NCBI GenBank assembly: GCA_009993605.1
Contig: JAACTB010000007.1
Location: 434,001 to 498,000, forward strand
Source: Erythrobacter sp.
GTDB taxonomy: Bacteria > Pseudomonadota > Alphaproteobacteria > Sphingomonadales > Sphingomonadaceae
DNA: 64,000 nt
Direction: 5' to 3'
Shown here: piece after piece, positions 1 to 64,000 of the stretch
Layout of the letters: the number at the start of each line of letters is the position of its first letter
Position numbering within the stretch: position 1 is the stretch's first letter
Translations under genes and position numbers: made by a program
The notes under the pieces: generated by a model
The model's input: the letters and a program-made list of their open reading frames with translations, nothing else
The model's database searches: none
Told to the model about the DNA's origin: nothing

Positions 1-602
1 AGATGACGGCTCCCCGCCTCGCGCAGAGCCAGCCAGCGCGTCATCACCCGCTTTGCCCGACCGCTGACGGGGACCATACGCGCCTGCCCGCCCTTGCCGG
101 TCAGCGTCAGAAATGGCGCATCGCGCGGCACCGCCGCCAGGGGCAGCGCCACCAGCTCGCTCGCGCGTAAGCCCGATCCGTAAAGCAATTCGAGCATCAG
201 CAAGAGGCGCACTGCGGCAGGCGCTTCTCCCTCCGCTTCGAATTCGGCCCGGGCAAACAAGGCCTCGATCTGGGCGTGCGAGAGGATTTTCGGCAGAGGC
301 CTGCGCGCGACCGGCTTGGGAAGCGCGCCGCTCGGATCGTTGCCCCGCGCGCCTTCCTCGATCAGGAACCCGTAGAACTGGCGCAGAGCCGAAGCCTTGC
401 GTGCGATGCTGGCGGGCGCGAGGGCGGACCAGGCCTCGGCAAGCTTCGCCAGATCGGTTTTCTGTGCGTCGGCCAAGGAGCCGATCGCGGCCTGCGCCTG
501 TTCGAGATCGCGGCGATAAGCGGCAAGAGTGTTGGCCGCCGCGCCACGCTCGGCAGCGAGCATGGCGAGGAAATCCTCGATCGGGTCCGGTGGCGCGATC
601 AG
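1..602 (-). CDS. xerD: Tyrosine recombinase XerD (C-terminus cut by window edge)
   Basis: Site-specific recombinase expected to resolve chromosome dimers at dif together with XerC and FtsK. About 200 of the usual roughly 300 residues are present. The N-terminal SAM-like core-binding domain carries the typical AANTLAAYRRDLE stretch, followed by the start of the catalytic domain with the first catalytic Arg in GSGLRASELVAL and the beta-hairpin Lys in LTGKGGQARMVP. The remaining His/Arg/Tyr residues lie outside the window. No ATG, GTG or TTG lies in frame just upstream of the conserved N-terminus. A CTG at 602 overlaps the preceding stop as CTGA, like the ATGA/GTGA/TTGA overlaps elsewhere in the window. 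The alternative ATG at 563 would remove part of the first helix. XerD rather than XerC is inferred from the aroK-aroB neighbourhood. Confidence 0.85.
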   Translation of the reverse strand, partial: MIAPPDPIEDFLAMLAAERGAAANTLAAYRRDLEQAQAAIGSLADAQKTDLAKLAEAWSALAPASIARKASALRQFYGFLIEEGARGNDPSGALPKPVARRPLPKILSHAQIEALFARAEFEAEGEAPAAVRLLLMLELLYGSGLRASELVALPLAAVPRDAPFLTLTGKGGQARMVPVSGRAKRVMTRWLALREAGSRH

Positions 603-2467
603 GCGCGCGCGACCGCTTCGGCGGCGATCATCCGGGCTTCGGCATTCATGCCCACCGCATCGAGCGCGCGTACGATGTGATAGAGGTGGAGCGGCGTCAT
701 CCGCTCCCACCCGCTTCCCTGCATCCCAAGCCCGGCCAGCATGGCGACGAGGCCGGAATTGCCCACCTGCGCCGCCCGCGTGATCGCCCGCGACCAGGCA
801 CTTTCGCGGCCTAGGCCCAGCGACAATTCCTCGCTGTAATCGGAGGTGTCCGAAGCATCGATCCGTCCCAGCCCGGCAAGCCCCGCCACCAACAGCCGCG
901 ACTTCGCCTGCCGTGCGCTCGGGTCATTGTCGAAGAAATCGGACAGATCGCCGCCGCTGACGGTCCCGTCGAATTGCGGCACACCCGCTGCGAGGATCCC
1001 CCAGGCAAGCGATCCGCCCTCTACCGTATCCATCCAGCGCTGCGCATCCCGGTCGAGCCCGGCGGTGAACATAGCCGAGATCAGACCTGCCGCGTCGTCG
1101 GCAAAGGCCTCGTCGGCGGGCATCCGCGCCGCGGCATAGGAGGTCAGGACATAACGCCCATAAGTCTCGCCGTCGGGCGCGCCGCCCCAGATCTCGCGGA
1201 TCGCGGCGAGGCGCGTCGCAGGATCGCTATCGACATAGGCCCTGCGCAGCCGCGTCGCCCGGTCGCCAGGTTCGCCCTCGACACCCTCGATGGCGAAAAT
1301 CTGCGAATAGAGATCGATGATCGCGCGCGACGAAAGGACGCCTTGCGCCGCCGCGAACTCGGCGCTTTCGGCCCGCTGCGGCAGCGGAAGCATCGGTGCG
1401 GTCGCCGCGGAGAGGCGGTAATACGGACCCATGCCGGTCTGGAGCGAATCGGGGATTTCCTCACCCACCGCATTGGCGAGCGCGAATCGTATCGGCGTCA
1501 ATTCCTCGACCCCATCCCATTCGATGGTGACGCCGCGCCTGCCATTGCCCGCCGCCCCGGCGAAACGCTGCGCCAGAAGTGCATCGATGCGCTGAGCCGT
1601 GCCGGAATTCAGGAGACGCCGCAGATCGTTGCCGGCGCGTGTTCCTTCACCCGCATAGGCGTTGCAGATGCCCGCCAGCATTCGCCACTGCGCATCGTCG
1701 CGCTCGATCCGTCCGATCCTGACGACCGGACAGGCGCCGACGATATCCGCCGTGCCGATATAGGCGGCGATCGCAGCCTCGGTCAGGCGCGCATCGTAAT
1801 TGGCGGTATCGACATCCTGCACCAAAGCCCGTGCGGCGGCGAACTCGCCCAGCGCGTTGAGCGTGCGGGCACGCAGACCCGCGAACTCGATCGGGTCCAT
1901 CCCCTCCGGCGCGGCGAGGCGGCTGGCGAGGACCCGGCGCAGCAGGATATGACCCCAGCGCGAGACGACCGGCCCGGTGCTCGCCTCGAGTGCGGCCCGG
2001 ACCAGTGCGGCAGGCTGGCGAACGAAGGCGCCCGAAGGAATGCCCCCTTCCTCGGAGGAAAGGACCCCGACCCGCTCGGTCGAGCGCTGCGCGGCGGCGG
2101 GAATATCGACGCTGGGCCGCAAGCCCAGCAATTGATCGAGCTCGTCGGTCGACAGATTTTCGAGCTCGCGCAGAGTCGGCAAGCGATCGAGATCGCTCGC
2201 CCGGTGCGCGCTCGCAGGGCTGGATTGCGGAATGGGCTGGACGATCTCGCCCGACTGGGTCGGCGCTGCACTCGGCGCGGGGCGCGGTGCCGGAGTCGGA
2301 GTTGCGGCAGGGCTCGGCGCGGGTGTCGGGCGCGGAGCGGGATCCTCGAAACCCGGTGGCAACAGATCTTCCGGCTGCCCCTGCGCGATCGCAAGCGACG
2401 ATCCGAGCGCCAGAACGCCCAGCGCGGACCCGCAAACCCACCATGCCCGTGTTCCGGCCGATTTCAT
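599..2467 (-). CDS. Exported proline-rich hypothetical protein
   Basis: Predicted 622-residue protein of unknown function. The chosen ATG at 2467 gives a signal peptide (basic n-region, hydrophobic stretch through about residue 25, then AIAQG as a possible cleavage site). A Pro/Ala/Thr-rich linker of about 50 residues follows, then a long Ala/Arg-rich region that reads as mostly helical and may be repeat-like. No catalytic motif was recognised. Its start overlaps the stop of the 57-residue membrane protein upstream by 4 bp (ATGA), and its stop overlaps the likely xerD start, so the three are probably co-transcribed. A longer reading frame to 2770 exists but would run through the upstream small gene and lacks a signal sequence at its start, so I rejected it. 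Probably a periplasmic protein. Confidence 0.75.
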   Translation of the reverse strand: MKSAGTRAWWVCGSALGVLALGSSLAIAQGQPEDLLPPGFEDPAPRPTPAPSPAATPTPAPRPAPSAAPTQSGEIVQPIPQSSPASAHRASDLDRLPTLRELENLSTDELDQLLGLRPSVDIPAAAQRSTERVGVLSSEEGGIPSGAFVRQPAALVRAALEASTGPVVSRWGHILLRRVLASRLAAPEGMDPIEFAGLRARTLNALGEFAAARALVQDVDTANYDARLTEAAIAAYIGTADIVGACPVVRIGRIERDDAQWRMLAGICNAYAGEGTRAGNDLRRLLNSGTAQRIDALLAQRFAGAAGNGRRGVTIEWDGVEELTPIRFALANAVGEEIPDSLQTGMGPYYRLSAATAPMLPLPQRAESAEFAAAQGVLSSRAIIDLYSQIFAIEGVEGEPGDRATRLRRAYVDSDPATRLAAIREIWGGAPDGETYGRYVLTSYAAARMPADEAFADDAAGLISAMFTAGLDRDAQRWMDTVEGGSLAWGILAAGVPQFDGTVSGGDLSDFFDNDPSARQAKSRLLVAGLAGLGRIDASDTSDYSEELSLGLGRESAWSRAITRAAQVGNSGLVAMLAGLGMQGSGWERMTPLHLYHIVRALDAVGMNAEARMIAAEAVARA

Positions 2468-2637
2468 CGCGAAGGTTCCCGCCGCACCGTAGTCGTCGTC
2501 GGAACCGGCGCGAATTCGGGCACGTCGACCGCCGCCTCGATCGGGCGAAGCGGTTCTTCCCCGCCGTCGAACCATGCGACGATGAGAACCACGAGGAGAA
2601 TGAGCGCGGCGACCATTCCGATCCGCTGTCCCTTCAT
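2464..2637 (-). CDS. Small single-pass membrane protein (57 aa)
   Basis: Unrecognised 57-residue protein. It begins MKGQRIGMVAAL, has one strongly hydrophobic segment at about residues 8-22 (ALILLVVLIVAW), then an acidic/Pro-rich tail ending VRREPSR. The short basic N-terminus before the hydrophobic stretch suggests an N-in/C-out single-pass topology. The stop overlaps the ATG of the exported protein downstream (ATGA), which supports translation and an operon with that gene and xerD. It is divergent from aroK across about 70 bp, so the promoters must lie in 2638-2709. Existence is supported by the overlap and the coherent membrane segment; the function is unknown. Confidence 0.6.
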   Translation of the reverse strand: MKGQRIGMVAALILLVVLIVAWFDGGEEPLRPIEAAVDVPEFAPVPTTTTVRREPSR

Positions 2638-2709
2638 TATCTGTGCTTTGACCTATGCAAGACTTGCCATGCTTGCCTGCCCGATAGCCCATATCTAAGC
2701 CACCCTTCA

Positions 2710-3309
2710 ATGACCCAGTCGCAATCCTCGCAATCTCCTCCCGCATTGTCCTCCGCCTCCCGGGCTCCAACCTCGTTGGGGAACCTTGCAGTACGGCTAG
2801 ATCGGCCGATCGTGCTGGTCGGGCTGATGGGGGTCGGCAAGACGACTGTCGGGCGGCGCCTGGCCGATGCGCTGAAACGCTCCTTCGTCGACGTCGATCA
2901 CGAGATCGAACGCGCTGCCGACCGCACCGTGTCGGAGATATTCGCGACCTATGGCGAAGCCTATTTCCGCGAAGGCGAACGGCGGGTCGTCGCGCGCCTG
3001 ATGGGCGAGAAAGCGGGCGTGATCGCGACCGGAGGCGGTGCCTTCATCGATGCGGAAACCCGCGCCCTGATCCTCGAAAAGGGTATCGCCGTATGGCTCG
3101 ATTGCGATCTCGAGACGCTGGTCGAACGCACCGGCCGCCGCAACACGCGGCCGCTCCTGCGCGGAGGCGATCCGGCCAAGATTCTTGCGGAACTCAAGGA
3201 ACAGCGCAGCGACAGCTACGCGCAGGCCCATATCCACATCGTGACCGATGACGGTCCGCACCACCGGACCGTGAGCCGGATTATCGAGGCGATCGACGCA
3301 TGGCTGTAA
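2710..3309 (+). CDS. aroK: Shikimate kinase
   Basis: Phosphorylates shikimate to shikimate 3-phosphate with ATP, step five of the chorismate pathway, in the cytoplasm. The 199-residue protein has an N-terminal extension of about 32 polar residues, then the Walker A loop GLMGVGKTTVG at about residues 37-47, the DVDHEIE shikimate-binding Asp, the central ATGGGAF glycine motif, and the RNTRPLL lid with its conserved Arg. The ATG at 2710 is the first start after the upstream stop; the extension beyond the family core means a later start cannot be excluded. The 3' end overlaps aroB by 10 bp, so the two are translationally coupled. Confidence 0.95.
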   Translation: MTQSQSSQSPPALSSASRAPTSLGNLAVRLDRPIVLVGLMGVGKTTVGRRLADALKRSFVDVDHEIERAADRTVSEIFATYGEAYFREGERRVVARLMGEKAGVIATGGGAFIDAETRALILEKGIAVWLDCDLETLVERTGRRNTRPLLRGGDPAKILAELKEQRSDSYAQAHIHIVTDDGPHHRTVSRIIEAIDAWL

Positions 3310-4409
3310 TCGATGTCGAACTTGCCGGGCGCAGCTACGAAGTGCACGTCGGCCATGGTCTGCTGCGCTATCTGGCGGACCATGCGGCCCGGTTCCTGCG
3401 CAAAGAGAGCGTGCCCGTGGTCGCTGATCGTGACGCGCGCGAGCACTGGGGCCCGACCGTCGATGCCTCGCTCACCGCAGCGGGCAAGACAGCGCGATGG
3501 TACGATGTCGAACCGGGCGAAGGCTCCAAGAGCTGGCGCGAGCTGGAGCGCCTGACCGACTGGCTGCTGGAAGAAGGCGTAGAACGCGGCGATCATGTCG
3601 TCGCGCTGGGCGGCGGAGTCGTGGGCGACTTGACCGGCTTCGCCTGCGCAATCCTGAAGCGCGGCTGCGGGTTCATCCAGGTACCGACGACTTTGTTGGC
3701 GCAGGTCGACAGTTCTGTCGGCGGCAAGACCGCGATCAACAGCGCGGCGGGCAAGAACCTTGTCGGCGCCTTCCATCAGCCCGCGCTGGTCCTTGCCGAT
3801 CTGGCCGCGCTCGAAACCTTGCCCGACCGCGAGATGCGCGCTGGCTATGCCGAGGTGTTGAAATACGGCGTGCTTGGCGATGCGGAATTTTTCGGCTGGC
3901 TCGAAGAAAACGGCAGAGCGGTTCTGGCGCGCGATCCGGCTGCGCTTGAATACGCGGTCGCCACAAGCATCGCAGCCAAGGCGCGGATCGTTGCCGAGGA
4001 CGAGCACGAGACGACAGGCGCGCGGGCGTTGCTCAATCTCGGCCATACATTCGGACACGCGCTCGAAGCGGAAACCGGATTCTCCGACCGTTTGCTGCAT
4101 GGCGAAGCGGTGGCGCTGGGCATGATTTTGGCTGCGCGCTATTCCGCGCGGCGCGGATTGCTCAGCGAAGAAGCGAGCCAGCGCCTAATCCGCGCAGTCG
4201 ATGCCGTCGGTTTGCCCGCCGAGATCTCGGCGCTCGATCTCGGCTGTTCAGGCTGCGATCTCGCCGATCACATGCTGCACGACAAGAAGATGGATGCAGG
4301 CACCCTGCCGTTCCTTTTGCTGCGCAGCATAGGCGCAGCATTTCTGGCCAAGGATGTTGCGCTGGACGACGTAGCGCAGTTCTTGGACGGGGAATTGCAG
4401 GCGCACTAG
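3300..4409 (+). CDS. aroB: 3-dehydroquinate synthase
   Basis: NAD- and metal-dependent cyclisation of DAHP to 3-dehydroquinate, step two of the shikimate pathway. The 369-residue length is typical. Visible signatures are the NAD-binding GGGVVGDLTGF at about residue 105, the PTTLLAQVDSSVGGKTAIN substrate loop, the GYAEVLKYG metal-site helix (Glu ligand) and the NLGHTFGHALE metal His pair, plus HGEAVALGM. It overlaps aroK by 10 bp. Its stop codon overlaps the end of the convergent DUF421 gene by 4 bp, leaving no room for a dedicated terminator between them. Confidence 0.97.
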   Translation: MAVIDVELAGRSYEVHVGHGLLRYLADHAARFLRKESVPVVADRDAREHWGPTVDASLTAAGKTARWYDVEPGEGSKSWRELERLTDWLLEEGVERGDHVVALGGGVVGDLTGFACAILKRGCGFIQVPTTLLAQVDSSVGGKTAINSAAGKNLVGAFHQPALVLADLAALETLPDREMRAGYAEVLKYGVLGDAEFFGWLEENGRAVLARDPAALEYAVATSIAAKARIVAEDEHETTGARALLNLGHTFGHALEAETGFSDRLLHGEAVALGMILAARYSARRGLLSEEASQRLIRAVDAVGLPAEISALDLGCSGCDLADHMLHDKKMDAGTLPFLLLRSIGAAFLAKDVALDDVAQFLDGELQAH

Positions 4410-4945
4410 CCGTCGTTCTCTGGGCCAACGATCAGAGTGCGAAGCGCGCTTTCATCTCCGACCAAATCGTTCGATATGACCGACAAAGTCCCGTCAGATT
4501 CGAGCACGACATAGGCGATCATCGAACGGTCGCCGAAGCCGCACATACGGATTGCGATGTCGACTTCGACTTCGGTTACTCGTTCGCTCAACATCGCCTC
4601 GGCATCGAGCTCGCCATGGCGCAGCAGAACCTGCGGAGCAGAGCGGATAAATTTGCGCCAGGGCTCGTAACTCACTGCCCCTTTGGCCACGAGCCACTGC
4701 ATACCCACCAGCATGACAGTCGCCACCAATCCTTCGGCAAGCGCGACATCCTCGTTCAGCAGAATGTTCGCCAGTGTCGAGCCGAGCGCCACGGTGACGA
4801 TGTAATCGAACACGTGCAGTTTCGACAGCGCGTGTTTGCCCGCCACTCGCAGGACCAGAATCATGCTGACATAGGCGAAAACAGCCGCCACGATCGTGCG
4901 CAGCAGGCCGGGGCCGTTATTGAAGAAGACCTGCATCATATCCAT
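4406..4945 (-). CDS. DUF421 (YetF/YcaP-type) membrane protein
   Basis: 179-residue inner-membrane protein of the DUF421 family. Three hydrophobic helices (about residues 12-32, 45-62 and 68-86) precede a cytoplasmic alpha/beta C-terminal domain. The family signature is visible as LRVAGKHALSKLHVFDYIVTVALGS and, in the soluble domain, PQVLLRHGELDAEAM. YetF/YcaP-like proteins are widespread, and their biochemical role is poorly defined. The start has three candidate ATGs within four codons (4945, 4939, 4936); the first is given. It converges on aroB with a 4-bp overlap of stop codons and stands alone on its strand, with csaA ending about 60 bp upstream. Confidence 0.85.
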   Translation of the reverse strand: MDMMQVFFNNGPGLLRTIVAAVFAYVSMILVLRVAGKHALSKLHVFDYIVTVALGSTLANILLNEDVALAEGLVATVMLVGMQWLVAKGAVSYEPWRKFIRSAPQVLLRHGELDAEAMLSERVTEVEVDIAIRMCGFGDRSMIAYVVLESDGTLSVISNDLVGDESALRTLIVGPENDG

Positions 4946-5004
4946 CGAACTGCATCCCGATCGTCGCGTGATGCTGACGGGAACGCTTCAATGGGAGCTT
5001 CGGC

Positions 5005-5376
5005 TCAGAACAGGCGCGATCCGTTCGGCACGGGCGTGTCGGGCGCGAACAGGACGACCTCGCCTTTCTCGTCCGCGAAACCCAGCGTCAGCACTTCCGA
5101 CATCGCCGGGCCGATCTGGCGCGGCGGGAAATTGACCACCGCCGCGACCTGCCGACCAACCAGTTCCTCGCGCGCGTAATTGGCGACGATCTGTGCGCTC
5201 GTTTTCCTGATCCCGATCGTCGGCCCGAAATCGATTTCGAGCCTGTAGGCTGGCTTGCGCGCTTCGGGGAAGTCGTGCGCTGCCACCACGGTCCCCACGC
5301 GAATATCGGTCTTCAGAAACTCCTCGAACCGGGTTTCCTCCGCTGCGGGGGCCGCGGGGTCATGCGCCAGATGCAT
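5005..5376 (-). CDS. csaA: CsaA-like tRNA-binding protein
   Basis: Small OB-fold protein of the EMAP-II/tRNA-binding-domain family (123 residues), close to bacterial CsaA, which has been described as a secretion-related chaperone and tRNA binder. Signatures: DIRVGTVVAA at about residue 25, then PEARKPAYRLEIDFG and the GIRKTSAQIVANY loop, ending in the usual VPNGSRLF. The ATG follows the pccA stop by one base, so it is the last gene of the propionyl-CoA operon. That position probably reflects translational coupling rather than a role in propionate metabolism. Confidence 0.85.
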   Translation of the reverse strand: MHLAHDPAAPAAEETRFEEFLKTDIRVGTVVAAHDFPEARKPAYRLEIDFGPTIGIRKTSAQIVANYAREELVGRQVAAVVNFPPRQIGPAMSEVLTLGFADEKGEVVLFAPDTPVPNGSRLF

Positions 5377-5377
5377 G

Positions 5378-7399
5378 TTATTCCAGCTCCAGAATCACCG
5401 CGTCGACCGCCAGGCTCTCGCCCTCTTCGGCGTTGATCTTGGCGATGGTGCCTTCCTTTTCGGCGCGCAGGATGTTTTCCATCTTCATCGCTTCGACGGT
5501 GGCCAGCGGCTGGCCCGGCTGAACCTCCTCGCCTTCCTCGACATGCAGCTTCACCAGCAGGCCGGGCATCGGACAGATCAGCATCTTCGAAAGGTCCGGC
5601 GGGATCTTCTCGATCATGTGATCGGCCAGATGCGCGATCCGGGTCTGAAGGATACGCACCGTATGCTTCGCTCCCCGCGTGGTGATGGCATAGCCGGTGC
5701 GCGTCGGTTCGAGCTGGAGCGTCAGAGTCTCATCGTCCAGTTCGACTTCCACCATCCGCTCGCCCGGCGTGTACTCCATCTGGAGCGCGACCGGCGCATC
5801 GTCGACGGTGATCGCTTCTTCCTCCAGCGTGACGCGATAATCGGTGTCGCCCAAGCGCACGGTCCAGTCGCCCGGCGCATAGAGATCGTCCGAAAGCTGG
5901 CCTTCGATCCGGCGCGCGCGATCGGCATCGGCGGTGGCGATCACACCCGCCACGGCGGCGAGGCCGCGCTTCAGATCGTCCGACACAGCAGCGCCTTCGA
6001 ACCCTTCGGGATATTCCTCGGCGATGAAGCCGGTGGTCAGTTCGCCCGAGCGGAAGCGCGGATGCTGCATGATGGCGCTGAGGAAATCGACATTATGGCC
6101 GAGGCCTTCGATCCGAAACGCATCGAGCGCCTGGACCTGCAAATCCGCCGCCTCGTCACGCGTTTCACCCCAGGTCACCAGCTTGGCGATCATGGGATCG
6201 TAGAACATGGAAACCTCGCCGCCTTCATAGACGCCGTCGTCCACACGAACGCCATTCACACCGCGCCGGCCGTTCGCGCTTCCATCGTCCGTCCAGCCCT
6301 TCAGCGGCGGATCGTAACGCACGAGGCGACCGATGCTGGGCAGGAACCCGCGATAGGGATCTTCGGCATAGACGCGGTTCTCGATCGACCAACCGTCGAT
6401 CCCGATATCGTCCTGCGTCATTTCGAGCTTTTCGCCCGCCGCGATCCGGATCATCTGCTCGACGAGGTCGATGCCAGTAATCGCTTCGGTCACGGGATGT
6501 TCGACCTGGAGGCGGGTGTTCATTTCGAGAAAGTAGAAGCTCTCCCCCGTCTCGTCCGCGCCGCTCACGATCAGTTCGACGGTGCCCGCCGAATGGTAAT
6601 CCACCGCGCGCGCCAGAGCCACACACTGCTCGCCCATCGCCTTGCGCATCTTGGGCGTGACGAAGGGGGACGGCGCTTCTTCGACCACCTTCTGGTGGCG
6701 GCGCTGGATCGAGCATTCGCGCTCGTTGAGATAGAGAATAGTCCCGTGCTTATCGCCCAAAATCTGGATCTCGATATGGCGCGGGTCTTCGATGAATTTC
6801 TCGATGAAGACGCGGTCGTCGCCGAAGCTGTTCAGGCCCTCACGCTGCGTCGCTTCGAAGCCGTCCTTTACGTCCTGATCGGTCCAGGCGAGGCGCATGC
6901 CCTTGCCGCCGCCGCCCGCACTAGCCTTCATCATGACCGGATAGCCGATCTTGTTGGCCCATGTCAGCGCGTCTTCGGTATTTTCGATCGCGCCTTCGGA
7001 GCCGGGCACGGTGTTCACCCCCGCATCGCGCGCCAGCTTCTTCGATTCGATCTTGTCGCCCATCGCCGCGATGGCATTGGCGGGCGGACCGATGAAGGCG
7101 ATGTTCTCCTTGGCCAAGGCTTCCACGAAGCTCGCACGCTCGGACAGGAAGCCGTAGCCGGGATGCACCGCCTCGGCCCCGGTTTGTTTGCAGGCGGCGA
7201 TGATCTTGTCGGCAAGCAGATAGCTTTCTGCGGCGGGCGCCGGGCCGATGTGAACCGCCTCGTCCGCCATCTCCACGAACGGCGCACGCGCATCGGCATC
7301 CGAATAGACCGCGACGGTCTCAATGCCCATCCGGCGCGCAGTCTTGATGACCCGGCACGCGATCTCGCCGCGATTGGCGATGAGGATTTTCTTGAACAT
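5378..7399 (-). CDS. pccA: Propionyl/acetyl-CoA carboxylase, biotin-containing alpha subunit
   Basis: 673-residue alpha subunit that carries the biotin carboxylase and biotin carrier steps; with PccB it makes methylmalonyl-CoA from propionyl-CoA. In order it has the biotin carboxylase N-domain (ANRGEIACRVIKTARRMG), an ATP-grasp domain with the Gly-rich loop KASAGGGGKGMR, the QVEHPVTEAITGIDLVEQ motif, a linker domain, and a C-terminal biotinyl domain with EAMKMEN (Lys is the biotinylation site) about 35 residues from the end. The start lies 2 bp after the bioB stop. Assignment to propionyl-CoA rather than another acyl-CoA comes from the operon (pccB, epimerase, mutase). The full domain set argues the gene is intact. 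Confidence 0.95.
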   Translation of the reverse strand: MFKKILIANRGEIACRVIKTARRMGIETVAVYSDADARAPFVEMADEAVHIGPAPAAESYLLADKIIAACKQTGAEAVHPGYGFLSERASFVEALAKENIAFIGPPANAIAAMGDKIESKKLARDAGVNTVPGSEGAIENTEDALTWANKIGYPVMMKASAGGGGKGMRLAWTDQDVKDGFEATQREGLNSFGDDRVFIEKFIEDPRHIEIQILGDKHGTILYLNERECSIQRRHQKVVEEAPSPFVTPKMRKAMGEQCVALARAVDYHSAGTVELIVSGADETGESFYFLEMNTRLQVEHPVTEAITGIDLVEQMIRIAAGEKLEMTQDDIGIDGWSIENRVYAEDPYRGFLPSIGRLVRYDPPLKGWTDDGSANGRRGVNGVRVDDGVYEGGEVSMFYDPMIAKLVTWGETRDEAADLQVQALDAFRIEGLGHNVDFLSAIMQHPRFRSGELTTGFIAEEYPEGFEGAAVSDDLKRGLAAVAGVIATADADRARRIEGQLSDDLYAPGDWTVRLGDTDYRVTLEEEAITVDDAPVALQMEYTPGERMVEVELDDETLTLQLEPTRTGYAITTRGAKHTVRILQTRIAHLADHMIEKIPPDLSKMLICPMPGLLVKLHVEEGEEVQPGQPLATVEAMKMENILRAEKEGTIAKINAEEGESLAVDAVILELE

Positions 7400-7401
7400 G
7401 T

Positions 7402-8424
7402 TTACTCCGCCGGTTCCATGGTTTCGCTGGTGCGCTGACAGGATCGCATCGGTTCGTCCTGCACCAGCGGCGTCAGCCCAAGCTTCGCGAACAGCGCGCC
7501 GTCGCTATCGTCGCCCGCATTGGGGGCGGTCAGCAGTTTGTCGCCGGTGAAGATCGAGTTCGCGCCGGCGAGGAAGCACAGCGCCTGCGTCGCATCGGAC
7601 ATGCTCTCGCGTCCGGCGGAGAGCCGCACCATGCTCATCGGCATGGCGATCCGCGCGACCGCGACGGTGCGGACGAATTCGATATCGTCGATCTTGGCGA
7701 GCGGCGTGTCGGCCAGCATATCGCCCAGCACGGTGCCCTTGACCGGCACCAGCGCATTGACCGGCACGCTTTCGGGATGCCGCTCCAGCGTGGCGAGCAT
7801 GTGGACGAAGCCGACGCGGTCCTCGCGCGTTTCGCCCATGCCGACGATGCCGCCGCTGCACACACTGATGCCCGCATCGCGCACGTTCTGCAGCGTGTCG
7901 AGACGGTCCTGATACTTGCGGGTCGAGATCACGCGCTCGTAATATTCCGGGCCGGTGTCGACATTGTGGTTGTAGTAATCGAGGCCCGCATCCTTCAGCA
8001 TATCCGCCTGTTTCGGCGTCAGCATTCCGAGCGTCATGCAGGTCTCCAGCCCCATGGCGCGCACGCCCTTCACGATCTCGACGATCGCGGGCATGTCGCG
8101 GTCCTTGGGATTGCGCCATGCCGCGCCCATGCAGAAGCGCTGACTGCCCGCATCCTTCGCCTGCGCGGCGGATTGCAGCACGGCTCGCACATCCATCAGC
8201 TTGGTCGCCTCCACGCCGCTGTCGGCCTTCACCGACTGCGAGCAATAGCCGCAATCCTCCGGACACCCACCGGTCTTGATCGAGAGCAGCGTGCAGAGCT
8301 GCACCTGTTCGGGCGGATGAAATTCGCGGTGGACGGTGGCCGCGCGGAAGAGCAGTTCGGTAAAGGGAAGGTCGAAGAGCTCCGCGATTTCGTCGCGGGT
8401 CCAGTCTGTGCGGGTTTGGGTCAA
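7402..8424 (-). CDS. bioB: Biotin synthase
   Basis: Radical-SAM enzyme that inserts sulfur into dethiobiotin. The SAM/4Fe-4S motif is [10 protein letters not shown], with later [11 protein letters not shown] and GIVGMGET typical of BioB. I start it at TTG 8424, which overlaps the stop of the upstream small gene as TTGA and gives 340 residues, the normal BioB length. A longer frame to 8526 would sit inside the upstream gene. No other biotin biosynthesis gene (bioA, D, F) is in the window. BioB sits directly before pccA, the biotin-dependent subunit. I infer that cofactor production and enzyme are coupled. Confidence 0.93.
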
Positions 8425-8657
8425 TCTTTGTCTCGCATAAAGAATCTGGTCAGAAGAAGGCCACCCAGAAAGAAGCCGATCGGCACGCCGAAGACCATCA
8501 CTGCTCTGTCGAATTCCGAAGGACAATCATTACCTTCGGGACAATCGCCTATGGCCCCAGCAATTGCAAAGCCAGCGGATACGACGAAAGCGATTATGGC
8601 ATAAAGTGCACACCCCAACTTCTGAGCGACAGTCAGTCGCTGATCGCTGAAACTCAC
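8421..8657 (-). CDS. Small two-helix membrane protein
   Basis: 78-residue hypothetical protein with GTG start at 8657, overlapping the mutase stop as GTGA; its own stop overlaps bioB as TTGA. Two hydrophobic segments are visible, about residues 15-36 ([21 protein letters not shown]) and 53-71 ([21 protein letters not shown]), separated by a short loop with two Cys ([13 protein letters not shown]) that could form a periplasmic disulfide. The basic end RDKD suggests a cytoplasmic C-terminus. No family was recognised. The double overlap strongly supports it as translated. Confidence 0.7.
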
Positions 8658-10810
8658 TCCGCCGCCTCGTCTAGATCCTCGCCCGCAGGCGGCATGTTGT
8701 GGCCGAGCAGGCGCAGCACGTCGGCGGCGCATTCGACGACATTGCTGCCTGGGCCGTAGATGCCCTGCACGCCTGCATCGCGCAGGAAGTCGTAATCCTT
8801 CTGCGGGATCACGCCGCCGGCGATTACCTTGATGTCGGGGCGTCCGGCCTCTTTCAGCAAGCCGATCAGTTCGGGGATGAGGGTCTTGTGCCCTGCCGCA
8901 AGGCTGCTCGCGCCGATGGCGTCGACGTTCTCGGCAAGCGCCATGTCGCGGGTTTCCTGCGGCGTCTGGAACAGCGGGCCGCTGAGCACGTCGAAGCCCA
9001 TATCGGCAAAGGCGGATGCGATCACGTTCGCCCCGCGATCGTGGCCGTCCTGCCCCATCTTGGCGACCATCAGCTTGGGTTTGTGGCCGAGCCTGCGCTC
9101 GACCGCTTTTACGCCCTCGACCACCTGGGCATAGCGATCATCGTCCGCATAGGCTTCGGCATAGACCCCCTTCACCGGTGTCGGCAACGTATCGTAGCGC
9201 CCGAAGGCATCCTCCATCGCCTCGCTGATTTCGCCCAGCGTCGCATCGTGCCGCGCGGCTTCCACGGCGAGGGCGAGGAGATTGCCCTCTTTCTGCGCCG
9301 CACCGCGCGCCAGCGCGTCGAGCGCGGCCTTGCAGGCGAAATCGTCGCGATTGGCGCGCACATCCTCGAGCCGCGCGATCTGGCTGCGCCGCACGGCGTG
9401 GTTGTCGACATCGAGCGTGTCGATCTCGTCTTCCTTGTCGCGTCGGTACTTGTTGACGCCCACGATCACGGTCTCGCCGCGATCGACGCTCGCCTGCTTG
9501 GCGGCGGCGGCGCGTTCGATCTGGGCCTTGGGCTCGCCGCTGGCGACGTATTGGGTCATGCCGCCCGCCGCTTCGACCTCGTCGAGCATCGCCTTGGCCT
9601 TTTCGACCAGTTCTGCGGTGAGGCTTTCGATATAATACGATCCGCCGAGGGGATCGGCGACGTTCGTCAGCCCCGCTTCGTGTTGCAGCACGAGCTGCGT
9701 GTTGCGCGCGATCCGGGCGGAGAAATCGGTCGGCAGCGCGATCGCTTCGTCGAGCGCATTGGTGTGGAGCGATTGCGTGCCGCCCAGCACCGCCGCCATC
9801 GCTTCGATCGTGGTGCGGATGACGTTGTTGTAAGGGTCCTGCTCCTGCAACGAAACGCCACTGGTCTGGCAGTGCGTTCGCAGCATTTTCGACTTGTCGC
9901 TCTTCGCGCCCAGATCCGACATCACGTCGTGCCACAAGTGGCGGCCCGCGCGCATCTTGGCGATCTCCATGAAGAAGTTCATGCCGATGCCCCAGAAGAA
10001 GCTGAGGCGCGGCGCGAAGGCGTCGATATCGAGGCCTGCTTCCATCGCGCGCTTGGCGTATTCCTTGCCGTCCGCGATGGTGAAGGCGAGCTCCTGCACC
10101 GCCGTCGCCCCGGCCTCGTGCATGTGATAGCCCGAGATCGAAATCGAGTTGAATTTCGGCATGTTGGCCGAGGTGTAGGCGATGATGTCCGAAACGATCC
10201 GCATCGATGGCTCGGGCGGATAGATATAGGTGTTGCGGACCATGAACTCCTTGAGGATGTCGTTCTGGATGGTCCCGGCCAGCTTGTCCTGGCTGACGCC
10301 CTGCCGTTCCGCCGCGACGATGTAGAACGCCAGCACCGGGATCACCGCGCCGTTCATGGTCATCGACACGCTCATGCTTTCGAGCGGGATCTGGTCGAAC
10401 AGGATCTCCATGTCGCGCACGGTGTCGATCGCGACGCCCGCCTTGCCGACATCGCCGACCACGCGCGGATGATCGCTGTCATACCCGCGATGCGTCGCGA
10501 GGTCGAAGGCGACCGAGAGGCCCTTCTGTCCCGCCGCCAGATTGCGGCGATAGAAGGCGTTCGATTCCTCGGCAGTGGAGAAGCCCGCATATTGCCGGAT
10601 CGTCCACGGGCGCCCGGTATACATCGAGGCGTACGGCCCACGCGTGAACGGCGCGATGCCGGGGACGCCGGGGTCGAGATTGTGCGTATCCTCGCTCGTG
10701 TAGAGCGGCTTCACGTCGATCCCCTCGGCCGTGTGCCAGGTCAGATCGCGGCCCTTCACTTCCTTGTCGGCGAGGGCCTTCCAGTCGGAAAAAGTGGGTT
10801 TGTCGGTCAT
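8654..10810 (-). CDS. mcmA: Methylmalonyl-CoA mutase
   Basis: B12-dependent isomerase converting (R)-methylmalonyl-CoA to succinyl-CoA. It is 718 residues, single-chain like the MutB/ScpA type. The TIM-barrel CoA-binding domain begins with the [20 protein letters not shown] signature and includes [15 protein letters not shown]. The C-terminal cobalamin domain has the base-off histidine motif GQDGHDRG (DxHxxG) at about residue 595, followed by the SLAAGH loop. It starts one base after the epimerase stop. Requirement for imported or salvaged cobalamin follows from the family. Confidence 0.97.
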
Positions 10811-10811
10811 C

Positions 10812-11249
10812 TCAATGCGCCTCTTTCGGCGTTTCCATGATTTCGGTCAGCTGGCCCATCATGTCCTTCGGGTGGAGGAAAAAGATCGGCGTCCCATGCG
10901 CGCCGATGCGCGTCGGGCCGAGGATGCGCTTGCCCTTCCCTTCGAACCACTCCCGCGCAGCTGCGATATCGGGCACTTCGTAGCAGACGTGATGCTGCCC
11001 CCCGAGCGGGTTCTTCTCCATGAACGTCCTGAGCGTCGATTGCTCGCCCAGCGGCTCGATCAGCTCGATCTGCGTGCCTTCGGTCCCGTCATGGCCGGGC
11101 GTGTCGACGAAGCAGACCTTCACGCCCTGCTCGGGCAGATCGAACGGCTCGCCGATACGGGTCGCGCCCATCGTGTCGCGGTAATAGGCGACGCTGTCCG
11201 CGATCGAAGGCGTCGCGACGCCGATGTGGTTGAGACGACCGAGTTTCAT
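10812..11249 (-). CDS. mce: Methylmalonyl-CoA epimerase (VOC family)
   Basis: Converts (S)- to (R)-methylmalonyl-CoA, linking carboxylase to mutase. The 145-residue VOC-fold protein has the metal His in [10 protein letters not shown] at about residue 8, a second motif GQHHVCYEV and the terminal [15 protein letters not shown] with a Glu ligand. The start at ATG 11249 overlaps the HAD gene stop (ATGA); a longer frame to 11402 is only read-through of the HAD gene. The gap to the mutase is a single base. Confidence 0.95.
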
Positions 11250-11932
11250 ACGCTTTGCCTCGCTTCGAGAATATGCCGCGCCAGATCTTCGATATCGTCC
11301 GCGACGAATTCCGCTTCGTCGGCCAGCGGATACCACGCCTTGCCGGGCCGGGCGACGAAGGCGGTCTGCCAACCTGCTGCCCGTGCACCGATCAGGTCCC
11401 AAGGATGACAGGCGACCATCAGCGCGCGATCGGCAGAGGCTCCCGTCTCGGACAAGCCATAATCATAACAGCGCCTGTCGGGCTTGTAGCCACCTGACGG
11501 TCGGACGCTCAGCGCGTGATCGAAAAATTCTCCGATACCCGCTCTGTCCAGCCGTTCCTGCAGACCGTCACCGCTGGAATTGGTTAGAGCGACCAGCGAA
11601 AAACCTGCGTCCTTCAGACGCGCCAATCCTGCCGGGACATCGCGATACGCTTCGGACCGTTCGAGCCCGTCCGAAACGATCGCCTTCGCGGCATCCAAAG
11701 CGAGAAGACCGCCGTTTTCGGCCACCTGCATCGCAAGCACCGCCGCCGCTATATCTGCGAATTCAGACGCTTCACCCGCCAGAGTTTCGGCCAGCGAATA
11801 CTCGATAAGTCCGTTGAACCAGCGATCCGCCTGCCCCCCACCGCCACCAAGTCGCTCGGCCACGGCAGAGCGCAGGGGCGCGATATCGATCAGCGTTTCG
11901 TTGACGTCGAAAAAGATGTGCGAAGGCGTCAC
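11246..11932 (-). CDS. HAD-superfamily hydrolase (haloacid dehalogenase type II-like)
   Basis: 228-residue HAD protein with GTG start at 11932 overlapping the pccB stop (GTGA). The nucleophile Asp is in FFDVNETL (type II haloacid dehalogenases usually read DAYGTL), the second motif is LTNSSG, then a conserved Lys in [10 protein letters not shown] and the acidic [15 protein letters not shown]. This layout fits the L-2-haloacid dehalogenase branch, including the helical cap [13 protein letters not shown]. The substrate is unknown. Its location between carboxylase beta and epimerase suggests a housekeeping or repair job for a propionate-pathway intermediate (inference). Intact by length. Confidence 0.85.
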
Positions 11933-13461
11933 AGCGGAATATTATCGTGCTTCTTCCAGGGGTTTTCGAGCTGCTTGCCGCGCAGCTTCCGCAGCCCCAG
12001 CGCGATCCGGCGGCGGGTTGCGTGGGGGTGGATCACTTCGTCGATATAGCCGCGCGAGGCGGCCACGAAGGGGTTGGCGAAGCGGTCTTCGTATTCCTTG
12101 GTTTTCTCGGCGATCTTTTCGGGATTGTCGCGATCCTGGCGGAAGATGATCTCCACCGCGCCCTTGGCGCCCATCACGGCGATTTCGGCGGTGGGCCAGG
12201 CGTAGTTCAAATCGCCGCGCAAATGCTTGGAGCTCATCACGTCGTAGGCGCCGCCATAGGCCTTGCGCGTGATCACGGTGATCTTGGGCACGGTCGCCTC
12301 GGCATAGGCGAAGAGCAGCTTCGCGCCGTGCTTGATGATGCCGTTGTGCTCCTGGGCCGTGCCGGGAAGGAATCCGGGCACGTCCACGAAGGTCAGGATC
12401 GGAATGTCGAAGGCATCGCAGAAGCGCACGAAACGCGCCGCCTTCTTCGAGGAATTGATGTCGAGCACGCCCGCCAGCACCATCGGCTGGTTCGCGACCA
12501 CGCCCACCGTGCGCCCCTCGACACGGCCGAAGCCGCACAAAATATTGCCCGCATGCGCCGGCTGAATCTCGAAGAAATCGCCTTCGTCCAGCGTCTTACG
12601 GATGACCTCCCGCATGTCGTAAGGCTGGTTGGCATTGTCGGGAATGATCGTGTCGAGGCTGGGCTCCTCGCGGTCCCACGGATCGCTGGTCGGGCGCTCG
12701 GGCACGTCCTCGCGGTTGGACAGCGGCAGAAAATCGACGAAATTACGCGTTGCGAGCAGCGTCTCGATATCGTTCTCGAACGCCACGTCGGCCACGCTGG
12801 TCTTGGTCGTGTGCGTCACCGCGCCGCCCAGCTCCTCCTGCGTCACGACCTCGTTCGTCACCGTCTTCACCACGTCCGGCCCGGTCACGAACATGTAGGA
12901 GCTGTCCTTCACCATGAAGATGAAGTCGGTCATCGCAGGCGAATAGACCGCCCCGCCCGCGCACGGCCCCATGATCAGGCTGATCTGCGGCACCACGCCG
13001 CTGGCAAGCACGTTGCGCTGGAACACTTCGGCATAGCCGCCGAGCGAGGCCACGCCTTCCTGGATGCGCGCGCCGCCGCTATCGTTCAAACCGATGACCG
13101 GCGCGCCGACCTTCAGCGCCATGTCCATCACCTTGCAGATCTTTTCCGCATGGCGCTTCGACAGCGACCCGCCGAACACGGTAAAATCCTGGCTGAACAC
13201 GAACACCAGCCGCCCGTTGATCGTACCCGATCCGGTGACCACGCCGTCGCCCGGAATGCGCTGCTCCTCCATGCCGAAGTCGATGCAATCGTGTTCGACA
13301 TAGGTGTCGAGCTCTTCGAAGCTGCCTTCGTCGAGCAGCACGTCCAACCGCTCACGCGCGGTCAGCTTGCCCTTGGCATGCTGCGCATCGATGCGCTTCT
13401 GCCCGCCACCCATCTTGGCGGCGGCGCGGCGGCGTTCCATTTCGGCGATGTTACCGGACAT
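11929..13461 (-). CDS. pccB: Propionyl-CoA carboxylase beta subunit
   Basis: Carboxyltransferase subunit, 510 residues, that moves CO2 from carboxybiotin to propionyl-CoA. It has the two-crotonase-fold arrangement: N-half with [19 protein letters not shown], then the oxyanion-hole glycines [17 protein letters not shown] and [13 protein letters not shown]-half with [22 protein letters not shown] and [12 protein letters not shown] use ATG 13461 ([12 protein letters not shown]); a start at 13491 would add ten residues not expected in the family. First gene of the eight-gene minus-strand operon. Its promoter should lie in 13462-13518, between it and tlyA, which is transcribed toward it on the same strand. 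Confidence 0.96.
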
Positions 13462-13518
13462 GCTCTCTTCCCGTGAAATCTTGTTGCGCAAACGCCTAGA
13501 GCGCCGAGCGCGCCAGCG

Positions 13519-14268
13519 TCAATCGCCGCGAGCGTTTCTAAGGGCGCTGATCAGGAACTCGACATTGCCTTCCGGTCCGGTGATCGGGCTTTCGACGATA
13601 CCGTCGACCACGAAGCCCAGCCCTTTGACCCATGCACACACCTCCTCGCAGACGCGGGCGTGAAGCGCCGGATCGCTGACCACGCCTTTCTTCCCCACCT
13701 CCTCGCGCCCGACCTCGAATTGCGGCTTGATCAGCGCGACGAGGCGACATTCGGGCGCCGCCAGTTCGAGCGGGCGTTCGAGCACCTTGGCAAGACCGAT
13801 GAAGCTGGCATCGCAGACCACCCACTGGCACGGGCGGTCGATCATTTCGGACGTCAGGATACGCGCGCTGGACTGTTCGTGCACGGTGACGCGATCGTCC
13901 TGCCGCAATTTCCAGGCCAGTTGGTTGGTCCCGCTATCGACCGCGAAGACGTGCGCGGCCCCCTTGTGCAACAGCACGTCGGTAAAGCCGCCGGTCGAGC
14001 TGCCGATATCCATCGCGGTCACGCCCGCGGGGTCGAGCCCGAAATGATCGATCGCGTGCACCAGCTTGATGCCCCCGCGCGAGACCCAGGGATGATCGCG
14101 TCCGCGCACGTCGAGCGGGGTGTCCGCAGGCATCTGCTGGCCGGGCTTTTCCAGCTTGCGCTCGCCCGAAAACACCAGCCCCGCCATTACGAGCGCCTGT
14201 GCGCGCGTGCGGCTTTCGACGAGGCCGCGATCGACGAGCATCTGGTCGAGGCGCTGTTTCCTGCTCAT
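13519..14268 (-). CDS. tlyA: TlyA-family rRNA 2'-O-methyltransferase
   Basis: 249-residue protein with an N-terminal S4 RNA-binding domain (RLDQMLVDRGLVESRTRAQALVMAG) and an FtsJ-like Rossmann methyltransferase domain whose SAM loop is MDIGSSTGGFTDVLLHKGA at about residue 87. Catalytic tetrad candidates are visible in SRGGIKL (Lys), CDASFIG (Asp), ALIKPQFE (Lys) and NVEFL (Glu). Family members methylate cytidines of 16S/23S rRNA; some were first named hemolysins. Divergent from the lipoprotein gene across 50 bp. Confidence 0.93.
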   Translation of the reverse strand: MSRKQRLDQMLVDRGLVESRTRAQALVMAGLVFSGERKLEKPGQQMPADTPLDVRGRDHPWVSRGGIKLVHAIDHFGLDPAGVTAMDIGSSTGGFTDVLLHKGAAHVFAVDSGTNQLAWKLRQDDRVTVHEQSSARILTSEMIDRPCQWVVCDASFIGLAKVLERPLELAAPECRLVALIKPQFEVGREEVGKKGVVSDPALHARVCEEVCAWVKGLGFVVDGIVESPITGPEGNVEFLISALRNARGD

Positions 14269-14318
14269 ATTCTCCGGTCCCGCTTGGAAACATGTCGCCT
14301 AGCGCGCATTGAGAGGGG

Positions 14319-14930
14319 ATGGAACCGACCCCTCGCAAAGACGTGCGCCACGAACGGCGCCCTTTCATCGCCTCGTCGCTCGCCTATGCGGGCGCGGCGC
14401 TCGCTCTCACCTTCGGGATCGCGGCCTGCGTGCCCGCGCCCGATTCGACGCCCGCTCCTACCCCGTCGCCGACACCGGTCACGCGCGCACCTGCTCCGGC
14501 CCCCGCGCCGGCGCCTACCTACGACAATTGGATGGATGCGCCCCGCACGCCGGGGGATTGGTCGTATTCGACGGAGCGGGTGGCAAATGCCCGATATTCG
14601 TCAGCCGAATATGCAGGAACCAACGGCGAGATGCTGGCGCGCATTACGTGTTCGCCGACCGGAAATGTGCTTGTGCAACGCTATACCGAGCCGCGCGGCG
14701 TCTATGATCGCACGATGACGATTCGTACGGAAACGGCGACCCGGTCGCTGCGCGCACCGGTCGATCCCGAAGGCCAGAATATGTTCGCCGCCGTCGTTCC
14801 TGCCCGCGATCCGTTGCTCGATGCGATGGCGCTTACCAAGGGCCGCTTCGCGTTGGAGTTGACGAACGCACCGACGCTCTATCTGCCCGCCTGGGCCGAA
14901 GTGACGCGCGTGATCGAGGATTGCCGCTGA
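14319..14930 (+). CDS. Hypothetical lipoprotein
   Basis: 203-residue protein of unknown function. A basic n-region, hydrophobic stretch (AYAGAALALTFG) and lipobox LTFGIAAC at about residue 39 predict a lipidated, envelope-anchored protein. After the Cys comes a Pro/Thr/Ala linker of roughly 30 residues, then a compact domain of about 130 residues beginning DNWMDAPRTPGDWSY, whose character suggests a beta-rich fold. Only one further Cys pair (CSPTG, EDCR) is present, so a disulfide is possible. A purine-rich GAGAGGGG abuts the ATG, slightly too close for ideal spacing; GTG 14343 is an alternative start. Confidence 0.75.
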   Translation: MEPTPRKDVRHERRPFIASSLAYAGAALALTFGIAACVPAPDSTPAPTPSPTPVTRAPAPAPAPAPTYDNWMDAPRTPGDWSYSTERVANARYSSAEYAGTNGEMLARITCSPTGNVLVQRYTEPRGVYDRTMTIRTETATRSLRAPVDPEGQNMFAAVVPARDPLLDAMALTKGRFALELTNAPTLYLPAWAEVTRVIEDCR

Positions 14931-15090
14931 GCCAGCGGGAACCGCCGATACTGACGTGGGAAAAGTTTTTTTCAAGCCTTGAATTGGCGCTGGGGAAGCA
15001 TGAAAAAGGAGACAAGATCAGCGGCGAACGCCGGTCTTGTGGCCCCGTGAAACGGGCTTCTAGCTCACTAGCGCGAAAGGAGGTGATCCG

Positions 15091-15147
15091 ATGTCTCATG
15101 GTTCAGTAGCGAGGTCGGTGAAGATCCCTACGGAGCATACTCGGTAA
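15091..15147 (+). CDS. 18-codon mini-ORF with extreme Shine-Dalgarno
   Basis: An ORF of 18 codons (MSHGSVARSVKIPTEHTR) preceded by GAAAGGAGGTGATCC (15075-15089), a 15-nt perfect complement of the 3' end of alphaproteobacterial 16S rRNA (GGATCACCTCCTTTC). The GGAGG core is 7 nt from the ATG, ideal for initiation. Upstream lies a 16-codon ORF (15000-15050) containing a stable hairpin (ACAAGA 15012-15017 with TCTTGT 15035-15040, and an inner CGGC/GCCG stem). Downstream is a strong terminator. It may be a translated micropeptide, a leader, or an sRNA that contacts the ribosome. Translation is not proven. Confidence 0.4.
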   Translation: MSHGSVARSVKIPTEHTR

Positions 15148-15199
15148 GACACTTGCCAAGTAAGGCGACGTGAGCGGCACTTCCGGCCGCTGACCATGC

Positions 15200-15245
15200 G
15201 AAGGGCGGTACCTCCTACGGGCGAGGGCCGCCCTTCACGTTTTTG
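15200..15245 (+). terminator. Rho-independent terminator after the mini-ORF
   Basis: Perfect 9-bp stem GAAGGGCGG (15200-15208) with CCGCCCTTC (15228-15236), 19-nt loop, followed by ACG and a run of five T (15240-15244). The loop contains ACCTCCT (15210-15216), complementary to the AGGAGGT of the mini-ORF's ribosome-binding site (15078-15084), so an alternative pairing that sequesters the SD is possible. Confidence 0.75.
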
Positions 15246-15292
15246 GTTTAAGCTCGCACCTCCGTGCAAGCATCCTCGCGGCTGTTCCTCCC

Positions 15293-15362
15293 CCCGGAAC
15301 AAGTCCGGGATCAGGGCCGCTGCGGGCGCGCGGTCGCGCTTGCCGGGCCTTCTCCGGCCCGG
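15293..15362 (+). repeat. Two hairpins in the ilvE leader
   Basis: Two perfect inverted repeats sit in the 200-bp gap before ilvE: CCCGGA/TCCGGG (15293-15298 and 15304-15309, 5-nt loop) and CCGGGCC/GGCCCGG (15343-15349 and 15356-15362, 6-nt loop). The first resembles the CCGGACTTG-type palindromes scattered in sphingomonad intergenic DNA (from memory). Neither is followed by a convincing T-run. They could be REP-like elements or leader structure; no branched-chain-codon leader peptide was found. Confidence 0.4.
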
Positions 15363-15447
15363 TTCTTCAGTGAAGCGGTCCCGCTTCTCTTGCGAGCCCA
15401 TTCCCCGGCCACTTGCCCTTTTTCGCCTCGCGCATTACCCGCGAAGC

Positions 15448-16527
15448 ATGGATTTCACGCACCTCCCCCACCCTGCCCCGGTCCCCGGCGAAACCCGTCA
15501 GCAGGCCATCGCCGATCCCGGTTTCGGCAAGATCTTTACCGATCACATGGTCGTGATCGAATACGATGCGGACCAGGGGGGATGGCACAGCGCGTCTCTT
15601 CAGGCGCGCGAGCCGATCGCGCTCGATCCGGCGGCGGCGGTGCTGCATTATGCGCAGGAAATCTTCGAAGGGATGAAGGCCTATCGCCATCCCGACGGAT
15701 CGCTCGGCCTGTTCCGGCCCGAGCAGAACGCCCGCCGCTTCAACGCCAGCGCGCGCCGCATGGCGATGCCCGAATTGCCCGAAGACCTCTTCCTCGAAAG
15801 CATTCGCCGACTTGTTTCCATCGATGGCGACTGGACCCCCACGATCGATGGTGGCGCGCTCTATCTCCGCCCCTTCATGTTCGCGAGCGAGGCCTTTCTC
15901 GGCGTGCGGCCCGCGCGGCAATACAAATACGTGCTGATCGCCTCTCCAGTGGGCGGGTATTTCAAGGGCGGCGCGAAGCCGGTCAAAATCTGGGTCAGCC
16001 GCAACTATACCCGCGCCGCGCCGGGCGGGACGGGAGCCGCCAAGACCGGCGGCAATTACGCCGCCAGCCTCGTCCCCCAGATGGAGGGGATCGAGAATGG
16101 CTGCGATCAGGTCGTTTTCCTCGACGCGGTCGAAAAGAAATGGATCGAGGAGCTGGGGGGCATGAACCTGTTCTTCGTCTTCGACGATGGGACCGTCATC
16201 ACGCCCCCGCTGACAGGCACGATCCTGCCCGGCATCACACGCGACAGCCTGATCCAGCTGCTGCGCGAAGAAGGCCTCAATGTGCGCGAAGAGCCTTACA
16301 GCATCGACCAATGGCGCGCCGACGCGGTGAAAGGCAATCTGGTCGAAACCATGGCCTGTGGAACCGCGGCGGTGGTGACGCCGGTGGGGTCGGTCGTCGG
16401 CCCGGATGGCGAATTTTCGATCGGATCGGGCGGCACCGGCCAGATCACGCACAAACTCCGCGAGAAGCTGGTCGGAATTCAGACCGGCGCCGTGGACGAC
16501 GCGCATGATTGGGTGATGAAGCTTTAA
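15448..16527 (+). CDS. ilvE: Branched-chain amino acid aminotransferase
   Basis: PLP fold-type IV transaminase for Leu, Ile and Val, 359 residues. Signatures are HYAQEIFEGMKAY near residue 70, the PLP-Lys motif in GAAKTGGNYAASL at about residue 195, the EELGGMNLFF segment and the phosphate-binding GTGQITHKLREKLVGIQTG at the C-terminus. The length and WIEELGGMN fit the eukaryote-like BCAT subgroup also common in alphaproteobacteria. The chosen ATG 15448 begins MDFTHLPHPAPVP; an upstream in-frame extension to 15196 crosses the terminator element and is rejected. It converges on the flavoprotein gene with a 4-bp overlap. Confidence 0.95.
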   Translation: MDFTHLPHPAPVPGETRQQAIADPGFGKIFTDHMVVIEYDADQGGWHSASLQAREPIALDPAAAVLHYAQEIFEGMKAYRHPDGSLGLFRPEQNARRFNASARRMAMPELPEDLFLESIRRLVSIDGDWTPTIDGGALYLRPFMFASEAFLGVRPARQYKYVLIASPVGGYFKGGAKPVKIWVSRNYTRAAPGGTGAAKTGGNYAASLVPQMEGIENGCDQVVFLDAVEKKWIEELGGMNLFFVFDDGTVITPPLTGTILPGITRDSLIQLLREEGLNVREEPYSIDQWRADAVKGNLVETMACGTAAVVTPVGSVVGPDGEFSIGSGGTGQITHKLREKLVGIQTGAVDDAHDWVMKL

Positions 16528-17588
16528 ATCCGGCTGGCGCGCATCGCCATCGTGGCCAGGCCGGGCAATAGGGAGGTCGCGGCCAGACCCAATCGTGCCA
16601 AGGCTGGCGTTTCTGCCGCTTTCCAGATCGCTTCCGCCACGGTTACGGGCCGTGCTGCGCGGCGCGAGAATTCGCCTTGCCAGACAGGTGCAGTCTTCCC
16701 GTCGAGCCAGGCTTGCGCGGCCGACCGTCCGCTGGCGATGGCGATGCCCATGCCCTCTCCCGCCAGCGACGGAATGACCGCCGCCTGATCGCCGAGGCGA
16801 TAGAGCCCCGGATCGGTGGCCTGCGCAATCCAGCCATAAGGGACCGACCCAACCGTATCGATCACCGGATCGTCAGGGGCGTGGCGCCACCGCTCCCCAA
16901 AAGCAGGATTGCGATCGGCAAGAACGTTGAGCAGCGCCAGCGGCGATCCGTCCCGCATCAGCCTCGATTTGCGCAGAGCGAGGCAGACATTCGCCGATCC
17001 GTCCTCCTGCAATACGATGCCCGCATAGGCGCCATCGAACAGGTGCAATTCGATCGCACCGCCGATCATGCGCGAAAGCTCGGGGTGAGCGGGTATCCTC
17101 ACCCGCACGCCCAGTGCCGGATCGGAGGCCTCACGCGGGCGAGTCTCGCCACGCACGTCATGCTTGCCGGTGGCGAGGAAGATGGTGTCCGCCTGCCAAT
17201 CCTGCCGCTCGCCCTCGATCCGGCCCGCCGACAGCGTCCGGGCGCGATCGATCTCGAGGCAGGCGCCAAGTGCGATCGCTCGCGCGCGCATGGCCGTGTC
17301 GAGTGCATGGCGCGACAGCCCCCACGCCGCTTCGGGCAGGCGGGCCTGCGCCTTTCGATCGCCCGCAAACAGCGTCAATCGGTCGACCCGATGCGCCCCG
17401 AGCGTTTCAGGATCCACGCCCAGATCGCGCAAGGCGGCGACAGTCCGCCAGCTCATGAAACCACCGCATAGGGGATCGCCGACTTTCGCATCGCGATCGA
17501 TCAGGATGGGCGCGCGTCCCTGCCCGGCAAGGGTTATGGCTGCGGCGCATCCCGCAGGTCCGGCGCCAAGGATCAGCGTTGCGCTCAC
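16524..17588 (-). CDS. FAD-dependent oxidoreductase of a type III PKS cluster
   Basis: 354-residue flavoprotein of the geranylgeranyl reductase/aromatic hydroxylase-like group. The N-terminal FAD Rossmann motif is LILGAGPAGCAAAITLAGQG, followed by the CGGFMSWRTVAAL segment, and the second FAD motif is LGDQAAVIPSLAGEGMG at about residue 270. The GTG start at 17588 overlaps the methyltransferase stop (GTGA). Gene order PKS, methyltransferase, oxidoreductase matches the srsA-srsB-srsC logic of Streptomyces alkyl-quinone pathways. I infer oxidation of a methylated alkylresorcinol or pyrone. It could instead reduce the product; the sequence cannot tell. Confidence 0.85.
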   Translation of the reverse strand: MSATLILGAGPAGCAAAITLAGQGRAPILIDRDAKVGDPLCGGFMSWRTVAALRDLGVDPETLGAHRVDRLTLFAGDRKAQARLPEAAWGLSRHALDTAMRARAIALGACLEIDRARTLSAGRIEGERQDWQADTIFLATGKHDVRGETRPREASDPALGVRVRIPAHPELSRMIGGAIELHLFDGAYAGIVLQEDGSANVCLALRKSRLMRDGSPLALLNVLADRNPAFGERWRHAPDDPVIDTVGSVPYGWIAQATDPGLYRLGDQAAVIPSLAGEGMGIAIASGRSAAQAWLDGKTAPVWQGEFSRRAARPVTVAEAIWKAAETPALARLGLAATSLLPGLATMAMRASRI

Positions 17589-18271
17589 CCAATCTTCTCG
17601 ACGCAAAGCCTGAACGGGAAAACCCGCTTCACTTCCGCGCCTTCTACGGCAGCGGAAGACAAAATCGGCGCCCATTCCTCGCGCCGATAGGATCGCGCGA
17701 TCGACAGGCGCCCGTCATGCCGCACGATAGGATGCCAGCGCATCAGCCGCGCCAGCAGGGGATAGCCGAGCCATGCGAATCGGCTGCGGCGCAGATCGTT
17801 GACGAACCAGCCCCTTCGCGCCTCCCGATCCATGAAGCGCAGAAACTGGACGAGCTGATCGCGGGTCATGTGATGGGCAACGAGGCTCGACACGACGCAA
17901 TCCCATCGCTCGCCCGCCAGATCGGCATAATCGCCGGTCCGATAGTCGATTGCCATGGCTGAGGGGGTCCGCTCGCGCGCCGCCGCCACACTGCGGGAAT
18001 TGAGATCGATACCGACCAGCTCCGCTTCGATCCCGCGCCGATCGGCCCATGATCGGATCGCGCGGAGCATATCTCCATCGCCGAAACCGACGTCGAGGAG
18101 GCGGAAGCTCTTGCGCCCACCCACCGCACGGCGGAGAAAATCGAGCGTCGGCCGCCGCGCCAGCGTGACGCTGTTCACCTGCGCCAGATCGTGGAGAACC
18201 TCGGTATAGGTCGCCGCGTCGAGCGCGGGGTCGTCCATCAATTCTTCCCGGCTCGCCCGCTGTTCAAGCAT
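17585..18271 (-). CDS. Class I SAM-dependent methyltransferase (PKS-associated)
   Basis: 228-residue methyltransferase with SAM-binding motif LLDVGFGDGDML at about residue 58, the acidic end of strand two in GIDLNSRSVAAA, and CVVSSLVAHHM as the motif IV region. The C-terminal part includes FVNDLRRS and LARLMRWHP, conserved in the group that accompanies type III PKS genes. Its ATG overlaps the PKS stop by 8 bp and its stop overlaps the oxidoreductase start by 4 bp, so all three are translationally coupled. Likely methylates the polyketide ring (inference). Confidence 0.85.
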   Translation of the reverse strand: MLEQRASREELMDDPALDAATYTEVLHDLAQVNSVTLARRPTLDFLRRAVGGRKSFRLLDVGFGDGDMLRAIRSWADRRGIEAELVGIDLNSRSVAAARERTPSAMAIDYRTGDYADLAGERWDCVVSSLVAHHMTRDQLVQFLRFMDREARRGWFVNDLRRSRFAWLGYPLLARLMRWHPIVRHDGRLSIARSYRREEWAPILSSAAVEGAEVKRVFPFRLCVEKIG

Positions 18272-19313
18272 CGGACCAGCCGAAGCGGAAGCCCTCCATG
18301 GCGAGGCCAGGGCCGAATGCCAGAGCGACGCCTTTGAGGGGCCTTTCCCGGATCAGGCGCGCAAGCACGAACATCAGCGTGGACGAGGACATGTTGCCGC
18401 AATTGCGCAAGACGGCGCGCGACGCGTCGAGTGCGGTGGGCGCGAGCGCAAACCCTTTCTCCACCGCATCCAAGATGCTGCGGCCCCCGGCATGGACCGC
18501 CCAGGCGTCGAATGCTTCCACCTCTGCCCCGCCCAGCACGCGCTTCCGAACGGCGGGATCGCCCAGCGCGGCAACGATACGCCCCGGAACCTCCCCCGAA
18601 AGCCTCATATTGAAGCCCGTGTCGCCGATATGCCAGGTGATCAGCTCTTCGCTATCGGGAAGCGCCGCGGAAATTCCCTCGCCGAGCGAAAGTCCTTCGC
18701 CCTCATTCCCAATCAGCGCCGCCGCCGCGCCGTCGCCGAATTGGGCGCCCATCAGCAGCGGTTCGATATCCATCTGTTCCTGATGATGGAGCGTCGATAG
18801 CTCCACCGTCACTACGAGTACGCGCGCATCCTCCTGCGAGCGCGCGATATGCCGCGCCGTGCGCAGCGCCGTGACAGCAGCATAGCAGCCCATGAAGCCG
18901 ATCAGCACCCGCTCGATATCGTCGGCAAGGCCCAGGCGACGCGCGATGATCTGGTCGATCCCCGGCGCCACGAAACCGGTGCAGCTGGCAACCACGAGAT
19001 GCGTGACCGCGCCGAGATCGCCCAGCCCTTCGATCGCTTTCAGCGCGAGTTTCGGAGCCTCTTCGGCGTAGATCGCCATGCGCTCTGCCGTGCCGGGCGG
19101 CTGCGCACCACCATACAGGCCCACACCTTCCTCCAATCTCGCATCTTCCTCGGTCAGGACAGACCAGCGATGTTCGATCCCAGAGCGATCGGCCATGCGC
19201 TCGTAGAGCCGCGCCTCGCGCGTGCCTTCCAGCCGTCGCATCGCCCACCGGCGGTAATCGGCTTCGAAATCGAGATCGGGGACCGCAGTGGCGATCCGGT
19301 TGATGACGGTCAT
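18264..19313 (-). CDS. Type III polyketide synthase
   Basis: 349-residue chalcone/stilbene synthase-fold enzyme that extends an acyl-CoA with malonyl-CoA without carrier proteins. The catalytic triad is visible: Cys111 in VVASCTGFVAPG, His in AVHAGGRSI and Asn in RNCGNMSSSTLM. GFMGCYAA is also characteristic. The order with the methyltransferase and flavoprotein downstream suggests an alkylresorcinol- or alkylpyrone-derived quinone. It starts the three-gene unit; about 80 bp separate it from the DMT transporter, which may belong to the same transcript. Confidence 0.93.
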   Translation of the reverse strand: MTVINRIATAVPDLDFEADYRRWAMRRLEGTREARLYERMADRSGIEHRWSVLTEEDARLEEGVGLYGGAQPPGTAERMAIYAEEAPKLALKAIEGLGDLGAVTHLVVASCTGFVAPGIDQIIARRLGLADDIERVLIGFMGCYAAVTALRTARHIARSQEDARVLVVTVELSTLHHQEQMDIEPLLMGAQFGDGAAAALIGNEGEGLSLGEGISAALPDSEELITWHIGDTGFNMRLSGEVPGRIVAALGDPAVRKRVLGGAEVEAFDAWAVHAGGRSILDAVEKGFALAPTALDASRAVLRNCGNMSSSTLMFVLARLIRERPLKGVALAFGPGLAMEGFRFGWSDA

Positions 19314-19392
19314 TCAGGTCCCGATGGAAAAGGCGTTCGTCCTGTCAACGCGATGCCGCGATTTGTGTGCCCGGGCAAGCGCGCTCGCCCCG

Positions 19393-20280
19393 TCAGAGGC
19401 GCGAGCGGACGAGCAGGCGACGCGTGAAGGTGGTGCTCGGCCGGACGACCAGGATCGCCACGCCGGTGACCGCAACACCTCCGCCGATCAGCAGCGGCCA
19501 TCCCACGCTGTCACCCGTCAACCATGCCCCCAGCGCGACGGTCATCAAGGGGTGTAGCAGCGTGAACGGGACCACCAGATTGGCGTCGTGAGTCTTGAGC
19601 GCGTTGAAATAGATCGTGTGCGCGTAGACCGACACGATCAGCCCGGCAAAGATCAGGCAGCCGATCACGGCCAGCGGATTGGCCACGATCGGCGCGACGA
19701 AACCGGACTCGGTGACGAGGGCCAGCGGCATCAGCACGGTGAAGGAGGCGAGCGCCGACCAGGCCTGCAATTGCCTCCCGCCTGCCTCGATTCGTTTGAC
19801 GTAGATCGAGCCGAGCGCGCCGACGAGGCAGGAGACGAGGATCCAGGCGACGCCACCCGAACTTTCCCAGCCAGAGGGAGAGGCGATGGCGATCACCACG
19901 CCCGTCACGGCAAGCGCGATACCGATACCGCGCCGCCAGCGGACCTTTTCGCCGAGCAGGACTATGGCCAGCAGAACGGTCATCGGTGCGCCCGACAGTC
20001 CGACGATCCCCGCTGCGGAGGGACTGGCGGTTTGCAGGCCGAGGGCGAACAGCGCGAAGCTGCCTCCACCGATCGCCAGCCCCACCAAGGCCGTGCGCAG
20101 CCAGTCCTCGGGAAGCGGCCTCAACAGAGGCGCGAGGACCACGATCGTGACCAGCGCACGCAGCCCGGCATAGAACAGCGGCGGAACCCCCAGATCCTCG
20201 ACGGCCAGCTTGCTGACGATGACGTTCAGCGCCCAGGCCAGATTGGCAAGGATGAGGAGCAGGACTGTCCGTGAGGGCAT
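19393..20280 (-). CDS. EamA/DMT-family transporter
   Basis: 295-residue inner-membrane protein with about ten hydrophobic helices arranged as two EamA repeats; the first starts at LLLILANLAWALNVIVSK, the second at GVAWILVSCLVGALGSIYVKR. The end of each repeat carries the usual small-residue-rich helix (GIALAVTGVVIAI; GGGVAVTGVAILV). DMT exporters move amino acids, purines, drugs or siderophores; the substrate cannot be read from the sequence. It lies between nadE (3 bp after its stop) and the PKS genes (79 bp), so it could serve export of the PKS product (weak inference). Confidence 0.9.
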   Translation of the reverse strand: MPSRTVLLLILANLAWALNVIVSKLAVEDLGVPPLFYAGLRALVTIVVLAPLLRPLPEDWLRTALVGLAIGGGSFALFALGLQTASPSAAGIVGLSGAPMTVLLAIVLLGEKVRWRRGIGIALAVTGVVIAIASPSGWESSGGVAWILVSCLVGALGSIYVKRIEAGGRQLQAWSALASFTVLMPLALVTESGFVAPIVANPLAVIGCLIFAGLIVSVYAHTIYFNALKTHDANLVVPFTLLHPLMTVALGAWLTGDSVGWPLLIGGGVAVTGVAILVVRPSTTFTRRLLVRSRL

Positions 20281-20283
20281 GGT

Positions 20284-22356
20284 TCAGTCGCTGGTGGCTT
20301 GCGGCAGTCCGTTCCGCAATTCCGCGAGCCAGACATCGGCCACCGCGTCGCTCGGCGCGCGCCAGTCTCCGCGCGGGCTCAAGGCACCGCCGGAACTGAC
20401 CTTGGGCCCGTTGGGCAAAGCGCTGCGCTTGAACTGGCTGAAGGCGAAGAAGCGCTGGACGAATTTCTCCAGCCAGCCCGCGATCGTGTCGAGATCGTAT
20501 TCGTTCTTGCGCGCTTTGGGGAAGCCGGCGGGCCAGACGCCCGTCTTCGCATCGCGCCAGGCGTGCCAAGCGAGGAAGGCGACATGGCTGGGCTTCTGCC
20601 CCCAGCGCAGGATGTGGTGGAGGAAGAAGTCGTTCAGCTCATACGGGCCGATCTTCGCTTCTGTGCTCTGGATCGCGCCGTCCTCGCCCGCCGGGACGAG
20701 TTCGGGCGAAATCTCGGTATCGAGGATCGACAGGAGGACCGCATCGGTCTCCTCGTCGAACTGGTCCGTCGCGGTCGTCCAGCGGATCAGATACTGGATC
20801 AGCGTCTTGGGGACGCCCGCATTGACGTTGTAATGGCTCATCTGGTCGCCGACCCCATAGGTGCACCAGCCTAGGGCGAGCTCGGACAGATCGCCGGTCC
20901 CGACCACCCAGCCGCCATGCTGCCCTGACAGGCGAAACAGATAATCCGTCCTGAGGCCCGCCTGGACGTTCTCGAACGTCGTGTCGTAGATCGGCTCGCC
21001 ATCGGCGAAGGCGTGGCCGATATTCTCCAGCATCAGCCGCGCGGTGGGCTTGATGTCGATCTCCTCGGCGGTGATGCCGATCGCCTTCATCAGTTTCCAG
21101 GCGTTCGAGCGCGTGCCATCCGACGTGCCGAAACCGGGCATCGTGTATCCACGGATCGTGCTGCGTGGTAGGCCGAGCGTGTCGAAGGCCCGCGCCGCCA
21201 CCAGCAGGGCATGAGTGCTGTCGAGCCCACCCGAGATACCGATGACGAGCGATTTGGGATTGGTCGCTTCGATCCGGCGGACCAGCGCCGAAACCTGGAT
21301 ATTGAACGCCTCGTAACAATCCTCGTCGAGCTTGCCCTGCCGGTTGGGGACGAAGGGGAAGCGGCGGATCGGCCGTTCGAGGCCGATGTCGCCGCCGTCT
21401 GGTTCGTGGTCGAAGGCGATGGCGCGATACCAGTCTTCAGGCCGACCGGCGGCTTCGGCGGCGTCGTTGAACGTCTGCATCCGCATCCGCTCGTTGAGGA
21501 TGCGCTGGCAATCGATGTCGGCCACACACAGTTCGGGCTTGCGGTCGAAGCGCACGCTTTCGACCATCAACTCGCCTAATTCGTAGATCATCCCCTGCCC
21601 ATCCCAGGCGAGGTCGGTGGTGCTCTCGCCATGGCCACTGGCCGAATAAGCATAGGCGCAGACCGAGCGCGCGGAACTGGCGCGGCTGAGGAGATGCCGT
21701 TCGTCCGATTTGCCGATGACGATGTTCGAGGCCGAGAGGTTGAGGATGAGCGTCGCACCCGCCAGCGCCGCCATGGTGCCGGGTTGGGTCGGGGACCAGA
21801 AATCCTCGCAAATCTCCAGTCCGAACACGAAACCGGGGATCGCGGAATGCTTGAACAGAATGTCCGTCCCGAAGGGCACCTCGCTGCCCCCCGCCTCGAT
21901 CGTCAGGCCGACGCAATCGCGGCCATGGGCGAACCAGCGTTTCTCGTAATATTCGCGGTAATTGGGGAGAAAACTCTTGGGCACGACGCCGAGAACCGCG
22001 CCCCTGCAGATCGCCAGCGCGCAATTGTAGATGCGTCCATTGCGGCGCAGCGGTGCGCCGATGACGAGCACTGTCGGGATGGATTTGCTGACTTCGACGA
22101 TGTGCGCGATTTCGGCATCCACCGCCTCGAGGATGGCGGCCTGGAGATGCAGATCGTCCATCGCATAGGAGGACAGGGACAACTCGGGATAGAGCAGGAC
22201 GTCCACGGTGCGTGCAGCGGCCCGCTCCGCCTCCTCGATGATGCCACGCGCGTTGAAGGCGATATCGGCGGTGCGCACCTGGGGCGTGCTGGTCGCGACC
22301 CGCACGAAGCCGTGCGTGTGCAGATCGAAGAAGGGATGCGGGGTCTTGTCGGCCAT
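20284..22356 (-). CDS. nadE: Glutamine-dependent NAD+ synthetase
   Basis: Final step of NAD synthesis: amidates nicotinic acid adenine dinucleotide with ATP, using ammonia from glutamine. It is 690 residues with an N-terminal nitrilase-like glutaminase (catalytic Glu in LLYPELSLSSYAMDD, Lys in GVVPKSFLPNY, Cys in GLEICEDFWSP) and a C-terminal synthetase with the P-loop GISGGLDSTHALL at about residue 355. Length and domain order fit the long, mycobacterial-type NadE. ATG 22356 is preferred over ATG 22368 because GGAG lies 12 nt before the former but directly abuts the latter. Confidence 0.94.
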   Translation of the reverse strand: MADKTPHPFFDLHTHGFVRVATSTPQVRTADIAFNARGIIEEAERAAARTVDVLLYPELSLSSYAMDDLHLQAAILEAVDAEIAHIVEVSKSIPTVLVIGAPLRRNGRIYNCALAICRGAVLGVVPKSFLPNYREYYEKRWFAHGRDCVGLTIEAGGSEVPFGTDILFKHSAIPGFVFGLEICEDFWSPTQPGTMAALAGATLILNLSASNIVIGKSDERHLLSRASSARSVCAYAYSASGHGESTTDLAWDGQGMIYELGELMVESVRFDRKPELCVADIDCQRILNERMRMQTFNDAAEAAGRPEDWYRAIAFDHEPDGGDIGLERPIRRFPFVPNRQGKLDEDCYEAFNIQVSALVRRIEATNPKSLVIGISGGLDSTHALLVAARAFDTLGLPRSTIRGYTMPGFGTSDGTRSNAWKLMKAIGITAEEIDIKPTARLMLENIGHAFADGEPIYDTTFENVQAGLRTDYLFRLSGQHGGWVVGTGDLSELALGWCTYGVGDQMSHYNVNAGVPKTLIQYLIRWTTATDQFDEETDAVLLSILDTEISPELVPAGEDGAIQSTEAKIGPYELNDFFLHHILRWGQKPSHVAFLAWHAWRDAKTGVWPAGFPKARKNEYDLDTIAGWLEKFVQRFFAFSQFKRSALPNGPKVSSGGALSPRGDWRAPSDAVADVWLAELRNGLPQATSD

Positions 22357-22476
22357 TATCGTCGCCATCTCCGTTCGGTTGGCCCCGGCCCCGCTTTGAA
22401 GCGCGGCCCGGTCCCCGGATCGGATTAGGACAATCCGGCCCGCGTCAGTTCAGGCCGGTAACGCTTTCAAGGCCGG

Positions 22477-23490
22477 TTAGGCAACCGCTTCGGCAAGCGC
22501 ATTCATTTCGGTGCGGAACCCGCCCAGCGTCGGTCCGGCGCTGTGGCGCGCCCCGGCCTGCGAGGCGAAGGCCGTCAACAGGTTCGATCCCAGCCCACCG
22601 CCCTGCGACGGGCCGCCGTCTATGCCGACCCCGTCATCGTCGATCGTCAGGCGCCACCCTTCTTGACGTGCTTGGAAGAACACGCCGATCTTGCCGGTCC
22701 GTTCATCGGGGAATGCGTATTTCAAGCAGTTCGAAATCGCCTCGTTGACGTAGAGCCCGATCGCGACAGCGCTTTCGCGCGGCATCTCGACCGGATCGAT
22801 CTCGCGATACAGCGTCACGAAATCGGGTACGGCAGCCCGCTCGATCCGGTCCAGGAGCTGATTGAGATACGGCTTCATGTCGACATTGACGCCATCGGAC
22901 TGGTCGATAGCGAGGCTGGAATAGGCATCCGCAAAGGTGCGCACGCGCCCCGCCGCATCGTCCAGCATCGGGTGGAGCGAGGTATCGCTGACGCGGCGCT
23001 TCTGGATTTCGAGCAGGCTGGCAACGAGCGCGAAATTGTTCTTCGTGCGGTGTTCCAGTTCGGCGAGCTGTGTCAGCCTGCGGTCCGCGGAAAGGCGGAT
23101 TTCCTCCATCGTGCTGTGCGCCGCACGCCGGAAGGCTTCGGCAAAAATCAGCACGATGAGGGCGGAAACCGCGTTGATGACGACGCGCGCAGGATCGGTC
23201 GGGTCGGCGAACGCAAAGGATTGCGGCGTGGGCAGGACGAAATACCAGGCCCAGGCGAACGTCAGCGAAAACGCGACGACACCCGCGCGCCAGTGCCCGT
23301 AGAGGGTGGCGAGCAGAATGGTCGGGTAAATCAAGGCGAAGGGCCCCGAAATCGGAGCCCAGAGATCAAAGCCGGCACGTATGCCGATCATAGCGGCCGC
23401 GCAGACCACGCCGAAAACAAGCTGCGCCGCGACCTGTCCGGGCCGCGTTATGAACTGCTTGCTTACGTCAAATTGCGCCAGTCGCTGCAT
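22477..23490 (-). CDS. DUF4118/HisKA_2-type sensor histidine kinase
   Basis: 337-residue membrane kinase. Residues about 20-110 hold several hydrophobic helices resembling the DUF4118 (KdpD-like) transmembrane module. Next is a HisKA_2/HWE-type phosphoacceptor LEHRTKNNFALVASLLEIQKR (His about residue 160), then an ATPase domain with NEAISNCLKYAFP and TIDDDGVGIDGG. The C-terminus keeps GGLGSNLLTAFASQAG. The start at ATG 23490 (MQRLAQF) is chosen; an extension to 23580 adds a low-complexity, non-membrane leader. No response regulator is adjacent. In Sphingomonadales such kinases commonly feed the PhyR-EcfG stress pathway (inference only). Confidence 0.85.
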   Translation of the reverse strand: MQRLAQFDVSKQFITRPGQVAAQLVFGVVCAAAMIGIRAGFDLWAPISGPFALIYPTILLATLYGHWRAGVVAFSLTFAWAWYFVLPTPQSFAFADPTDPARVVINAVSALIVLIFAEAFRRAAHSTMEEIRLSADRRLTQLAELEHRTKNNFALVASLLEIQKRRVSDTSLHPMLDDAAGRVRTFADAYSSLAIDQSDGVNVDMKPYLNQLLDRIERAAVPDFVTLYREIDPVEMPRESAVAIGLYVNEAISNCLKYAFPDERTGKIGVFFQARQEGWRLTIDDDGVGIDGGPSQGGGLGSNLLTAFASQAGARHSAGPTLGGFRTEMNALAEAVA

Positions 23491-23636
23491 GTGCCCGCCC
23501 CGGACCGAAATCAATCCCGCAGGCTGCCATGACCCAGCGGCCATCGCACGAGAGGTCGCACGATCTTGCCGTATTACCAAGCAAGCGCAAATAAATCCAA
23601 TACTTTCGCGGTTAACTTATGATAGGATAAAACAAT

Positions 23637-24647
23637 TCAGGCCCGCGACACTTTCAGCAATTCGCTGGCACTGGGACTTTCCTTGACCAATTCGGCCAGC
23701 CCGCGTTCTTCACGCGAAAGCCATTTCGTCGCTCGCGGAAGCTTCAAGCTAGCGCGCCATTCCTCCTGGCGATCGACCAGATCGATGACCGCTGGATGGA
23801 TATAACTCTTGCGCGTAACGGCAGGCGTGTTGCCGAGCTTGCTCGCAACGCAGTCGAGCAGCTCCTTGATCGGGACGCGCCCTTCCCCATTCAGAAGGCA
23901 TTCGTACCCCATCACGCTCGCGTGCCAGGTGCGGAAATTCTTGGCCGTGAAGCGCTCGCCCATCGTCTCGGACAGATACTCGTTGACGTCGCTCGATCCG
24001 ACAGCCTGCACGTCCCCATCCTCGTCGACATATTTGAAGATGTGCTGCCCAGGCAGATCCTGCATATTGCGCACCATGCGCGACAGGCTGCTGTCCGACA
24101 GGACGACCTCCTGCTGCTTGCCCGCCTTGCCCTTGTAGCGCAGGCGCAGGGTATTGCCGGTCAGTTCGGCATGGCGACGGCGCAGCGTGGTGGCGCCGAA
24201 ACTCTGATTGCTCTGCGCATACCCCTCGTTCCCGACCCGGATCGCCCCCAGGTCCAGCAGGCGCACCACGCTCGCCACGGACCGATCGCGCGTGATCTTT
24301 TGACCGCGCAGATCCTGTTCGACCCGCTTGCGCACCAGCGGCAGAAGCGCGCCGAAGGCGAGGCAATTGTCGAACTTCTCGCTTTCCCTGCGGGCGCGGA
24401 ACTCGGGATGATAGCGATATTGCTTGCGCCCCTTCGCGTCGATTCCGGTCGCCAGGATATGGCCGTTGGGCGCCGGGCAGAACCACGCATCGTCATAGGC
24501 GGGCGGAAGGGCGATCGCATTGAGGCGCTTGCGCTCCGCCGCGTCGCGGATCAGCGCGCCGTCGGGATCGTAATAGGCCCAGCCCTTGCCAGCGCCCTTG
24601 CGGGAGATGCCGGGAAGATCATCGTCGACATAGATAAGCTTGGTCAT
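23637..24647 (-). CDS. DNA topoisomerase IB
   Basis: 336-residue poxvirus-like type IB topoisomerase that relaxes supercoils through a 3'-phosphotyrosine. The N-terminal domain is followed by the catalytic domain: an Arg in AIRVGNEGYAQSNQSFG, the Lys loop RLRYKGKAGKQQ, the FRTWHAS motif (Arg and His) and the nucleophilic Tyr in AVTRKSYIHPAV at about residue 285. All five catalytic positions appear intact. It stands alone on the minus strand, with a candidate EcfG-type promoter just upstream. Confidence 0.94.
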   Translation of the reverse strand: MTKLIYVDDDLPGISRKGAGKGWAYYDPDGALIRDAAERKRLNAIALPPAYDDAWFCPAPNGHILATGIDAKGRKQYRYHPEFRARRESEKFDNCLAFGALLPLVRKRVEQDLRGQKITRDRSVASVVRLLDLGAIRVGNEGYAQSNQSFGATTLRRRHAELTGNTLRLRYKGKAGKQQEVVLSDSSLSRMVRNMQDLPGQHIFKYVDEDGDVQAVGSSDVNEYLSETMGERFTAKNFRTWHASVMGYECLLNGEGRVPIKELLDCVASKLGNTPAVTRKSYIHPAVIDLVDRQEEWRASLKLPRATKWLSREERGLAELVKESPSASELLKVSRA

Positions 24648-24675
24648 GGTGCGGGCCCGATGGTTTCATCTGCTG

Positions 24676-24700
24676 GACGCTTCGCCGCAAGCTCGGTTCC
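24676..24700 (-). promoter_or_regulatory. Candidate EcfG (general stress) promoter for topoisomerase IB
   Basis: On the minus strand GGAAC (24700-24696), a 16-nt spacer and CGTC (24679-24676) resemble the alphaproteobacterial EcfG consensus GGAAC-N16/17-CGTT with one mismatch. The -10 lies 29 nt from the start codon, a sensible distance. Such short motifs occur by chance, so this is only a candidate. Confidence 0.35.
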
Positions 24701-24760
24701 ACTTGCACCCGCACCCCGCCCTTCCCAACTTGTGAGCACATTCTTCTCAGGAGATCAATC

Positions 24761-25612
24761 TTGGCCGACCCGACCTACTCGCCGCCGAAAGTGTGGACCA
24801 ACGACACCGAGAACGGCGGGAAATTCGCCAGCATCAACCGGCCAACCGCCGGAGCGCGCGAGGATAAAGACCTTCCGGTCGGGGACCATGCCTTTCAGCT
24901 GTATTCGCTCGCGACCCCCAATGGCGTGAAGGCATCGGTGATGCTGGAAGAGCTGCTGGAGGCGGGCCATGACGGCGCCGAATACGACGCTTGGACGATC
25001 GACATCTCCAGCGGCGACCAGTTCGGGTCTGGCTTCGTCGGCGTCAATCCAAATAGCAAGATCCCGGCCCTGCTCGACCGCAGCGGGTCGGAACCGGTGC
25101 GCATCTTCGAAAGCGGCGCCATCCTCATGCATCTGGCCGAAAAGTTCGGCGCCTTCCTGCCCACCGACCGCAGCCGCGCCGAGGTGCTTAGCTGGCTGTT
25201 CTGGCAGATCGGCAGCGCGCCTTTCATCGGCGGCGGTTTCGGCCATTTCTACGCTTATGCGCCCGAAAAATACGAATACCCGATCAATCGCTACGCCATG
25301 GAGACCAAGCGCCTGTTCGACGTCGCCGACCGGCGCCTCGCCGAGAGCGAATTCCTCGGCGGGGCGGACTATACCATCGCGGATATCGCCGCCTTCCCCT
25401 GGATGGCCCCATTCGTCGAGGGCACGATCTACAACGAGGCGAAGACTTTTCTTTCGATCGACGAATACGAGAACGTCGCCCGCTGGGTGAGGACTATCGC
25501 GGAGCGACCGGCGGTGCGTCGCGGTCGCATCGTGACGAAAGTCTGGGGCGATGAGGACACGCAATTGCGGGAACGCCATTCGTCGCAGGATTTCGACGGC
25601 AAGGCGATCTGA
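24761..25612 (+). CDS. yghU: YghU-like glutathione S-transferase / disulfide-bond oxidoreductase
   Basis: 283-residue GST of the Nu/YghU type, using glutathione to reduce organic peroxides or disulfides. The thioredoxin-like domain includes FQLYSLATPNGVKASVMLEE, the cis-Pro loop NPNSKIPALLDRSG and the glutathione gamma-Glu site FESGAILMHLAEKFG; the helical domain ends with ADYTIADIAAFPW. The TTG start at 24761 is supported by AGGAGA seven bases upstream, and the translated N-terminus ADPTYSPPKVWTND matches the family. It stands alone, followed by tRNA-Gln. Confidence 0.92.
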   Translation: MADPTYSPPKVWTNDTENGGKFASINRPTAGAREDKDLPVGDHAFQLYSLATPNGVKASVMLEELLEAGHDGAEYDAWTIDISSGDQFGSGFVGVNPNSKIPALLDRSGSEPVRIFESGAILMHLAEKFGAFLPTDRSRAEVLSWLFWQIGSAPFIGGGFGHFYAYAPEKYEYPINRYAMETKRLFDVADRRLAESEFLGGADYTIADIAAFPWMAPFVEGTIYNEAKTFLSIDEYENVARWVRTIAERPAVRRGRIVTKVWGDEDTQLRERHSSQDFDGKAI

Positions 25613-25657
25613 CACCCTTCACATCCGCGCGCGACCCGCTATAGGAGCGCGCATTGC

Positions 25658-25732
25658 TGGGGTGTAGCCAAGTGGTAAGGCACCGGTTTTTGGTACCGGC
25701 ATTCGCAGGTTCGATCCCTGCCACCCCAGCCA
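25658..25732 (+). tRNA. tRNA-Gln (anticodon TTG)
   Basis: 75 bases including encoded CCA. Acceptor TGGGGTG pairs with CACCCCA; the D arm contains AGCCAAGTGGTAAGGC; the anticodon stem CCGGT/ACCGG encloses TTTTGGT with anticodon TTG at 25690-25692; the T arm is GCAGGTTCGATCCCTGC. The discriminator is G, followed by CCA. It reads CAA (and with wobble CAG) codons. No integrase or att duplication was seen beside it. Confidence 0.97.
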
Positions 25733-25761
25733 GCAGCCCTGAAAACAGTCGGAAAGCCCGG

Positions 25762-25789
25762 AAATCCGTACGCTTCGAAGTGCGGATTT
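25762..25789 (+). terminator. Probable tRNA-Gln terminator hairpin
   Basis: A 10-bp stem (AAATCCG.. with ..CGGATTT, one G-U pair) with an 8-nt loop, ending in TTT, about 30 bases past the tRNA. The T-run is short, so termination efficiency is uncertain. Confidence 0.5.
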
Positions 25790-26083
25790 AAAGTTGTTCC
25801 TAGCAACTGTCCCAGGGCTGGGATGACAGCAGGCCGAAAAGGCCTCCCCGCATGCCCCGATCCTCCAATCAGAATCTCCAGCGTCGCTATGCCGTGAATT
25901 GGTGACGGCGCTGGTGCCCCCGCCATCGGGACTGACGATCTGCGCAAGACCAGGCTTTGACATCGCGGATGCGCAGAACTGAATTTGTTTGACTATAAAG
26001 ATAAATTGTCGAAGATAGCTCTCGTCGCAAGCGGAAAAGGTTGCCGCAGCCTGTCCGCGCTGAATTCAGCAGGAGAGAGATCG
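25790..26083 (+). other. Gap between tRNA-Gln and esterase
   Basis: No gene was supported here. Short hairpins (CCCAGGGCTGGG, AGGCCGAAAAGGCCT) occur in the first half. The last 110 bases are clearly more AT-rich (for example TTGTTTGACTATAAAGATAA near 25985-26010) and probably contain the esterase promoter. An antisense reading frame through the tRNA is a well-known spurious ORF type. Confidence 0.6.
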
Positions 26084-27139
26084 ATGTCGCGAAACAGGAT
26101 ATTGGTGAGCGTTGTGCTGGCCTCTCTTTGTCTGGGTGTGCCTTCGGTTGCGAGCGCGCAGGCGCCAACCGCGCAAACCTCTTCCGGCATCAGGGTGCTG
26201 GAGCAGACCCGGATCGATGATCGGATGGTGGAACTCCGCATCCAGACCGATGCCGTCCGGGGTGACCTGAAGATCCGCGTTCTGCTTCCCGCTGGTTACG
26301 ACCCGGCCGATCCGCGCCGCTACCCTGTCCTCTATCTCCTCCACGGAGGAAGCAATCCCGCCAATCCCGCGACCTCCTCGGACTGGAGCGACAAGGGTGG
26401 CGTGGTCGAGACGACTGCGGACAGCGATCTGATCGTCGTGATGCCCGACGGCGGAAACGGGGGCTGGTATACCAATTGGGCTTTTCCCGGCAGCGCCGGA
26501 CCGCTGAACTGGCAGACCTTCCACATGGACCAAATGGTTCCGTTCATCGACCAGAATTTCAAGACCGTCGCGAACAAGCGGGGCAGAGCCATCGCAGGCC
26601 TTTCGATGGGCGGATACGGTGCCTTGCGCTATGCGGCGCGCTATCCCGAAAACTTCGCCTTCGTCGCCAGTTTTTCGGGCGCGCTGAACATGCTGAATCC
26701 GCAGCAGCAGCGGGTCATCTATGTGACCGAAAAGGCCGATGGGAAGCCTACCGATGGTCCGTTCGGGATCGGCTCGCCACTGCCGGTCGCTGCCGATGCA
26801 GTGTGGGCAGAGGCCGACCCGGTCGCGAGCACCAGCTTTCCGCCCAGCAACCTCGCCGGAATGAAAGTGGCGCTCTACACCGGTTCGGGCAACACTCCGA
26901 ACGATCCCGAGGCGCCCTTCCCCACCAATGTCGAAGGCGCGATCGAACCGTCGAGCTATCGCCTGGCCATGGCGCTCAACGAAGCGGGCGTGCCGTTCAC
27001 CCTCACCGATTACGGCAGGGGAGAAGGTATCGCCGATTGCGAAGGCGAACACACCTGGGGCTGCTGGACAGCGGCCCTGCGCGATGTCCTCCCCGACATG
27101 ATGGAAGAATTCGACCGGCTCCAACCCGGCGGGGACTAG
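26084..27139 (+). CDS. Secreted esterase (alpha/beta hydrolase, esterase D/antigen 85 type)
   Basis: 351-residue hydrolase of the putative-esterase family that includes S-formylglutathione hydrolases and mycolyltransferases. A clear signal peptide ends near VASAQAPTAQ. The mature part has VLYLLHGGSN (oxyanion region), the nucleophile elbow AGLSMGGYGALRYA with Ser at about residue 180, and a C-terminal segment EGEHTWGCW that should carry the catalytic His. The ATG at 26084 follows AGGAGAGAG at good spacing; an upstream ATG at 25985 lacks a signal peptide. It converges with the GH3 glucosidase, so it may remove acyl decorations from the same glycan (inference). Confidence 0.85.
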   Translation: MSRNRILVSVVLASLCLGVPSVASAQAPTAQTSSGIRVLEQTRIDDRMVELRIQTDAVRGDLKIRVLLPAGYDPADPRRYPVLYLLHGGSNPANPATSSDWSDKGGVVETTADSDLIVVMPDGGNGGWYTNWAFPGSAGPLNWQTFHMDQMVPFIDQNFKTVANKRGRAIAGLSMGGYGALRYAARYPENFAFVASFSGALNMLNPQQQRVIYVTEKADGKPTDGPFGIGSPLPVAADAVWAEADPVASTSFPPSNLAGMKVALYTGSGNTPNDPEAPFPTNVEGAIEPSSYRLAMALNEAGVPFTLTDYGRGEGIADCEGEHTWGCWTAALRDVLPDMMEEFDRLQPGGD

Positions 27140-27148
27140 AACGGTTCA

Positions 27149-27176
27149 CCGTGGGGAGCCTTGACGCCCCCCACGG
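27149..27176. terminator. Convergent intergenic hairpin
   Basis: Perfect 8-bp inverted repeat CCGTGGGG/CCCCACGG with a 12-base loop, located between the converging esterase and GH3 genes. There is no T-run on either strand, so it may be a Rho-assisted or bidirectional end element. Confidence 0.45.
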
Positions 27177-27196
27177 GCTTGGAACCCTAAATCGCT

Positions 27197-29455
27197 TCAA
27201 CCGCCGTTGCGCCAGCTTTTCGCTTCCAGGCGGATTGTCTCGCGCGCGACGATCGTCTCGGCATCGGTGCCGAGCCCGATCTCGTATTCGCCCGTTGGCA
27301 TCGTCCATATCCCATCGCGATTGTCCGCGAGGAGGCGCTTGTCGATCTCGAAATCGAGCCGACGCGCCTCTCCGGCGGGGAGCTCGGCCTTGGCGAAGCC
27401 CACCAGACGCAGCATCGGCTGTCCGTTGCGCGACAGCAGATACAGTTGCGGCACCGCGGCACCGGGCCGCTCCCCGGCATTGCTGACGCGGACGGAGGCG
27501 CGGTCCCTCTCCAACGTGAAGCCCTCGAATGCGAACTTGGTGTATCCCAGCCCGAAGCCGAACGGAAATAGCGCGTCCGCCTGTTTGCGGGCGAGCCAGC
27601 GATAGCCGATCTCGGCGCCTTCCACGTCGTAATCGGCGACCAGCTCGTAACCCGGGCTGGGTTCGCTTCCGGTGAAATCGAGCCCCAGTTCGAGCGCACC
27701 GGGCACTTCGGGACGAGGCAGATCCTGTGTCGACCGGGGGAAGGTCAGCGGCAGGCGTCCGCCTGGATAGGCATCGCCAGAGATGACCTCGGCGATCGCC
27801 TCGCCGCCCCTTATGCCGGGATACCAGGCCTGGAGGACGGCGGCGCTCTCGTCGAGCCACGGCATGGCGATCGGGCCGCCCGTTTCGAGGACGACGATGG
27901 TGCGCGGATTGGCCTTGGCGACGGCGGCGATCAGCGCATCCTGCCCGTCCGGGAGAGACAGGTCGGGAAGGTCGAAACCCTCGCTCATCCACTGGGTCGC
28001 GAACACGATGACGACATCGGCCAAACCGGCAAGCGCCACAGCATCGCTGACATAGCGCCCGTCGCGAAAATCGATCCGCGCTTCGGGATAGCGCTCACGC
28101 AGCGCCTTGAGCGGGGAAGAGCGATGATATTGCTGGGTCAGCACGCGGGAATACGGGCCGATATCGCCGTAGGGGCGGATAATCGCCGCGCCGCCCTCGC
28201 CATGTGCTTGGCTGGACCCCGCGCCCGAAAGGACCCCGGCATCGGCATAGCCGCCGACCACAAGGATACGCCTGGGCGCCTCGGCGAGCGGCAGGATTCC
28301 GCCCTCGTTCCGCAGCAGCACCATTCCCGCCGTCGCGACATCCTTCGACGCCTCGGCATTGGCTTGGTAGTCGATCGCTCCGCTCGGTTCGGCAGGGTCC
28401 TGGTCCAGTCCGAAGCGATAGACCGCGGTCAGTATACGTTCGTTCATCGCATCGAGCTGCGCATCCCAGCGTGGGTCGGCGTTCGCGCGGGCGAGCAGTT
28501 GGTCTTCGAAATAGACTTCCTTGTCGAGCGATGCGGCGGATTGCTGGTCCAGCCCGGCGATCGCCGCCTGGAGCGAGGGGACGGCGCCCCAATCCGACAT
28601 CACGAAGCCGGGATAGCCCCAAGTCTCGCGCAGCACGTCGGTCAGCAGCCATTCGCTGGCGCAGGCATTCTCGCCATTGACCTTGTTGTAAGCGCACATA
28701 ACCGCGCCGGGCTCGCCTTCTTCGAGAGCGATCTCGAAGGCGAGCAGGTCACTTTCGCGCGCCGCGTCGCGTCCGATCCGAACGTCGATGAAGCGTCGTC
28801 CGGTTTCCTGCCCGTTCAGCGCGAAGTGCTTGACCGTGGAAATGATGCGGTTCGACTGAATGCCGCGCACCGATGCCCCGGCGAGCTTCCCGGTCAGGAG
28901 CGGATCTTCGGAGAAATATTCGAACGTTCGGCCATTGCGCGGGTCGCGCGTCAGATTGGCCCCGCCCGCAAGGAGGATGTCGAACCCCTTGGCCCTCGCC
29001 TCGCTGCCGATGATCCGCCCCATCCGCTCGATCAGCGCGGGATCGAAACTGGCGCCTTGCGAGACGCTGGAGGGAAAGGGGGTGGCGAAATCGCCTCTCA
29101 GACCAGCGATATAGGTGACACCCAACGGCCCGTCCGTTTCGTGCAGTGGCGGGATACCAAGCCGGGGGATCCCGGGTATGTACCCCGCACCGGGAATTGC
29201 TTCATCGGGAATAGGGCCGGGAAACGGGATCGCGCGATATCCCCTCGTAAGGGTTACTCGCTCGGCGCCCTCCATCTGTTCGACCGTCTGCGATGCCTTG
29301 GCTGCCGCTGCCTGCCATTCGTCCGATCGAGTCCACTCCTGCGCCGGCTCGCCTCCACCCGACTCGTCCTGAGCGGCAAGCGGCGTCGCGAGCGGTAGCG
29401 CGAGGATGGCGAGCGCGATGTGCGAGGCTGTTCCGGTTCTGGTTCGGCGGGTCAT
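27197..29455 (-). CDS. GH3 beta-glucosidase (exported)
   Basis: 752-residue glycoside hydrolase family 3 enzyme. A signal peptide precedes AAQDESGGG. The GH3 N-domain has AKGFDILLAGGANLTRDPRNGRTFEYFSEDPLL in split form, VKHFALNGQE with the substrate-binding Lys-His, and the nucleophile Asp in GFVMSDWGA at about residue 290. The GH3 C-domain and a C-terminal fibronectin III-like domain (QLYLLSRNG) follow. It releases glucose or related sugars from beta-glucosides in the periplasm. Its ATG overlaps the TonB receptor stop by one base, so the two form an uptake/cleavage pair. Confidence 0.94.
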   Translation of the reverse strand: MTRRTRTGTASHIALAILALPLATPLAAQDESGGGEPAQEWTRSDEWQAAAAKASQTVEQMEGAERVTLTRGYRAIPFPGPIPDEAIPGAGYIPGIPRLGIPPLHETDGPLGVTYIAGLRGDFATPFPSSVSQGASFDPALIERMGRIIGSEARAKGFDILLAGGANLTRDPRNGRTFEYFSEDPLLTGKLAGASVRGIQSNRIISTVKHFALNGQETGRRFIDVRIGRDAARESDLLAFEIALEEGEPGAVMCAYNKVNGENACASEWLLTDVLRETWGYPGFVMSDWGAVPSLQAAIAGLDQQSAASLDKEVYFEDQLLARANADPRWDAQLDAMNERILTAVYRFGLDQDPAEPSGAIDYQANAEASKDVATAGMVLLRNEGGILPLAEAPRRILVVGGYADAGVLSGAGSSQAHGEGGAAIIRPYGDIGPYSRVLTQQYHRSSPLKALRERYPEARIDFRDGRYVSDAVALAGLADVVIVFATQWMSEGFDLPDLSLPDGQDALIAAVAKANPRTIVVLETGGPIAMPWLDESAAVLQAWYPGIRGGEAIAEVISGDAYPGGRLPLTFPRSTQDLPRPEVPGALELGLDFTGSEPSPGYELVADYDVEGAEIGYRWLARKQADALFPFGFGLGYTKFAFEGFTLERDRASVRVSNAGERPGAAVPQLYLLSRNGQPMLRLVGFAKAELPAGEARRLDFEIDKRLLADNRDGIWTMPTGEYEIGLGTDAETIVARETIRLEAKSWRNGG

Positions 29456-31689
29456 CAGAAATCCACTCCCACTCGGACTCCGAAAGTGCGTGGATCGGCG
29501 AAGGTCGCACTGCCGAACGGGATCGCGATGCCCGAGTCAGCGCTCGTCAGCGTGATCTCGTTTTCGAGATTGCGGGCAAAGGCCGACACCGTCAGGCCGT
29601 TCGCGTCGTTGCGATAGGTCAGGGTGATATCAGTCTTGGTGTAGCCGGGCTGATAGAATTCGATCAGTCGTTCGAGATCGGTGAGGTCGTATTCGCTGCT
29701 GAACTGCGTCCGCACCATCGCCTCGACACCGCCATTCGTGCCCACATCGATCGTATAGGACGCACCGACATAACCCGACAGGTCGGGGCTGCGCGACAGG
29801 CTGCGACCTGAGAAATCAACGCCCGGTGCGGGCTGGAAATCGTCATAGCGCGCATCGAGCAGATTGACCCCGGCTTCGAGCCGCAGTCCCGCCAAGGGCA
29901 CGAACACGCCCTCGAGCTCGATCCCGTCGATCTTAGCAAGCGCCGCGTTGCGCGTAAGCTGGCACGGCGCGCCGCAGATATTGCTCGTCTGCGAAAGCTG
30001 GAGATTGCTGTAGTCGTAATGAAAGAGCGCGCCGTTCAGACGCAGCGAGCGGTCGGCATTGGCGAGCTTGAAGCCGAGTTCGTAGGCAGTCAGCGTTTCC
30101 GGCTCGTAATACAGGGCATCCGCGGTGAAGCGGCAACCGGGCTGCGTGCCGATCTCGCACCCGTCGTTGAAGCCGCCCGCCTTGTATCCCGTCGCGACAT
30201 AACCGTAGAGCAACCCGATCGGGCTCGCATAATCGAGGCCGACGCGCCAGGTCACCTTGTCGAAACTGGCGGCAGCGTCGTTGACCTGCAGGACGATACG
30301 ATTGCCGGGGATCATGACGGCGGGATTGGTATCGAAGGCGGTTTCGCCGACGCGGGATTTGTCGTCATAGGAATACCGCGCGCCGAGGGTCGCTGTCAGA
30401 TCGTCGATGATCTCGTAACTCGCCTGCCCGAAGACGGACTTGTTCTTCGCTTTTGTAGGTCCCTGGACGAATTCGTAATTGGTCGCGAAGGCGGGCAGGC
30501 CGAGCACTTGAGGGTTGAGCAGGGTCAGCCTGACGAAGGATTCCTCGCTGAAGAAATATCCGCCGAACTGAGCTGCGAACCGGTCGCCATTGGAATAGGC
30601 CAGACGCAATTCGTGGCTCTGCTGGGACTGCTCCCCGCTCAGCGTCGCGGGGACGCGACCGCCCACCAGCGTCGTTTGCAGCGAATTGGGAAACTCCCGG
30701 TAACTGCCGAGATAGGTCAGCGTGAAATCCCCCGGGCTCCATTCGAACTGGCCGGTGACGCCCCGGTCGGTGATATCGCGAATGGGCTCCTGACCCTGGC
30801 GGAAAGTGTTGGTGCGCGCCGCCTTGGCATCCGGGTCGAGATAGGTCGGGCGGGTTCCCGGCACGATGCCGGAGAAGAAATTGGCGAGCGGTACGGCGTT
30901 GATCGTGCGCCCTCCGATATCCGAATAATCGCCGATGACGTCGATCCGCACATCCGGCGCCGGTTCGAAGCGGAGCGAGACGCGGCCCGACAGATTGTTC
31001 TTGAAGGGATCGTATTCGTACCCGTCATCGGTTCCGTTGATGATGTAGGAATCGCGCCGGTCAAGATTGCCCGCCACGCGTATGGCGAGGATGTCCGCCA
31101 CGGGAATGTTGACCGCCCCGCTCGCCACGATGTGGTCGTAGCTTTCGTAAGTCAGGCTGGCGGTGCCGGAAAATTCATCCATGACGGGCCGGCGGCTGAG
31201 AACGTTGATGAGCCCGGCGGTCGTGTTGCGACCGTAGAGCGTCCCTTGGGGTCCGCGCAGCACCTCCACTCGCTCGACATCGAAGAAGCTGACCTCCTGG
31301 GCCTGCGGGCGCGCGATGTAGATATCGTTAACGAGGAAGCCGGCGGACGGATCGCCCTTCTCGCTGTCGTCGTCGGACGTCACCCCACGGATCGTGATCT
31401 GAAGGCCGTTATCGCGCACGATCGAGAGGTTGGGCGCCGCCTTTTCGAGCTGCGTGGGATTGGTGATGCCCTGCTCCTGCAAGTCTTCCCCTGAAATCGC
31501 GCTCAGAGCCACCGGGGTCTCGTCGGCGACCGAGCGTGTCCGGTTAGCCGTGACGATAATGAGGCCGGAATCCCCCGGCTCCGCCATTTCCTGATCATCT
31601 GCCGGGACCGCAGGGGCGGCTTGCGCCGAAACGATCGAGGGATGGACGACGCTGGCAAAAGCGACGAGCCTCAAATGCTTCATTTTCAT
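29455..31689 (-). CDS. TonB-dependent outer-membrane receptor
   Basis: 744-residue receptor. A signal peptide (MKMKHLRLVAFASVV...SAQA) is followed by a TonB-box-like GLIIVTANRTRSV, a plug domain with ITIRGV, VERVEVLRGPQGTLYGRNTTAG and INVLSRRP, then a 22-strand-type barrel ending in GVRVGVDF with the terminal Phe typical of BAM substrates. The start at ATG 31689 has GGAGA eight bases upstream; a longer frame to 31752 adds a non-signal leader. Together with the GH3 enzyme it probably imports a glucoside or glycoconjugate. The substrate cannot be predicted from the sequence. Confidence 0.93.
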   Translation of the reverse strand: MKMKHLRLVAFASVVHPSIVSAQAAPAVPADDQEMAEPGDSGLIIVTANRTRSVADETPVALSAISGEDLQEQGITNPTQLEKAAPNLSIVRDNGLQITIRGVTSDDDSEKGDPSAGFLVNDIYIARPQAQEVSFFDVERVEVLRGPQGTLYGRNTTAGLINVLSRRPVMDEFSGTASLTYESYDHIVASGAVNIPVADILAIRVAGNLDRRDSYIINGTDDGYEYDPFKNNLSGRVSLRFEPAPDVRIDVIGDYSDIGGRTINAVPLANFFSGIVPGTRPTYLDPDAKAARTNTFRQGQEPIRDITDRGVTGQFEWSPGDFTLTYLGSYREFPNSLQTTLVGGRVPATLSGEQSQQSHELRLAYSNGDRFAAQFGGYFFSEESFVRLTLLNPQVLGLPAFATNYEFVQGPTKAKNKSVFGQASYEIIDDLTATLGARYSYDDKSRVGETAFDTNPAVMIPGNRIVLQVNDAAASFDKVTWRVGLDYASPIGLLYGYVATGYKAGGFNDGCEIGTQPGCRFTADALYYEPETLTAYELGFKLANADRSLRLNGALFHYDYSNLQLSQTSNICGAPCQLTRNAALAKIDGIELEGVFVPLAGLRLEAGVNLLDARYDDFQPAPGVDFSGRSLSRSPDLSGYVGASYTIDVGTNGGVEAMVRTQFSSEYDLTDLERLIEFYQPGYTKTDITLTYRNDANGLTVSAFARNLENEITLTSADSGIAIPFGSATFADPRTFGVRVGVDF

Positions 31690-31818
31690 GGCCGTTCTCT
31701 CCCGGTTTGTCTCTCCGGGCTCGTGGTACGCCCACTTTATCTCCATAGTCAAGATACTTGATTGTTGAGATATATAGGCTGGCGCTCTCGATGCACGATG
31801 AAGAATGAACCTTGATTG

Positions 31819-32048
31819 ATGGCGGTGCTGAAACCGCTCGACGACGAGATGGCGCTAGTCATGCAGGCGGTCGACGAACTGGTCATGGAGGGACCCATCG
31901 CGCCCGAGACGTTCGCGCGCATCCGCTCGACCTTCGGGGATCACACCGCGATCGACCTCAACTGGACGGTCGGCCAGTATTGCTGACCGCCAGAGTCGAG
32001 CCCAATCCCGATATCGCCGACGATCCCTTGCTTGGACTATTCGTGTGA
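31819..32048 (+). pseudogene. Carboxymuconolactone decarboxylase-family remnant
   Basis: A 55-codon frame (31819-31986) reads like the C-terminal half of a carboxymuconolactone decarboxylase-like protein: AVDELVMEGPIAPETFARIRS, then DLNWTVGQY, where intact members usually read VGQYNM. A stop follows, but in another frame the sequence continues LLTARVEPNPDIADDPLLGL up to 32048, a plausible family tail. The N-terminal part is absent and one frameshift is present. It sits directly against the SDR remnant, suggesting a dead two-gene operon. Family assignment is from memory of consensus. Confidence 0.45.
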
Positions 32049-32179
32049 GCGGGCGTCTGGCGTGCAAGCGTATCGCGATCCTCGGCGCGGGCCAGACCCG
32101 CGGCGATACGGAGGGCAGTGGCCGCGCGATGGCCCGCATCTGCTTTCTCTTGAAGGCGCCCCGACGTTCGGCCAGATGA
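32045..32179 (+). pseudogene. Short-chain dehydrogenase (SDR) N-terminal remnant
   Basis: GTG at 32045, overlapping the previous remnant's final TGA (GTGA), begins RLACKRIAILGAGQTRGDTEGSGRAMAR, which matches the Rossmann start of SDR proteins (typically RLAGKRIAI.GAGQT.G...GNGRA.A). After about 31 residues the frame degrades; in another frame LEGAPTFGQM may continue it before all similarity ends near 32190. The remaining 200 residues with the YxxxK site are gone. Intact overlap with the remnant upstream points to a former catabolic operon. Confidence 0.5.
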
Positions 32180-32355
32180 CCGCCATTCGGAGCGATCAAG
32201 GACGCTTCAGACATGACGCAAATTGCGTAATAGAGAACGCCGGCCTTCCATATTTGTCGATCTTCACGAAGAAAAGCCGCTTCGTTTCGAGAACCACAAT
32301 TTAATCTGTTACATCGATAACCCTTAGTGAAAGCTACGATAAACAAGGGGATGTC

Positions 32356-34131
32356 GTGAAAGCTATTGCTGACAGCGTTTGGCAAACTGCCGTTGCCGAT
32401 GACACCTCACTTGGCGGTAGGATTGGGAATGCGTCAGACGTCTTGATCGACAGGGAAAAATTCGCCGAGGCGAGCGGATTGGGTATCGTGACCGCCGACA
32501 GTGACGGAAAAGTCACGAGCTGGAATCTCGCAGCCGAGCGTATTTTCGGAATCGCTCGCGATATCGCGTTGGGCCAGTCGATGGAGATCATCATCCCTGA
32601 GCGGTTTCGCGCTGCTCATCGGGCCGGCATTCAGCGGATCGCGGCCGGGGGGACATCGTCGCTTCTGGGGCAGACCATCGAAGTCATCGCCATCAAGGCG
32701 GACGGATCCGAGTTCCCGATCGCGCTGTCCCTGGCCTCCTGGAAATCCGAAGACGTGGTTCACTTCGGCGCGTTCATTCTTGATATCTCCGAGCGGCGTT
32801 CCGCCGAGATGAAATTGGAGCATCGGGCCAAGCACGATCAGCTAACCCGGCTATTGGGTCAACAAGCCTTCCAGGCTGAGCTGCGTGCAGCGATGGCGGA
32901 GGGCAATCCCGTCGCATTGATCACTTTTGATCTTGATGGCTTCAAGAACATCAACGATTCGCTTGGTCACGCAGTGGGGGACGCATTGCTGCAATCCCTC
33001 GCCGTCAGGCTCAGGGCCATTGCAGAGCCTTCATGGATCATCGGGCGTATGGGCGGGGACGAGTTCGCCATCGCGGTGAAGACCGATGCGACACCCCGCG
33101 AAATACTCTTTCTCGCGCGAAAGTTGCTGAAAAGCCTGAGCGGTCAGTTCAACGTGGCAGGTCACCAATTGCACCTGTTCGCAAGCCTCGGGATCGCTCT
33201 CGCTCCGGTCGACAGCAGCGACCCCGACGAATTGATGACGCTGGCCGATCGCGCCATGCTTCAGGCGAAGCGAAGGGGTGGACGCAAGGTCCGGCTGTTC
33301 GACCAGACCATGCGAGCAGAAATCACGGCTCGCCGGATGCTCAGCGACGCTCTGCGGACGGCGCAGCACGCCAATGAGTGGGAATTGCTGTTTCAGCCCC
33401 AGTTCGACCTTCGCGATCTAAAATGTGTCGGCGCCGAAGCGTTATTGCGCTGGCGACACCCGGAATGGGGATTGATGAAACCCTCGGCTTTCCTGCCGGT
33501 GCTCGAAACCCACTCCGTCGCCTATGAGGTCGGGCAATGGGTCTTGGCAGAAAGTTGCCGCCGCCTTGTAGAATGGCGCAAGGCAGGGCTCGCGATACCT
33601 CGCGTCAGTTGCAATCTTTTCGCGGCGCAGTTCCACTCATCCTCGCTCGCGGATCGTGTGCTGCAAGAGCTCGCCAACAACGATCTGCAGCCCAGCGATC
33701 TCGAACTGGAGATAACCGAGACAATCGCGCTCAAGCTCGACAAAACAAGCCTGCATCCGCTTTTCGAATTGAAGGAAAGCGGGGTCGGTGTGGCGCTGGA
33801 CGATTTTGGGACCGGCTTCGCATCGCTGACGACCTTGACCCGAGCCCCGATCACGCAGCTGAAAATCGACCGGCGCTTCGTGGAGAACATCGTCGACGAT
33901 GATCACAGTTCGGCAGTCGTCGCTGGAATGGTGGCCATCAGTGAAAGACTGAAAGTCGGTCTTATCGCGGAGGGTGTCGAAACGTCGGATCAAGCCGACC
34001 AATTGCGCGCCATGGGATGCAACGTGGTTCAGGGTTATCTCTTCGGCCAGCCTATGAGCGCGGAGGAATTCGAGACAGTGGTAGGAAATTCGAAGCAAGC
34101 CTGCGCCAAGACTGCCGATAAGGGATCGTAA
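32356..34131 (+). CDS. PAS-GGDEF-EAL c-di-GMP signalling protein
   Basis: 591-residue cytoplasmic protein. The PAS domain (about 35-150) includes GLGIVTADSDGKVTSWN and VHFGAFILDISERR. The diguanylate cyclase domain holds an intact GGDEF (RMGGDEFAIAV, about residue 233) with DLDGFKNINDSLGH. The phosphodiesterase domain has an intact EAL (GAEALLRWRHPEWG, about residue 360), LELEITE, LDDFGTGFASL, and the EGVET loop. Both catalytic sites therefore look active, so it may switch by the PAS signal. The GTG start at 32356 follows AAGGGG. No transmembrane segment. It stands alone. Confidence 0.94.
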   Translation: MKAIADSVWQTAVADDTSLGGRIGNASDVLIDREKFAEASGLGIVTADSDGKVTSWNLAAERIFGIARDIALGQSMEIIIPERFRAAHRAGIQRIAAGGTSSLLGQTIEVIAIKADGSEFPIALSLASWKSEDVVHFGAFILDISERRSAEMKLEHRAKHDQLTRLLGQQAFQAELRAAMAEGNPVALITFDLDGFKNINDSLGHAVGDALLQSLAVRLRAIAEPSWIIGRMGGDEFAIAVKTDATPREILFLARKLLKSLSGQFNVAGHQLHLFASLGIALAPVDSSDPDELMTLADRAMLQAKRRGGRKVRLFDQTMRAEITARRMLSDALRTAQHANEWELLFQPQFDLRDLKCVGAEALLRWRHPEWGLMKPSAFLPVLETHSVAYEVGQWVLAESCRRLVEWRKAGLAIPRVSCNLFAAQFHSSSLADRVLQELANNDLQPSDLELEITETIALKLDKTSLHPLFELKESGVGVALDDFGTGFASLTTLTRAPITQLKIDRRFVENIVDDDHSSAVVAGMVAISERLKVGLIAEGVETSDQADQLRAMGCNVVQGYLFGQPMSAEEFETVVGNSKQACAKTADKGS

Positions 34132-34436
34132 GATTTGCGATGAAGCCGGTTGCCCGGATGATGGGTCGACGATCCGAGAAAAGCGACAACCCCGACAATA
34201 CTCGCGCGGTGCTGCCAGCATAAAGGCCGCGTGGACTTGCTTTCTCCCAATGGCAGCAGGGATAGCGTGCGTTTCACTAGAAAACGCCACGCGTCGAAAT
34301 CCACGACGTTCGATTGGTTGCAATCGCTTCCTGAACGCTGCGTTCGGTTGGACAATACCGAATGGACCATGGTCGAGGCCGTCGGTCTCAGCTCTGCTCC
34401 GAACGCCTGCTTAGCCCAATGATCGCGTCTTTCGCT
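34132..34436. other. Gap with no supported gene
   Basis: About 300 bases between the GGDEF-EAL gene and the porin. A 63-codon plus-strand frame (34231-34422) lacks any recognisable domain or ribosome-binding site and I do not call it. No convincing hairpin or repeat. Confidence 0.5.
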
Positions 34437-35816
34437 TCAGAACGTCGCTGTCACGTCGAGATAGCCATAAACCGGATTGCCGAAACCGTTCGCGTTCGGA
34501 GCCTCGCGCAGGAAGCGCCCGTTGAAGAGAACCGCCCCGCCAGTATCCAGGCGGAGGAATTCCGGCACGAGCCAATAGCGCAGTCTCGTCTCGATTTGGT
34601 GTCCTCCGAACGAGCCCGATCGGGCCGTCTCGTCGCGCACGCCGGTGTTGGCGAAGCTGTCGCTCGGACTATCGAGCCACGCGGCGCGGTATTTGATGAA
34701 CCCGTCGAGACGCGGCGACGGCTTGAATTCGAAATCCGCTCCGACTGCGCTGATATTATTGCGCCCCAGCGGCCCGTAGATCCCGGTCGGACCGTAATCG
34801 AACCGGCGTGGGCCGTAGAGGCTGTCGAACCGTCCGTAATCGCCGCCAGCCTTGTCGCCGGTCGCCAGATCGTAGACCGCGGCCAGGCGCGGTTGCCACG
34901 ATGCGTCGAAGCGGCGTCCGATCTCGGCGTGGAGGAAGTGGGCGGATACATCCTGCTTCGCTGCGCCGGGGGCGGTCGAGACGCTGTGTTCTCCGAACTG
35001 ATAGGCGTATTCGACCTGGTAATCGATCCGGCCGATTTTGGGCGCGCGCAGGACGCGCAGACCGGGCGTGAAAAGCCGCCGGTCGCGCGTCGCGTTGTCC
35101 GGCCGGTCGTCCTCGTCGAGACCGTAGATATAGAGTTCGGCGGTGTGATCGGCGATCTTCGTCGTGCCGAACAGACCGTAGAAAAGGAGGTCGCTGCCCT
35201 CGCGATCCCATTCGACCTCGTTGTCGAGGATCGAAGCTTTGTCGGCGGGCAGACGCTGCTGCGGCATGGTAAAGAAGGCGGTAAGCGCGCGCTCCTCGCT
35301 ACCCTTCACGTCGAACCGCGCGCCGGTGAAGGCATTGGTGGCGTTGCGGAAATTGTTGCGCCCGACCAGCCTGCGCGAACCGAGATCCATGGTGAAGCGT
35401 CCCGCCGTCAGCGTGGCCTGCGTTCCCATGCCGAAACCGTCGCCGACGTCGAGCCCTATATAGGCCTGGACCAGTTCGAGCGCATTGACGTCGCCATTGC
35501 CGACCGAACTGCCTTCGTCCCCGCCATAGGCACGTGCGTCATACAATTCGCCTCCGATACGGACGGGGCCGGCATCGTATTCGGCGGCGAGCGTAAAACG
35601 CATGGTGACGAGATCGTCGTTCCGGTCGAGACCGGGGCGGAACTGGTTGCCCAGCGCTTCGTAGCGGACGCGCGCGCTGCCGGTAATGGTCAGCCCCTCG
35701 GGGTCACCGAGCGCCTCCTGCAACGTGAAAGGCTCGCTATCCTTTTCCTGCGCGAAGGCGGGCGTGGCAGGCAGAACGCAAGCGAGCGCGAGCGCTCCGG
35801 CATATCCAGGACGCAT
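34437..35816 (-). CDS. Alginate-export-family outer-membrane porin
   Basis: 459-residue beta-barrel protein of the alginate-export (AlgE-like) domain type. A signal peptide ends near TPAFAQEKD. The N-terminus of the mature part reads LTITGSARVRYEALGNQFRPG, a typical first-strand region; alternating aromatic/polar strands run to the end (VYGYLDVTATF, terminal Phe). ATG 35816 is preferred because GAGGA lies eight bases upstream; ATG 35831 lacks an SD. It lies 26 bp downstream of cysA as the last gene of the sulfate operon, so I infer it lets sulfate or another sulfur-containing anion across the outer membrane. Alginate itself is not implied. Confidence 0.85.
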   Translation of the reverse strand: MRPGYAGALALACVLPATPAFAQEKDSEPFTLQEALGDPEGLTITGSARVRYEALGNQFRPGLDRNDDLVTMRFTLAAEYDAGPVRIGGELYDARAYGGDEGSSVGNGDVNALELVQAYIGLDVGDGFGMGTQATLTAGRFTMDLGSRRLVGRNNFRNATNAFTGARFDVKGSEERALTAFFTMPQQRLPADKASILDNEVEWDREGSDLLFYGLFGTTKIADHTAELYIYGLDEDDRPDNATRDRRLFTPGLRVLRAPKIGRIDYQVEYAYQFGEHSVSTAPGAAKQDVSAHFLHAEIGRRFDASWQPRLAAVYDLATGDKAGGDYGRFDSLYGPRRFDYGPTGIYGPLGRNNISAVGADFEFKPSPRLDGFIKYRAAWLDSPSDSFANTGVRDETARSGSFGGHQIETRLRYWLVPEFLRLDTGGAVLFNGRFLREAPNANGFGNPVYGYLDVTATF

Positions 35817-35842
35817 GGTCGAAATCCTCATGGGAAATCGGA

Positions 35843-36892
35843 TCAGGCCGCGGCCTGCCGGGAAAAGATCTGTGCGCGCTCGATCTTGAGGGCGAGGCGC
35901 TGGCCCGGTTGGGGACGCGGCGCTCCGCTGTCGATATCGACCTCGATCGGTGCCGCCTTGCCGGCGAGCTGGCCCTCCACGCGCCATACCCCGCCCTTGC
36001 GATAGGCGGCCGAGACCACAATCGGCAGGCACCCATCGCTGTCATCGGCGATGGTGACGTCGTGCGGACGGAAATCGAGCCGCGCCGCCCCCTCGGCGAG
36101 CGCGCCGATATGGGTGAAGATCGATTGCCCGTGAAATGTCGCGGTTCCGCCGACCATGTCGACAGGAAGGCTGTTGGTGTCGCCGACGAAATCGGACACG
36201 AAGCCGCTATGCGGATGCATGTAGATCTGGTCGGGCGTACCGACCTGCTCAATCACGCCGTGATCCATGACCGCCACCCGGTCCGCCAGTTCGAGCGCCT
36301 CGTCCTGGTCGTGCGTGACGAAGATCGAGGTCAGGCCCATCTGCTCGTGCAGGGTGCGCAACCACCGGCGCAGATCCTTGCGCACCTTCGCGTCGAGCGC
36401 GCCGAAGGGTTCGTCGAGCAGGAGCAGTTTGGGTTCGACCGCCAGCGCGCGGGCGAGCGCGACGCGCTGTCGCTGCCCGCCCGAAAGCTGGCCGGGATAG
36501 CGATTGCCGAGATCGGCGAGTTGCACCAGGTCGAGCAGCTCTAGCGCCCGCTTGCGGATTTCCGTCTTGCCGGGCAGCTGACCGCGCGGCCTGACGGATA
36601 GGCCGAACCCGACATTCTCGGCGACCGTCATGTGCTTGAACAGGGCGTAATGCTGGAACACGAAGCCGACCTGCCGCTGCGCGACCGCCAGATGGGTCAC
36701 GTCTTCACCCTCGAAACGCACCCTGCCCGCATCGGGAAAGGCCAGCCCCGCGATGATGCGCAACAGCGTGGTCTTGCCCGAACCCGAAGGCCCCAGCAGC
36801 GCGAGAAATTCGCCGTCGCGCACTTTCAGGTCGATCGATTTGAGCGCTTCGAACGTGGCAAAGCGTTTGGTGATGGATTCCAGCGTGATCAC
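35843..36892 (-). CDS. cysA: Sulfate/thiosulfate ABC transporter ATPase
   Basis: 349-residue ATP-binding subunit. Walker [16 protein letters not shown]-loop FVFQHYALF, signature [15 protein letters not shown], Walker [13 protein letters not shown] and the H-loop [12 protein letters not shown] are all intact; a C-terminal TOBE-like regulatory region ([10 protein letters not shown]) follows. Start is GTG 36892, overlapping the CysW stop by 4 bp (GTGA). [10 protein letters not shown] is the CysA-type linker. Powers sulfate or thiosulfate import with CysT/CysW. Confidence 0.95.
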
Positions 36893-37731
36893 GATCCGGC
36901 TCCTTGTCTGACATAGGAGAAGCGCCATTCGAGTGCGGTCTTCACGACCAGCGTCACCAGCGCGAGCAAGGCGAGAAGCGAAGCCACGGCGAAGGCGGCG
37001 ACGAAATTGTATTCGTTGTAGAGAATCTCGACATGCAGCGGCATCGTGTTGGTGAGCCCGCGCAGGTGCCCCGACACGACCGAGACCGCGCCGAACTCTC
37101 CCATCGCGCGCGCATTGCAGAGCAAAACGCCGTATAGCAGGCCCCAGCGGATATTGGGCAGCGTGACCTTGCAAAAGGTCTGGAACCCCGTGGCACCGAG
37201 CGACAGTGCCGCTTCCTCGTCGTCGCGGCCCTGTTCCTGCATCAACGGAATCAGCTCGCGCGCGACGAACGGGAACGTCACGAACACGGTCGCCAGCACG
37301 ATCCCGGGCACCGCGAAGATGATCTGGATGTCGTATTCGCGCAACACCGGCCCCAGCAGGCCGTTCATTCCGAACAGCAAGATGTAGACGAGCCCCGCGA
37401 CCACCGGTGACACCGAAAACGGCAGGTCGATGAATGTCACGAGCACACTGCGCCCGGGAAAGTCGAACTTGGCGATGGCCCAGCTCGCCGCGAGGCCGAA
37501 CGCGACGTTGAGCGGCACGGCGATCGCGGCGACCAAGAGCGTGAGACGGATCGCGGACAGAGCGTCGGGTTCGGCCAGCGCCTCCAAAAACGGCCCGAGC
37601 CCCTTCGACAGCGCCTCCACGAACACCGTCAGCAGCGGCAACAGGAGAAAGATGCAGAGAAAGCCCAGCGCCAGACCGATCAAGCAGATCGCGGCAGGTG
37701 TCTTACGGCGGGGAGGCGATCCGGCGATCAT
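36889..37731 (-). CDS. cysW: Sulfate ABC transporter permease CysW
   Basis: 280-residue inner-membrane permease with about six helices and the EAA loop [25 protein letters not shown] in split form. [26 protein letters not shown] is the CysW-type signature near the end. ATG 37731 overlaps the CysT stop (ATGA); a frame extending to 38016 only reads through cysT. Partners are CysT, CysA and the lipoprotein Sbp. Confidence 0.94.
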
Positions 37732-38636
37732 GCGCCGGTCCTGTGCCGGCTCCACGCCTGGACCACGTTGATGAACAACAGCATGGCGAAGCTGATCGCC
37801 AGCATCACCAGCGCAATCGCAGTCGCCCCATCGTAATTGTACTGTTCCAATTGGGTAACGATCAGAAGCGGCGCGATTTCGGATTCGAAAGGCATATTGC
37901 CAGCGATGAAGATCACCGATCCGTATTCCCCGACGCCGCGCGCCAGAGCGAGTGCGAAGCCGGTCAGAAGCGCGGGCATGATCGCGGGAAAGATGACGTG
38001 GGCGAACACTTGCCAAGGCTGCGCGCCGAGTGACAGGGCCGCTTCCTCGACCTCGACATTGAGGTCGATTAATACCGGTTCCACGGACCGGACGATGAAG
38101 GGCAGGCCGATGAAAATTAGCGCGATGGTGATGCCGATCGGGTTGTAGGCGGCAGTGATCCCCAACGGCTCGAGATACTGGCCGAGCCAGCCATTATTGG
38201 CATAAATCGCGGTCAGCGCGATGCCAGCCACCGCTGTCGGCAGTGCGAAGGGCAGATCGATAAGCGCGTCGAACATCCGCCTGCCGGGAAAGGTGTAGCG
38301 CGTGAACACCCAGGCGATAATCAGGCCAAACACGCCGTTCACCAGCGCGGCGGCCAAAGCGGTTCCGAAACTGATCCGATAGGCGGCGATGGCGCGCGGC
38401 GAGAAGGCGACCTGGGCGAAAGCTTCCCACCCCATTCCCGCCGAACGCAGGAAAATCAACGATAGCGGGATGAGCACGATCAGCGACAGCCAAGCGAGCG
38501 TGAAACCCATCGTCAGGCCGAAGCCGGGGATGATGGAGCGCGGACGTTTGGCCTTGCGTCCCCGCCGCCAACGCAGAGGCGAGCGGAAATCGAGGTACTG
38601 TCCTTCGATTGCTGCGGGTGCCGCGAGGGAAGCCAT
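37728..38636 (-). CDS. cysT: Sulfate ABC transporter permease CysT
   Basis: 302-residue permease with about six helices and EAA loop [29 protein letters not shown] in split form. [21 protein letters not shown] and [19 protein letters not shown] are typical of CysT/CysU. A basic N-terminal tail ([10 protein letters not shown]) precedes the first helix, so the N-terminus is cytoplasmic. Its ATG shares one base with the Sbp stop (TGATG). Confidence 0.94.
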
Positions 38637-39667
38637 CAGCGGCGCTGCTCGAAGATGCGGTCGAACACCCCGCCATCGTTGAAGAAGCGCTGCTGCGCCG
38701 CTTGCCAGCCGCCGAATTCCCCGTCGATCGTGACGAGGTTCACCTGCGGGAACTGCCGGGCGTATTTGGCCTTCACCGCTTCGGCGGTGGGGCGATAGAA
38801 ATTGCGCCCGATCACGTCCTGCGCTTCAGGCGTATAGAGGAATTCGAGATAGGCCTTGGCCAATTCCGTCGTCCCGTGCCGTGCGGCATTTCCGTCGAGC
38901 ACCGTGACGGGGGGTTCCGCCAGGATCGAGATCGAGGGCACCACGATATCGAACTTGTCCTCGCCCAGCTCCTTTTGCGCGAGAAAGGCCTCGTTCTCCC
39001 AGGCGAGCAGAACGTCGCCTATCCCGCGTTCGGAGAAGGTTGTGGTCGATCCGCGCGCGCCGCTGTCGAGGACGGGCACGTTGCGGAACAGGCGAGTGAC
39101 GAATTCCTGCGCCTGCGCGTCTCTGCCATAGCGCTGCTTGGCGAAGGCCCAGGCGGCGAGGAAATTCCAGCGTGCCCCGCCGCTGGTCTTCGGATTGGGA
39201 GTGATGACCTGGACACCCGGCTTAACCAGATCATCCCAGTCGCGAATGTCCTTGGGATTTCCCTCGCGCACCAGGAACACGATGGTAGAGGTGTAGGGAG
39301 AGGAGTTGTTCGGCAGGCGGCTCTGCCAGTCCTTGGACAGGGCATCGGTCTGCGCCGCGATCTCGTCGATATCGTAAGCGAGCGCGAGCGTGACCACATC
39401 GGCATCGAGCCCATCGATCACCGCACGCGCCTGCTTGCCCGCGCCGCCGTGGCTCATATTGATTTTGACGTTCTGCCCGGTCTCTTCCTTCCACTTGGCG
39501 GCGAAGAGCGGATTGATTTCCTCGTAGAGCTCGCGGGTCGGATCGTAGGAAACGTTGAGCAGCTCGACGGTGCCGCCATCCGTCTGCGATGAGGCGCCGG
39601 AACAGGCTGCGAGCGACAGGCCGAGCGCTGCAACAGATGCGAAAGCGAAGGTGCGAAGCGAAACCAT
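38636..39667 (-). CDS. sbp: Sulfate-binding lipoprotein Sbp/CysP
   Basis: 343-residue substrate-binding protein, lipid-anchored: the lipobox is LGLSLAAC at about residue 16. Family hallmarks are [34 protein letters not shown], the [18 protein letters not shown] sulfate-loop region and [21 protein letters not shown]. The start at ATG 39667 is chosen; upstream frame (39721) adds a non-signal leader. First gene of the ABC operon; a candidate promoter and operator sit just upstream, and the Rrf2 regulator gene lies next to it. Confidence 0.93.
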
Positions 39668-39711
39668 CGAGCGATATTCTCCGAACGAGCCGTCGATGCG
39701 GCCCGTTCGTC

Positions 39712-39744
39712 GAATTATCACCTAATCCCTATCGGTCAAATAGG
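39712..39744 (-). promoter_or_regulatory. Candidate promoter and operator of the sulfate ABC operon
   Basis: On the minus strand TTGACC (39739-39734) and TAATTC (39717-39712, 16-nt spacer), or GATAAT (39719-39714), look like a sigma-70 promoter for sbp. The -35 lies inside a perfect inverted repeat CCTAT-N7-ATAGG (39728-39744), a sensible place for repressor binding. The adjacent Rrf2 protein is the obvious candidate regulator. No binding evidence. Confidence 0.4.
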
Positions 39745-39756
39745 TAATTAACCGAC

Positions 39757-40203
39757 TTACGCGATTTTGCGCCTTTGATCGCGATCCCGACCTTCGGCCA
39801 GGGCTGCGCCGATCGTGCGATTGTCCAGGACAGCCCGGCTCGCATCGTAGGACCGGCCGAGTTCGCGGCGAAGCACGCAGGCGCGTTCGTCTACGCAATC
39901 GTCGCAGGGGCGATATGCTTGGCGCGAAAGGCATGGCAGGGGTGCCAGCGGACCTTCAAAGATCCGCAGAATTTCGCCGAACGTGATCGTATCCGCGGGG
40001 CGCAGCATGACATAGCCACCGCTTTTGCCGCGGCGACTCTCGAGAATTCCGGCCTTGCGGAGGTCGAGCAGAATCTGTTCGAGAAATTTGTGAGGGATTG
40101 CATGCTCGCGCGCGATTTCCGCGCTCGGCACGGCTTCACCTGCGGGGGCATCGGCGATCGCCAGGAGAGCGCGGAACGCATATCGGGCCTTGTTGGATAT
40201 CAT
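39757..40203 (-). CDS. Rrf2-family transcriptional regulator
   Basis: 148-residue Rrf2/IscR/CymR-type regulator. The winged helix begins MISNKARYAFRALLAIA and includes EIAREHAIPHKFLEQILLDLRKAG and the wing SRRGKSGGYVML. A Cys-rich loop CLSRQAYRPCDDCVDERACVLR follows at about residues 92-113; four Cys could bind a cluster or metal or act as a thiol sensor. In sulfur-regulating Rrf2 proteins (CymR) this region is not usually so Cys-rich, while IscR has three. It lies between the SLC13 permease and the Sbp operon. I infer it controls both (inference). Confidence 0.88.
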   Translation of the reverse strand: MISNKARYAFRALLAIADAPAGEAVPSAEIAREHAIPHKFLEQILLDLRKAGILESRRGKSGGYVMLRPADTITFGEILRIFEGPLAPLPCLSRQAYRPCDDCVDERACVLRRELGRSYDASRAVLDNRTIGAALAEGRDRDQRRKIA

Positions 40204-40246
40204 TCTGAATCCCTACCGGAAAACTATGGGTTCGGCAATCTTTCCC

Positions 40247-42013
40247 TCAGACGAGCATGCTCAGGACGACAAGGGCAATCACGAAGGCGATCGCGGTCAG
40301 CGGTGCGCCCAATCGCGCGAAATCGCCGAACCTGTAATTGCCTGCCCCCATCACGATTGCGTTGTTGTGGTGGCCAAAGGGGGTGAGGAAATCTATCGAT
40401 GCACCGATGGCGACCGCGATCAGCAAGGGCTGCAGCGGCGTGCCTGTCCGCACGGAAAGTTCGGCTGCGATGGGGCTCAGAATAATCGCGGTCGAGACGT
40501 TGTCGACGAAGGGGGTCAACGCGATTCCCATCGTCAACACCGCAGCAATCACCAAGATTGTCGCATCGCTCGGCAGGGCCTCCGCGATTGCATCGGCGAT
40601 GACGCGGGCGGCGCCGGTTTGCTCCACCGCCAGCCCCAGCGGGATCATGCAGGCAAGGAGGAGGACGATCCGCCAGTTGATTTCTCCCATCGCCTTGCGA
40701 ATATCCAGCAATCCGGTCGCCACCAGCGCCAGGACCACCCCTCCGAACGCAATCTCGACCGGCGCCAGCCCGAACGCGGTGGCGAGCACGCCCAGCGCGA
40801 ACAGGCCCGCGGCGAGGCCCGGCGGAGGGGCCGGCTCCGCATTGCGGCGAGCCGACAGCAACAGCAATCCGCATTCCTGCGCCGCCGCCTGAAGCTTTTC
40901 GCGCGGTCCGACCAGCCCCACGATATCGCCCATCGAGAACTGCAGATCGGTGAAGCGTCCTTCGATCCTTCCCCTCCGGCTCGCCAGGGTGCGGACCCGA
41001 ACATCGTCGCCCGCCATGGCGAGGAGATCCTCGACACGCGAGCCGACCAGCAGGCTCTCCGGCATCAGGATGGCATCTACCGCCGTCTCGTCGGGACCGG
41101 GCGCCATGTGGGTCAATTCGCCCCGCGCCTCCATCCGCTCCAGCACCCTCTCGTCGCACTCGATCAGCAGGCTGTCCCCGGCCTGCACCACGATGCTGTC
41201 GCGATGGGCGAAGAGATGGCGTTCGTCGCGCAGCACCGCATGGACCGCGACGGGGCCCAGGGTCTCCACTTCGGCAAGCTTCGTTCCCGCCAGCCGCGAT
41301 CCGGCGCCGATCACTCTCTGCGCGACGATCCGCTGCGCCGCGTGGTCGCCGCCTGTTTCGGGCAGAGATGCAAAGCGCGCGAAAACGCGCGGGGTGGCAG
41401 CGACGAGAAACAGAACGCCGATTATCGTAAGCGGGAACCCGACCAGACCGAGGTCGAAATAGCCCATCCCGCTCCCCGTCTCGTCGATAATCCACTGATT
41501 GACGACGAGATTCGCAGGCGTCCCGGTGAGCGAACACATCCCCCCGAGCAAAGTCGCGAAGGAAAGCGCCATCAGCACCCGCCCCGGGGGCATGTTGATG
41601 CGCCGGGTCAGGGAGATGGCTACCGGGAAAAGCAGGGCCAGGGCGCCGATATTGTTCATGAATACCGAAACGAAGGCGCCGGTCCCGCACAGGATCAGAA
41701 GCAGGGCCCGCTCGGACGACACGCGATCGGCCATGATGCGCGCGAAGTCGTCGATCAGGCGGCTCCGGGTTAGCACCGATACGATCAGGAGAATTTCGAC
41801 GACGGTCACCACCGCAGGGCTCGCAAAGCCTGCGAAAACCTGCTGCGCCGGAACGAGGCCGAGTGCGAACGCCGCGGCAAGGCCTGCGAGAGCCACGACC
41901 TCGACACGCCAGCGCTCGCTTGCGAACGCCAGCAGCATGATCGCCAGGAGCGCTACGATGGCTATTTGGTCGAAACCCACCACGCCTCGATAGCGCCGGC
42001 TGACGGATTGCAC
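40247..42013 (-). CDS. SLC13-type anion permease with RCK_C domains
   Basis: 588-residue divalent-anion:sodium symporter-like protein. About five helices (first at AIVALLAIMLLAFAS) precede two TrkA_C/RCK_C cytoplasmic domains (about 205-375) and then further helices. TM signature motifs are NNIGALALLFPVAI and, in the second half, TPFVDNVSTAIILSPIAAEL and TPFGHHNNAIVMG. SLC13/DASS proteins with RCK_C are often sulfate transporters. Start is GTG 42013; a GTG at 41980 nearer a GAGG could be the true start. It precedes the Rrf2 gene by 43 bp. Confidence 0.88.
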   Translation of the reverse strand: MQSVSRRYRGVVGFDQIAIVALLAIMLLAFASERWRVEVVALAGLAAAFALGLVPAQQVFAGFASPAVVTVVEILLIVSVLTRSRLIDDFARIMADRVSSERALLLILCGTGAFVSVFMNNIGALALLFPVAISLTRRINMPPGRVLMALSFATLLGGMCSLTGTPANLVVNQWIIDETGSGMGYFDLGLVGFPLTIIGVLFLVAATPRVFARFASLPETGGDHAAQRIVAQRVIGAGSRLAGTKLAEVETLGPVAVHAVLRDERHLFAHRDSIVVQAGDSLLIECDERVLERMEARGELTHMAPGPDETAVDAILMPESLLVGSRVEDLLAMAGDDVRVRTLASRRGRIEGRFTDLQFSMGDIVGLVGPREKLQAAAQECGLLLLSARRNAEPAPPPGLAAGLFALGVLATAFGLAPVEIAFGGVVLALVATGLLDIRKAMGEINWRIVLLLACMIPLGLAVEQTGAARVIADAIAEALPSDATILVIAAVLTMGIALTPFVDNVSTAIILSPIAAELSVRTGTPLQPLLIAVAIGASIDFLTPFGHHNNAIVMGAGNYRFGDFARLGAPLTAIAFVIALVVLSMLV

Positions 42014-42289
42014 AGCCCAATAGACGCTTGGAGGCTGAAGGACGATCCGCGAAGGTGAACCAAGAGTTGCACGAAAACCTGGGATTGGAGCTTCGCGTCA
42101 CAGTCCGCTAAGCGCCATCCGATCGCTGGCCCCAGAAAGTCCTGCACCGGCTCAGAAGTCGTCAATCGAATTGAGCGACTTTTCCGATCATTTGATCTCC
42201 GAATACGCTTGGGATTGAAAAATCGACGAAATATCTCGATGGATGGGAATAACAGCCTTATCAGCGGCAGGATCGCGATCGGATCGTAA

Positions 42290-44197
42290 ATGCAGACAGT
42301 CGAAGCAAGGTCCGTCGATGAGGTCTCGAGCGATGATGCCCTTACCGGCCTCTTGCGTCTGGCGCGCCAACTCTTTCAAACGCCCGCAGCGGCGTTCTGG
42401 GTCCGGGAGCGCGGGACGGAGCGCCTGGCGGCCTGCCTCGGCGACGAACAAGCCCTTCGCACGGCCTACGACGCAGACTTGCGAGCAAAATTCGAAGACC
42501 GCCAGTTCGTTGTCCTTCCTGACATCAATGCCGAAGAAGACCCCTTCAGATTCAAGGCGGGTATCCGCGAAAAGCTGGCAAGCGGACTTGCGAGTGTAAC
42601 TCTGATCATCGCGGATACGAAAGCCCGCCCGCCGGGGATCATCGGCGAGCAGCGCAGTGCATTCCAGGCGATCTGCGCGCAGGCCGTCACGCAACTCGAA
42701 TTGCGCCATTCACAAGCTACCCAAGCCAAGATGATGGATCGGCTGTCTTTTTTCGATCGCCTGGCATCCGCGACTCAAGAGCTGGAGGATGCCACCGCGA
42801 TCATGCGGACCGTCGCGCGATTGACGGGCGAATTTCTCGACGTTTCCATTTGTGCCTATGCCGACATGCATGCGGACGAGAATGGCTTCACCATCACGGG
42901 AGATTGGACGGCTCCCGGATCGGCCAGCATCGTCGGCACTTACAAACTTTCCGACTTCGGCGACTTCGCGGTTTCCAATCTCACTTCAAAACTGCCGCTC
43001 GTCGTGGACGATGTGATCGCCCAGCTTCCATCCGATGCGGCCGCGACCTTTCAAAGCATCGGTATCGCCGCGACGATCTGCTTGCCGCTGGTCAAGGACG
43101 ACAGGCTGATTGCCCTGATGGCGGTTCACGACGCAAGACCGCGGATATGGACGGATGCGGAACTCGGTCTGATCGGTGAGGTGGTGGAGCGGTCTTGGGC
43201 GCATATCGAGCGCGTCCGGGCCGAGCGGATCCTTCGCGAGACGAGCCGTCGGCTCAACGCCATCCTGAGCAACACGCGCGAGGCGGTGTTTCTCATGGAT
43301 GAGCAACAGATTTGCGTCTACGCCAACGCCGCTGCGGAGCAATTGACCGGCTATTCCTTCGAAGCCATGCGGGGACGCCCGCTGCACGATGTCGTCCATC
43401 ACAAGAAGCCCGACGGATCGCACTACCCGATCGAGGAATGCCCGATCGATCGCGCCTTTCCCGAACGCGCGCAGACCTCCGGCGAGGAATTGTTCGTCGC
43501 GCCGGACGGGTCCTTCTATCCGGTCGGTTTCACTGCCAGCCCGGTCCTCGACGATGAGGGGAAGCCGATCGGGACGGTCATCGAAGCTCGCAACATTGCT
43601 GACGAGAAGCGGTTTCAGGAGCATCAGGTGCTGCTGATCGACGAGCTGAACCACCGCGCAAAGAACCTGCTGGCGATCGTGCAGGGTCTGGTTGCGCAAA
43701 CGATGACGTCATCCGATCCCGAGATCCGCAAGGCACTCGAAGGTCGGCTGATGGCTTTGGCCGCGGCGCACAGTCTGCTGACGAAGAAGAATTGGGAGCC
43801 AGCCCCGCTGAGGCAGCTGGTGCAGGATGCCATCGGCCCCCACGTCGCGGGCCACGCTGTCAGCATGGAAGGCCCCGAATTGATGCTCCCTTCCAAGACG
43901 GCGATATCGATGGTTCTGGCGGTGCACGAGCTGGCGACGAATGCCGTGAAATACGGCAGCCTTTCCGTGCCCGGTGGCGGCGTGGATGTGCGCTGGAATG
44001 TCGAGGGCGACGAGTTGGAGTTTCAGTGGCAGGAGTTCGGGGGACCACCGGTCGTCGCCCCTGCGAAGCGCGGTTTCGGCAGCAAAATGCTGGAACGCGG
44101 GCTGGCGGCGGAACTTGACGGGAGCGTGGAGATTGAGTTCCTCACCGAAGGAGTAAGCTGTAAAGTGCGCGCATCCATTCCCAGATTGCCGGCATGA
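42290..44197 (+). CDS. GAF-PAS HWE-family histidine kinase
   Basis: 635-residue cytoplasmic sensor kinase. GAF-like domains occupy about residues 10-135 and 150-300, a PAS domain about 315-450 (RRLNAILSNTREAVFLMDEQQ), then the HWE phosphoacceptor LIDELNHRAKNLLAIVQGLV (His about residue 454) and ATPase domain with VHELATNAVKYGSLS. The N-box Asn and HWE motif are intact. No transmembrane segment. The stop overlaps the response regulator start (ATGA), so the two form a two-component pair. The signal is unknown; HWE kinases often respond to light or stress. Confidence 0.92.
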   Translation: MQTVEARSVDEVSSDDALTGLLRLARQLFQTPAAAFWVRERGTERLAACLGDEQALRTAYDADLRAKFEDRQFVVLPDINAEEDPFRFKAGIREKLASGLASVTLIIADTKARPPGIIGEQRSAFQAICAQAVTQLELRHSQATQAKMMDRLSFFDRLASATQELEDATAIMRTVARLTGEFLDVSICAYADMHADENGFTITGDWTAPGSASIVGTYKLSDFGDFAVSNLTSKLPLVVDDVIAQLPSDAAATFQSIGIAATICLPLVKDDRLIALMAVHDARPRIWTDAELGLIGEVVERSWAHIERVRAERILRETSRRLNAILSNTREAVFLMDEQQICVYANAAAEQLTGYSFEAMRGRPLHDVVHHKKPDGSHYPIEECPIDRAFPERAQTSGEELFVAPDGSFYPVGFTASPVLDDEGKPIGTVIEARNIADEKRFQEHQVLLIDELNHRAKNLLAIVQGLVAQTMTSSDPEIRKALEGRLMALAAAHSLLTKKNWEPAPLRQLVQDAIGPHVAGHAVSMEGPELMLPSKTAISMVLAVHELATNAVKYGSLSVPGGGVDVRWNVEGDELEFQWQEFGGPPVVAPAKRGFGSKMLERGLAAELDGSVEIEFLTEGVSCKVRASIPRLPA

Positions 44198-44550
44198 GAG
44201 CGTTTGAGGACAAGACCGTTCTCGTCGTGGAAGACGAACCGATCGTTGCGATGCATACCGAAGATCTTCTGACGGATCTCGGCTTCAAGACCGTCGTGGT
44301 GGCAGGCGGCGTCGACCGCGCTTTGAGGGCGCTTGCCGCGTCTTGCGTGGATGTCGCTGTTCTCGACGTAAATCTAAATGGGGAAAAAAGCTTCCCGATC
44401 GCGGAACACCTCGCCCAGCGATCGATCCCCTTCCTCTTCGCCACGGGCTATAGTGATCAGGAAACCCCGTTTCCCGATGCGATCATGATCAACAAGCCGT
44501 TCAATTCGGAAGCGCTCGAAAGCGGGCTGCGTACTATTCTGTCCGATTGA
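44194..44550 (+). CDS. Stand-alone response regulator receiver
   Basis: 118-residue CheY-like receiver domain without an output domain. Acidic pocket EDEP (residues about 13-16), phospho-acceptor Asp in VAVLDVNLNG (about 53), Thr/Ser in LFATGYSD and the conserved Lys in MINKPFN. The overlap with the HWE kinase (ATGA) points to cognate partners. With no DNA-binding output it likely acts through another protein. Confidence 0.93.
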   Translation: MRAFEDKTVLVVEDEPIVAMHTEDLLTDLGFKTVVVAGGVDRALRALAASCVDVAVLDVNLNGEKSFPIAEHLAQRSIPFLFATGYSDQETPFPDAIMINKPFNSEALESGLRTILSD

Positions 44551-44692
44551 AAAGACAGGTCGCGAATTGGGCTAGCTAACGCGAAGGCGAACGGCAGCTT
44601 TCGGCTTAACCTGGCAGGCGACAATCGGCTCTCGGCCTAGCAAATGACCTTACAGTGGGGTTAGCCCGTCTGCTAATCGCACAGGTGCTGTA

Positions 44693-45484
44693 TCATTTCC
44701 TTCCAGAAACGCTCGTTGCATCCAAAATCACGCGAACGGTCTCCTCTGGGCGATCCCACATCGGGAAGTGCCCACTTCGTTCGAACCAGTGCAATGTCGC
44801 TTCAGGGAAGGCTTTCATCGCACGATCCGCCTGTTGCGGAAGACACAGCCGATCCTTGCGTCCCCAGCCGATGACAACGGGCGCAGCCGTTTTCGCAGGA
44901 CCCTTCTGCATCGCGCCGTTGGCGAGATCCTTCACGAGCGAATTGACGGTGCGCGTATCGGCCAATGATTTCAGTTCACGCGCAACGAATGCCGGGTCGA
45001 GCGCCCATGGCCTCGCTGAGAGTTGGGCCATCAACGCTGTTCGCCCTGCGACATTTCCGGTGATGGCGGAAAGTGCCGGTCGCAGCGCGCGAACCAGAGC
45101 AACCGATGGCGTTATGGTGGCTTTGAAGAAAGTGCGCTCCCACCCCTGCCAGAAGCCGCCCGGATCCAGTGCGACGACTGCGCCCGCTTGGCCGCGCCGC
45201 GCCATCTCGAGCACCAGGCGAGCTCCCAACGAACTGCCTACCATATCGATACCTGTGAGATTCTCCGCGCCGAGCCATTCGTCCAAACTGCGCGCGAGAC
45301 CGTCGAACGTGCCGCTGTCGGGCTCTTCAGGTGTCTGCCCATGACCGGGCAAGTCTATGGCAATAACCTCCCTGTCTCGAGAAAGCGCAGGCGAGATCGT
45401 GTCCCACGAGCCGCAGGTTGCCCCCAGCCCGTGGACAAGGAGAAGGGGTTTTCCGCGCCCCGTGCGCGTATAATGCATGGTCAT
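44693..45484 (-). CDS. Alpha/beta hydrolase
   Basis: 263-residue hydrolase with oxyanion-region LLLVHGLGATCGSW, nucleophile elbow MVGSSLGARL (Ser about residue 84), acidic Asp near IGWGRKDRLCL and catalytic His in ERSGHFPMWDRPEE. Resembles serine hydrolases of the MhpC/BphD-like group, but substrate is not deducible. No signal peptide. ATG 45484 or 45478 may be the start. Isolated between the kinase pair and the Crp gene. Confidence 0.85.
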   Translation of the reverse strand: MTMHYTRTGRGKPLLLVHGLGATCGSWDTISPALSRDREVIAIDLPGHGQTPEEPDSGTFDGLARSLDEWLGAENLTGIDMVGSSLGARLVLEMARRGQAGAVVALDPGGFWQGWERTFFKATITPSVALVRALRPALSAITGNVAGRTALMAQLSARPWALDPAFVARELKSLADTRTVNSLVKDLANGAMQKGPAKTAAPVVIGWGRKDRLCLPQQADRAMKAFPEATLHWFERSGHFPMWDRPEETVRVILDATSVSGRK

Positions 45485-45941
45485 GTAATGGTAACGTCTC
45501 GCATTGACTTATGGGCCCGTCGAAATCTTATTCCCGACGGAGAGGCCAGAAGCGGACGGTCCGCTAATGGGCCACTTCCAGTCATTCTGCCAAGCACCAA
45601 ACCAGCAGATACGCGAGCGTTCGCCTCCTGACAGCTGCTATCCATTCCTAACCGCGATCCTGATAGCCAAACGCCGCGAAATCGATTGTATTACAAAGCG
45701 GGAGAAACCCGTTTTTCTTTCGTTTCGATGCCTGATGATCGTCTCAAACATCGGACCTTTGGTCACTCACATGGTCAGGTGTAAATATCGACAGAGAAGC
45801 AAGATCTCGCCGGAACATTGCGGCGACATTTTGGATTTGAGTGCTGAGATCCAAAAAAATAGTCAGGTTTCTGCGCAGATTCACAAATGTTGCTGCAACC
45901 ATCGATAGCGCGCTTATTCAGGAACGAGCGAACATAGCGCC
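45485..45941. other. Long gap before the Crp-type regulator
   Basis: 457 bases with no well-supported gene. A 134-codon plus frame (45504-45908) has no SD, no domain, a Cys-rich odd composition and is rejected. A small hairpin followed by TTTTT (45697-45716) resembles a terminator. An 8-bp inverted repeat TTTTGGAT/ATCCAAAA (45829-45836, 45849-45856) lies about 90 bases before the crp ATG and could be an operator. The sequence is visibly less GC-rich than its neighbours. Confidence 0.45.
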
Positions 45942-46727
45942 ATGAAAGGTCCGATGAATACGATCCATCCCCTCGATCCCGCGACGCAGGTCGGATCTCC
46001 GGAAAGCGCCTTGGAGCGAAAGCTTTCCTATCATCTTCCCCTGACCTTCTCCGAGAAGGACGCTCTGCGTTGGCTCGAGCGGCGGGAGCGTAGCTATCCG
46101 GCAGGAACGGTGATCGTCGAAGAGGGCGATCCGTCGGACAATCTGTATATCATCGCATCGGGCTGGCTGCACGGTTCGACACGCCTCGAAGATGGCGGGC
46201 GGCAGATCCTCCGCTTCTATTTTCTCGGCGATATCACAGCGACGTTTTCGCTCGCCTGGGGGTATTGCGCCGCCACCTTGACCGCGGTGAGCGATTGCAC
46301 CTTGTTCGAAGTGCCTCGACACGCCCTCGGGCGAATCTTTCGCGATTATCCGCGCTTGTCGGCATTGTTGTATGCGGTCGGTTCCGCCGAACAGGTCGCG
46401 CTCTCCGACCGGCTCACATCGGTGGGCCGAACCGATGCGATAAAACGCGTCGGTACGCTGCTCCTTCAGATCCGCACGCAATTGCAGGTTGTCGACGGTC
46501 CTGCCGGATCGGTTTTCGAATTGCCGCTTACGCTGCAGGATCTGGGCGATGCGACGGGCCTCACCAAAACGCATGTCGGGCGTACGCTGAGGGCGCTGGA
46601 ACGCGACGGCCTGATCGAACGCGATGGCAAGATCATCCGGATCGTCGCGATCGATGCCTTGACCGAGCGGGTTCGCTTCAAGGACCGAGTGACCCATGTC
46701 GCGACCGACTGGTTTGCCGAGGGCTGA
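45942..46727 (+). CDS. Crp/Fnr-family transcriptional regulator
   Basis: 261-residue regulator. The cyclic-nucleotide-binding-like beta-roll includes YPAGTVIVEEGDPSDNLYIIASGW and FYFLGDI; the HTH_Crp domain at the C-terminus reads LTLQDLGDATGLTKTHVGRTLRALERDGLIERDG. The effector pocket is not recognisably cAMP-type and no Cys cluster for Fe-S is visible, so the ligand is unknown. It lies 184 bp upstream of the inositol cluster, which it could control (inference). Confidence 0.9.
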   Translation: MKGPMNTIHPLDPATQVGSPESALERKLSYHLPLTFSEKDALRWLERRERSYPAGTVIVEEGDPSDNLYIIASGWLHGSTRLEDGGRQILRFYFLGDITATFSLAWGYCAATLTAVSDCTLFEVPRHALGRIFRDYPRLSALLYAVGSAEQVALSDRLTSVGRTDAIKRVGTLLLQIRTQLQVVDGPAGSVFELPLTLQDLGDATGLTKTHVGRTLRALERDGLIERDGKIIRIVAIDALTERVRFKDRVTHVATDWFAEG

Positions 46728-46755
46728 ATACAATTTCGAATAGGCAATGGGCGAC

Positions 46756-46790
46756 CTATGTCGCTGCCACGGCTCACTCGAAAGACATAG
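46756..46790 (+). promoter_or_regulatory. Inverted repeat upstream of the inositol cluster
   Basis: CTATGTC (46756-46762) and GACATAG (46784-46790) form a perfect 7-bp dyad with 21-nt spacer in the 184-bp gap. A repeated TCGCTGC overlaps each half. It could be an operator for the nearby Crp-type protein, or an RNA hairpin. Confidence 0.35.
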
Positions 46791-46911
46791 ATCGCTGCAT
46801 TCCTAAAAAACCTCCTCCCATCGCTTTCATACGCTTGCCGGACCTGCTGCAAGTCGTGGCGAATTTTTGAACGGGGTCGGATCGGCGCCGCAATTCGTTG
46901 GGAGCCGCACA

Positions 46912-48090
46912 ATGTCGGAAAAAGTAGGTGTCGCTATTGTAGGTTTGGGCGGCGCTGTCGCCACCACGGCGGTTGCCGGGATCGAGATGATCAAGGCCGG
47001 GTCGAACGATTTCTCCGGTCTCCCGCTGGCAGATCGCGACATCGCCGACATGACAGCCTATCGCGATCTCGAATTCGGAGGCTGGGATTTGGCCGATAGC
47101 GATCTCGGCACCTGCGCATTGAAGCACGGCGTTCTCAGCGAAAGCGAACTCGACAACGGGGCTGGTGCGCTTCGCGGCATGAAGGCCTGGCCCGCAGTCG
47201 GCAGCAAGGCGCATTGCGCCAATATCGACGGCAACAACCGCATGGCCGACGGGCATCGCGGTGCGGTTGCGCAGATCAAGAGCGACCTCGAAAGCTTCAA
47301 GCGCGACAGGGGACTCGACCGGGTTGTGGTCGTCAATCTCGCCTCGACCGAGAAGATGCCCGACGCCGATGCGCAGAGCCTGACCTCGCGCGAAGCGTTC
47401 GAGCGCGGTCTCGACGATGACGATACCGCGATAAGCCCCGCCATGCTGTATGCCTATGCGGCGATCGAGTCCGGGTCGCCCTACGCCAATTTCACCCCCT
47501 CGGTCGCCGCCGATGTCGCGCCGCTTGCCGAAATGGCGCGCGAAATGGGCGTTCCGATCGCTGGGAAGGACGGCAAGACCGGGCAGACGTTTCTGAAAAC
47601 CGTGATCGCCCCCGCGCTCAAGGAACGCGCGCTGCATGTCGATGGCTGGTTTTCGACCAACATCCTCGGCAATTCGGACGGGCTCGCGCTGGACGATCCG
47701 AAGTCGCTGGCTTCCAAGCTAGGCACCAAGGGCAGCGTGCTCGACGATATCCTCGGCTACAAGGTCGAGGATCACATCATCATGATCCATTATTATCGCC
47801 CGCGCGGCGACGACAAGGAAGCTTGGGACAATATCGATCTGACCGGTTTTCTCGGACAGAAGATGCAGCTGAAACTGAATTTCCTCTGCAAGGATTCGAT
47901 CCTCGCCGCCCCGCTCGCCATCGAAATCGCGCGCTGCCTCGATCTGGCGGCTCAGCGCGGCGATGGCGGTGTGCGCGAGGAATTGAGCCTGTTCTTCAAG
48001 CTGCCCCAGACCAATGGCACCGCGCCGGTTCACGGCTTCGCGCAGCAGCAGGCCATGCTCGACCGCTGGCTGGAAAACGGCGCGGGATGA
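46912..48090 (+). CDS. ino1: myo-Inositol-1-phosphate synthase
   Basis: Converts glucose 6-phosphate to 1L-myo-inositol 1-phosphate, using NAD. 392 residues, with Rossmann motif AIVGLGGAVATTAVAG at the N-terminus, the VVVNLASTEK segment, GKDGKTGQTFLK active-site helix and NILGNSDGLALDDPKS. These mark the bacterial/archaeal MIPS type. ATG 46912 has GGAG nine bases upstream; an upstream frame to 46867 is rejected. First gene of the nine-gene cluster, feeding the inositol core (inference). Its stop overlaps the next gene (ATGA). Confidence 0.95.
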   Translation: MSEKVGVAIVGLGGAVATTAVAGIEMIKAGSNDFSGLPLADRDIADMTAYRDLEFGGWDLADSDLGTCALKHGVLSESELDNGAGALRGMKAWPAVGSKAHCANIDGNNRMADGHRGAVAQIKSDLESFKRDRGLDRVVVVNLASTEKMPDADAQSLTSREAFERGLDDDDTAISPAMLYAYAAIESGSPYANFTPSVAADVAPLAEMAREMGVPIAGKDGKTGQTFLKTVIAPALKERALHVDGWFSTNILGNSDGLALDDPKSLASKLGTKGSVLDDILGYKVEDHIIMIHYYRPRGDDKEAWDNIDLTGFLGQKMQLKLNFLCKDSILAAPLAIEIARCLDLAAQRGDGGVREELSLFFKLPQTNGTAPVHGFAQQQAMLDRWLENGAG

Positions 48091-48992
48091 GCGCGCTCGC
48101 GCCCGGCCTGCTCCCGCTCCTGCGCGAGCTCGGCGATCTGAAACGCATCCGCTCCGCCGGGCAGGATGGCACGATCGCGACGCGCCTGTTCGAAGCGGGC
48201 TGGCGCGCGTGGTTGGCGGGCGGCGAAGCGCAGGACATCGCGCTTCGCATCATGGCCCAGGCGCTCGCCGCGACGCGGCTGGGCGATCTCGACCATAAAA
48301 AGCTCGGCGAACTCGGGATCGAGGGGGCGGATCGCCTCACCGTCCTGAACCGCGCCATCGACGAGTTGGCGGACGAATTGGACGGCGATCTGGTCGCGCG
48401 TTTGAAGGCGCAGCTCGACAGTCCCGTGGCGTCTGGGCCGGACGACGGAGAACTGCCCGAAGCCATCGCCAGTCTGCGCCACCAGCCGCGCGCGGGCGTC
48501 ACCGGGCCGGGGCGCCCACGCATCATGCTGCAGCCGGAAGAAAATCACGCCGAACACAGCTTCGTCGTGGCGCTTTATGCCGGGCTCCTCGCCCCGTTCT
48601 ACCATGCCGATCCGGCGCGCGCCTTCTGGCACGGGATGATCCACCATCTGCATTCCGCCGCCATGCCCGATGCTGGCTATACGGGCGAAGTGCTGCTCGG
48701 CGACAAGCTCGACGCGGTAATCGAACGGACGCGCGCGCTGGCGCTCGATCAGCTGCCCCAAGCGCAGGCGGATGTCTGCCGCGATCACCTGAGCGCCATC
48801 GCCGACGATGCGACGCCGAGCGCGCGGGCCTTTCATGCCGCCGATGTCATCGACCGCGTTATCGAGATCGAACAGCACCTGAAACGCTCAGCCGTAACCA
48901 TGACCGTCGTGCTCGACGATTACGGCCTGGTGCATGACGGGCCGGTCAAAGCGTTCCACGATACGGTCCTCACCGAAATCGGCCTGCCCTGA
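48087..48992 (+). CDS. HD-like hydrolase of the inositol cluster
   Basis: 301-residue cytoplasmic protein. N-terminal 100 residues are helical with no motif. The middle has ENHAEHSFVVALYAGLL and FWHGMIHHLHSAAMPDAGYTGEVLLGD, resembling the HD-domain phosphohydrolase fold, though the canonical His-Asp pair reads HH. A distal Asp lies in HAADVIDRVIEIEQH. I infer a metal-dependent phosphohydrolase, possibly dephosphorylating an inositol phosphate. Its ATG overlaps ino1, two bases separate it from the methyltransferase. Unsure of exact family. Confidence 0.75.
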   Translation: MSALAPGLLPLLRELGDLKRIRSAGQDGTIATRLFEAGWRAWLAGGEAQDIALRIMAQALAATRLGDLDHKKLGELGIEGADRLTVLNRAIDELADELDGDLVARLKAQLDSPVASGPDDGELPEAIASLRHQPRAGVTGPGRPRIMLQPEENHAEHSFVVALYAGLLAPFYHADPARAFWHGMIHHLHSAAMPDAGYTGEVLLGDKLDAVIERTRALALDQLPQAQADVCRDHLSAIADDATPSARAFHAADVIDRVIEIEQHLKRSAVTMTVVLDDYGLVHDGPVKAFHDTVLTEIGLP

Positions 48993-48994
48993 GC

Positions 48995-50101
48995 GTGGAG
49001 CAGCGCTGGCATTCTCCCCTGACCGGACGCGCGCTCCACCACGACACCGCGCATTCGCTGACCGACGGCCAGTTCGAGCGCTGGCCGGTCGTCGAGGGCA
49101 TTCCCTATCTGCGCACCGAGAGCGAGGGGCTAGTCGCTTTGGCGCTCGATCGGCTCGATGCGGGCGATGTGGATGGGGCGCTGGTGGCGCTGCTGACCGA
49201 TCAGGATGCGTGGTGGACCGGACCTGCCACCGATCTCGACGAACTGCGCGACCTGGTGCGGCGACGCGACGAACTCACTCTGCGCGAAGCGATGGCGCTG
49301 ATGCGCTTCGGCCCGGTCGCGGACTATTTCGCTCATCGCTGGAGCGATCCGACCTATCTTGCCGGGCTCGCTCTGCTCGAAGCGCATTGGACCGCTCCCG
49401 AAACTGCCTTCGAGCTCGCCGGCGGCATCGGCCATTTCGCGCGTGCGTTGGGCGAGCGCGGTGTCGCCTGCGTCAGCGCAGACATCGTCTTTTCCAAATG
49501 CTGGCTCGCCAAGAACTGGGTCGCGCCCGACGCCGATTATGTCGTGTTCGACGCGAAAGACAGTTGGCCTTTGGGCGAGCGACAATTCGATCTCGTCCAC
49601 TGCGAGGACGCGTTCTATTTTCTGCCCGACCAGGACAAGGTCGCAAGGCGGTTGCGCGAGGCGACGGCCTCAGGCGGCGTGCTGGCGGTCGGTCACTTGC
49701 ACAACAGCGAGGTCGCGGGCGGAGCGATGGGCCCTGCCCGGACCGCCGCGGAATGGAACGACCTGTTCCCCGACGCACGAGTCTTCGACGAACGCGAATT
49801 GCGCGCCGCCTTGATGGAGGCGCGTGCGCCTCAATCGACGCACTGGGGAACGAATGAGGCGATCGAGGCCTGGAGCGTGGTCGAAGGCGGCCCCCAGCCG
49901 CGCGCCCTTGAGGGCGGGCTTGCCCTCCCCTCCTCCGACGCAGACCTGCGCCCCAATCCGCTGATCGGTGAGGCGGAGCCGCTCTGGCCGTCCGAGCGTT
50001 ATGTAACCGAGTACGGCGCCGCCGCGACCTGGACGGATGGCGGCGCGGCCGAAGACCCGGCGCGCGATCGCCGCCGGGTCGATCTACCGGAACGGTGGTG
50101 A
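48995..50101 (+). CDS. SAM-dependent methyltransferase of the inositol cluster
   Basis: 368-residue class I methyltransferase. The first 75 residues (QRWHSPLTGRALHHD, then FERWPVVEGIPYLR) look like a degenerate Trm112-type lead domain lacking zinc Cys. The SAM loop is FELAGGIGHFARAL at about residue 130, acidic strand-two VSADIVFSK, then VVFDAKDSWPLG and the motif IV area FDLVHCEDAFYFLPD. GTG 48995 starts two bases after the HD gene. Likely methylates an O or N on the cluster product. Confidence 0.85.
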   Translation: MEQRWHSPLTGRALHHDTAHSLTDGQFERWPVVEGIPYLRTESEGLVALALDRLDAGDVDGALVALLTDQDAWWTGPATDLDELRDLVRRRDELTLREAMALMRFGPVADYFAHRWSDPTYLAGLALLEAHWTAPETAFELAGGIGHFARALGERGVACVSADIVFSKCWLAKNWVAPDADYVVFDAKDSWPLGERQFDLVHCEDAFYFLPDQDKVARRLREATASGGVLAVGHLHNSEVAGGAMGPARTAAEWNDLFPDARVFDERELRAALMEARAPQSTHWGTNEAIEAWSVVEGGPQPRALEGGLALPSSDADLRPNPLIGEAEPLWPSERYVTEYGAAATWTDGGAAEDPARDRRRVDLPERW

Positions 50102-50121
50102 GGATGACGGACGGAGAAGGC

Positions 50122-51114
50122 ATGCGCTGGGGCATTATCGGTTATGGCTGGGTCGCGCGCGATTACATGGCGCTGGGCATTCGCGCTGCGGGCGGCAGCG
50201 TCTCGGCGGTCTGCGATCCTTCGCCCGACGCGCGTGAGCAAGCACAGGCGGACGGCGCGCGGGTCTATGACAGCGTTGCCGCCATGCTCGCAGCCGGAGG
50301 GCTCGACGCGCTGTATGTGGCGACCCCCAATCATCTCCATGCCGAGGCGATCGAACAGGCCGCGGATGCGGGCCTCCCCATCCTGTGCGAAAAGCCTCTG
50401 GCCGAGAACGCCGGGGGGCTGGAGCGGATCGCCGCCGTCGCCGCTCGGGGCGACGTGCGCATGGGAACCGCGTTCGACCAGCGCCATCATCCCGCGCACG
50501 ACATCATCCGACGCCGGATCGCGGAAGGCGATCTCGGCGCGGTCACGGCGATCCGGATCGTCTATTGCTGCTGGGTCGATCCCGACTGGAGCCGAGGCAC
50601 GGGCGAAAACTGGCGCGCCAACCAGACTTGCGCCGGGGGCGGCGCGGTGCTGGACCTTGCGCCGCACGGGCTCGATCTCGCGCAATTCCTCACCGGCGAA
50701 CCGGTCGAACACCTCGCCATGGTGCTCCAACGCCGCATCCACGATTATCCGGTCGAAGATGGCGGAATGACCACCGGGCGCACGGCGTCGGGCGTGCTGT
50801 TCTCCAGCCACACCTCCTATAATTGGCCCGAGAATCTGCCGCGCCGCCGCCTGGAGATCGCGGGGACGAAGGCCATGATCGTCGCCAGCGACACGATGGG
50901 ACAGGATGCGGGCGGCCATATGACCCGGATCGACGCATCGGATGGATCGAGCGAGACACTCGGTTTCGACACTGGGACTACGCCTTTTGCGCGTCAGGCA
51001 GAAGCTTTCGCCCGCTTCGCGAGGGGCGAGGATTGCGGTTTCGACATCGCGCGCGACATCGCGGCAGCGCGCGCCTTCTTTGCTGCTTTCGAAGGAGCGG
51101 GCCGATGCCTCTGA
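50122..51114 (+). CDS. Gfo/Idh/MocA-family oxidoreductase
   Basis: 330-residue NAD(P)-dependent sugar/inositol oxidoreductase. Rossmann motif WGIIGYGWVARDYM, then YVATPNHLHAE and the catalytic-Lys motif LCEKPLAEN; AVLDLAPHGLDLAQFL contributes the active-site His. Members include myo-inositol 2-dehydrogenase, so it may oxidise the inositol or hexose ring. ATG 50122 has GGAG five bases upstream; ATG 50104 is an alternative. Its last 10 bases overlap the MBL gene. Confidence 0.9.
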   Translation: MRWGIIGYGWVARDYMALGIRAAGGSVSAVCDPSPDAREQAQADGARVYDSVAAMLAAGGLDALYVATPNHLHAEAIEQAADAGLPILCEKPLAENAGGLERIAAVAARGDVRMGTAFDQRHHPAHDIIRRRIAEGDLGAVTAIRIVYCCWVDPDWSRGTGENWRANQTCAGGGAVLDLAPHGLDLAQFLTGEPVEHLAMVLQRRIHDYPVEDGGMTTGRTASGVLFSSHTSYNWPENLPRRRLEIAGTKAMIVASDTMGQDAGGHMTRIDASDGSSETLGFDTGTTPFARQAEAFARFARGEDCGFDIARDIAAARAFFAAFEGAGRCL

Positions 51115-51929
51115 GCCATTTTGCCTGCGCCAATTGTGGTTTCTGGCAGCAGCATTTCGCGCCGCCCGATTGCCCGGTCTGCTCCGACGTGCGCAACGAT
51201 CTGCCGGAGGACGGCTGGCATTTCCTGTCCGAAGACGACGTCGCCCGGACACATTATGGCGATTTCCGCCAGATCGCGGACGACCTTTGGGCCTTTACCA
51301 CCAGCCCGCATCTGGGCCTTGGCGGAACCGGCTGGTTGATCGTGCGCCCGGTCGCGGAAGGCGGCAATATCGCCTTCGAAGCCGCGCCTTATTATTCGCA
51401 AGCCATGCTGGACAAGATCGCCGACCTTGGCGGTATCGCATCGCTCGCGGCCAGCCATCCGCATGGCTATGGTGCCCTGTTCCAGTTGCAGCGCGCTTTC
51501 GACCCCGATGTAGTGGCGATCCAGAAGGACGATCTCGCCTACACCAAGGCATTCCGCGTCACCGCGCCCTATGACGACACGCTGGAACTGGCGCCCGGCT
51601 ACACGCTCCATCATGTCGGCGGCCATTATGCCGGGCAGGCCGCGCTGCACGATACGAAAGCCAAGCGGTTTTTCTGCGGCGACATGTTCAAGATCGACCA
51701 AGACGCGGACGGCCGCTCGACGCACATTTCGAGCCACAAGGCCTTTCACAAGGATATCCCGCTCACCCATGGCGAGGTGCAGGCCTATCGCGACGTGATC
51801 GCGCCACTCGCTTTCGATGCGGTGCTGACGCCTTTCGAATACGCCCCCGAAATCGGGCGGGATCGCGCGCTGGAGGTGCTGGACGAGGCGCTGGCGCGCC
51901 CGCCGCAAGTCAGGAGAGTTCCCGTATGA
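51105..51929 (+). CDS. Zinc-ribbon MBL-fold protein
   Basis: 274-residue metallo-beta-lactamase-like protein. An N-terminal zinc ribbon of two Cys pairs (CANC, CPVC, residues about 7-24) precedes the MBL domain. The first metal motif reads SHPHGYGALF, where the HxH of HxHxDH is present but the Asp-His pair is not; later motifs are HHVGGHYAGQ and FFCGDMFKID. Thus it keeps three His and one Asp but not the full di-metal set, suggesting one metal or an altered activity. SD GGAG lies eight bases before ATG 51105. Stop overlaps YcaO (ATGA). Confidence 0.85.
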   Translation: MPLSHFACANCGFWQQHFAPPDCPVCSDVRNDLPEDGWHFLSEDDVARTHYGDFRQIADDLWAFTTSPHLGLGGTGWLIVRPVAEGGNIAFEAAPYYSQAMLDKIADLGGIASLAASHPHGYGALFQLQRAFDPDVVAIQKDDLAYTKAFRVTAPYDDTLELAPGYTLHHVGGHYAGQAALHDTKAKRFFCGDMFKIDQDADGRSTHISSHKAFHKDIPLTHGEVQAYRDVIAPLAFDAVLTPFEYAPEIGRDRALEVLDEALARPPQVRRVPV

Positions 51930-53413
51930 ACCGCACCGGCCTTCCCGCCGATCTGCCGGACGCCGCGCGCGCCTATCTCGACGCCTTTCCCAAGGGCGAC
52001 ATCGTGGCCTTTCCGATCGATCCGATCGACAGGGTCGGCATTCCGGTCTGGATCGTTGCTTTGTTCCCCGAAGACCAGCCCCGTCTCGACGGCGTGATGC
52101 CCTACGGCGTCGGCTATGGACGGGACGAGGGGCAGGCGATCTTGGGCGCCATGGGCGAAATTGCCGAGATGGCTTTCCCCGCCCTTTCTCTCGGCGCGCG
52201 CGAAAAGACGCGCGGGTCCTACGCCGATCTGGTCGCCAATCTGGGTACGAGCAGCGTCGCCGATCCGCTGACGCTGTGCCTTCCAGCAGGCTCCCCAGTC
52301 GGGCGCGACAGCGTGCTTGAATGGGTCGAGGCAGTGCGCCACGCGGATGGGTCCAGCGTGCTCGTGCCGATCGATCTCGCGGCCTACAATTCGGCGGAAT
52401 TGTCGGACGGGTACAGGCCCTTCACCACCATCATTTCGAACGGCATGGGCGCCGGGCCCGATCGTGACTGGGCGGTGGGCCATGGCCTTTGCGAGATTTT
52501 GCAGCGCGACGGTAACGGCCTGCTGTTCCGCGCGCTTGATCAGGGCGTGGCTATCGAGCTGCCCGACGATCTTCCGCCCGGCGCGGCAGAGCTGATGGCG
52601 AAGTACGAGGCTGCTGGTATCCGCCCGATCCCCAAATTCGCGACCGACGAATTCGGTATCTGCAATCTCTATTGCGTGGGCGTGGACGAGCGCGGCGCTC
52701 CGGCCGAACCGATCATGGTCTCCGCCTGCGGCGAGGCTGCCCATCCCGACCGCGAGGCCGCGCTGGAAAAGGCGTTGACCGAATATGCCGCCAGCCGCAG
52801 CCGGAAGGCCTATGCCCATGGCGACGATGCGCGCACCCGCGCGCTAAGCCCGCGAAATTATGTCGATCGCTTCCTCGCCCAGAGCGGCGGCGCGGCGAAA
52901 TCGTCGGACCGGCGCGCGCTCGATGGGATGATCGACTGGCAATCGCGCGAGGCGAGCGAAATCCGCTCATGGCTCGGCGACAACATGCTGAGCGAAAAAA
53001 CGGTGAAACGCTTCGCCGACCTGCCGCACACGCCGTGTGAGGGGCCGCGCGATCGCGGGCGCATTGCGCTGGAGCGCGTCGCGGATGCCGGCTTCGACAC
53101 ACTCTATGTCGACATGACACCCGACGGCTGCCCGGTCGCGACCGTGAAGCTGATCGTCCCGGGAATGGAAGTCGAGACGATGAGCTATAACCGGATCGGC
53201 GAACGCGGCGTCGCCAAACTGCTGGCGATGGACAGCGAACTTATCGGCTTCGAACCGGGAGCAGGCCGCGAACCCGTTCGCCTGACGCCCGAGGCGATGG
53301 AGCGGTTCGGCGGGCAGCCCTTTTTCGACACGCGACGCGCCGCCGAGATCGTCGGTCCGCTCTATCCCCTCTATCGCGAGCCCGAGGCGCATCATGCGGC
53401 GGCCGCACAATGA
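51926..53413 (+). CDS. YcaO-family ATP-dependent enzyme
   Basis: 495-residue protein with a C-terminal-half YcaO architecture. ATP/Mg motifs: YGVGYGRDEGQAILGAMGEIAE (Glu78, Glu81) and SNGMGAGPDRDWAVGHGLCEILQRDGN at about residues 171-197, where the usual second Glu of the GLxEvxERD helix appears as Gln193. The C-terminus has the family strand YVDMTPDGCPVATVKLIVPGMEVE (residues about 400-425 region). YcaO enzymes activate amide backbones with ATP to form azolines or thioamides. There is no TfuA, E1-like protein, or precursor peptide here. Overlaps MBL and TIM-barrel genes by 4 bp. Confidence 0.9.
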   Translation: MNRTGLPADLPDAARAYLDAFPKGDIVAFPIDPIDRVGIPVWIVALFPEDQPRLDGVMPYGVGYGRDEGQAILGAMGEIAEMAFPALSLGAREKTRGSYADLVANLGTSSVADPLTLCLPAGSPVGRDSVLEWVEAVRHADGSSVLVPIDLAAYNSAELSDGYRPFTTIISNGMGAGPDRDWAVGHGLCEILQRDGNGLLFRALDQGVAIELPDDLPPGAAELMAKYEAAGIRPIPKFATDEFGICNLYCVGVDERGAPAEPIMVSACGEAAHPDREAALEKALTEYAASRSRKAYAHGDDARTRALSPRNYVDRFLAQSGGAAKSSDRRALDGMIDWQSREASEIRSWLGDNMLSEKTVKRFADLPHTPCEGPRDRGRIALERVADAGFDTLYVDMTPDGCPVATVKLIVPGMEVETMSYNRIGERGVAKLLAMDSELIGFEPGAGREPVRLTPEAMERFGGQPFFDTRRAAEIVGPLYPLYREPEAHHAAAAQ

Positions 53414-54255
53414 GCCTTCGCTACGCCTACAACACCAACGGCACCGCCAACCACCGGTTGGATGATGCGCTGCGGCTGATCGCGGATAGTGGCTATCAGG
53501 GCGCGGCCATTACGCTCGACCATCATCACTGCGATCCCTTCGCGTCCGACTGGCGCGGGGAAGCGGAGCGGATCGGGCGTCTTCTCGACGATCTCGGTCT
53601 CGGCGCGATCGTCGAAACCGGCGCGCGGTTCCTGCTGGACCCGCGCGCCAAGCACGAACCGACGCTGCTCTCTCCGCAAGCGGAAGGACGTGATCGCCGA
53701 GTCCAATTCCTCTCGCGCGCCATCGACATCGCCGCGATCTGGAACGCCGATGCGGTCAGCTTCTGGGCCGGCGTGCCCCGCCCCGGCGTCGAGGACCGCC
53801 AAGCGCTTAAATGGCTGCACGAAGGGCTGGAGCGCGTGCTCGACCATGCCGAGGCGAGCGGCGTCGATGCCGCCTTCGAACCCGAGCCCGGCATGCTGAT
53901 TGAGACCTGCGGCGAATGGGAAGCGTTGCACGCCGCCCACCCGCGTCTGAAGCTCGCGCTCGATACCGGGCACTGCATCGTCAGCCAGGACATCGACCCG
54001 GCGGACGCGGTTCGCCGTTACAAGGACCATCTCGGCACTGTCGCGATCGAAGACATGGCGACGGGCGTGCATGTCCACCTCCCCTTCGGAGAAGGCGACA
54101 TGGACGTACCTGGAATTCTCACCGCGCTAGACGAGATCGGGTTCGAACGGCTCGTCTCCGTCGAACTTTCGCGCGAAAGCCCGCGCGCGCATCAGGCGAT
54201 TCCAGAAAGCATCGCCTATCTGAAGGAGCACGCGCCACGAAGGACGAATGCATGA
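53410..54255 (+). CDS. Sugar-isomerase-like TIM barrel (xylose isomerase/IolE family)
   Basis: 281-residue AP endonuclease-2/xylose-isomerase-like TIM barrel. Metal ligands are visible as Glu in DAAFEPEPGM, Asp in LALDTGHCIV, the His pair in VHVHLPFGEGD and Glu in VSVELSRES. Related proteins isomerise or dehydrate keto-inositols and sugars. Next to a Gfo/Idh enzyme it could act on an inosose intermediate (inference). Starts at 53410, overlapping YcaO; overlaps GT4 by 4 bp. Confidence 0.88.
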   Translation: MSLRYAYNTNGTANHRLDDALRLIADSGYQGAAITLDHHHCDPFASDWRGEAERIGRLLDDLGLGAIVETGARFLLDPRAKHEPTLLSPQAEGRDRRVQFLSRAIDIAAIWNADAVSFWAGVPRPGVEDRQALKWLHEGLERVLDHAEASGVDAAFEPEPGMLIETCGEWEALHAAHPRLKLALDTGHCIVSQDIDPADAVRRYKDHLGTVAIEDMATGVHVHLPFGEGDMDVPGILTALDEIGFERLVSVELSRESPRAHQAIPESIAYLKEHAPRRTNA

Positions 54256-55475
54256 GAATCTGCTTCGTCAGCCGCCGCTTTTTCCCCGCGATTTCGGGCA
54301 TGTCGATCTATGCGATCAATCTGCTGCGCCAATTGGTCGCGCGCAGGCACGACGTGACGATGATCAGCCAGTATCGCGGCGACGAATTCGGCAAGGGCGT
54401 CTATGGCGGCGGTCCGCCGCCCGACGTGCCCGGCGTGACGGTAATCGGTCTCGAACAGAAGGGCGAACAGGAAGCCAATACCGGTTCGGCGAATTTCGAA
54501 CGCGATATCGCCACCATGGTCGAGACGATCTGCGCCGAACATTCGGCCAATCCATTCGACGTGCTGCACGCACAATACGGCTATCCTACCGGCTGGGCGA
54601 CGCTGATCGCGGGGCAGCGCCTGGGGCTTCCAGTCGTCGTCTCGATCCAGGGGGGCGACGGGCATTGGGTCGGCAGTTGCTGCGAAACGCACCGCCAGGC
54701 GATGCTGCGCGTGCTCAACCATGCGGATGCGGTTTTGATCGGCGGAGAAGGCTTCGCGCGCGAAGTGTATGAGCGGCTGGGAACGCCGATGGAGCGCTTC
54801 ACCTACGTCCCCGGTGCCGTCGATACCGAACGCTTCGCTCCCTCGGACACCGCACCCGGAGGACCGGTGCGCATCCTCTATCACGGGCGCGTCGATCGCC
54901 GGAAAGGCGTGCTCGACTTCATCGCGGCCTGCGCGAAATTGAAAGGCGATTGGAGCGCGACCATTTCGGGTATCGGGCCTGACCTTCAGGCGGCGAAAGA
55001 TCTTGTGGCCGAACACGCGCTTCAAGATCGCATCGCATTCGGGGGCTATGCGGACTATTCCGACGTCCCGGACATCTACCGCGCACACGATCTCTTCGCC
55101 TCGCCGACATATGCGGAAGGGTTTTCCAACACCATCCTCGAAGCGATGGCATCGGGTCTCGCCATTATGTCCTGCCATGCGGTGGGCGTGTCCGATTGCC
55201 TGCGCCATGACGAGAACGGATTGCTGAGCGAACCCGGCGATGTCGCCATGCAGGCCGCGCATCTCCAGCGCCTGATCGACGATCCGGCAGAGCGCGCCAG
55301 GCTCGCCGACAACGCGCTCGAGGAATGCCGCCGAACCTATAGCTGGGATGTCGTGGGCGGGATGATCGCGGATATCTACGCACAGGTTCGCGGCAGCGGT
55401 GCGCCGTCCCCCTTCGATCCCGAGCTTCCGCACGACCCCGATTGCCGCTTTCGCGCGCAGCCGCATCTGTTGTGA
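54252..55475 (+). CDS. GT4 glycosyltransferase (MshA-like context)
   Basis: 407-residue GT-B retaining glycosyltransferase. N-domain starts ICFVSRRFFPAISGMSIYAINLLRQL with the donor-side GxSxY loop; YHGRVDRRKGVLDFI begins the C-domain; the EX7E catalytic motif is AEGFSNTILEAMASG at about residue 300. MshA of mycothiol synthesis is the same family and uses inositol phosphate as acceptor; an ino1 gene in the operon makes this attractive. Donor and acceptor are not proven. The stop overlaps the deacetylase start (GTGA). Confidence 0.9.
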   Translation: MRICFVSRRFFPAISGMSIYAINLLRQLVARRHDVTMISQYRGDEFGKGVYGGGPPPDVPGVTVIGLEQKGEQEANTGSANFERDIATMVETICAEHSANPFDVLHAQYGYPTGWATLIAGQRLGLPVVVSIQGGDGHWVGSCCETHRQAMLRVLNHADAVLIGGEGFAREVYERLGTPMERFTYVPGAVDTERFAPSDTAPGGPVRILYHGRVDRRKGVLDFIAACAKLKGDWSATISGIGPDLQAAKDLVAEHALQDRIAFGGYADYSDVPDIYRAHDLFASPTYAEGFSNTILEAMASGLAIMSCHAVGVSDCLRHDENGLLSEPGDVAMQAAHLQRLIDDPAERARLADNALEECRRTYSWDVVGGMIADIYAQVRGSGAPSPFDPELPHDPDCRFRAQPHLL

Positions 55476-56173
55476 ATCGCGTCCTCGCCATATCGCCGCA
55501 TCTCGACGATGCGGTGTTCTCGGCAGGCGGCACGCTCGCGCGCCATGCGATCGACGGGGACGAGGTTACGATCCTCACCTGCTTTACCGGCAACGTCGCG
55601 AATCCCCAGGGTTTCGCACTCGCTTGCCAGCTCGACAAGGGCCTGTCCGCCGAGATCGACTACATGGCGCTGCGCCGTGCGGAGGATTTGGCGGCGTGCG
55701 AGGCCATCGGTGCAAAGGCCCACCATCTGCCGTTTCTCGAAGCGCCCCATCGCGGATACGCGGATGCCAAATCGCTGTTCGCCGAACGCAAAGAAACTGA
55801 CGCGCCGATCGTCGCCGATCTCCGCGCGGCGATTGCCTCGCTCTACGACAAACTTCGTCCGTCGATCGTTTACGGTCCGCTCTGCGTCGGCGATCATGTC
55901 GATCATCATGTGGTTAGAGATGCCATGGCCGAGCAGTCCGCAGGAGTGCCGGTCGTGTGGTGGGAGGATTTCCCATATGCGATGAAGAGCGAGGCGGTGT
56001 CCGAGGGCGTCGTAAGGAGGCCCCTGGATGCCCCAAGCGCGGCTGCGAAATTGCGCAGCGTGCTATGCTATAAGAGCCAGCTCGGCTTCCAGTTCGGCTC
56101 CGCCGAGCGCGCGGCGGATATTCTTTCGCAATGGACGATGGAAGGTTTTGTCGGCGGCGACCTGGCCACCTAA
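55472..56173 (+). CDS. PIG-L/LmbE-family deacetylase
   Basis: 233-residue zinc de-N-acetylase of the MshB/PIG-L type. Zinc and catalytic residues: ISPHLDDAVFSAGG (His, Asp, Asp) at about residue 9 and GDHVDHHVVRDA (His) at about 142. It probably removes an N-acetyl group from a GlcNAc-type sugar attached by the GT4 protein, exposing an amine. GTG 55472 overlaps the GT4 stop. Last gene of the cluster; a decayed esterase remnant follows. Confidence 0.92.
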   Translation: MNRVLAISPHLDDAVFSAGGTLARHAIDGDEVTILTCFTGNVANPQGFALACQLDKGLSAEIDYMALRRAEDLAACEAIGAKAHHLPFLEAPHRGYADAKSLFAERKETDAPIVADLRAAIASLYDKLRPSIVYGPLCVGDHVDHHVVRDAMAEQSAGVPVVWWEDFPYAMKSEAVSEGVVRRPLDAPSAAAKLRSVLCYKSQLGFQFGSAERAADILSQWTMEGFVGGDLAT

Positions 56174-56225
56174 ACCCCAAGCTGAACGTTTTCGCTACAG
56201 CGGCATCAAGCTTAGATATCCAGCG

Positions 56226-56510
56226 TCAGCGCAAAATCCTGCATCGCCCCGTCGAGCCAAGAGCGACATTCCAGTCGACCAGATCATAACGATAGATCAG
56301 GACATCTCTTGCCACGCGCGGCGCGTCACTGAACACCATCCAGCTCTGCCCGTCCGCATAGGCCGGCCACGTCGGATTACCGTCGGAAACCGGCTGGCCG
56401 CTGCGGGCGAAGGACGCCCAGTAATCGACCATCGCGTCGTAAAATGATCGCTCAAAATAAAAGGGGACCGCCAAGGATGGCATCGCTCATTTCCTTGGTA
56501 CCCGTTTGCG
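56226..56510 (-). pseudogene. Carboxylesterase (type B) C-terminal remnant
   Basis: Frame 56226-56483 reads FYDAMVDYWASFARSGQPVSDGN then TWPAYADGQSWMVFSDAPRVA, close to the C-terminal region of type B carboxylesterases. Just upstream another frame reads EMSDAILGGPLLF before a stop, so the two parts match one protein split by a frameshift at about 56455-56462. The catalytic Ser region is absent. It marks a deletion junction between the inositol cluster and Ku-LigD. Confidence 0.6.
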
Positions 56511-56651
56511 GAATTGCCGATCGGTAAACGCCGTTCCGCTCCGCCGGAGCGAAAGAGGTGCTTTTGCAGGAGCATCGATTGCTGGTCTGTTTTGAGCCTC
56601 GATGAAACCAACTTTACGCTGGAACGCTGACTCCCCTGATTGGAGAGACTT

Positions 56652-57503
56652 ATGGCCGCACGTGCATATTGGCAGGGGCAGATCAGGCTGGCGCTGGTTT
56701 CGATCCCGGTGGAAATCTACACCGCGACCAAATCGGGTGCGAAGATCAGCTTCAACCAGATCCACGAGCCCAGCGGTAAGCGAGTGAAATACGAAAAGGT
56801 CGTGCCGGGCATCGGTCCGATCGATACCGACGAGATCATCAAGGGCTACGAGGTATCCAAGGGCGAATACGTCCTGCTGGAGGACGAGGAGATCGAGGCG
56901 GTCAAGATCGAGAGCCGCAAGACGCTCGAACTGGTCCAGTTCGTCGATCAGGGCGAGATCGACCCGCTCTATTTCGAGAAACCCTATTACGTCGCACCCA
57001 AGGACGATCTGGCGGAAGAAGCCTTCGTCGTGCTGCGCGAAGCTTTGCGCAAAGCGAAGAAGGTAGCGCTAGGCCAGCTTTCGGTTCGCGGGTCGGAAAA
57101 GCTCGTAGCGATCAAGCCGTGTGGCAAGGGATTGCTGCTGGAAACGCTGCGCTATGCCGACGAGGTGCGCGCCGGCCAGAGCTTCTTCGACGATATCGAC
57201 GAGGCGAAGCCGAAGAAGGAGTTGCTCGACCTTGCAACCACGCTGATCGACCAGCGCAGCGCGCCGTTCGATGCGGGCGAATTCGAGGATCGCTATGTCG
57301 ATGCCCTGCGCAAGCTGATCGACAAGAAGGCGAAGTCGAAAAGCGGCAAGGCGATCATCGAGGACGCCGATGGCGATGCGGGCGCGAGCGGCGACAATGT
57401 GATCGACCTGATGGCGGCGCTGAAACAGTCGGTCGACGGCAAGAAGAAACCGTCCGGCTCCTCGCCGGGCAAGTCGGCGGGCAAGCGCAAGAAGAGCGCC
57501 TGA
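56652..57503 (+). CDS. ku: Ku protein (non-homologous end joining)
   Basis: 283-residue DNA-end-binding homodimer protein. Begins ARAYWQGQIRLALVSIPVEIY, has ISFNQIHEPSGKRVKYEKV and YVLLEDEEIEAVKIESRKTLEL; the bridge region has YYVAPKDD and RKAKKVALGQ. The C-terminal tail is Lys-rich (KKKPSGSSPGKSAGKRKK), typical of bacterial Ku for LigD recruitment. SD GGAGAG precedes ATG 56652. One base separates it from ligD. Confidence 0.96.
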   Translation: MAARAYWQGQIRLALVSIPVEIYTATKSGAKISFNQIHEPSGKRVKYEKVVPGIGPIDTDEIIKGYEVSKGEYVLLEDEEIEAVKIESRKTLELVQFVDQGEIDPLYFEKPYYVAPKDDLAEEAFVVLREALRKAKKVALGQLSVRGSEKLVAIKPCGKGLLLETLRYADEVRAGQSFFDDIDEAKPKKELLDLATTLIDQRSAPFDAGEFEDRYVDALRKLIDKKAKSKSGKAIIEDADGDAGASGDNVIDLMAALKQSVDGKKKPSGSSPGKSAGKRKKSA

Positions 57504-57504
57504 A

Positions 57505-60030
57505 ATGGCGAGCGCGAAGAAGGCGTCCGACCCGCTCGCCCGCTACAATTCCAAGCGCGATTTCGAGAAAACGCCAGAGCCGTCGGGCAAGGCCGAAAGC
57601 AGCGCAACCGGCAACCTCTTCATCGTGCAGAAGCACGATGCCACCCGGCTGCACTGGGACCTGCGGCTGGAAGTGGATGGCGTGCTGAAAAGCTGGGCGG
57701 TGACGAAAGGTCCATCGCCCGATCCCGACATCAAGCGCCTGGCCGTTCGGACCGAGGATCATCCCATGTCCTATGCCGAATTCGAAGGCACCATTCCGAA
57801 GGGTGAATATGGCGGCGGCACGGTGATGCTGTGGGACCGCGGCAGCTGGGCGCCGATCGAGGGCAAAAGCGCCAAGGATCTCGATAAGGGCCACCTCCAT
57901 TTCACGCTTCAGGGCGAGCGGATGCGAGGCGAATGGCTGTTGATAAGGCTGAAGAAAAAGCCGGGAGAGAAGCGGGAAAACTGGCTTCTGCGAAAGTTGC
58001 AGGACGACCACACCGAAGAAGGCGACGCCCTGGTCGAGCGCGAGCTTACAAGCGTTCTGACGGGCCGCTCCATGGCTGAAATCGCGGCGGACAAGGCAGG
58101 CGAGTTCCCGCTGGCCGGCAAGAAGGACGATGCCTTTCTGGAACAGATGGAAAAGGCTGCGGCGCACAACGAGAAGGAGGCGAAGCCCCGAAAACGCAAG
58201 GACGCCCCGCTGCCCAAGTTCCGCACGCCGCAACTCGCCACACTGGTGGACGATGTTCCGACCGGCAATGGCTGGATGCACGAGATCAAATTCGACGGTT
58301 ACCGCGCGATGATCGCCGCCAAGGGAAGCGAGGTCCGCGTCTACACCCGCAGCGGCAAGGACTGGACCGACAAGTTCGGTCCGCTGAGAGACGCCGTGGC
58401 CGCGCTCGACCTGCCGGCCTGCCTGATCGATGGCGAGATCGTGGCCTACGATGCGAAGGGCAATCCCGATTTCTCGAGCCTGCAACAGGTGTTGAAGCGC
58501 GGGAACGGCAGCCAGTCCAAGGCGGATCGGCTGGCTCTCCATGCCTTCGACCTGATCGAGCTGAATGGCGAGGACCTCGCCAAGCTTTCGAATATCGAGC
58601 GCAAGGAGCGGCTGGAAGCACTGCTTTCCCATGCCGAACCACCCATCCATGTCGCCGATCACGTCATCGGCGCGGGTGAGAAGCTCTACGATGCGATGTG
58701 CCGCGCAGGACAGGAAGGCATCATCGCCAAACGGATCGACGCGCCGTATCGCCACGCGCGCAGCAAGGCGTGGGTCAAGGTCAAATGCACGCGGCGGCAG
58801 GAATTCGTCATCGTCGGCTGGAAGAAATCGAGCGCGAAAGGCAGGCCGTTCGCTTCGCTGCTGCTGGCGCAGAACGAAGGCGCCACGCTGGTCTACAAGG
58901 GCAATGTCGGGACCGGTTTCACCGCCGACGAGCTGGACGATCTCGCAGCCAAGATGAAGCGGCTGGAGCGCAAGACCCCGCCGGTCGAAACGGACAAGGC
59001 CAGCGCGCGCGGCGTGACCTGGTTGACGCCGAAACTGGTCGCGGAGATTGCCTTTGCCGAGTTCACCGCGGACGGCAATGTGCGCCACGGCAGCTATCTC
59101 GGCCTGCGCGGCGACAAGGACGCGTCGGATGTGAAGCCCGAAAAGGCCGCTTCCGCGCCCAGGACCGTCGCCGAGGTGAAAATTTCGAGCCGCGAGCGTG
59201 TCGTATTCCCCGATAGCGGACAAACCAAGGGCGAACTGGCCGACTATTACGAGGCGGTCGCGGGCATCATGCTGCCCTTCGCCGCCCGCCGCCCCGTCAG
59301 CCTGGTGCGTTGTCCGCAGGGACGGGCGAAAAACTGCTTCTTTCAGAAACACGATAGCGGCGGCTTTGGCGACGCGGTGCACCATGTGCCGATCCAGGAG
59401 AGGGACGGCGGCAGCGAGGATTACCTCTATGTCGAGGATGCGCGCGGTCTGCTGCAATGCGTGCAGATGGGCACGATCGAGTTCCATGGCTGGGCATCGC
59501 GCACGAACGACGTCGAGATGCCCGACCGGATGATCTTCGACCTCGACCCTGACGAGGGGCTGGATTTCGCCGACGTGAAGCAGGCGGCGCGCGATATCCG
59601 GGCGCGGCTGTCCGATATCGGCCTCGTCAGCTTCGCCATGCTGTCGGGAGGTAAGGGTGTGCATGTCGTCGTGCCGCTCACGCCGGGACACGATTGGAAC
59701 GCGCACAAGGATTTCGCCCGCCGCTTCGCCGAAGCGCTGTCGCTGGCCGAGCCCGGCCGCTTCACCGCCACGATGAGCAAGGCCAAGCGCAAGGGTAAGA
59801 TCTTTATCGATTGGCTACGCAACCAGCGCGGCAGCACGGCGGTGCTGCCCTATTCCGCCCGCGCCCGCAGCGGTGCGCCGGTGGCCGTGCCGATCGGCTG
59901 GAACGAGCTGAAGGACCTGGCGGACGCCAAACCCTACAGCATCGACGATGCCAAACGCCTGCTCACCCGCGCGAGCAGCAAGAGGCTGACCGGCTGGGGG
60001 TTTGCTGAGCAGGCTCTGCCGAATTTGTAA
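57505..60030 (+). CDS. ligD: Multifunctional DNA ligase LigD
   Basis: 841-residue end-joining enzyme in the order phosphoesterase, ligase, polymerase. The PE domain (about 20-175) has FIVQKHDATRLHWDLRLE; the ATP ligase domain has nucleophilic Lys in EIKFDGYRAM (about residue 262), LIDGEIVAYD and EGIIAKRIDAPY; OB-fold up to about 540; the primase-polymerase domain (about 565-841) has IFDLDPDEGLDF and LSGGKGVHVVVPL. All active-site motifs look intact. Co-transcribed with ku. Confidence 0.97.
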   Translation: MASAKKASDPLARYNSKRDFEKTPEPSGKAESSATGNLFIVQKHDATRLHWDLRLEVDGVLKSWAVTKGPSPDPDIKRLAVRTEDHPMSYAEFEGTIPKGEYGGGTVMLWDRGSWAPIEGKSAKDLDKGHLHFTLQGERMRGEWLLIRLKKKPGEKRENWLLRKLQDDHTEEGDALVERELTSVLTGRSMAEIAADKAGEFPLAGKKDDAFLEQMEKAAAHNEKEAKPRKRKDAPLPKFRTPQLATLVDDVPTGNGWMHEIKFDGYRAMIAAKGSEVRVYTRSGKDWTDKFGPLRDAVAALDLPACLIDGEIVAYDAKGNPDFSSLQQVLKRGNGSQSKADRLALHAFDLIELNGEDLAKLSNIERKERLEALLSHAEPPIHVADHVIGAGEKLYDAMCRAGQEGIIAKRIDAPYRHARSKAWVKVKCTRRQEFVIVGWKKSSAKGRPFASLLLAQNEGATLVYKGNVGTGFTADELDDLAAKMKRLERKTPPVETDKASARGVTWLTPKLVAEIAFAEFTADGNVRHGSYLGLRGDKDASDVKPEKAASAPRTVAEVKISSRERVVFPDSGQTKGELADYYEAVAGIMLPFAARRPVSLVRCPQGRAKNCFFQKHDSGGFGDAVHHVPIQERDGGSEDYLYVEDARGLLQCVQMGTIEFHGWASRTNDVEMPDRMIFDLDPDEGLDFADVKQAARDIRARLSDIGLVSFAMLSGGKGVHVVVPLTPGHDWNAHKDFARRFAEALSLAEPGRFTATMSKAKRKGKIFIDWLRNQRGSTAVLPYSARARSGAPVAVPIGWNELKDLADAKPYSIDDAKRLLTRASSKRLTGWGFAEQALPNL

Positions 60031-60252
60031 CCTGACGGGGGACCGATGATCCCAAATCCTGTCACGTGGCATGACATGACGAAGGCAGTTCGAGCTTCCC
60101 AAAATTTCGCCATCGGATGCGAGCTGAGTAACATCGTCAAATCTGCCCGCACATAGCCTCGAGCTATCGCAAGCTCATGTCCGGCGGCATCGTGATTGAC
60201 AAATTTTGCCGCTTGCATGCCTATGAATCCGTAGGCTTTGGGAGCGCACATC

Positions 60253-61758
60253 TTGGATGGGATAAGCGAGGGCGAAAGTAGGCCTCAATTCGCGGCCAAG
60301 CGCATTTTGCCGCTTTATCTGCTTCTTGGCTTTTCGGCCGGCCTGCCCTTCTTCATGTTCAACGCCGTCCTGCTGTTGCGGATGGCGCGGCACGGCATCG
60401 ACATCGTCACCATCGGCTATTTCGCCTGGGTGGCATTGCTGCCGACGCTCAAGTTCCTCTGGTCGCCGCTGCTCGATCGTTATTCGGTTCCGGGCTTCTC
60501 CCGGTTCTGGGGCAAGCGGCGCGGGTGGATCATGCTGTCCCAGCTCGGCATTTTCGCCAGCATGGTGGGCATGGCTTTCACCAGCGCCGACACCAATCTG
60601 CCGCTCGTCGCTCTGTTCGCGATCCTGCTCGCCTTCTGGACCACGACGCTGGAGGTCGCCGCCGATGGCTGGCGTATCGAGCTCGCTCCGACGCAGGAAG
60701 CGCAGGCCCCGATCGTGGCGGCCAATCTGTGGGGCTATCGCAGCGCGATGGTGGCGGCGGGCAGCGGCGCGGTGCTGATCGCCGCAAGGGCGGATTGGAC
60801 GATCGCCTATCTCGCGATCGCGCTGGCCGCCTTCGCACCCTTTCCGGTCCTCGCGCTGACGCGGCGCGAGCCGGGAACCGATAGTGCCCGCGGGGCCGCG
60901 CTCCTGAACGGGGTGGCGATCGGATCAGTGATCCTCGCCGCATCCTGTGCGATCGTCGCCGTGCTCGGCTGGATCGTCCTCGCCACGCTGGCCGGTGCGG
61001 GGATCGATTCCGAGACGAATTTGACGCCCGCAGTGATTGCGATCGCTCTGGCGCCCTTCGCGCTGCTCGCCCTCGCCCTGCCGCGCATCAAGCGCCTTCC
61101 GTCCGATGCCGCCTTGCTGCGCTCGACGACCCTCGGGCCCTTCGTGGATATCTTCTGGCGTTACGGTTTCGCCACGCTGGTCGTGCTCGGCTTCGTCTCG
61201 CTCTACCGCGTGGGCGACGTTCTTGCGCTCACCCTGTCGCATCCGATGTGGGACGCGCGCGGCTATTCGCTCGACCAGATCGGCATCGCCGATGGCGCGG
61301 TCGCCCTGCCCGCGAGCATGGTGGGTGTGGCGCTGGGCAGCTGGATGGCGGCAAAGTGGCGCCTGTCCTGGGCGCTAGCGGCGGGCGCACTGGTCGCCGC
61401 GCTCGGCAATTGGGTGTATGTCTGGCTGTGGCTGCGGCTGGCCGAAGGCTGGGTGCTGTACACCAGCGTGGCCGTCGACCAGTTCGGCAACGGGCTCGCT
61501 GGCGCAGTCTTCGTCGTTTATCTCTCGATGCTGGTCAATCCCCGCTTTCCTGCGGCGCAATACGCATTTCTCTCGGGCTTCGCCTTCCTCCTCGCACGCT
61601 TGCTGGCGGGCGCATCGGGCGAGATGCAGCAGGCGATCGGCTATGACGGCTTCTTCATCCTGACCGGCGCGGCCAGTATCGCCGCGATCGTCTTTCTCCC
61701 CTTCCTCGCGCGCATCCGATCGCGAGGAAACAGCGCCGGGCCCCAGGAGGCCGCATGA
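60253..61758 (+). CDS. AmpG-like MFS permease
   Basis: 501-residue permease with about twelve to fourteen helices. The first reads RILPLYLLLGFSAGLPFFMFN and has the AmpG-like signatures KFLWSPLLDRY, GKRRGWIM and LEVAADGWRIE. AmpG imports anhydromuropeptides for peptidoglycan recycling. TTG 60253 has GGAG eight bases upstream; TTG 60238 is an alternative. Its stop overlaps the serine hydrolase start (ATGA), which fits a cell-wall recycling pair. Confidence 0.88.
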   Translation: MDGISEGESRPQFAAKRILPLYLLLGFSAGLPFFMFNAVLLLRMARHGIDIVTIGYFAWVALLPTLKFLWSPLLDRYSVPGFSRFWGKRRGWIMLSQLGIFASMVGMAFTSADTNLPLVALFAILLAFWTTTLEVAADGWRIELAPTQEAQAPIVAANLWGYRSAMVAAGSGAVLIAARADWTIAYLAIALAAFAPFPVLALTRREPGTDSARGAALLNGVAIGSVILAASCAIVAVLGWIVLATLAGAGIDSETNLTPAVIAIALAPFALLALALPRIKRLPSDAALLRSTTLGPFVDIFWRYGFATLVVLGFVSLYRVGDVLALTLSHPMWDARGYSLDQIGIADGAVALPASMVGVALGSWMAAKWRLSWALAAGALVAALGNWVYVWLWLRLAEGWVLYTSVAVDQFGNGLAGAVFVVYLSMLVNPRFPAAQYAFLSGFAFLLARLLAGASGEMQQAIGYDGFFILTGAASIAAIVFLPFLARIRSRGNSAGPQEAA

Positions 61759-62768
61759 TCGACATAGAACGCGCCTTCGCCCCAGCCCGCCGCATGGTCG
61801 AGGACGGGCGCATGCCCTGCGCAGCTCTGGGCGTTATCGATCGGGATGGCACCAGCGCGGTAGCCTTGCAGGGCGCTGCGGCGATCGCGCCCGAGCGCGA
61901 GGAGCTTACGAGAGAGCACTGGTTCGATCTCGCCTCGGTTTCCAAGGTCATCGCCACCACCACGATGGTTCTCAAGCTGGCCGAGGAGGGACGGATCGAT
62001 CTCGACGCTCCGCTGACGAGCGCGATACCTGATCTGCGGCAATACGATGTCGAACACGCGCCCGAGCGGCGGCTTACCTTCCGCCAGTGCCTCGCCCATC
62101 AGACCTTTCTGCCCGCTGTCTTCCCGATCTATACCTATGGGGACGATCCTCTGCGAATGCGCGCCTTCGTGCTCCAGCACGAATGGACGCACGGCGCTCC
62201 GGTCTATTCCGACATAAATTTCATCCTGCTCGGGATCGCGGTCGAGCGGATTACCGGCCAGCCGCTGTCTGCCTGGCCGCTCGGGCCGGGCCTTTCCTAC
62301 GGCCCGCCGCCCGGCCCGGCGGTCGCGACCGAATTCTGCACCTGGCGCAATAGAATCCTGAAAGGCGAAGTGCATGACGAGAACGCCGCGGCGCTCGGCG
62401 GTGCGCCTGGCCATGCGGGCCTGTTCGGTACGGTGGACGGGGTGCTCGGCTTCGCGCGCGCCCTGATGGCGGGCGAAGTGCTGTCCCCTGCTTCGATGCG
62501 GCTCATCCGGACGTCGCAATTCCATCACCGCACGCATGGATGGGAACTGCCCTATGGTGGCTGGTCCGGGGGAGAAGCGTGTTCGCGCAGCACGATCGGG
62601 CATACCGGCTTCACGGGAACCGGGCTGTGGCTGGATTTCGAGCGCGGGATGGCGTGGACGCTTCTTTCCAATCGCGTCCATCCGACACGTCATCGCGACC
62701 GCGCGATCTACCAATTGCGGCCCGAAATCGGCCGCAGCGTCATCGAAGCCTGGGATGCCGCGCATTAG
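61755..62768 (+). CDS. Serine hydrolase (class C beta-lactamase fold)
   Basis: 337-residue penicillin-binding/beta-lactamase-fold protein. Active-site SxxK reads LASVSKVIAT (Ser about residue 61), the second motif YSDIN, and the third GHTGFTG. No signal peptide, so the protein is probably cytoplasmic. Tight coupling to an AmpG-like permease suggests it cleaves an imported muropeptide or a beta-lactam-like compound (inference). Family includes esterases and peptidases, so activity is open. Confidence 0.88.
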   Translation: MIDIERAFAPARRMVEDGRMPCAALGVIDRDGTSAVALQGAAAIAPEREELTREHWFDLASVSKVIATTTMVLKLAEEGRIDLDAPLTSAIPDLRQYDVEHAPERRLTFRQCLAHQTFLPAVFPIYTYGDDPLRMRAFVLQHEWTHGAPVYSDINFILLGIAVERITGQPLSAWPLGPGLSYGPPPGPAVATEFCTWRNRILKGEVHDENAAALGGAPGHAGLFGTVDGVLGFARALMAGEVLSPASMRLIRTSQFHHRTHGWELPYGGWSGGEACSRSTIGHTGFTGTGLWLDFERGMAWTLLSNRVHPTRHRDRAIYQLRPEIGRSVIEAWDAAH

Positions 62769-62869
62769 CAAAGCGCTCATGCGTCATGTTCGGGCGTCCA
62801 TAACCTGCCCGCATGAAACGAAATCGCGGCGCTTGTCACCGGCGCACCCACCCCTTTAGGCAAGGTTTC

Positions 62870-64000
62870 ATGCGGTTCGTCATACTCCTGCTCGCCACGC
62901 TGGTTTCGCTCCAGTCGCCCTCTCTCGCGCAGGAAAGTCGATCCGCGCCAGCAATGGATGTCGCACGCTCCACGGCTCTGGCTGAGCGCCTTGCAATCCC
63001 CTTTGCGTCCGACCTCGCAGGGGCCGCCGATGCGCCCGTTTTCGCCTGGGTCGAAAACGCGCGCGGCGTGCGCAATGTCATGGTGGCGCGCGCGGGAGAA
63101 ACCGCCCGCAGGTTGACCGATTACCACAAAGACGACGGGAGCGAGATTTACGGACTCGCCCTGTCACCCGATGGGACAAGGATCGCTTTCGTTCGCGGCG
63201 GGGACGCTTCGTTCGCCGACGAGAGCTTGCCCAACACCGGACAGGCCGTAGAGGCGCCCGATCAGACGGTCTATCTCGTCGATCTCGGAACCGACGCGGC
63301 GCCGCGGACGATCGGTCGGGGGCACGATCCCCTGTTCTCGCCGGACGGACGCTCGCTCCTGTTCGTACGGAGCGGAACGATCATGGTATCGACCGGAGAA
63401 GGCGATGCACGCCGGGTCGCGGATCTGCGCGGCAATGCGGGTGATTTCAGCTGGTCGCCCGATGGGACGCGCATCCTGTTTCGTGAATTGCGTTCGGGCC
63501 ATAGCATCGTCGGCACCGTCGATGTCGAGCGAGGCCGCTTGCTTTATCTCGGCGCCACGCTCGGCCATTCCAGCGATCCCGCTTTTTCACCTGACGGTCG
63601 GGCGGTCGCCTTCATCCAGTTCCGCGATCCCCCCGCCCGCTTCGATGATAGCCGCCAATCCTTCTGGTCGGTGCGCGTGGCGAATCTGGCCACGGGAGAT
63701 GTCCGCACCGTCTGGTCGGCGCCGGAGGGCGAAGGCGGGCAATATTATGGCACGCGCGGGCGCAATCTGTTCTGGACGGCGTCGGACCATCTGCTGTTTC
63801 CCTTCGAGGGCAGCGGCTGGCTGCATGTCATGGCGGTGCCCGCGAAAGGCGGGCCTGCGCGCGATCTGACCCCGGACGCCAACGAGGTCGAGAATTTCGT
63901 GCCCACGCCGGATGGGCGCGGCGTTGTCTATTCCGCCAATCCTGGCGATCTCGACAGCCGCACGCTCTGGCAGGTCGATATCGCCACCGGCGCGGACCGA
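62870..64000 (+). CDS. S9-type peptidase, N-terminal propeller (cut by window edge)
   Basis: 377 codons of an exported protein that runs off the end. The signal peptide MRFVILLLATLVSLQSPSLAQ is followed by a TolB/DPP-IV-like beta-propeller with repeated FSPDGRSLLFV, SWSPDGTRILF, AFSPDGRAVAFI. The alpha/beta hydrolase domain expected at the C-terminus of S9 peptidases is outside the window. ATG 62870 has AAGG at five bases; an in-frame ATG at 62813 would lengthen the n-region. Confidence 0.8.
   Translation, partial: MRFVILLLATLVSLQSPSLAQESRSAPAMDVARSTALAERLAIPFASDLAGAADAPVFAWVENARGVRNVMVARAGETARRLTDYHKDDGSEIYGLALSPDGTRIAFVRGGDASFADESLPNTGQAVEAPDQTVYLVDLGTDAAPRTIGRGHDPLFSPDGRSLLFVRSGTIMVSTGEGDARRVADLRGNAGDFSWSPDGTRILFRELRSGHSIVGTVDVERGRLLYLGATLGHSSDPAFSPDGRAVAFIQFRDPPARFDDSRQSFWSVRVANLATGDVRTVWSAPEGEGGQYYGTRGRNLFWTASDHLLFPFEGSGWLHVMAVPAKGGPARDLTPDANEVENFVPTPDGRGVVYSANPGDLDSRTLWQVDIATGADR

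Follow-up and report, generated by a model that had tools for sequence, protein, structure and literature searches.

Positions 46912–56173 of the window (the whole 64,000-nucleotide stretch of DNA that was analysed) contain nine genes, all on the + strand, that overlap by 4–10 bp or are separated by gaps of 2 bp, which bears out the sequence-only reading of nine tightly packed, same-strand genes. The first, ino1 (46912–48090; PF07994 and PF01658), encodes a myo-inositol-phosphate synthase and overlaps by 4 bp the gene for an HD-fold protein (48087–48992), which has HH (H186-H187) where the HD doublet would stand and Ser or Asn where a nucleotidase would have its catalytic Glu. Each after a 2 bp gap, genes follow for a SAM methyltransferase (48995–50101; PF08241) and a Gfo/Idh/MocA dehydrogenase (50104–51114; PF01408 and PF22725); alternative in-frame starts of the latter, at 50095 or 50098, would instead create an overlap of 7 or 4 bp with the methyltransferase gene. 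Overlapping the dehydrogenase gene by 10 bp is one for an MBL-fold protein (51105–51929) with an N-terminal CxxC...CxxC rubredoxin-like ribbon, recognized from alignments and the predicted fold. The last four genes, each overlapping its predecessor by 4 bp, encode a YcaO protein (51926–53413; PF02624, E 1e-50), a xylose-isomerase-like TIM barrel (53410–54255; PF01261), a GT4 glycosyltransferase (54252–55475; PF00534 and PF13579) and, from a GTG start, a PIG-L family amidohydrolase (55472–56173; PF02585). Eight of the nine proteins pass curated Pfam cut-offs, and the MBL protein has only a sub-threshold rubredoxin-like match.

Upstream lies a gene for a Crp/Fnr-type regulator, assigned by Pfam (45942–46727, + strand), which likely controls the operon. 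Among the 33 Sphingomonadales loci that contain both operon ends, 22 (the window included) have a relative of this regulator upstream on the same strand by tblastn, and ORF clustering places one upstream in 21 of those loci. A Ku query of the fetched flanks of loci L002–L041 found none, so the NHEJ neighbours in the window stand outside the operon unit.

The nine genes are a functional unit, because gene order and strand are collinear in all 51 long loci, a recurrence that puts the arrangement far beyond chance. All nine genes are present in 45 of these loci, which come from Sphingomonadales, Methylobacterium, Roseomonas, Streptomyces and Rubrobacter, plus Hymenobacter with eight genes; the count leaves aside short loci of 2–4.5 kb (L042–L052, L063–L068), the YcaO-only loci L059–L062, and L080/L081. 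A Roseomonas plasmid carries the complete set and a Hymenobacter plasmid eight genes in unchanged order, the methyltransferase gene being the one absent from one Rubrobacter-type and one Hymenobacter copy (L058, L072). Gaps between operon genes in Sphingomonadales do not exceed 100 bp (medians −1 to −10), and catalytic motifs are kept across phyla (GKDGKTGQT in the MIPS protein, PHLDD and HVDH in PIG-L, E..E and E..QRD in YcaO). The earlier proposal of one conserved cluster therefore held when relatives were checked for scattering, the exception being the MBL gene, which in Methylobacterium is missing from the cluster and encoded elsewhere in the genome, unlinked in the five genomes checked. 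Its framing as a Sphingomonadales metabolite was too narrow, since the cluster is not confined to that order; its statement that no known pathway it could name contains these genes agrees with searches of a library of open-access papers, which brought to light none describing the nine-gene inositol-YcaO set.

Outside one genus, the YcaO protein is patchily distributed, occurring in at least 6 of 398 Pseudomonadota and at least 10 of 396 Actinomycetota genomes (best 3 candidates per genome scored) and in at least 4 of 246 Sphingomonadales genomes (best 6 candidates per genome scored); these prevalences, like those of the MBL protein, are lower bounds because only the best candidates per genome were scored. 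In Methylobacterium, it is present in 77 of 79 genomes. Such figures count the YcaO or MBL protein, whereas the cluster itself was observed in fetched loci alone. Among the 79 Methylobacterium genomes, it was observed around YcaO in five (4.4 kb loci L064–L068, of which two were lengthened to L080 and L081), in addition to the records L069 and L070, the latter from M. aquaticum 22A; among the four Sphingomonadales genomes with YcaO, the window's genome is the one that was inspected for it. Three of the at least ten YcaO-positive actinobacterial genomes have YcaO without the cluster and without any HD gene, so carriage of this YcaO subfamily does not imply the pathway. Group trees place alphaproteobacterial copies together and those of Rubrobacter, Streptomyces and Hymenobacter together (support values not shown), with discordance within Sphingomonadales. 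Neither a PHROGs search with four window proteins nor an IMG/VR scan with the YcaO alignment gave a match, and there is thus no sign of phage carriage.

Across 35 sequences, QRDGN replaces the ERD motif in this YcaO subfamily, and PG(M/L)EVET.SY is present. Four solved YcaO relatives were found, including LynD, TruD and the closest, MJ1094 (97 bits), which we take to be a relative of the thioamide-forming kind. The MBL protein is predicted to adopt the MBL fold (mean pLDDT 70.5, with residues 1–39 unreliable; best PDB match E 2.8e-8). Its H118, H120, H174 and D193 are invariant in 35 aligned sequences, but the DH of the hydrolase motif HxHxDH is lost (HxHGYG in nine of nine aligned sequences); the residues are presumed to have their usual roles in metallo-beta-lactamase hydrolases. 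The alignments hold 37 HD and 35 MBL rows, window included; L012 and L013 were left out of both as near-duplicates, and L006 and L033 were left out of the MBL alignment, where automatic choice of start or frame gave odd lengths.

Because of natural fusions and co-occurrence, the zinc-ribbon MBL protein looks like a dedicated partner of the cluster YcaO. Among the matches listed (349 proteins), all 23 YcaO relatives longer than 600 residues, one of them from Salinibacter ruber, are MBL-YcaO fusions. A cluster-type MBL protein (E <= 1e-80; best 6 candidates per genome) occurs in the same 6 of 398 Pseudomonadota genomes as YcaO and in no others; five of the six belong to one genus, and in five the two genes are unlinked. 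Across the 79 Methylobacterium genomes, both proteins are found in 76, neither in one and only one of them in two, and genome G1036 has the MBL protein with no YcaO match.

Ino1 is a MIPS protein by both Pfam domains (188.5 and 113.7 bits, above cut-off), and its best solved relative is the inositol-3-phosphate synthase 7nwr (255.6 bits). The second protein has an HD fold, an assignment that rests on Pfam and moderate scores: Foldseek gave no match at E <= 0.001, with probability near 1 for YfbR, OxsA and HDDC2. HH replaces the HD dyad in all 37 aligned sequences, and Ser or Asn occupies the catalytic Glu position in the nine sequences shown in full; the roles of dyad and Glu are assumed here to be those of YfbR/OxsA-type enzymes. 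An oxygenase of the PhnZ/TmpB type was also considered but is less likely, as Foldseek ranks both proteins low (probability 0.11–0.20). The best NCBIfam match of the Gfo/Idh/MocA dehydrogenase is inositol 2-dehydrogenase IolG, below cut-off, and its top PDB matches are 1,5-anhydrofructose reductase; by family, it likely oxidises a cyclitol or sugar, and the TIM barrel is predicted to be of the sugar or cyclitol isomerase/dehydratase type. Inositol as the substrate of these two enzymes is a guess, because neither passes any equivalog cut-off. The GT4 protein has a near-invariant C-terminal CRF...PHLL (27 sequences) and PDB relatives that include BshA and MshA, and the PIG-L protein keeps the zinc motifs PHLDD and HVDH (26 sequences).

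Taken together, these observations led to the proposal, which we consider a little better than an even bet, that the nine genes make up a single biosynthetic operon, known from plasmids as well as from three phyla, whose likely product is an intracellular amino-sugar metabolite derived from inositol; in this proposal, YcaO and the MBL protein are predicted to work on a small molecule as an ATP-dependent pair that activates a carbonyl. The putative product and each catalytic step are deduced from enzyme families. Ino1 would convert glucose 6-phosphate to inositol phosphate, and the HD-fold protein might either dephosphorylate it or be an altered metallo-enzyme. Gfo/Idh could then oxidise the ring at one carbon, giving a ketone for the TIM barrel to isomerise or dehydrate, while GT4 would attach an N-acetylamino sugar from which PIG-L frees the amine. 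In mycothiol synthesis, MshA adds an N-acetylamino sugar and MshB frees the amine, and the earlier suggestion that Ino1, GT4 and PIG-L supply a glycosyl-inositol amine is plausible by family. YcaO may phosphorylate an amide or vinylogous carbonyl oxygen, to be displaced by a nitrogen, sulfur or oxygen nucleophile; the MBL protein, with its putative mononuclear metal site and rubredoxin-like ribbon, may supply the nucleophile or a redox step, and methylation would be an optional decoration. An antibiotic-like product, as had also been suggested, now seems less plausible, given that no exporter or resistance-type family occurs among the nine genes and that YcaO is so common in Methylobacterium.

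If this proposal is correct, a YcaO acting with a dedicated MBL-fold partner on a cyclitol glycoside widens the scope of the YcaO family, and a pathway scattered through three phyla, with its YcaO near-universal in Methylobacterium, has so far gone unrecognised. The MBL-YcaO pairing offers a defined two-protein reaction that is open to assay. Methylobacterium is a common leaf genus that is genetically tractable, so the near-universal YcaO allows direct discovery of the product by gene deletion and metabolomics.

An alternative, which we regard as unlikely, is that YcaO installs a thioamide, azoline or amidine in a protein or peptide whose precursor is encoded elsewhere, and that the carbohydrate enzymes glycosylate the product. 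To our knowledge, all characterised YcaO enzymes act on peptides or proteins, and both the closest solved relative, MJ1094, and the best NCBIfam families point the same way, but the scores for those families fall far below cut-off (SagD-type cyclodehydratase TIGR03604, 92.3 bits against 219.25; McrA-type thioamidation TIGR03266, 89.4 against 365). In addition, by Pfam and NCBIfam none of the nine proteins is a TfuA or E1-like partner, and the carbohydrate-type and MBL neighbors are conserved across phyla. A RiPP precursor in the flanks was rejected after a comparison of the small ORFs (18–110 aa) that lie no more than 700 bp from either end of the operon in the 33 Sphingomonadales loci: none is widely conserved, only small groups of related loci share them, and of the eight largest families the most widespread occurs in 10 of the 33 loci, antisense.

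A more specific form of the small-molecule proposal, to which we give only a slight chance, is that the operon directs the synthesis of a novel type of UV-A sunscreen in bacteria, an inositol-built counterpart of mycosporines. Ino1, Gfo/Idh and the TIM barrel would form a cyclohexenone-type core, which the YcaO-MBL pair would condense with the amino sugar from GT4 and PIG-L, and this product would underlie the UVA-absorbing compounds of Methylobacterium. Passages of several papers deal with such compounds (PMC12573535, PMC8561711, PMC7769811, PMC7821382), and passages of others mention methylobamine (PMC9664959, PMC8210630, PMC10875822, PMC11333920). A UV-screen role for the product and a link to methylobamine are possible, and the sunscreen reading serves as a lead. 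If that reading were true, this would be the first YcaO shown to act on a non-peptide small molecule; the operon would also give the UVA-absorbing compounds of this genus, Methylobacterium, a specific candidate at the gene level.

There is likewise little probability that the product is a low-molecular-weight thiol, in which GT4 and PIG-L would yield glucosaminyl-inositol and YcaO with MBL would install sulfur as a thioamide, thiazoline or similar group. The presence of Ino1 alongside MshA-like and MshB-like logic, the presumed thioamide-forming character of the closest YcaO relative and the existence of methylated thiols in other systems favor this idea; against it, no sulfur-transfer family occurs among the nine genes and, of six genomes tested, only that of Streptomyces (G246) has an MshC over cut-off. 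None was found over cut-off in the window, Sphingomonas, Actirhodobacter, Rubrobacter and Methylobacterium genomes; the best score in the window's own genome is 177.9 bits against 485.1, and the profile also matches all 14 control genomes, one of them over cut-off. Mycothiol equivalog scores are far too low as well (Ino1 41.2 of 638 bits, MshA 62.6 of 462.5, MshB 36.4 of 224.35), as are those for bacillithiol (BshA 83.2 of 273.7, BshB1 ~22 of 182.5, BshB2 ~22 of 195.25). The mycothiol reading was rejected on MshC and on the mycothiol equivalog scores, and the earlier idea of a thiol-like metabolite is not supported in a mycothiol-like form.

Decoration of a glycan or glycolipid that is exported or sits at the cell surface, as opposed to synthesis of a free small molecule, appears improbable. 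In 11 Sphingomonas loci the operon is followed by GT2-type genes (one of them Pfam-typed), and in Roseomonas it is overlapped by an MdoH-like gene, but the GT2 genes are lineage-specific, and none of the nine genes encodes a lipid carrier enzyme, a polymerase or an exporter. A housekeeping inositol pathway for a lipid headgroup or osmolyte, with YcaO and MBL present by chance, would fit a genuine MIPS-type Ino1 and the ubiquity of YcaO in Methylobacterium, but is very hard to reconcile with the patchiness of YcaO elsewhere and an order fixed with YcaO across phyla.

Comparison with known systems helps to place the proposed inositol-derived metabolite. YcaO-dependent RiPP and thioamidation systems (LynD/TruD, TfuA pairs, the McrA YcaO) have the YcaO fold and motifs in common with the cluster, which differs in the change of ERD to QRDGN and in pairing or fusion with a rubredoxin-ribbon MBL protein. 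Mycothiol biosynthesis likewise brings together inositol-phosphate synthase, GT4 and PIG-L families, which could yield glucosaminyl-inositol, but we know of no counterpart in that pathway of YcaO, MBL, TIM, Gfo/Idh or HD. With neither a precursor peptide nor a TfuA or E1-like partner found in the cluster, and no MshC over cut-off in five of six genomes, the system matches neither RiPP nor mycothiol pathways. The mycosporine-like amino acid pathway combines a cyclitol-forming enzyme, a methyltransferase and ATP-dependent carbonyl activation with an amine; its likeness to the window operon is one of analogous logic only, and by Pfam the nine proteins include neither a DHQS-type cyclase nor an ATP-grasp or NRPS-type enzyme. 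Inositol catabolism (IolG-IolE/IolI) also uses Gfo/Idh and xylose-isomerase-like TIM families, whereas the window's two proteins score below equivalog cut-offs and are set beside Ino1, which makes inositol. The ebo operon (PMC5133447, PMC6282210) has a cyclitol logic as well, and an actinobacterial ebo-type variant includes Ino1, for example on a plasmid of Streptomyces sp. NBC_01768. When the nine window proteins were compared by blastp with the ebo proteins of locus L073, only the Ino1 and TIM pairs (37% and 49% identity) fell below E 0.01, and no EboA, EboB (TatD), EboC (UbiA), EboE or EboF is among the nine. The two operons thus have an Ino1-TIM pair in common, which in the window is accompanied by HD, methyltransferase, Gfo/Idh, MBL, YcaO, GT4 and PIG-L in place of the ebo genes.

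The nine genes that the sequence-only reading had described as tightly packed on one strand do occupy positions 46912-56173 in this way (+ strand), and its further proposal that they form one unit is borne out by comparative analysis. Gene order and strand are identical in all 51 long loci, which came from a scan with the window YcaO (84,980 species, one genome each), a sample of 396 Actinomycetota searched with a YcaO profile plus regions of those genomes, four plasmid records and the window itself, and the complete nine-gene set is present in 45 of them. The exceptions are two loci truncated by contig ends (L010 and L021), a cut Rubrobacter-type locus that also lacks the methyltransferase (L058), two Methylobacterium loci without the MBL gene (L069 and L070), and a Hymenobacter volaticus locus (Bacteroidota; L072, 10114-15664) without the methyltransferase. 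In the latter, Gfo/Idh is annotated as two pieces and the GT4 match, limited to residues 1-312 of 407, is absent from the gene table, so this copy may be damaged, misread or affected by sequencing error; about 2.6 kb upstream of its ino1 is a Crp/Fnr gene. A Crp/Fnr-type gene also precedes the window operon (45942-46727); of the 33 Sphingomonadales loci that contain both operon ends, the window counted, 22 share this arrangement.

Eight of the nine window proteins score above curated Pfam cut-offs, as a myo-inositol-phosphate synthase, HD_3, SAM methyltransferase, Gfo/Idh, YcaO, xylose-isomerase-like TIM barrel, GT4 and PIG-L. The ninth, MBL, has only a sub-threshold, rubredoxin-like Pfam match, and its structural model (35-sequence alignment input, mean pLDDT 70.5, pTM 0.75, residues 1-39 unreliable) predicts an MBL fold that matches 2p97 (E 2.8e-8).

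The scan with the window YcaO identified 40 loci, 34 in Sphingomonadales and 6 in Streptomyces, and among named organisms the window is closest to Qipengyuania/Actirhodobacter atriluteus and Erythrobacter (YcaO identity 85-86%). Rubrobacter carriers include R. radiotolerans (RradSPS_2399), R. indicoceani and R. marinus. Even sampling with the YcaO profile (E <= 1e-30), in which few candidates were scored per genome so that prevalences are lower bounds, found matches in at least 4 of 246 Sphingomonadales, 10 of 396 Actinomycetota and 6 of 398 Pseudomonadota genomes. The cluster is present in seven of the ten positive Actinomycetota (one partial, at a contig end) and YcaO is alone in three, while five of the six positive Pseudomonadota belong to a single genus, one member of which (G676) matches a Methylobacterium bullatum record at 94.8% identity across 18.9 kb. 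Within Methylobacterium, YcaO occurs in 77 of 79 genomes, and the cluster surrounds it in all seven genomes or records inspected. YcaO is therefore accessory in most groups and near-core in Methylobacterium, and we infer the same for the operon.

The operon is also found on plasmid records of Methylobacterium, Roseomonas and Hymenobacter, and a scan of viral contigs gave no matches. YcaO relatives in Corallococcus, Salinibacter and Gemmatimonadetes are 48-53% identical to Rubrobacter or Hymenobacter queries. A second, sugar-linked setting for YcaO exists at four loci of three actinobacterial genomes (L059-L062), where the clusterless gene adjoins one for a polysaccharide-deacetylase-like protein, with sugar ABC transporter genes also nearby in L060 and L061. 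One single-contig Methylobacterium assembly (G1043:C1) lists YcaO twice with equal score near its two ends (6354-7817 and 6754717-6756180), probably the overlap of an uncircularised contig.

Methylobacterium clusters lack the MBL gene, and all five genomes tested encode this protein elsewhere (42-44% identity, E about 1e-90) among varying neighbours. Across the same 398 Pseudomonadota, cluster-type MBL (E <= 1e-80) occurs in precisely the six YcaO genomes, which are not six independent events since five share one genus; eight others have distant matches only (1e-31 to 1e-38) and 384 have none. The 79 Methylobacterium genomes comprise 76 with both proteins, one with neither (G1082, distant MBL match only), one with MBL only (G1036) and one with YcaO only (G1094, 70% complete). 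In addition, all 23 YcaO relatives longer than 600 aa among 349 proteins (from three lists, each limited to its best 120) carry an N-terminal MBL domain of the cluster type, two of them partial, and these fusions include Salinibacter ruber (91 member sequences). The carriage in Methylobacterium, co-occurrence and natural fusions indicate that the zinc-ribbon MBL is likely the partner of this YcaO subfamily, a place filled in other YcaO systems by E1-like or TfuA proteins. Alignments show that MBL retains the residues that make up one metal site (H118, H120, H174, D193), has lost the DH of HxHxDH and contains a CxxC...CxxC ribbon, a combination consistent with a mononuclear and possibly redox-linked enzyme.

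In the pathway judged most likely, Ino1 would supply an inositol phosphate core that could then be oxidised and isomerised, with aminoglycosylation by GT4 and PIG-L and ATP-dependent carbonyl activation by YcaO-MBL; the methyltransferase looks dispensable. The nine genes include no exporter, resistance-type gene or precursor, a composition that speaks for an intracellular product rather than an exported antibiotic. Immediately downstream of the operon, L014 (14297-15223), 10 other Sphingomonas loci and Roseomonas L071 (16269-17831) carry GT2-type glycosyltransferase genes, which hint at extra glycosylation of the product in these lineages.

Four observations point weakly to a role in light or dryness. 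Carriers include the leaf and air genera Methylobacterium, Sphingomonas and Hymenobacter (the last from an air source), plus soil and marine species, and a close YcaO relative occurs in Solirubrum. Passages of three papers describe UVA-absorbing, ‘avobenzone-like’ compounds of Methylobacterium strains, including methylobamine, and name no genes for them (PMC7769811, PMC7821382, PMC9664959). Spore photoproduct lyase family genes flank 3 of 50 loci with flanks, against 0.1-0.3 expected (518 flank proteins, assuming 1-2 such genes per 4,000) for a category chosen post hoc: two copies flank the operon in Roseomonas (L071, 17819-19940), one lies 59 bp from it in Sphingomonas (L027, 14262-15359) and one 2.5 kb away in Rubrobacter (L055, 18366-19478), the last two above the TIGR03886 cut-off. 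The fourth is the bacterial NHEJ pair downstream in the window, Ku (56640-57503, starting 466 bp after the operon) and three-domain LigD (57505-60030), on the same strand; the flanks of L002-L041 contain no Ku match. These observations demonstrate no chromophore, and a sunscreen role is a lead only. Two Rubrobacter loci have a formamidopyrimidine-DNA glycosylase-type gene just 3' of PIG-L on the same strand (L053, 5487-6284, typed by Pfam; L056, 5967-6773).

Mycothiol, bacillithiol, RiPP, McrA-thioamidation and mycosporine readings each miss a tested defining feature. The pathway is real and conserved and, judged by elimination against the open-access papers searched, apparently undescribed. 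A Streptomyces plasmid carries an ebo-type operon (L073, 9765-16991: ino1, SCO3242-family prenyltransferase, TIM, EboA, TatD, EboE, EboF), with an EboD-type cyclase absent from its annotated stretch, whose TIM and Ino1 are 49% and 37% identical to the window proteins. In Nostoc, ebo genes are required for scytonemin, a UV screen (PMC6282210), and the proposed ebo product is an isoprenoid-cyclitol (PMC5133447).
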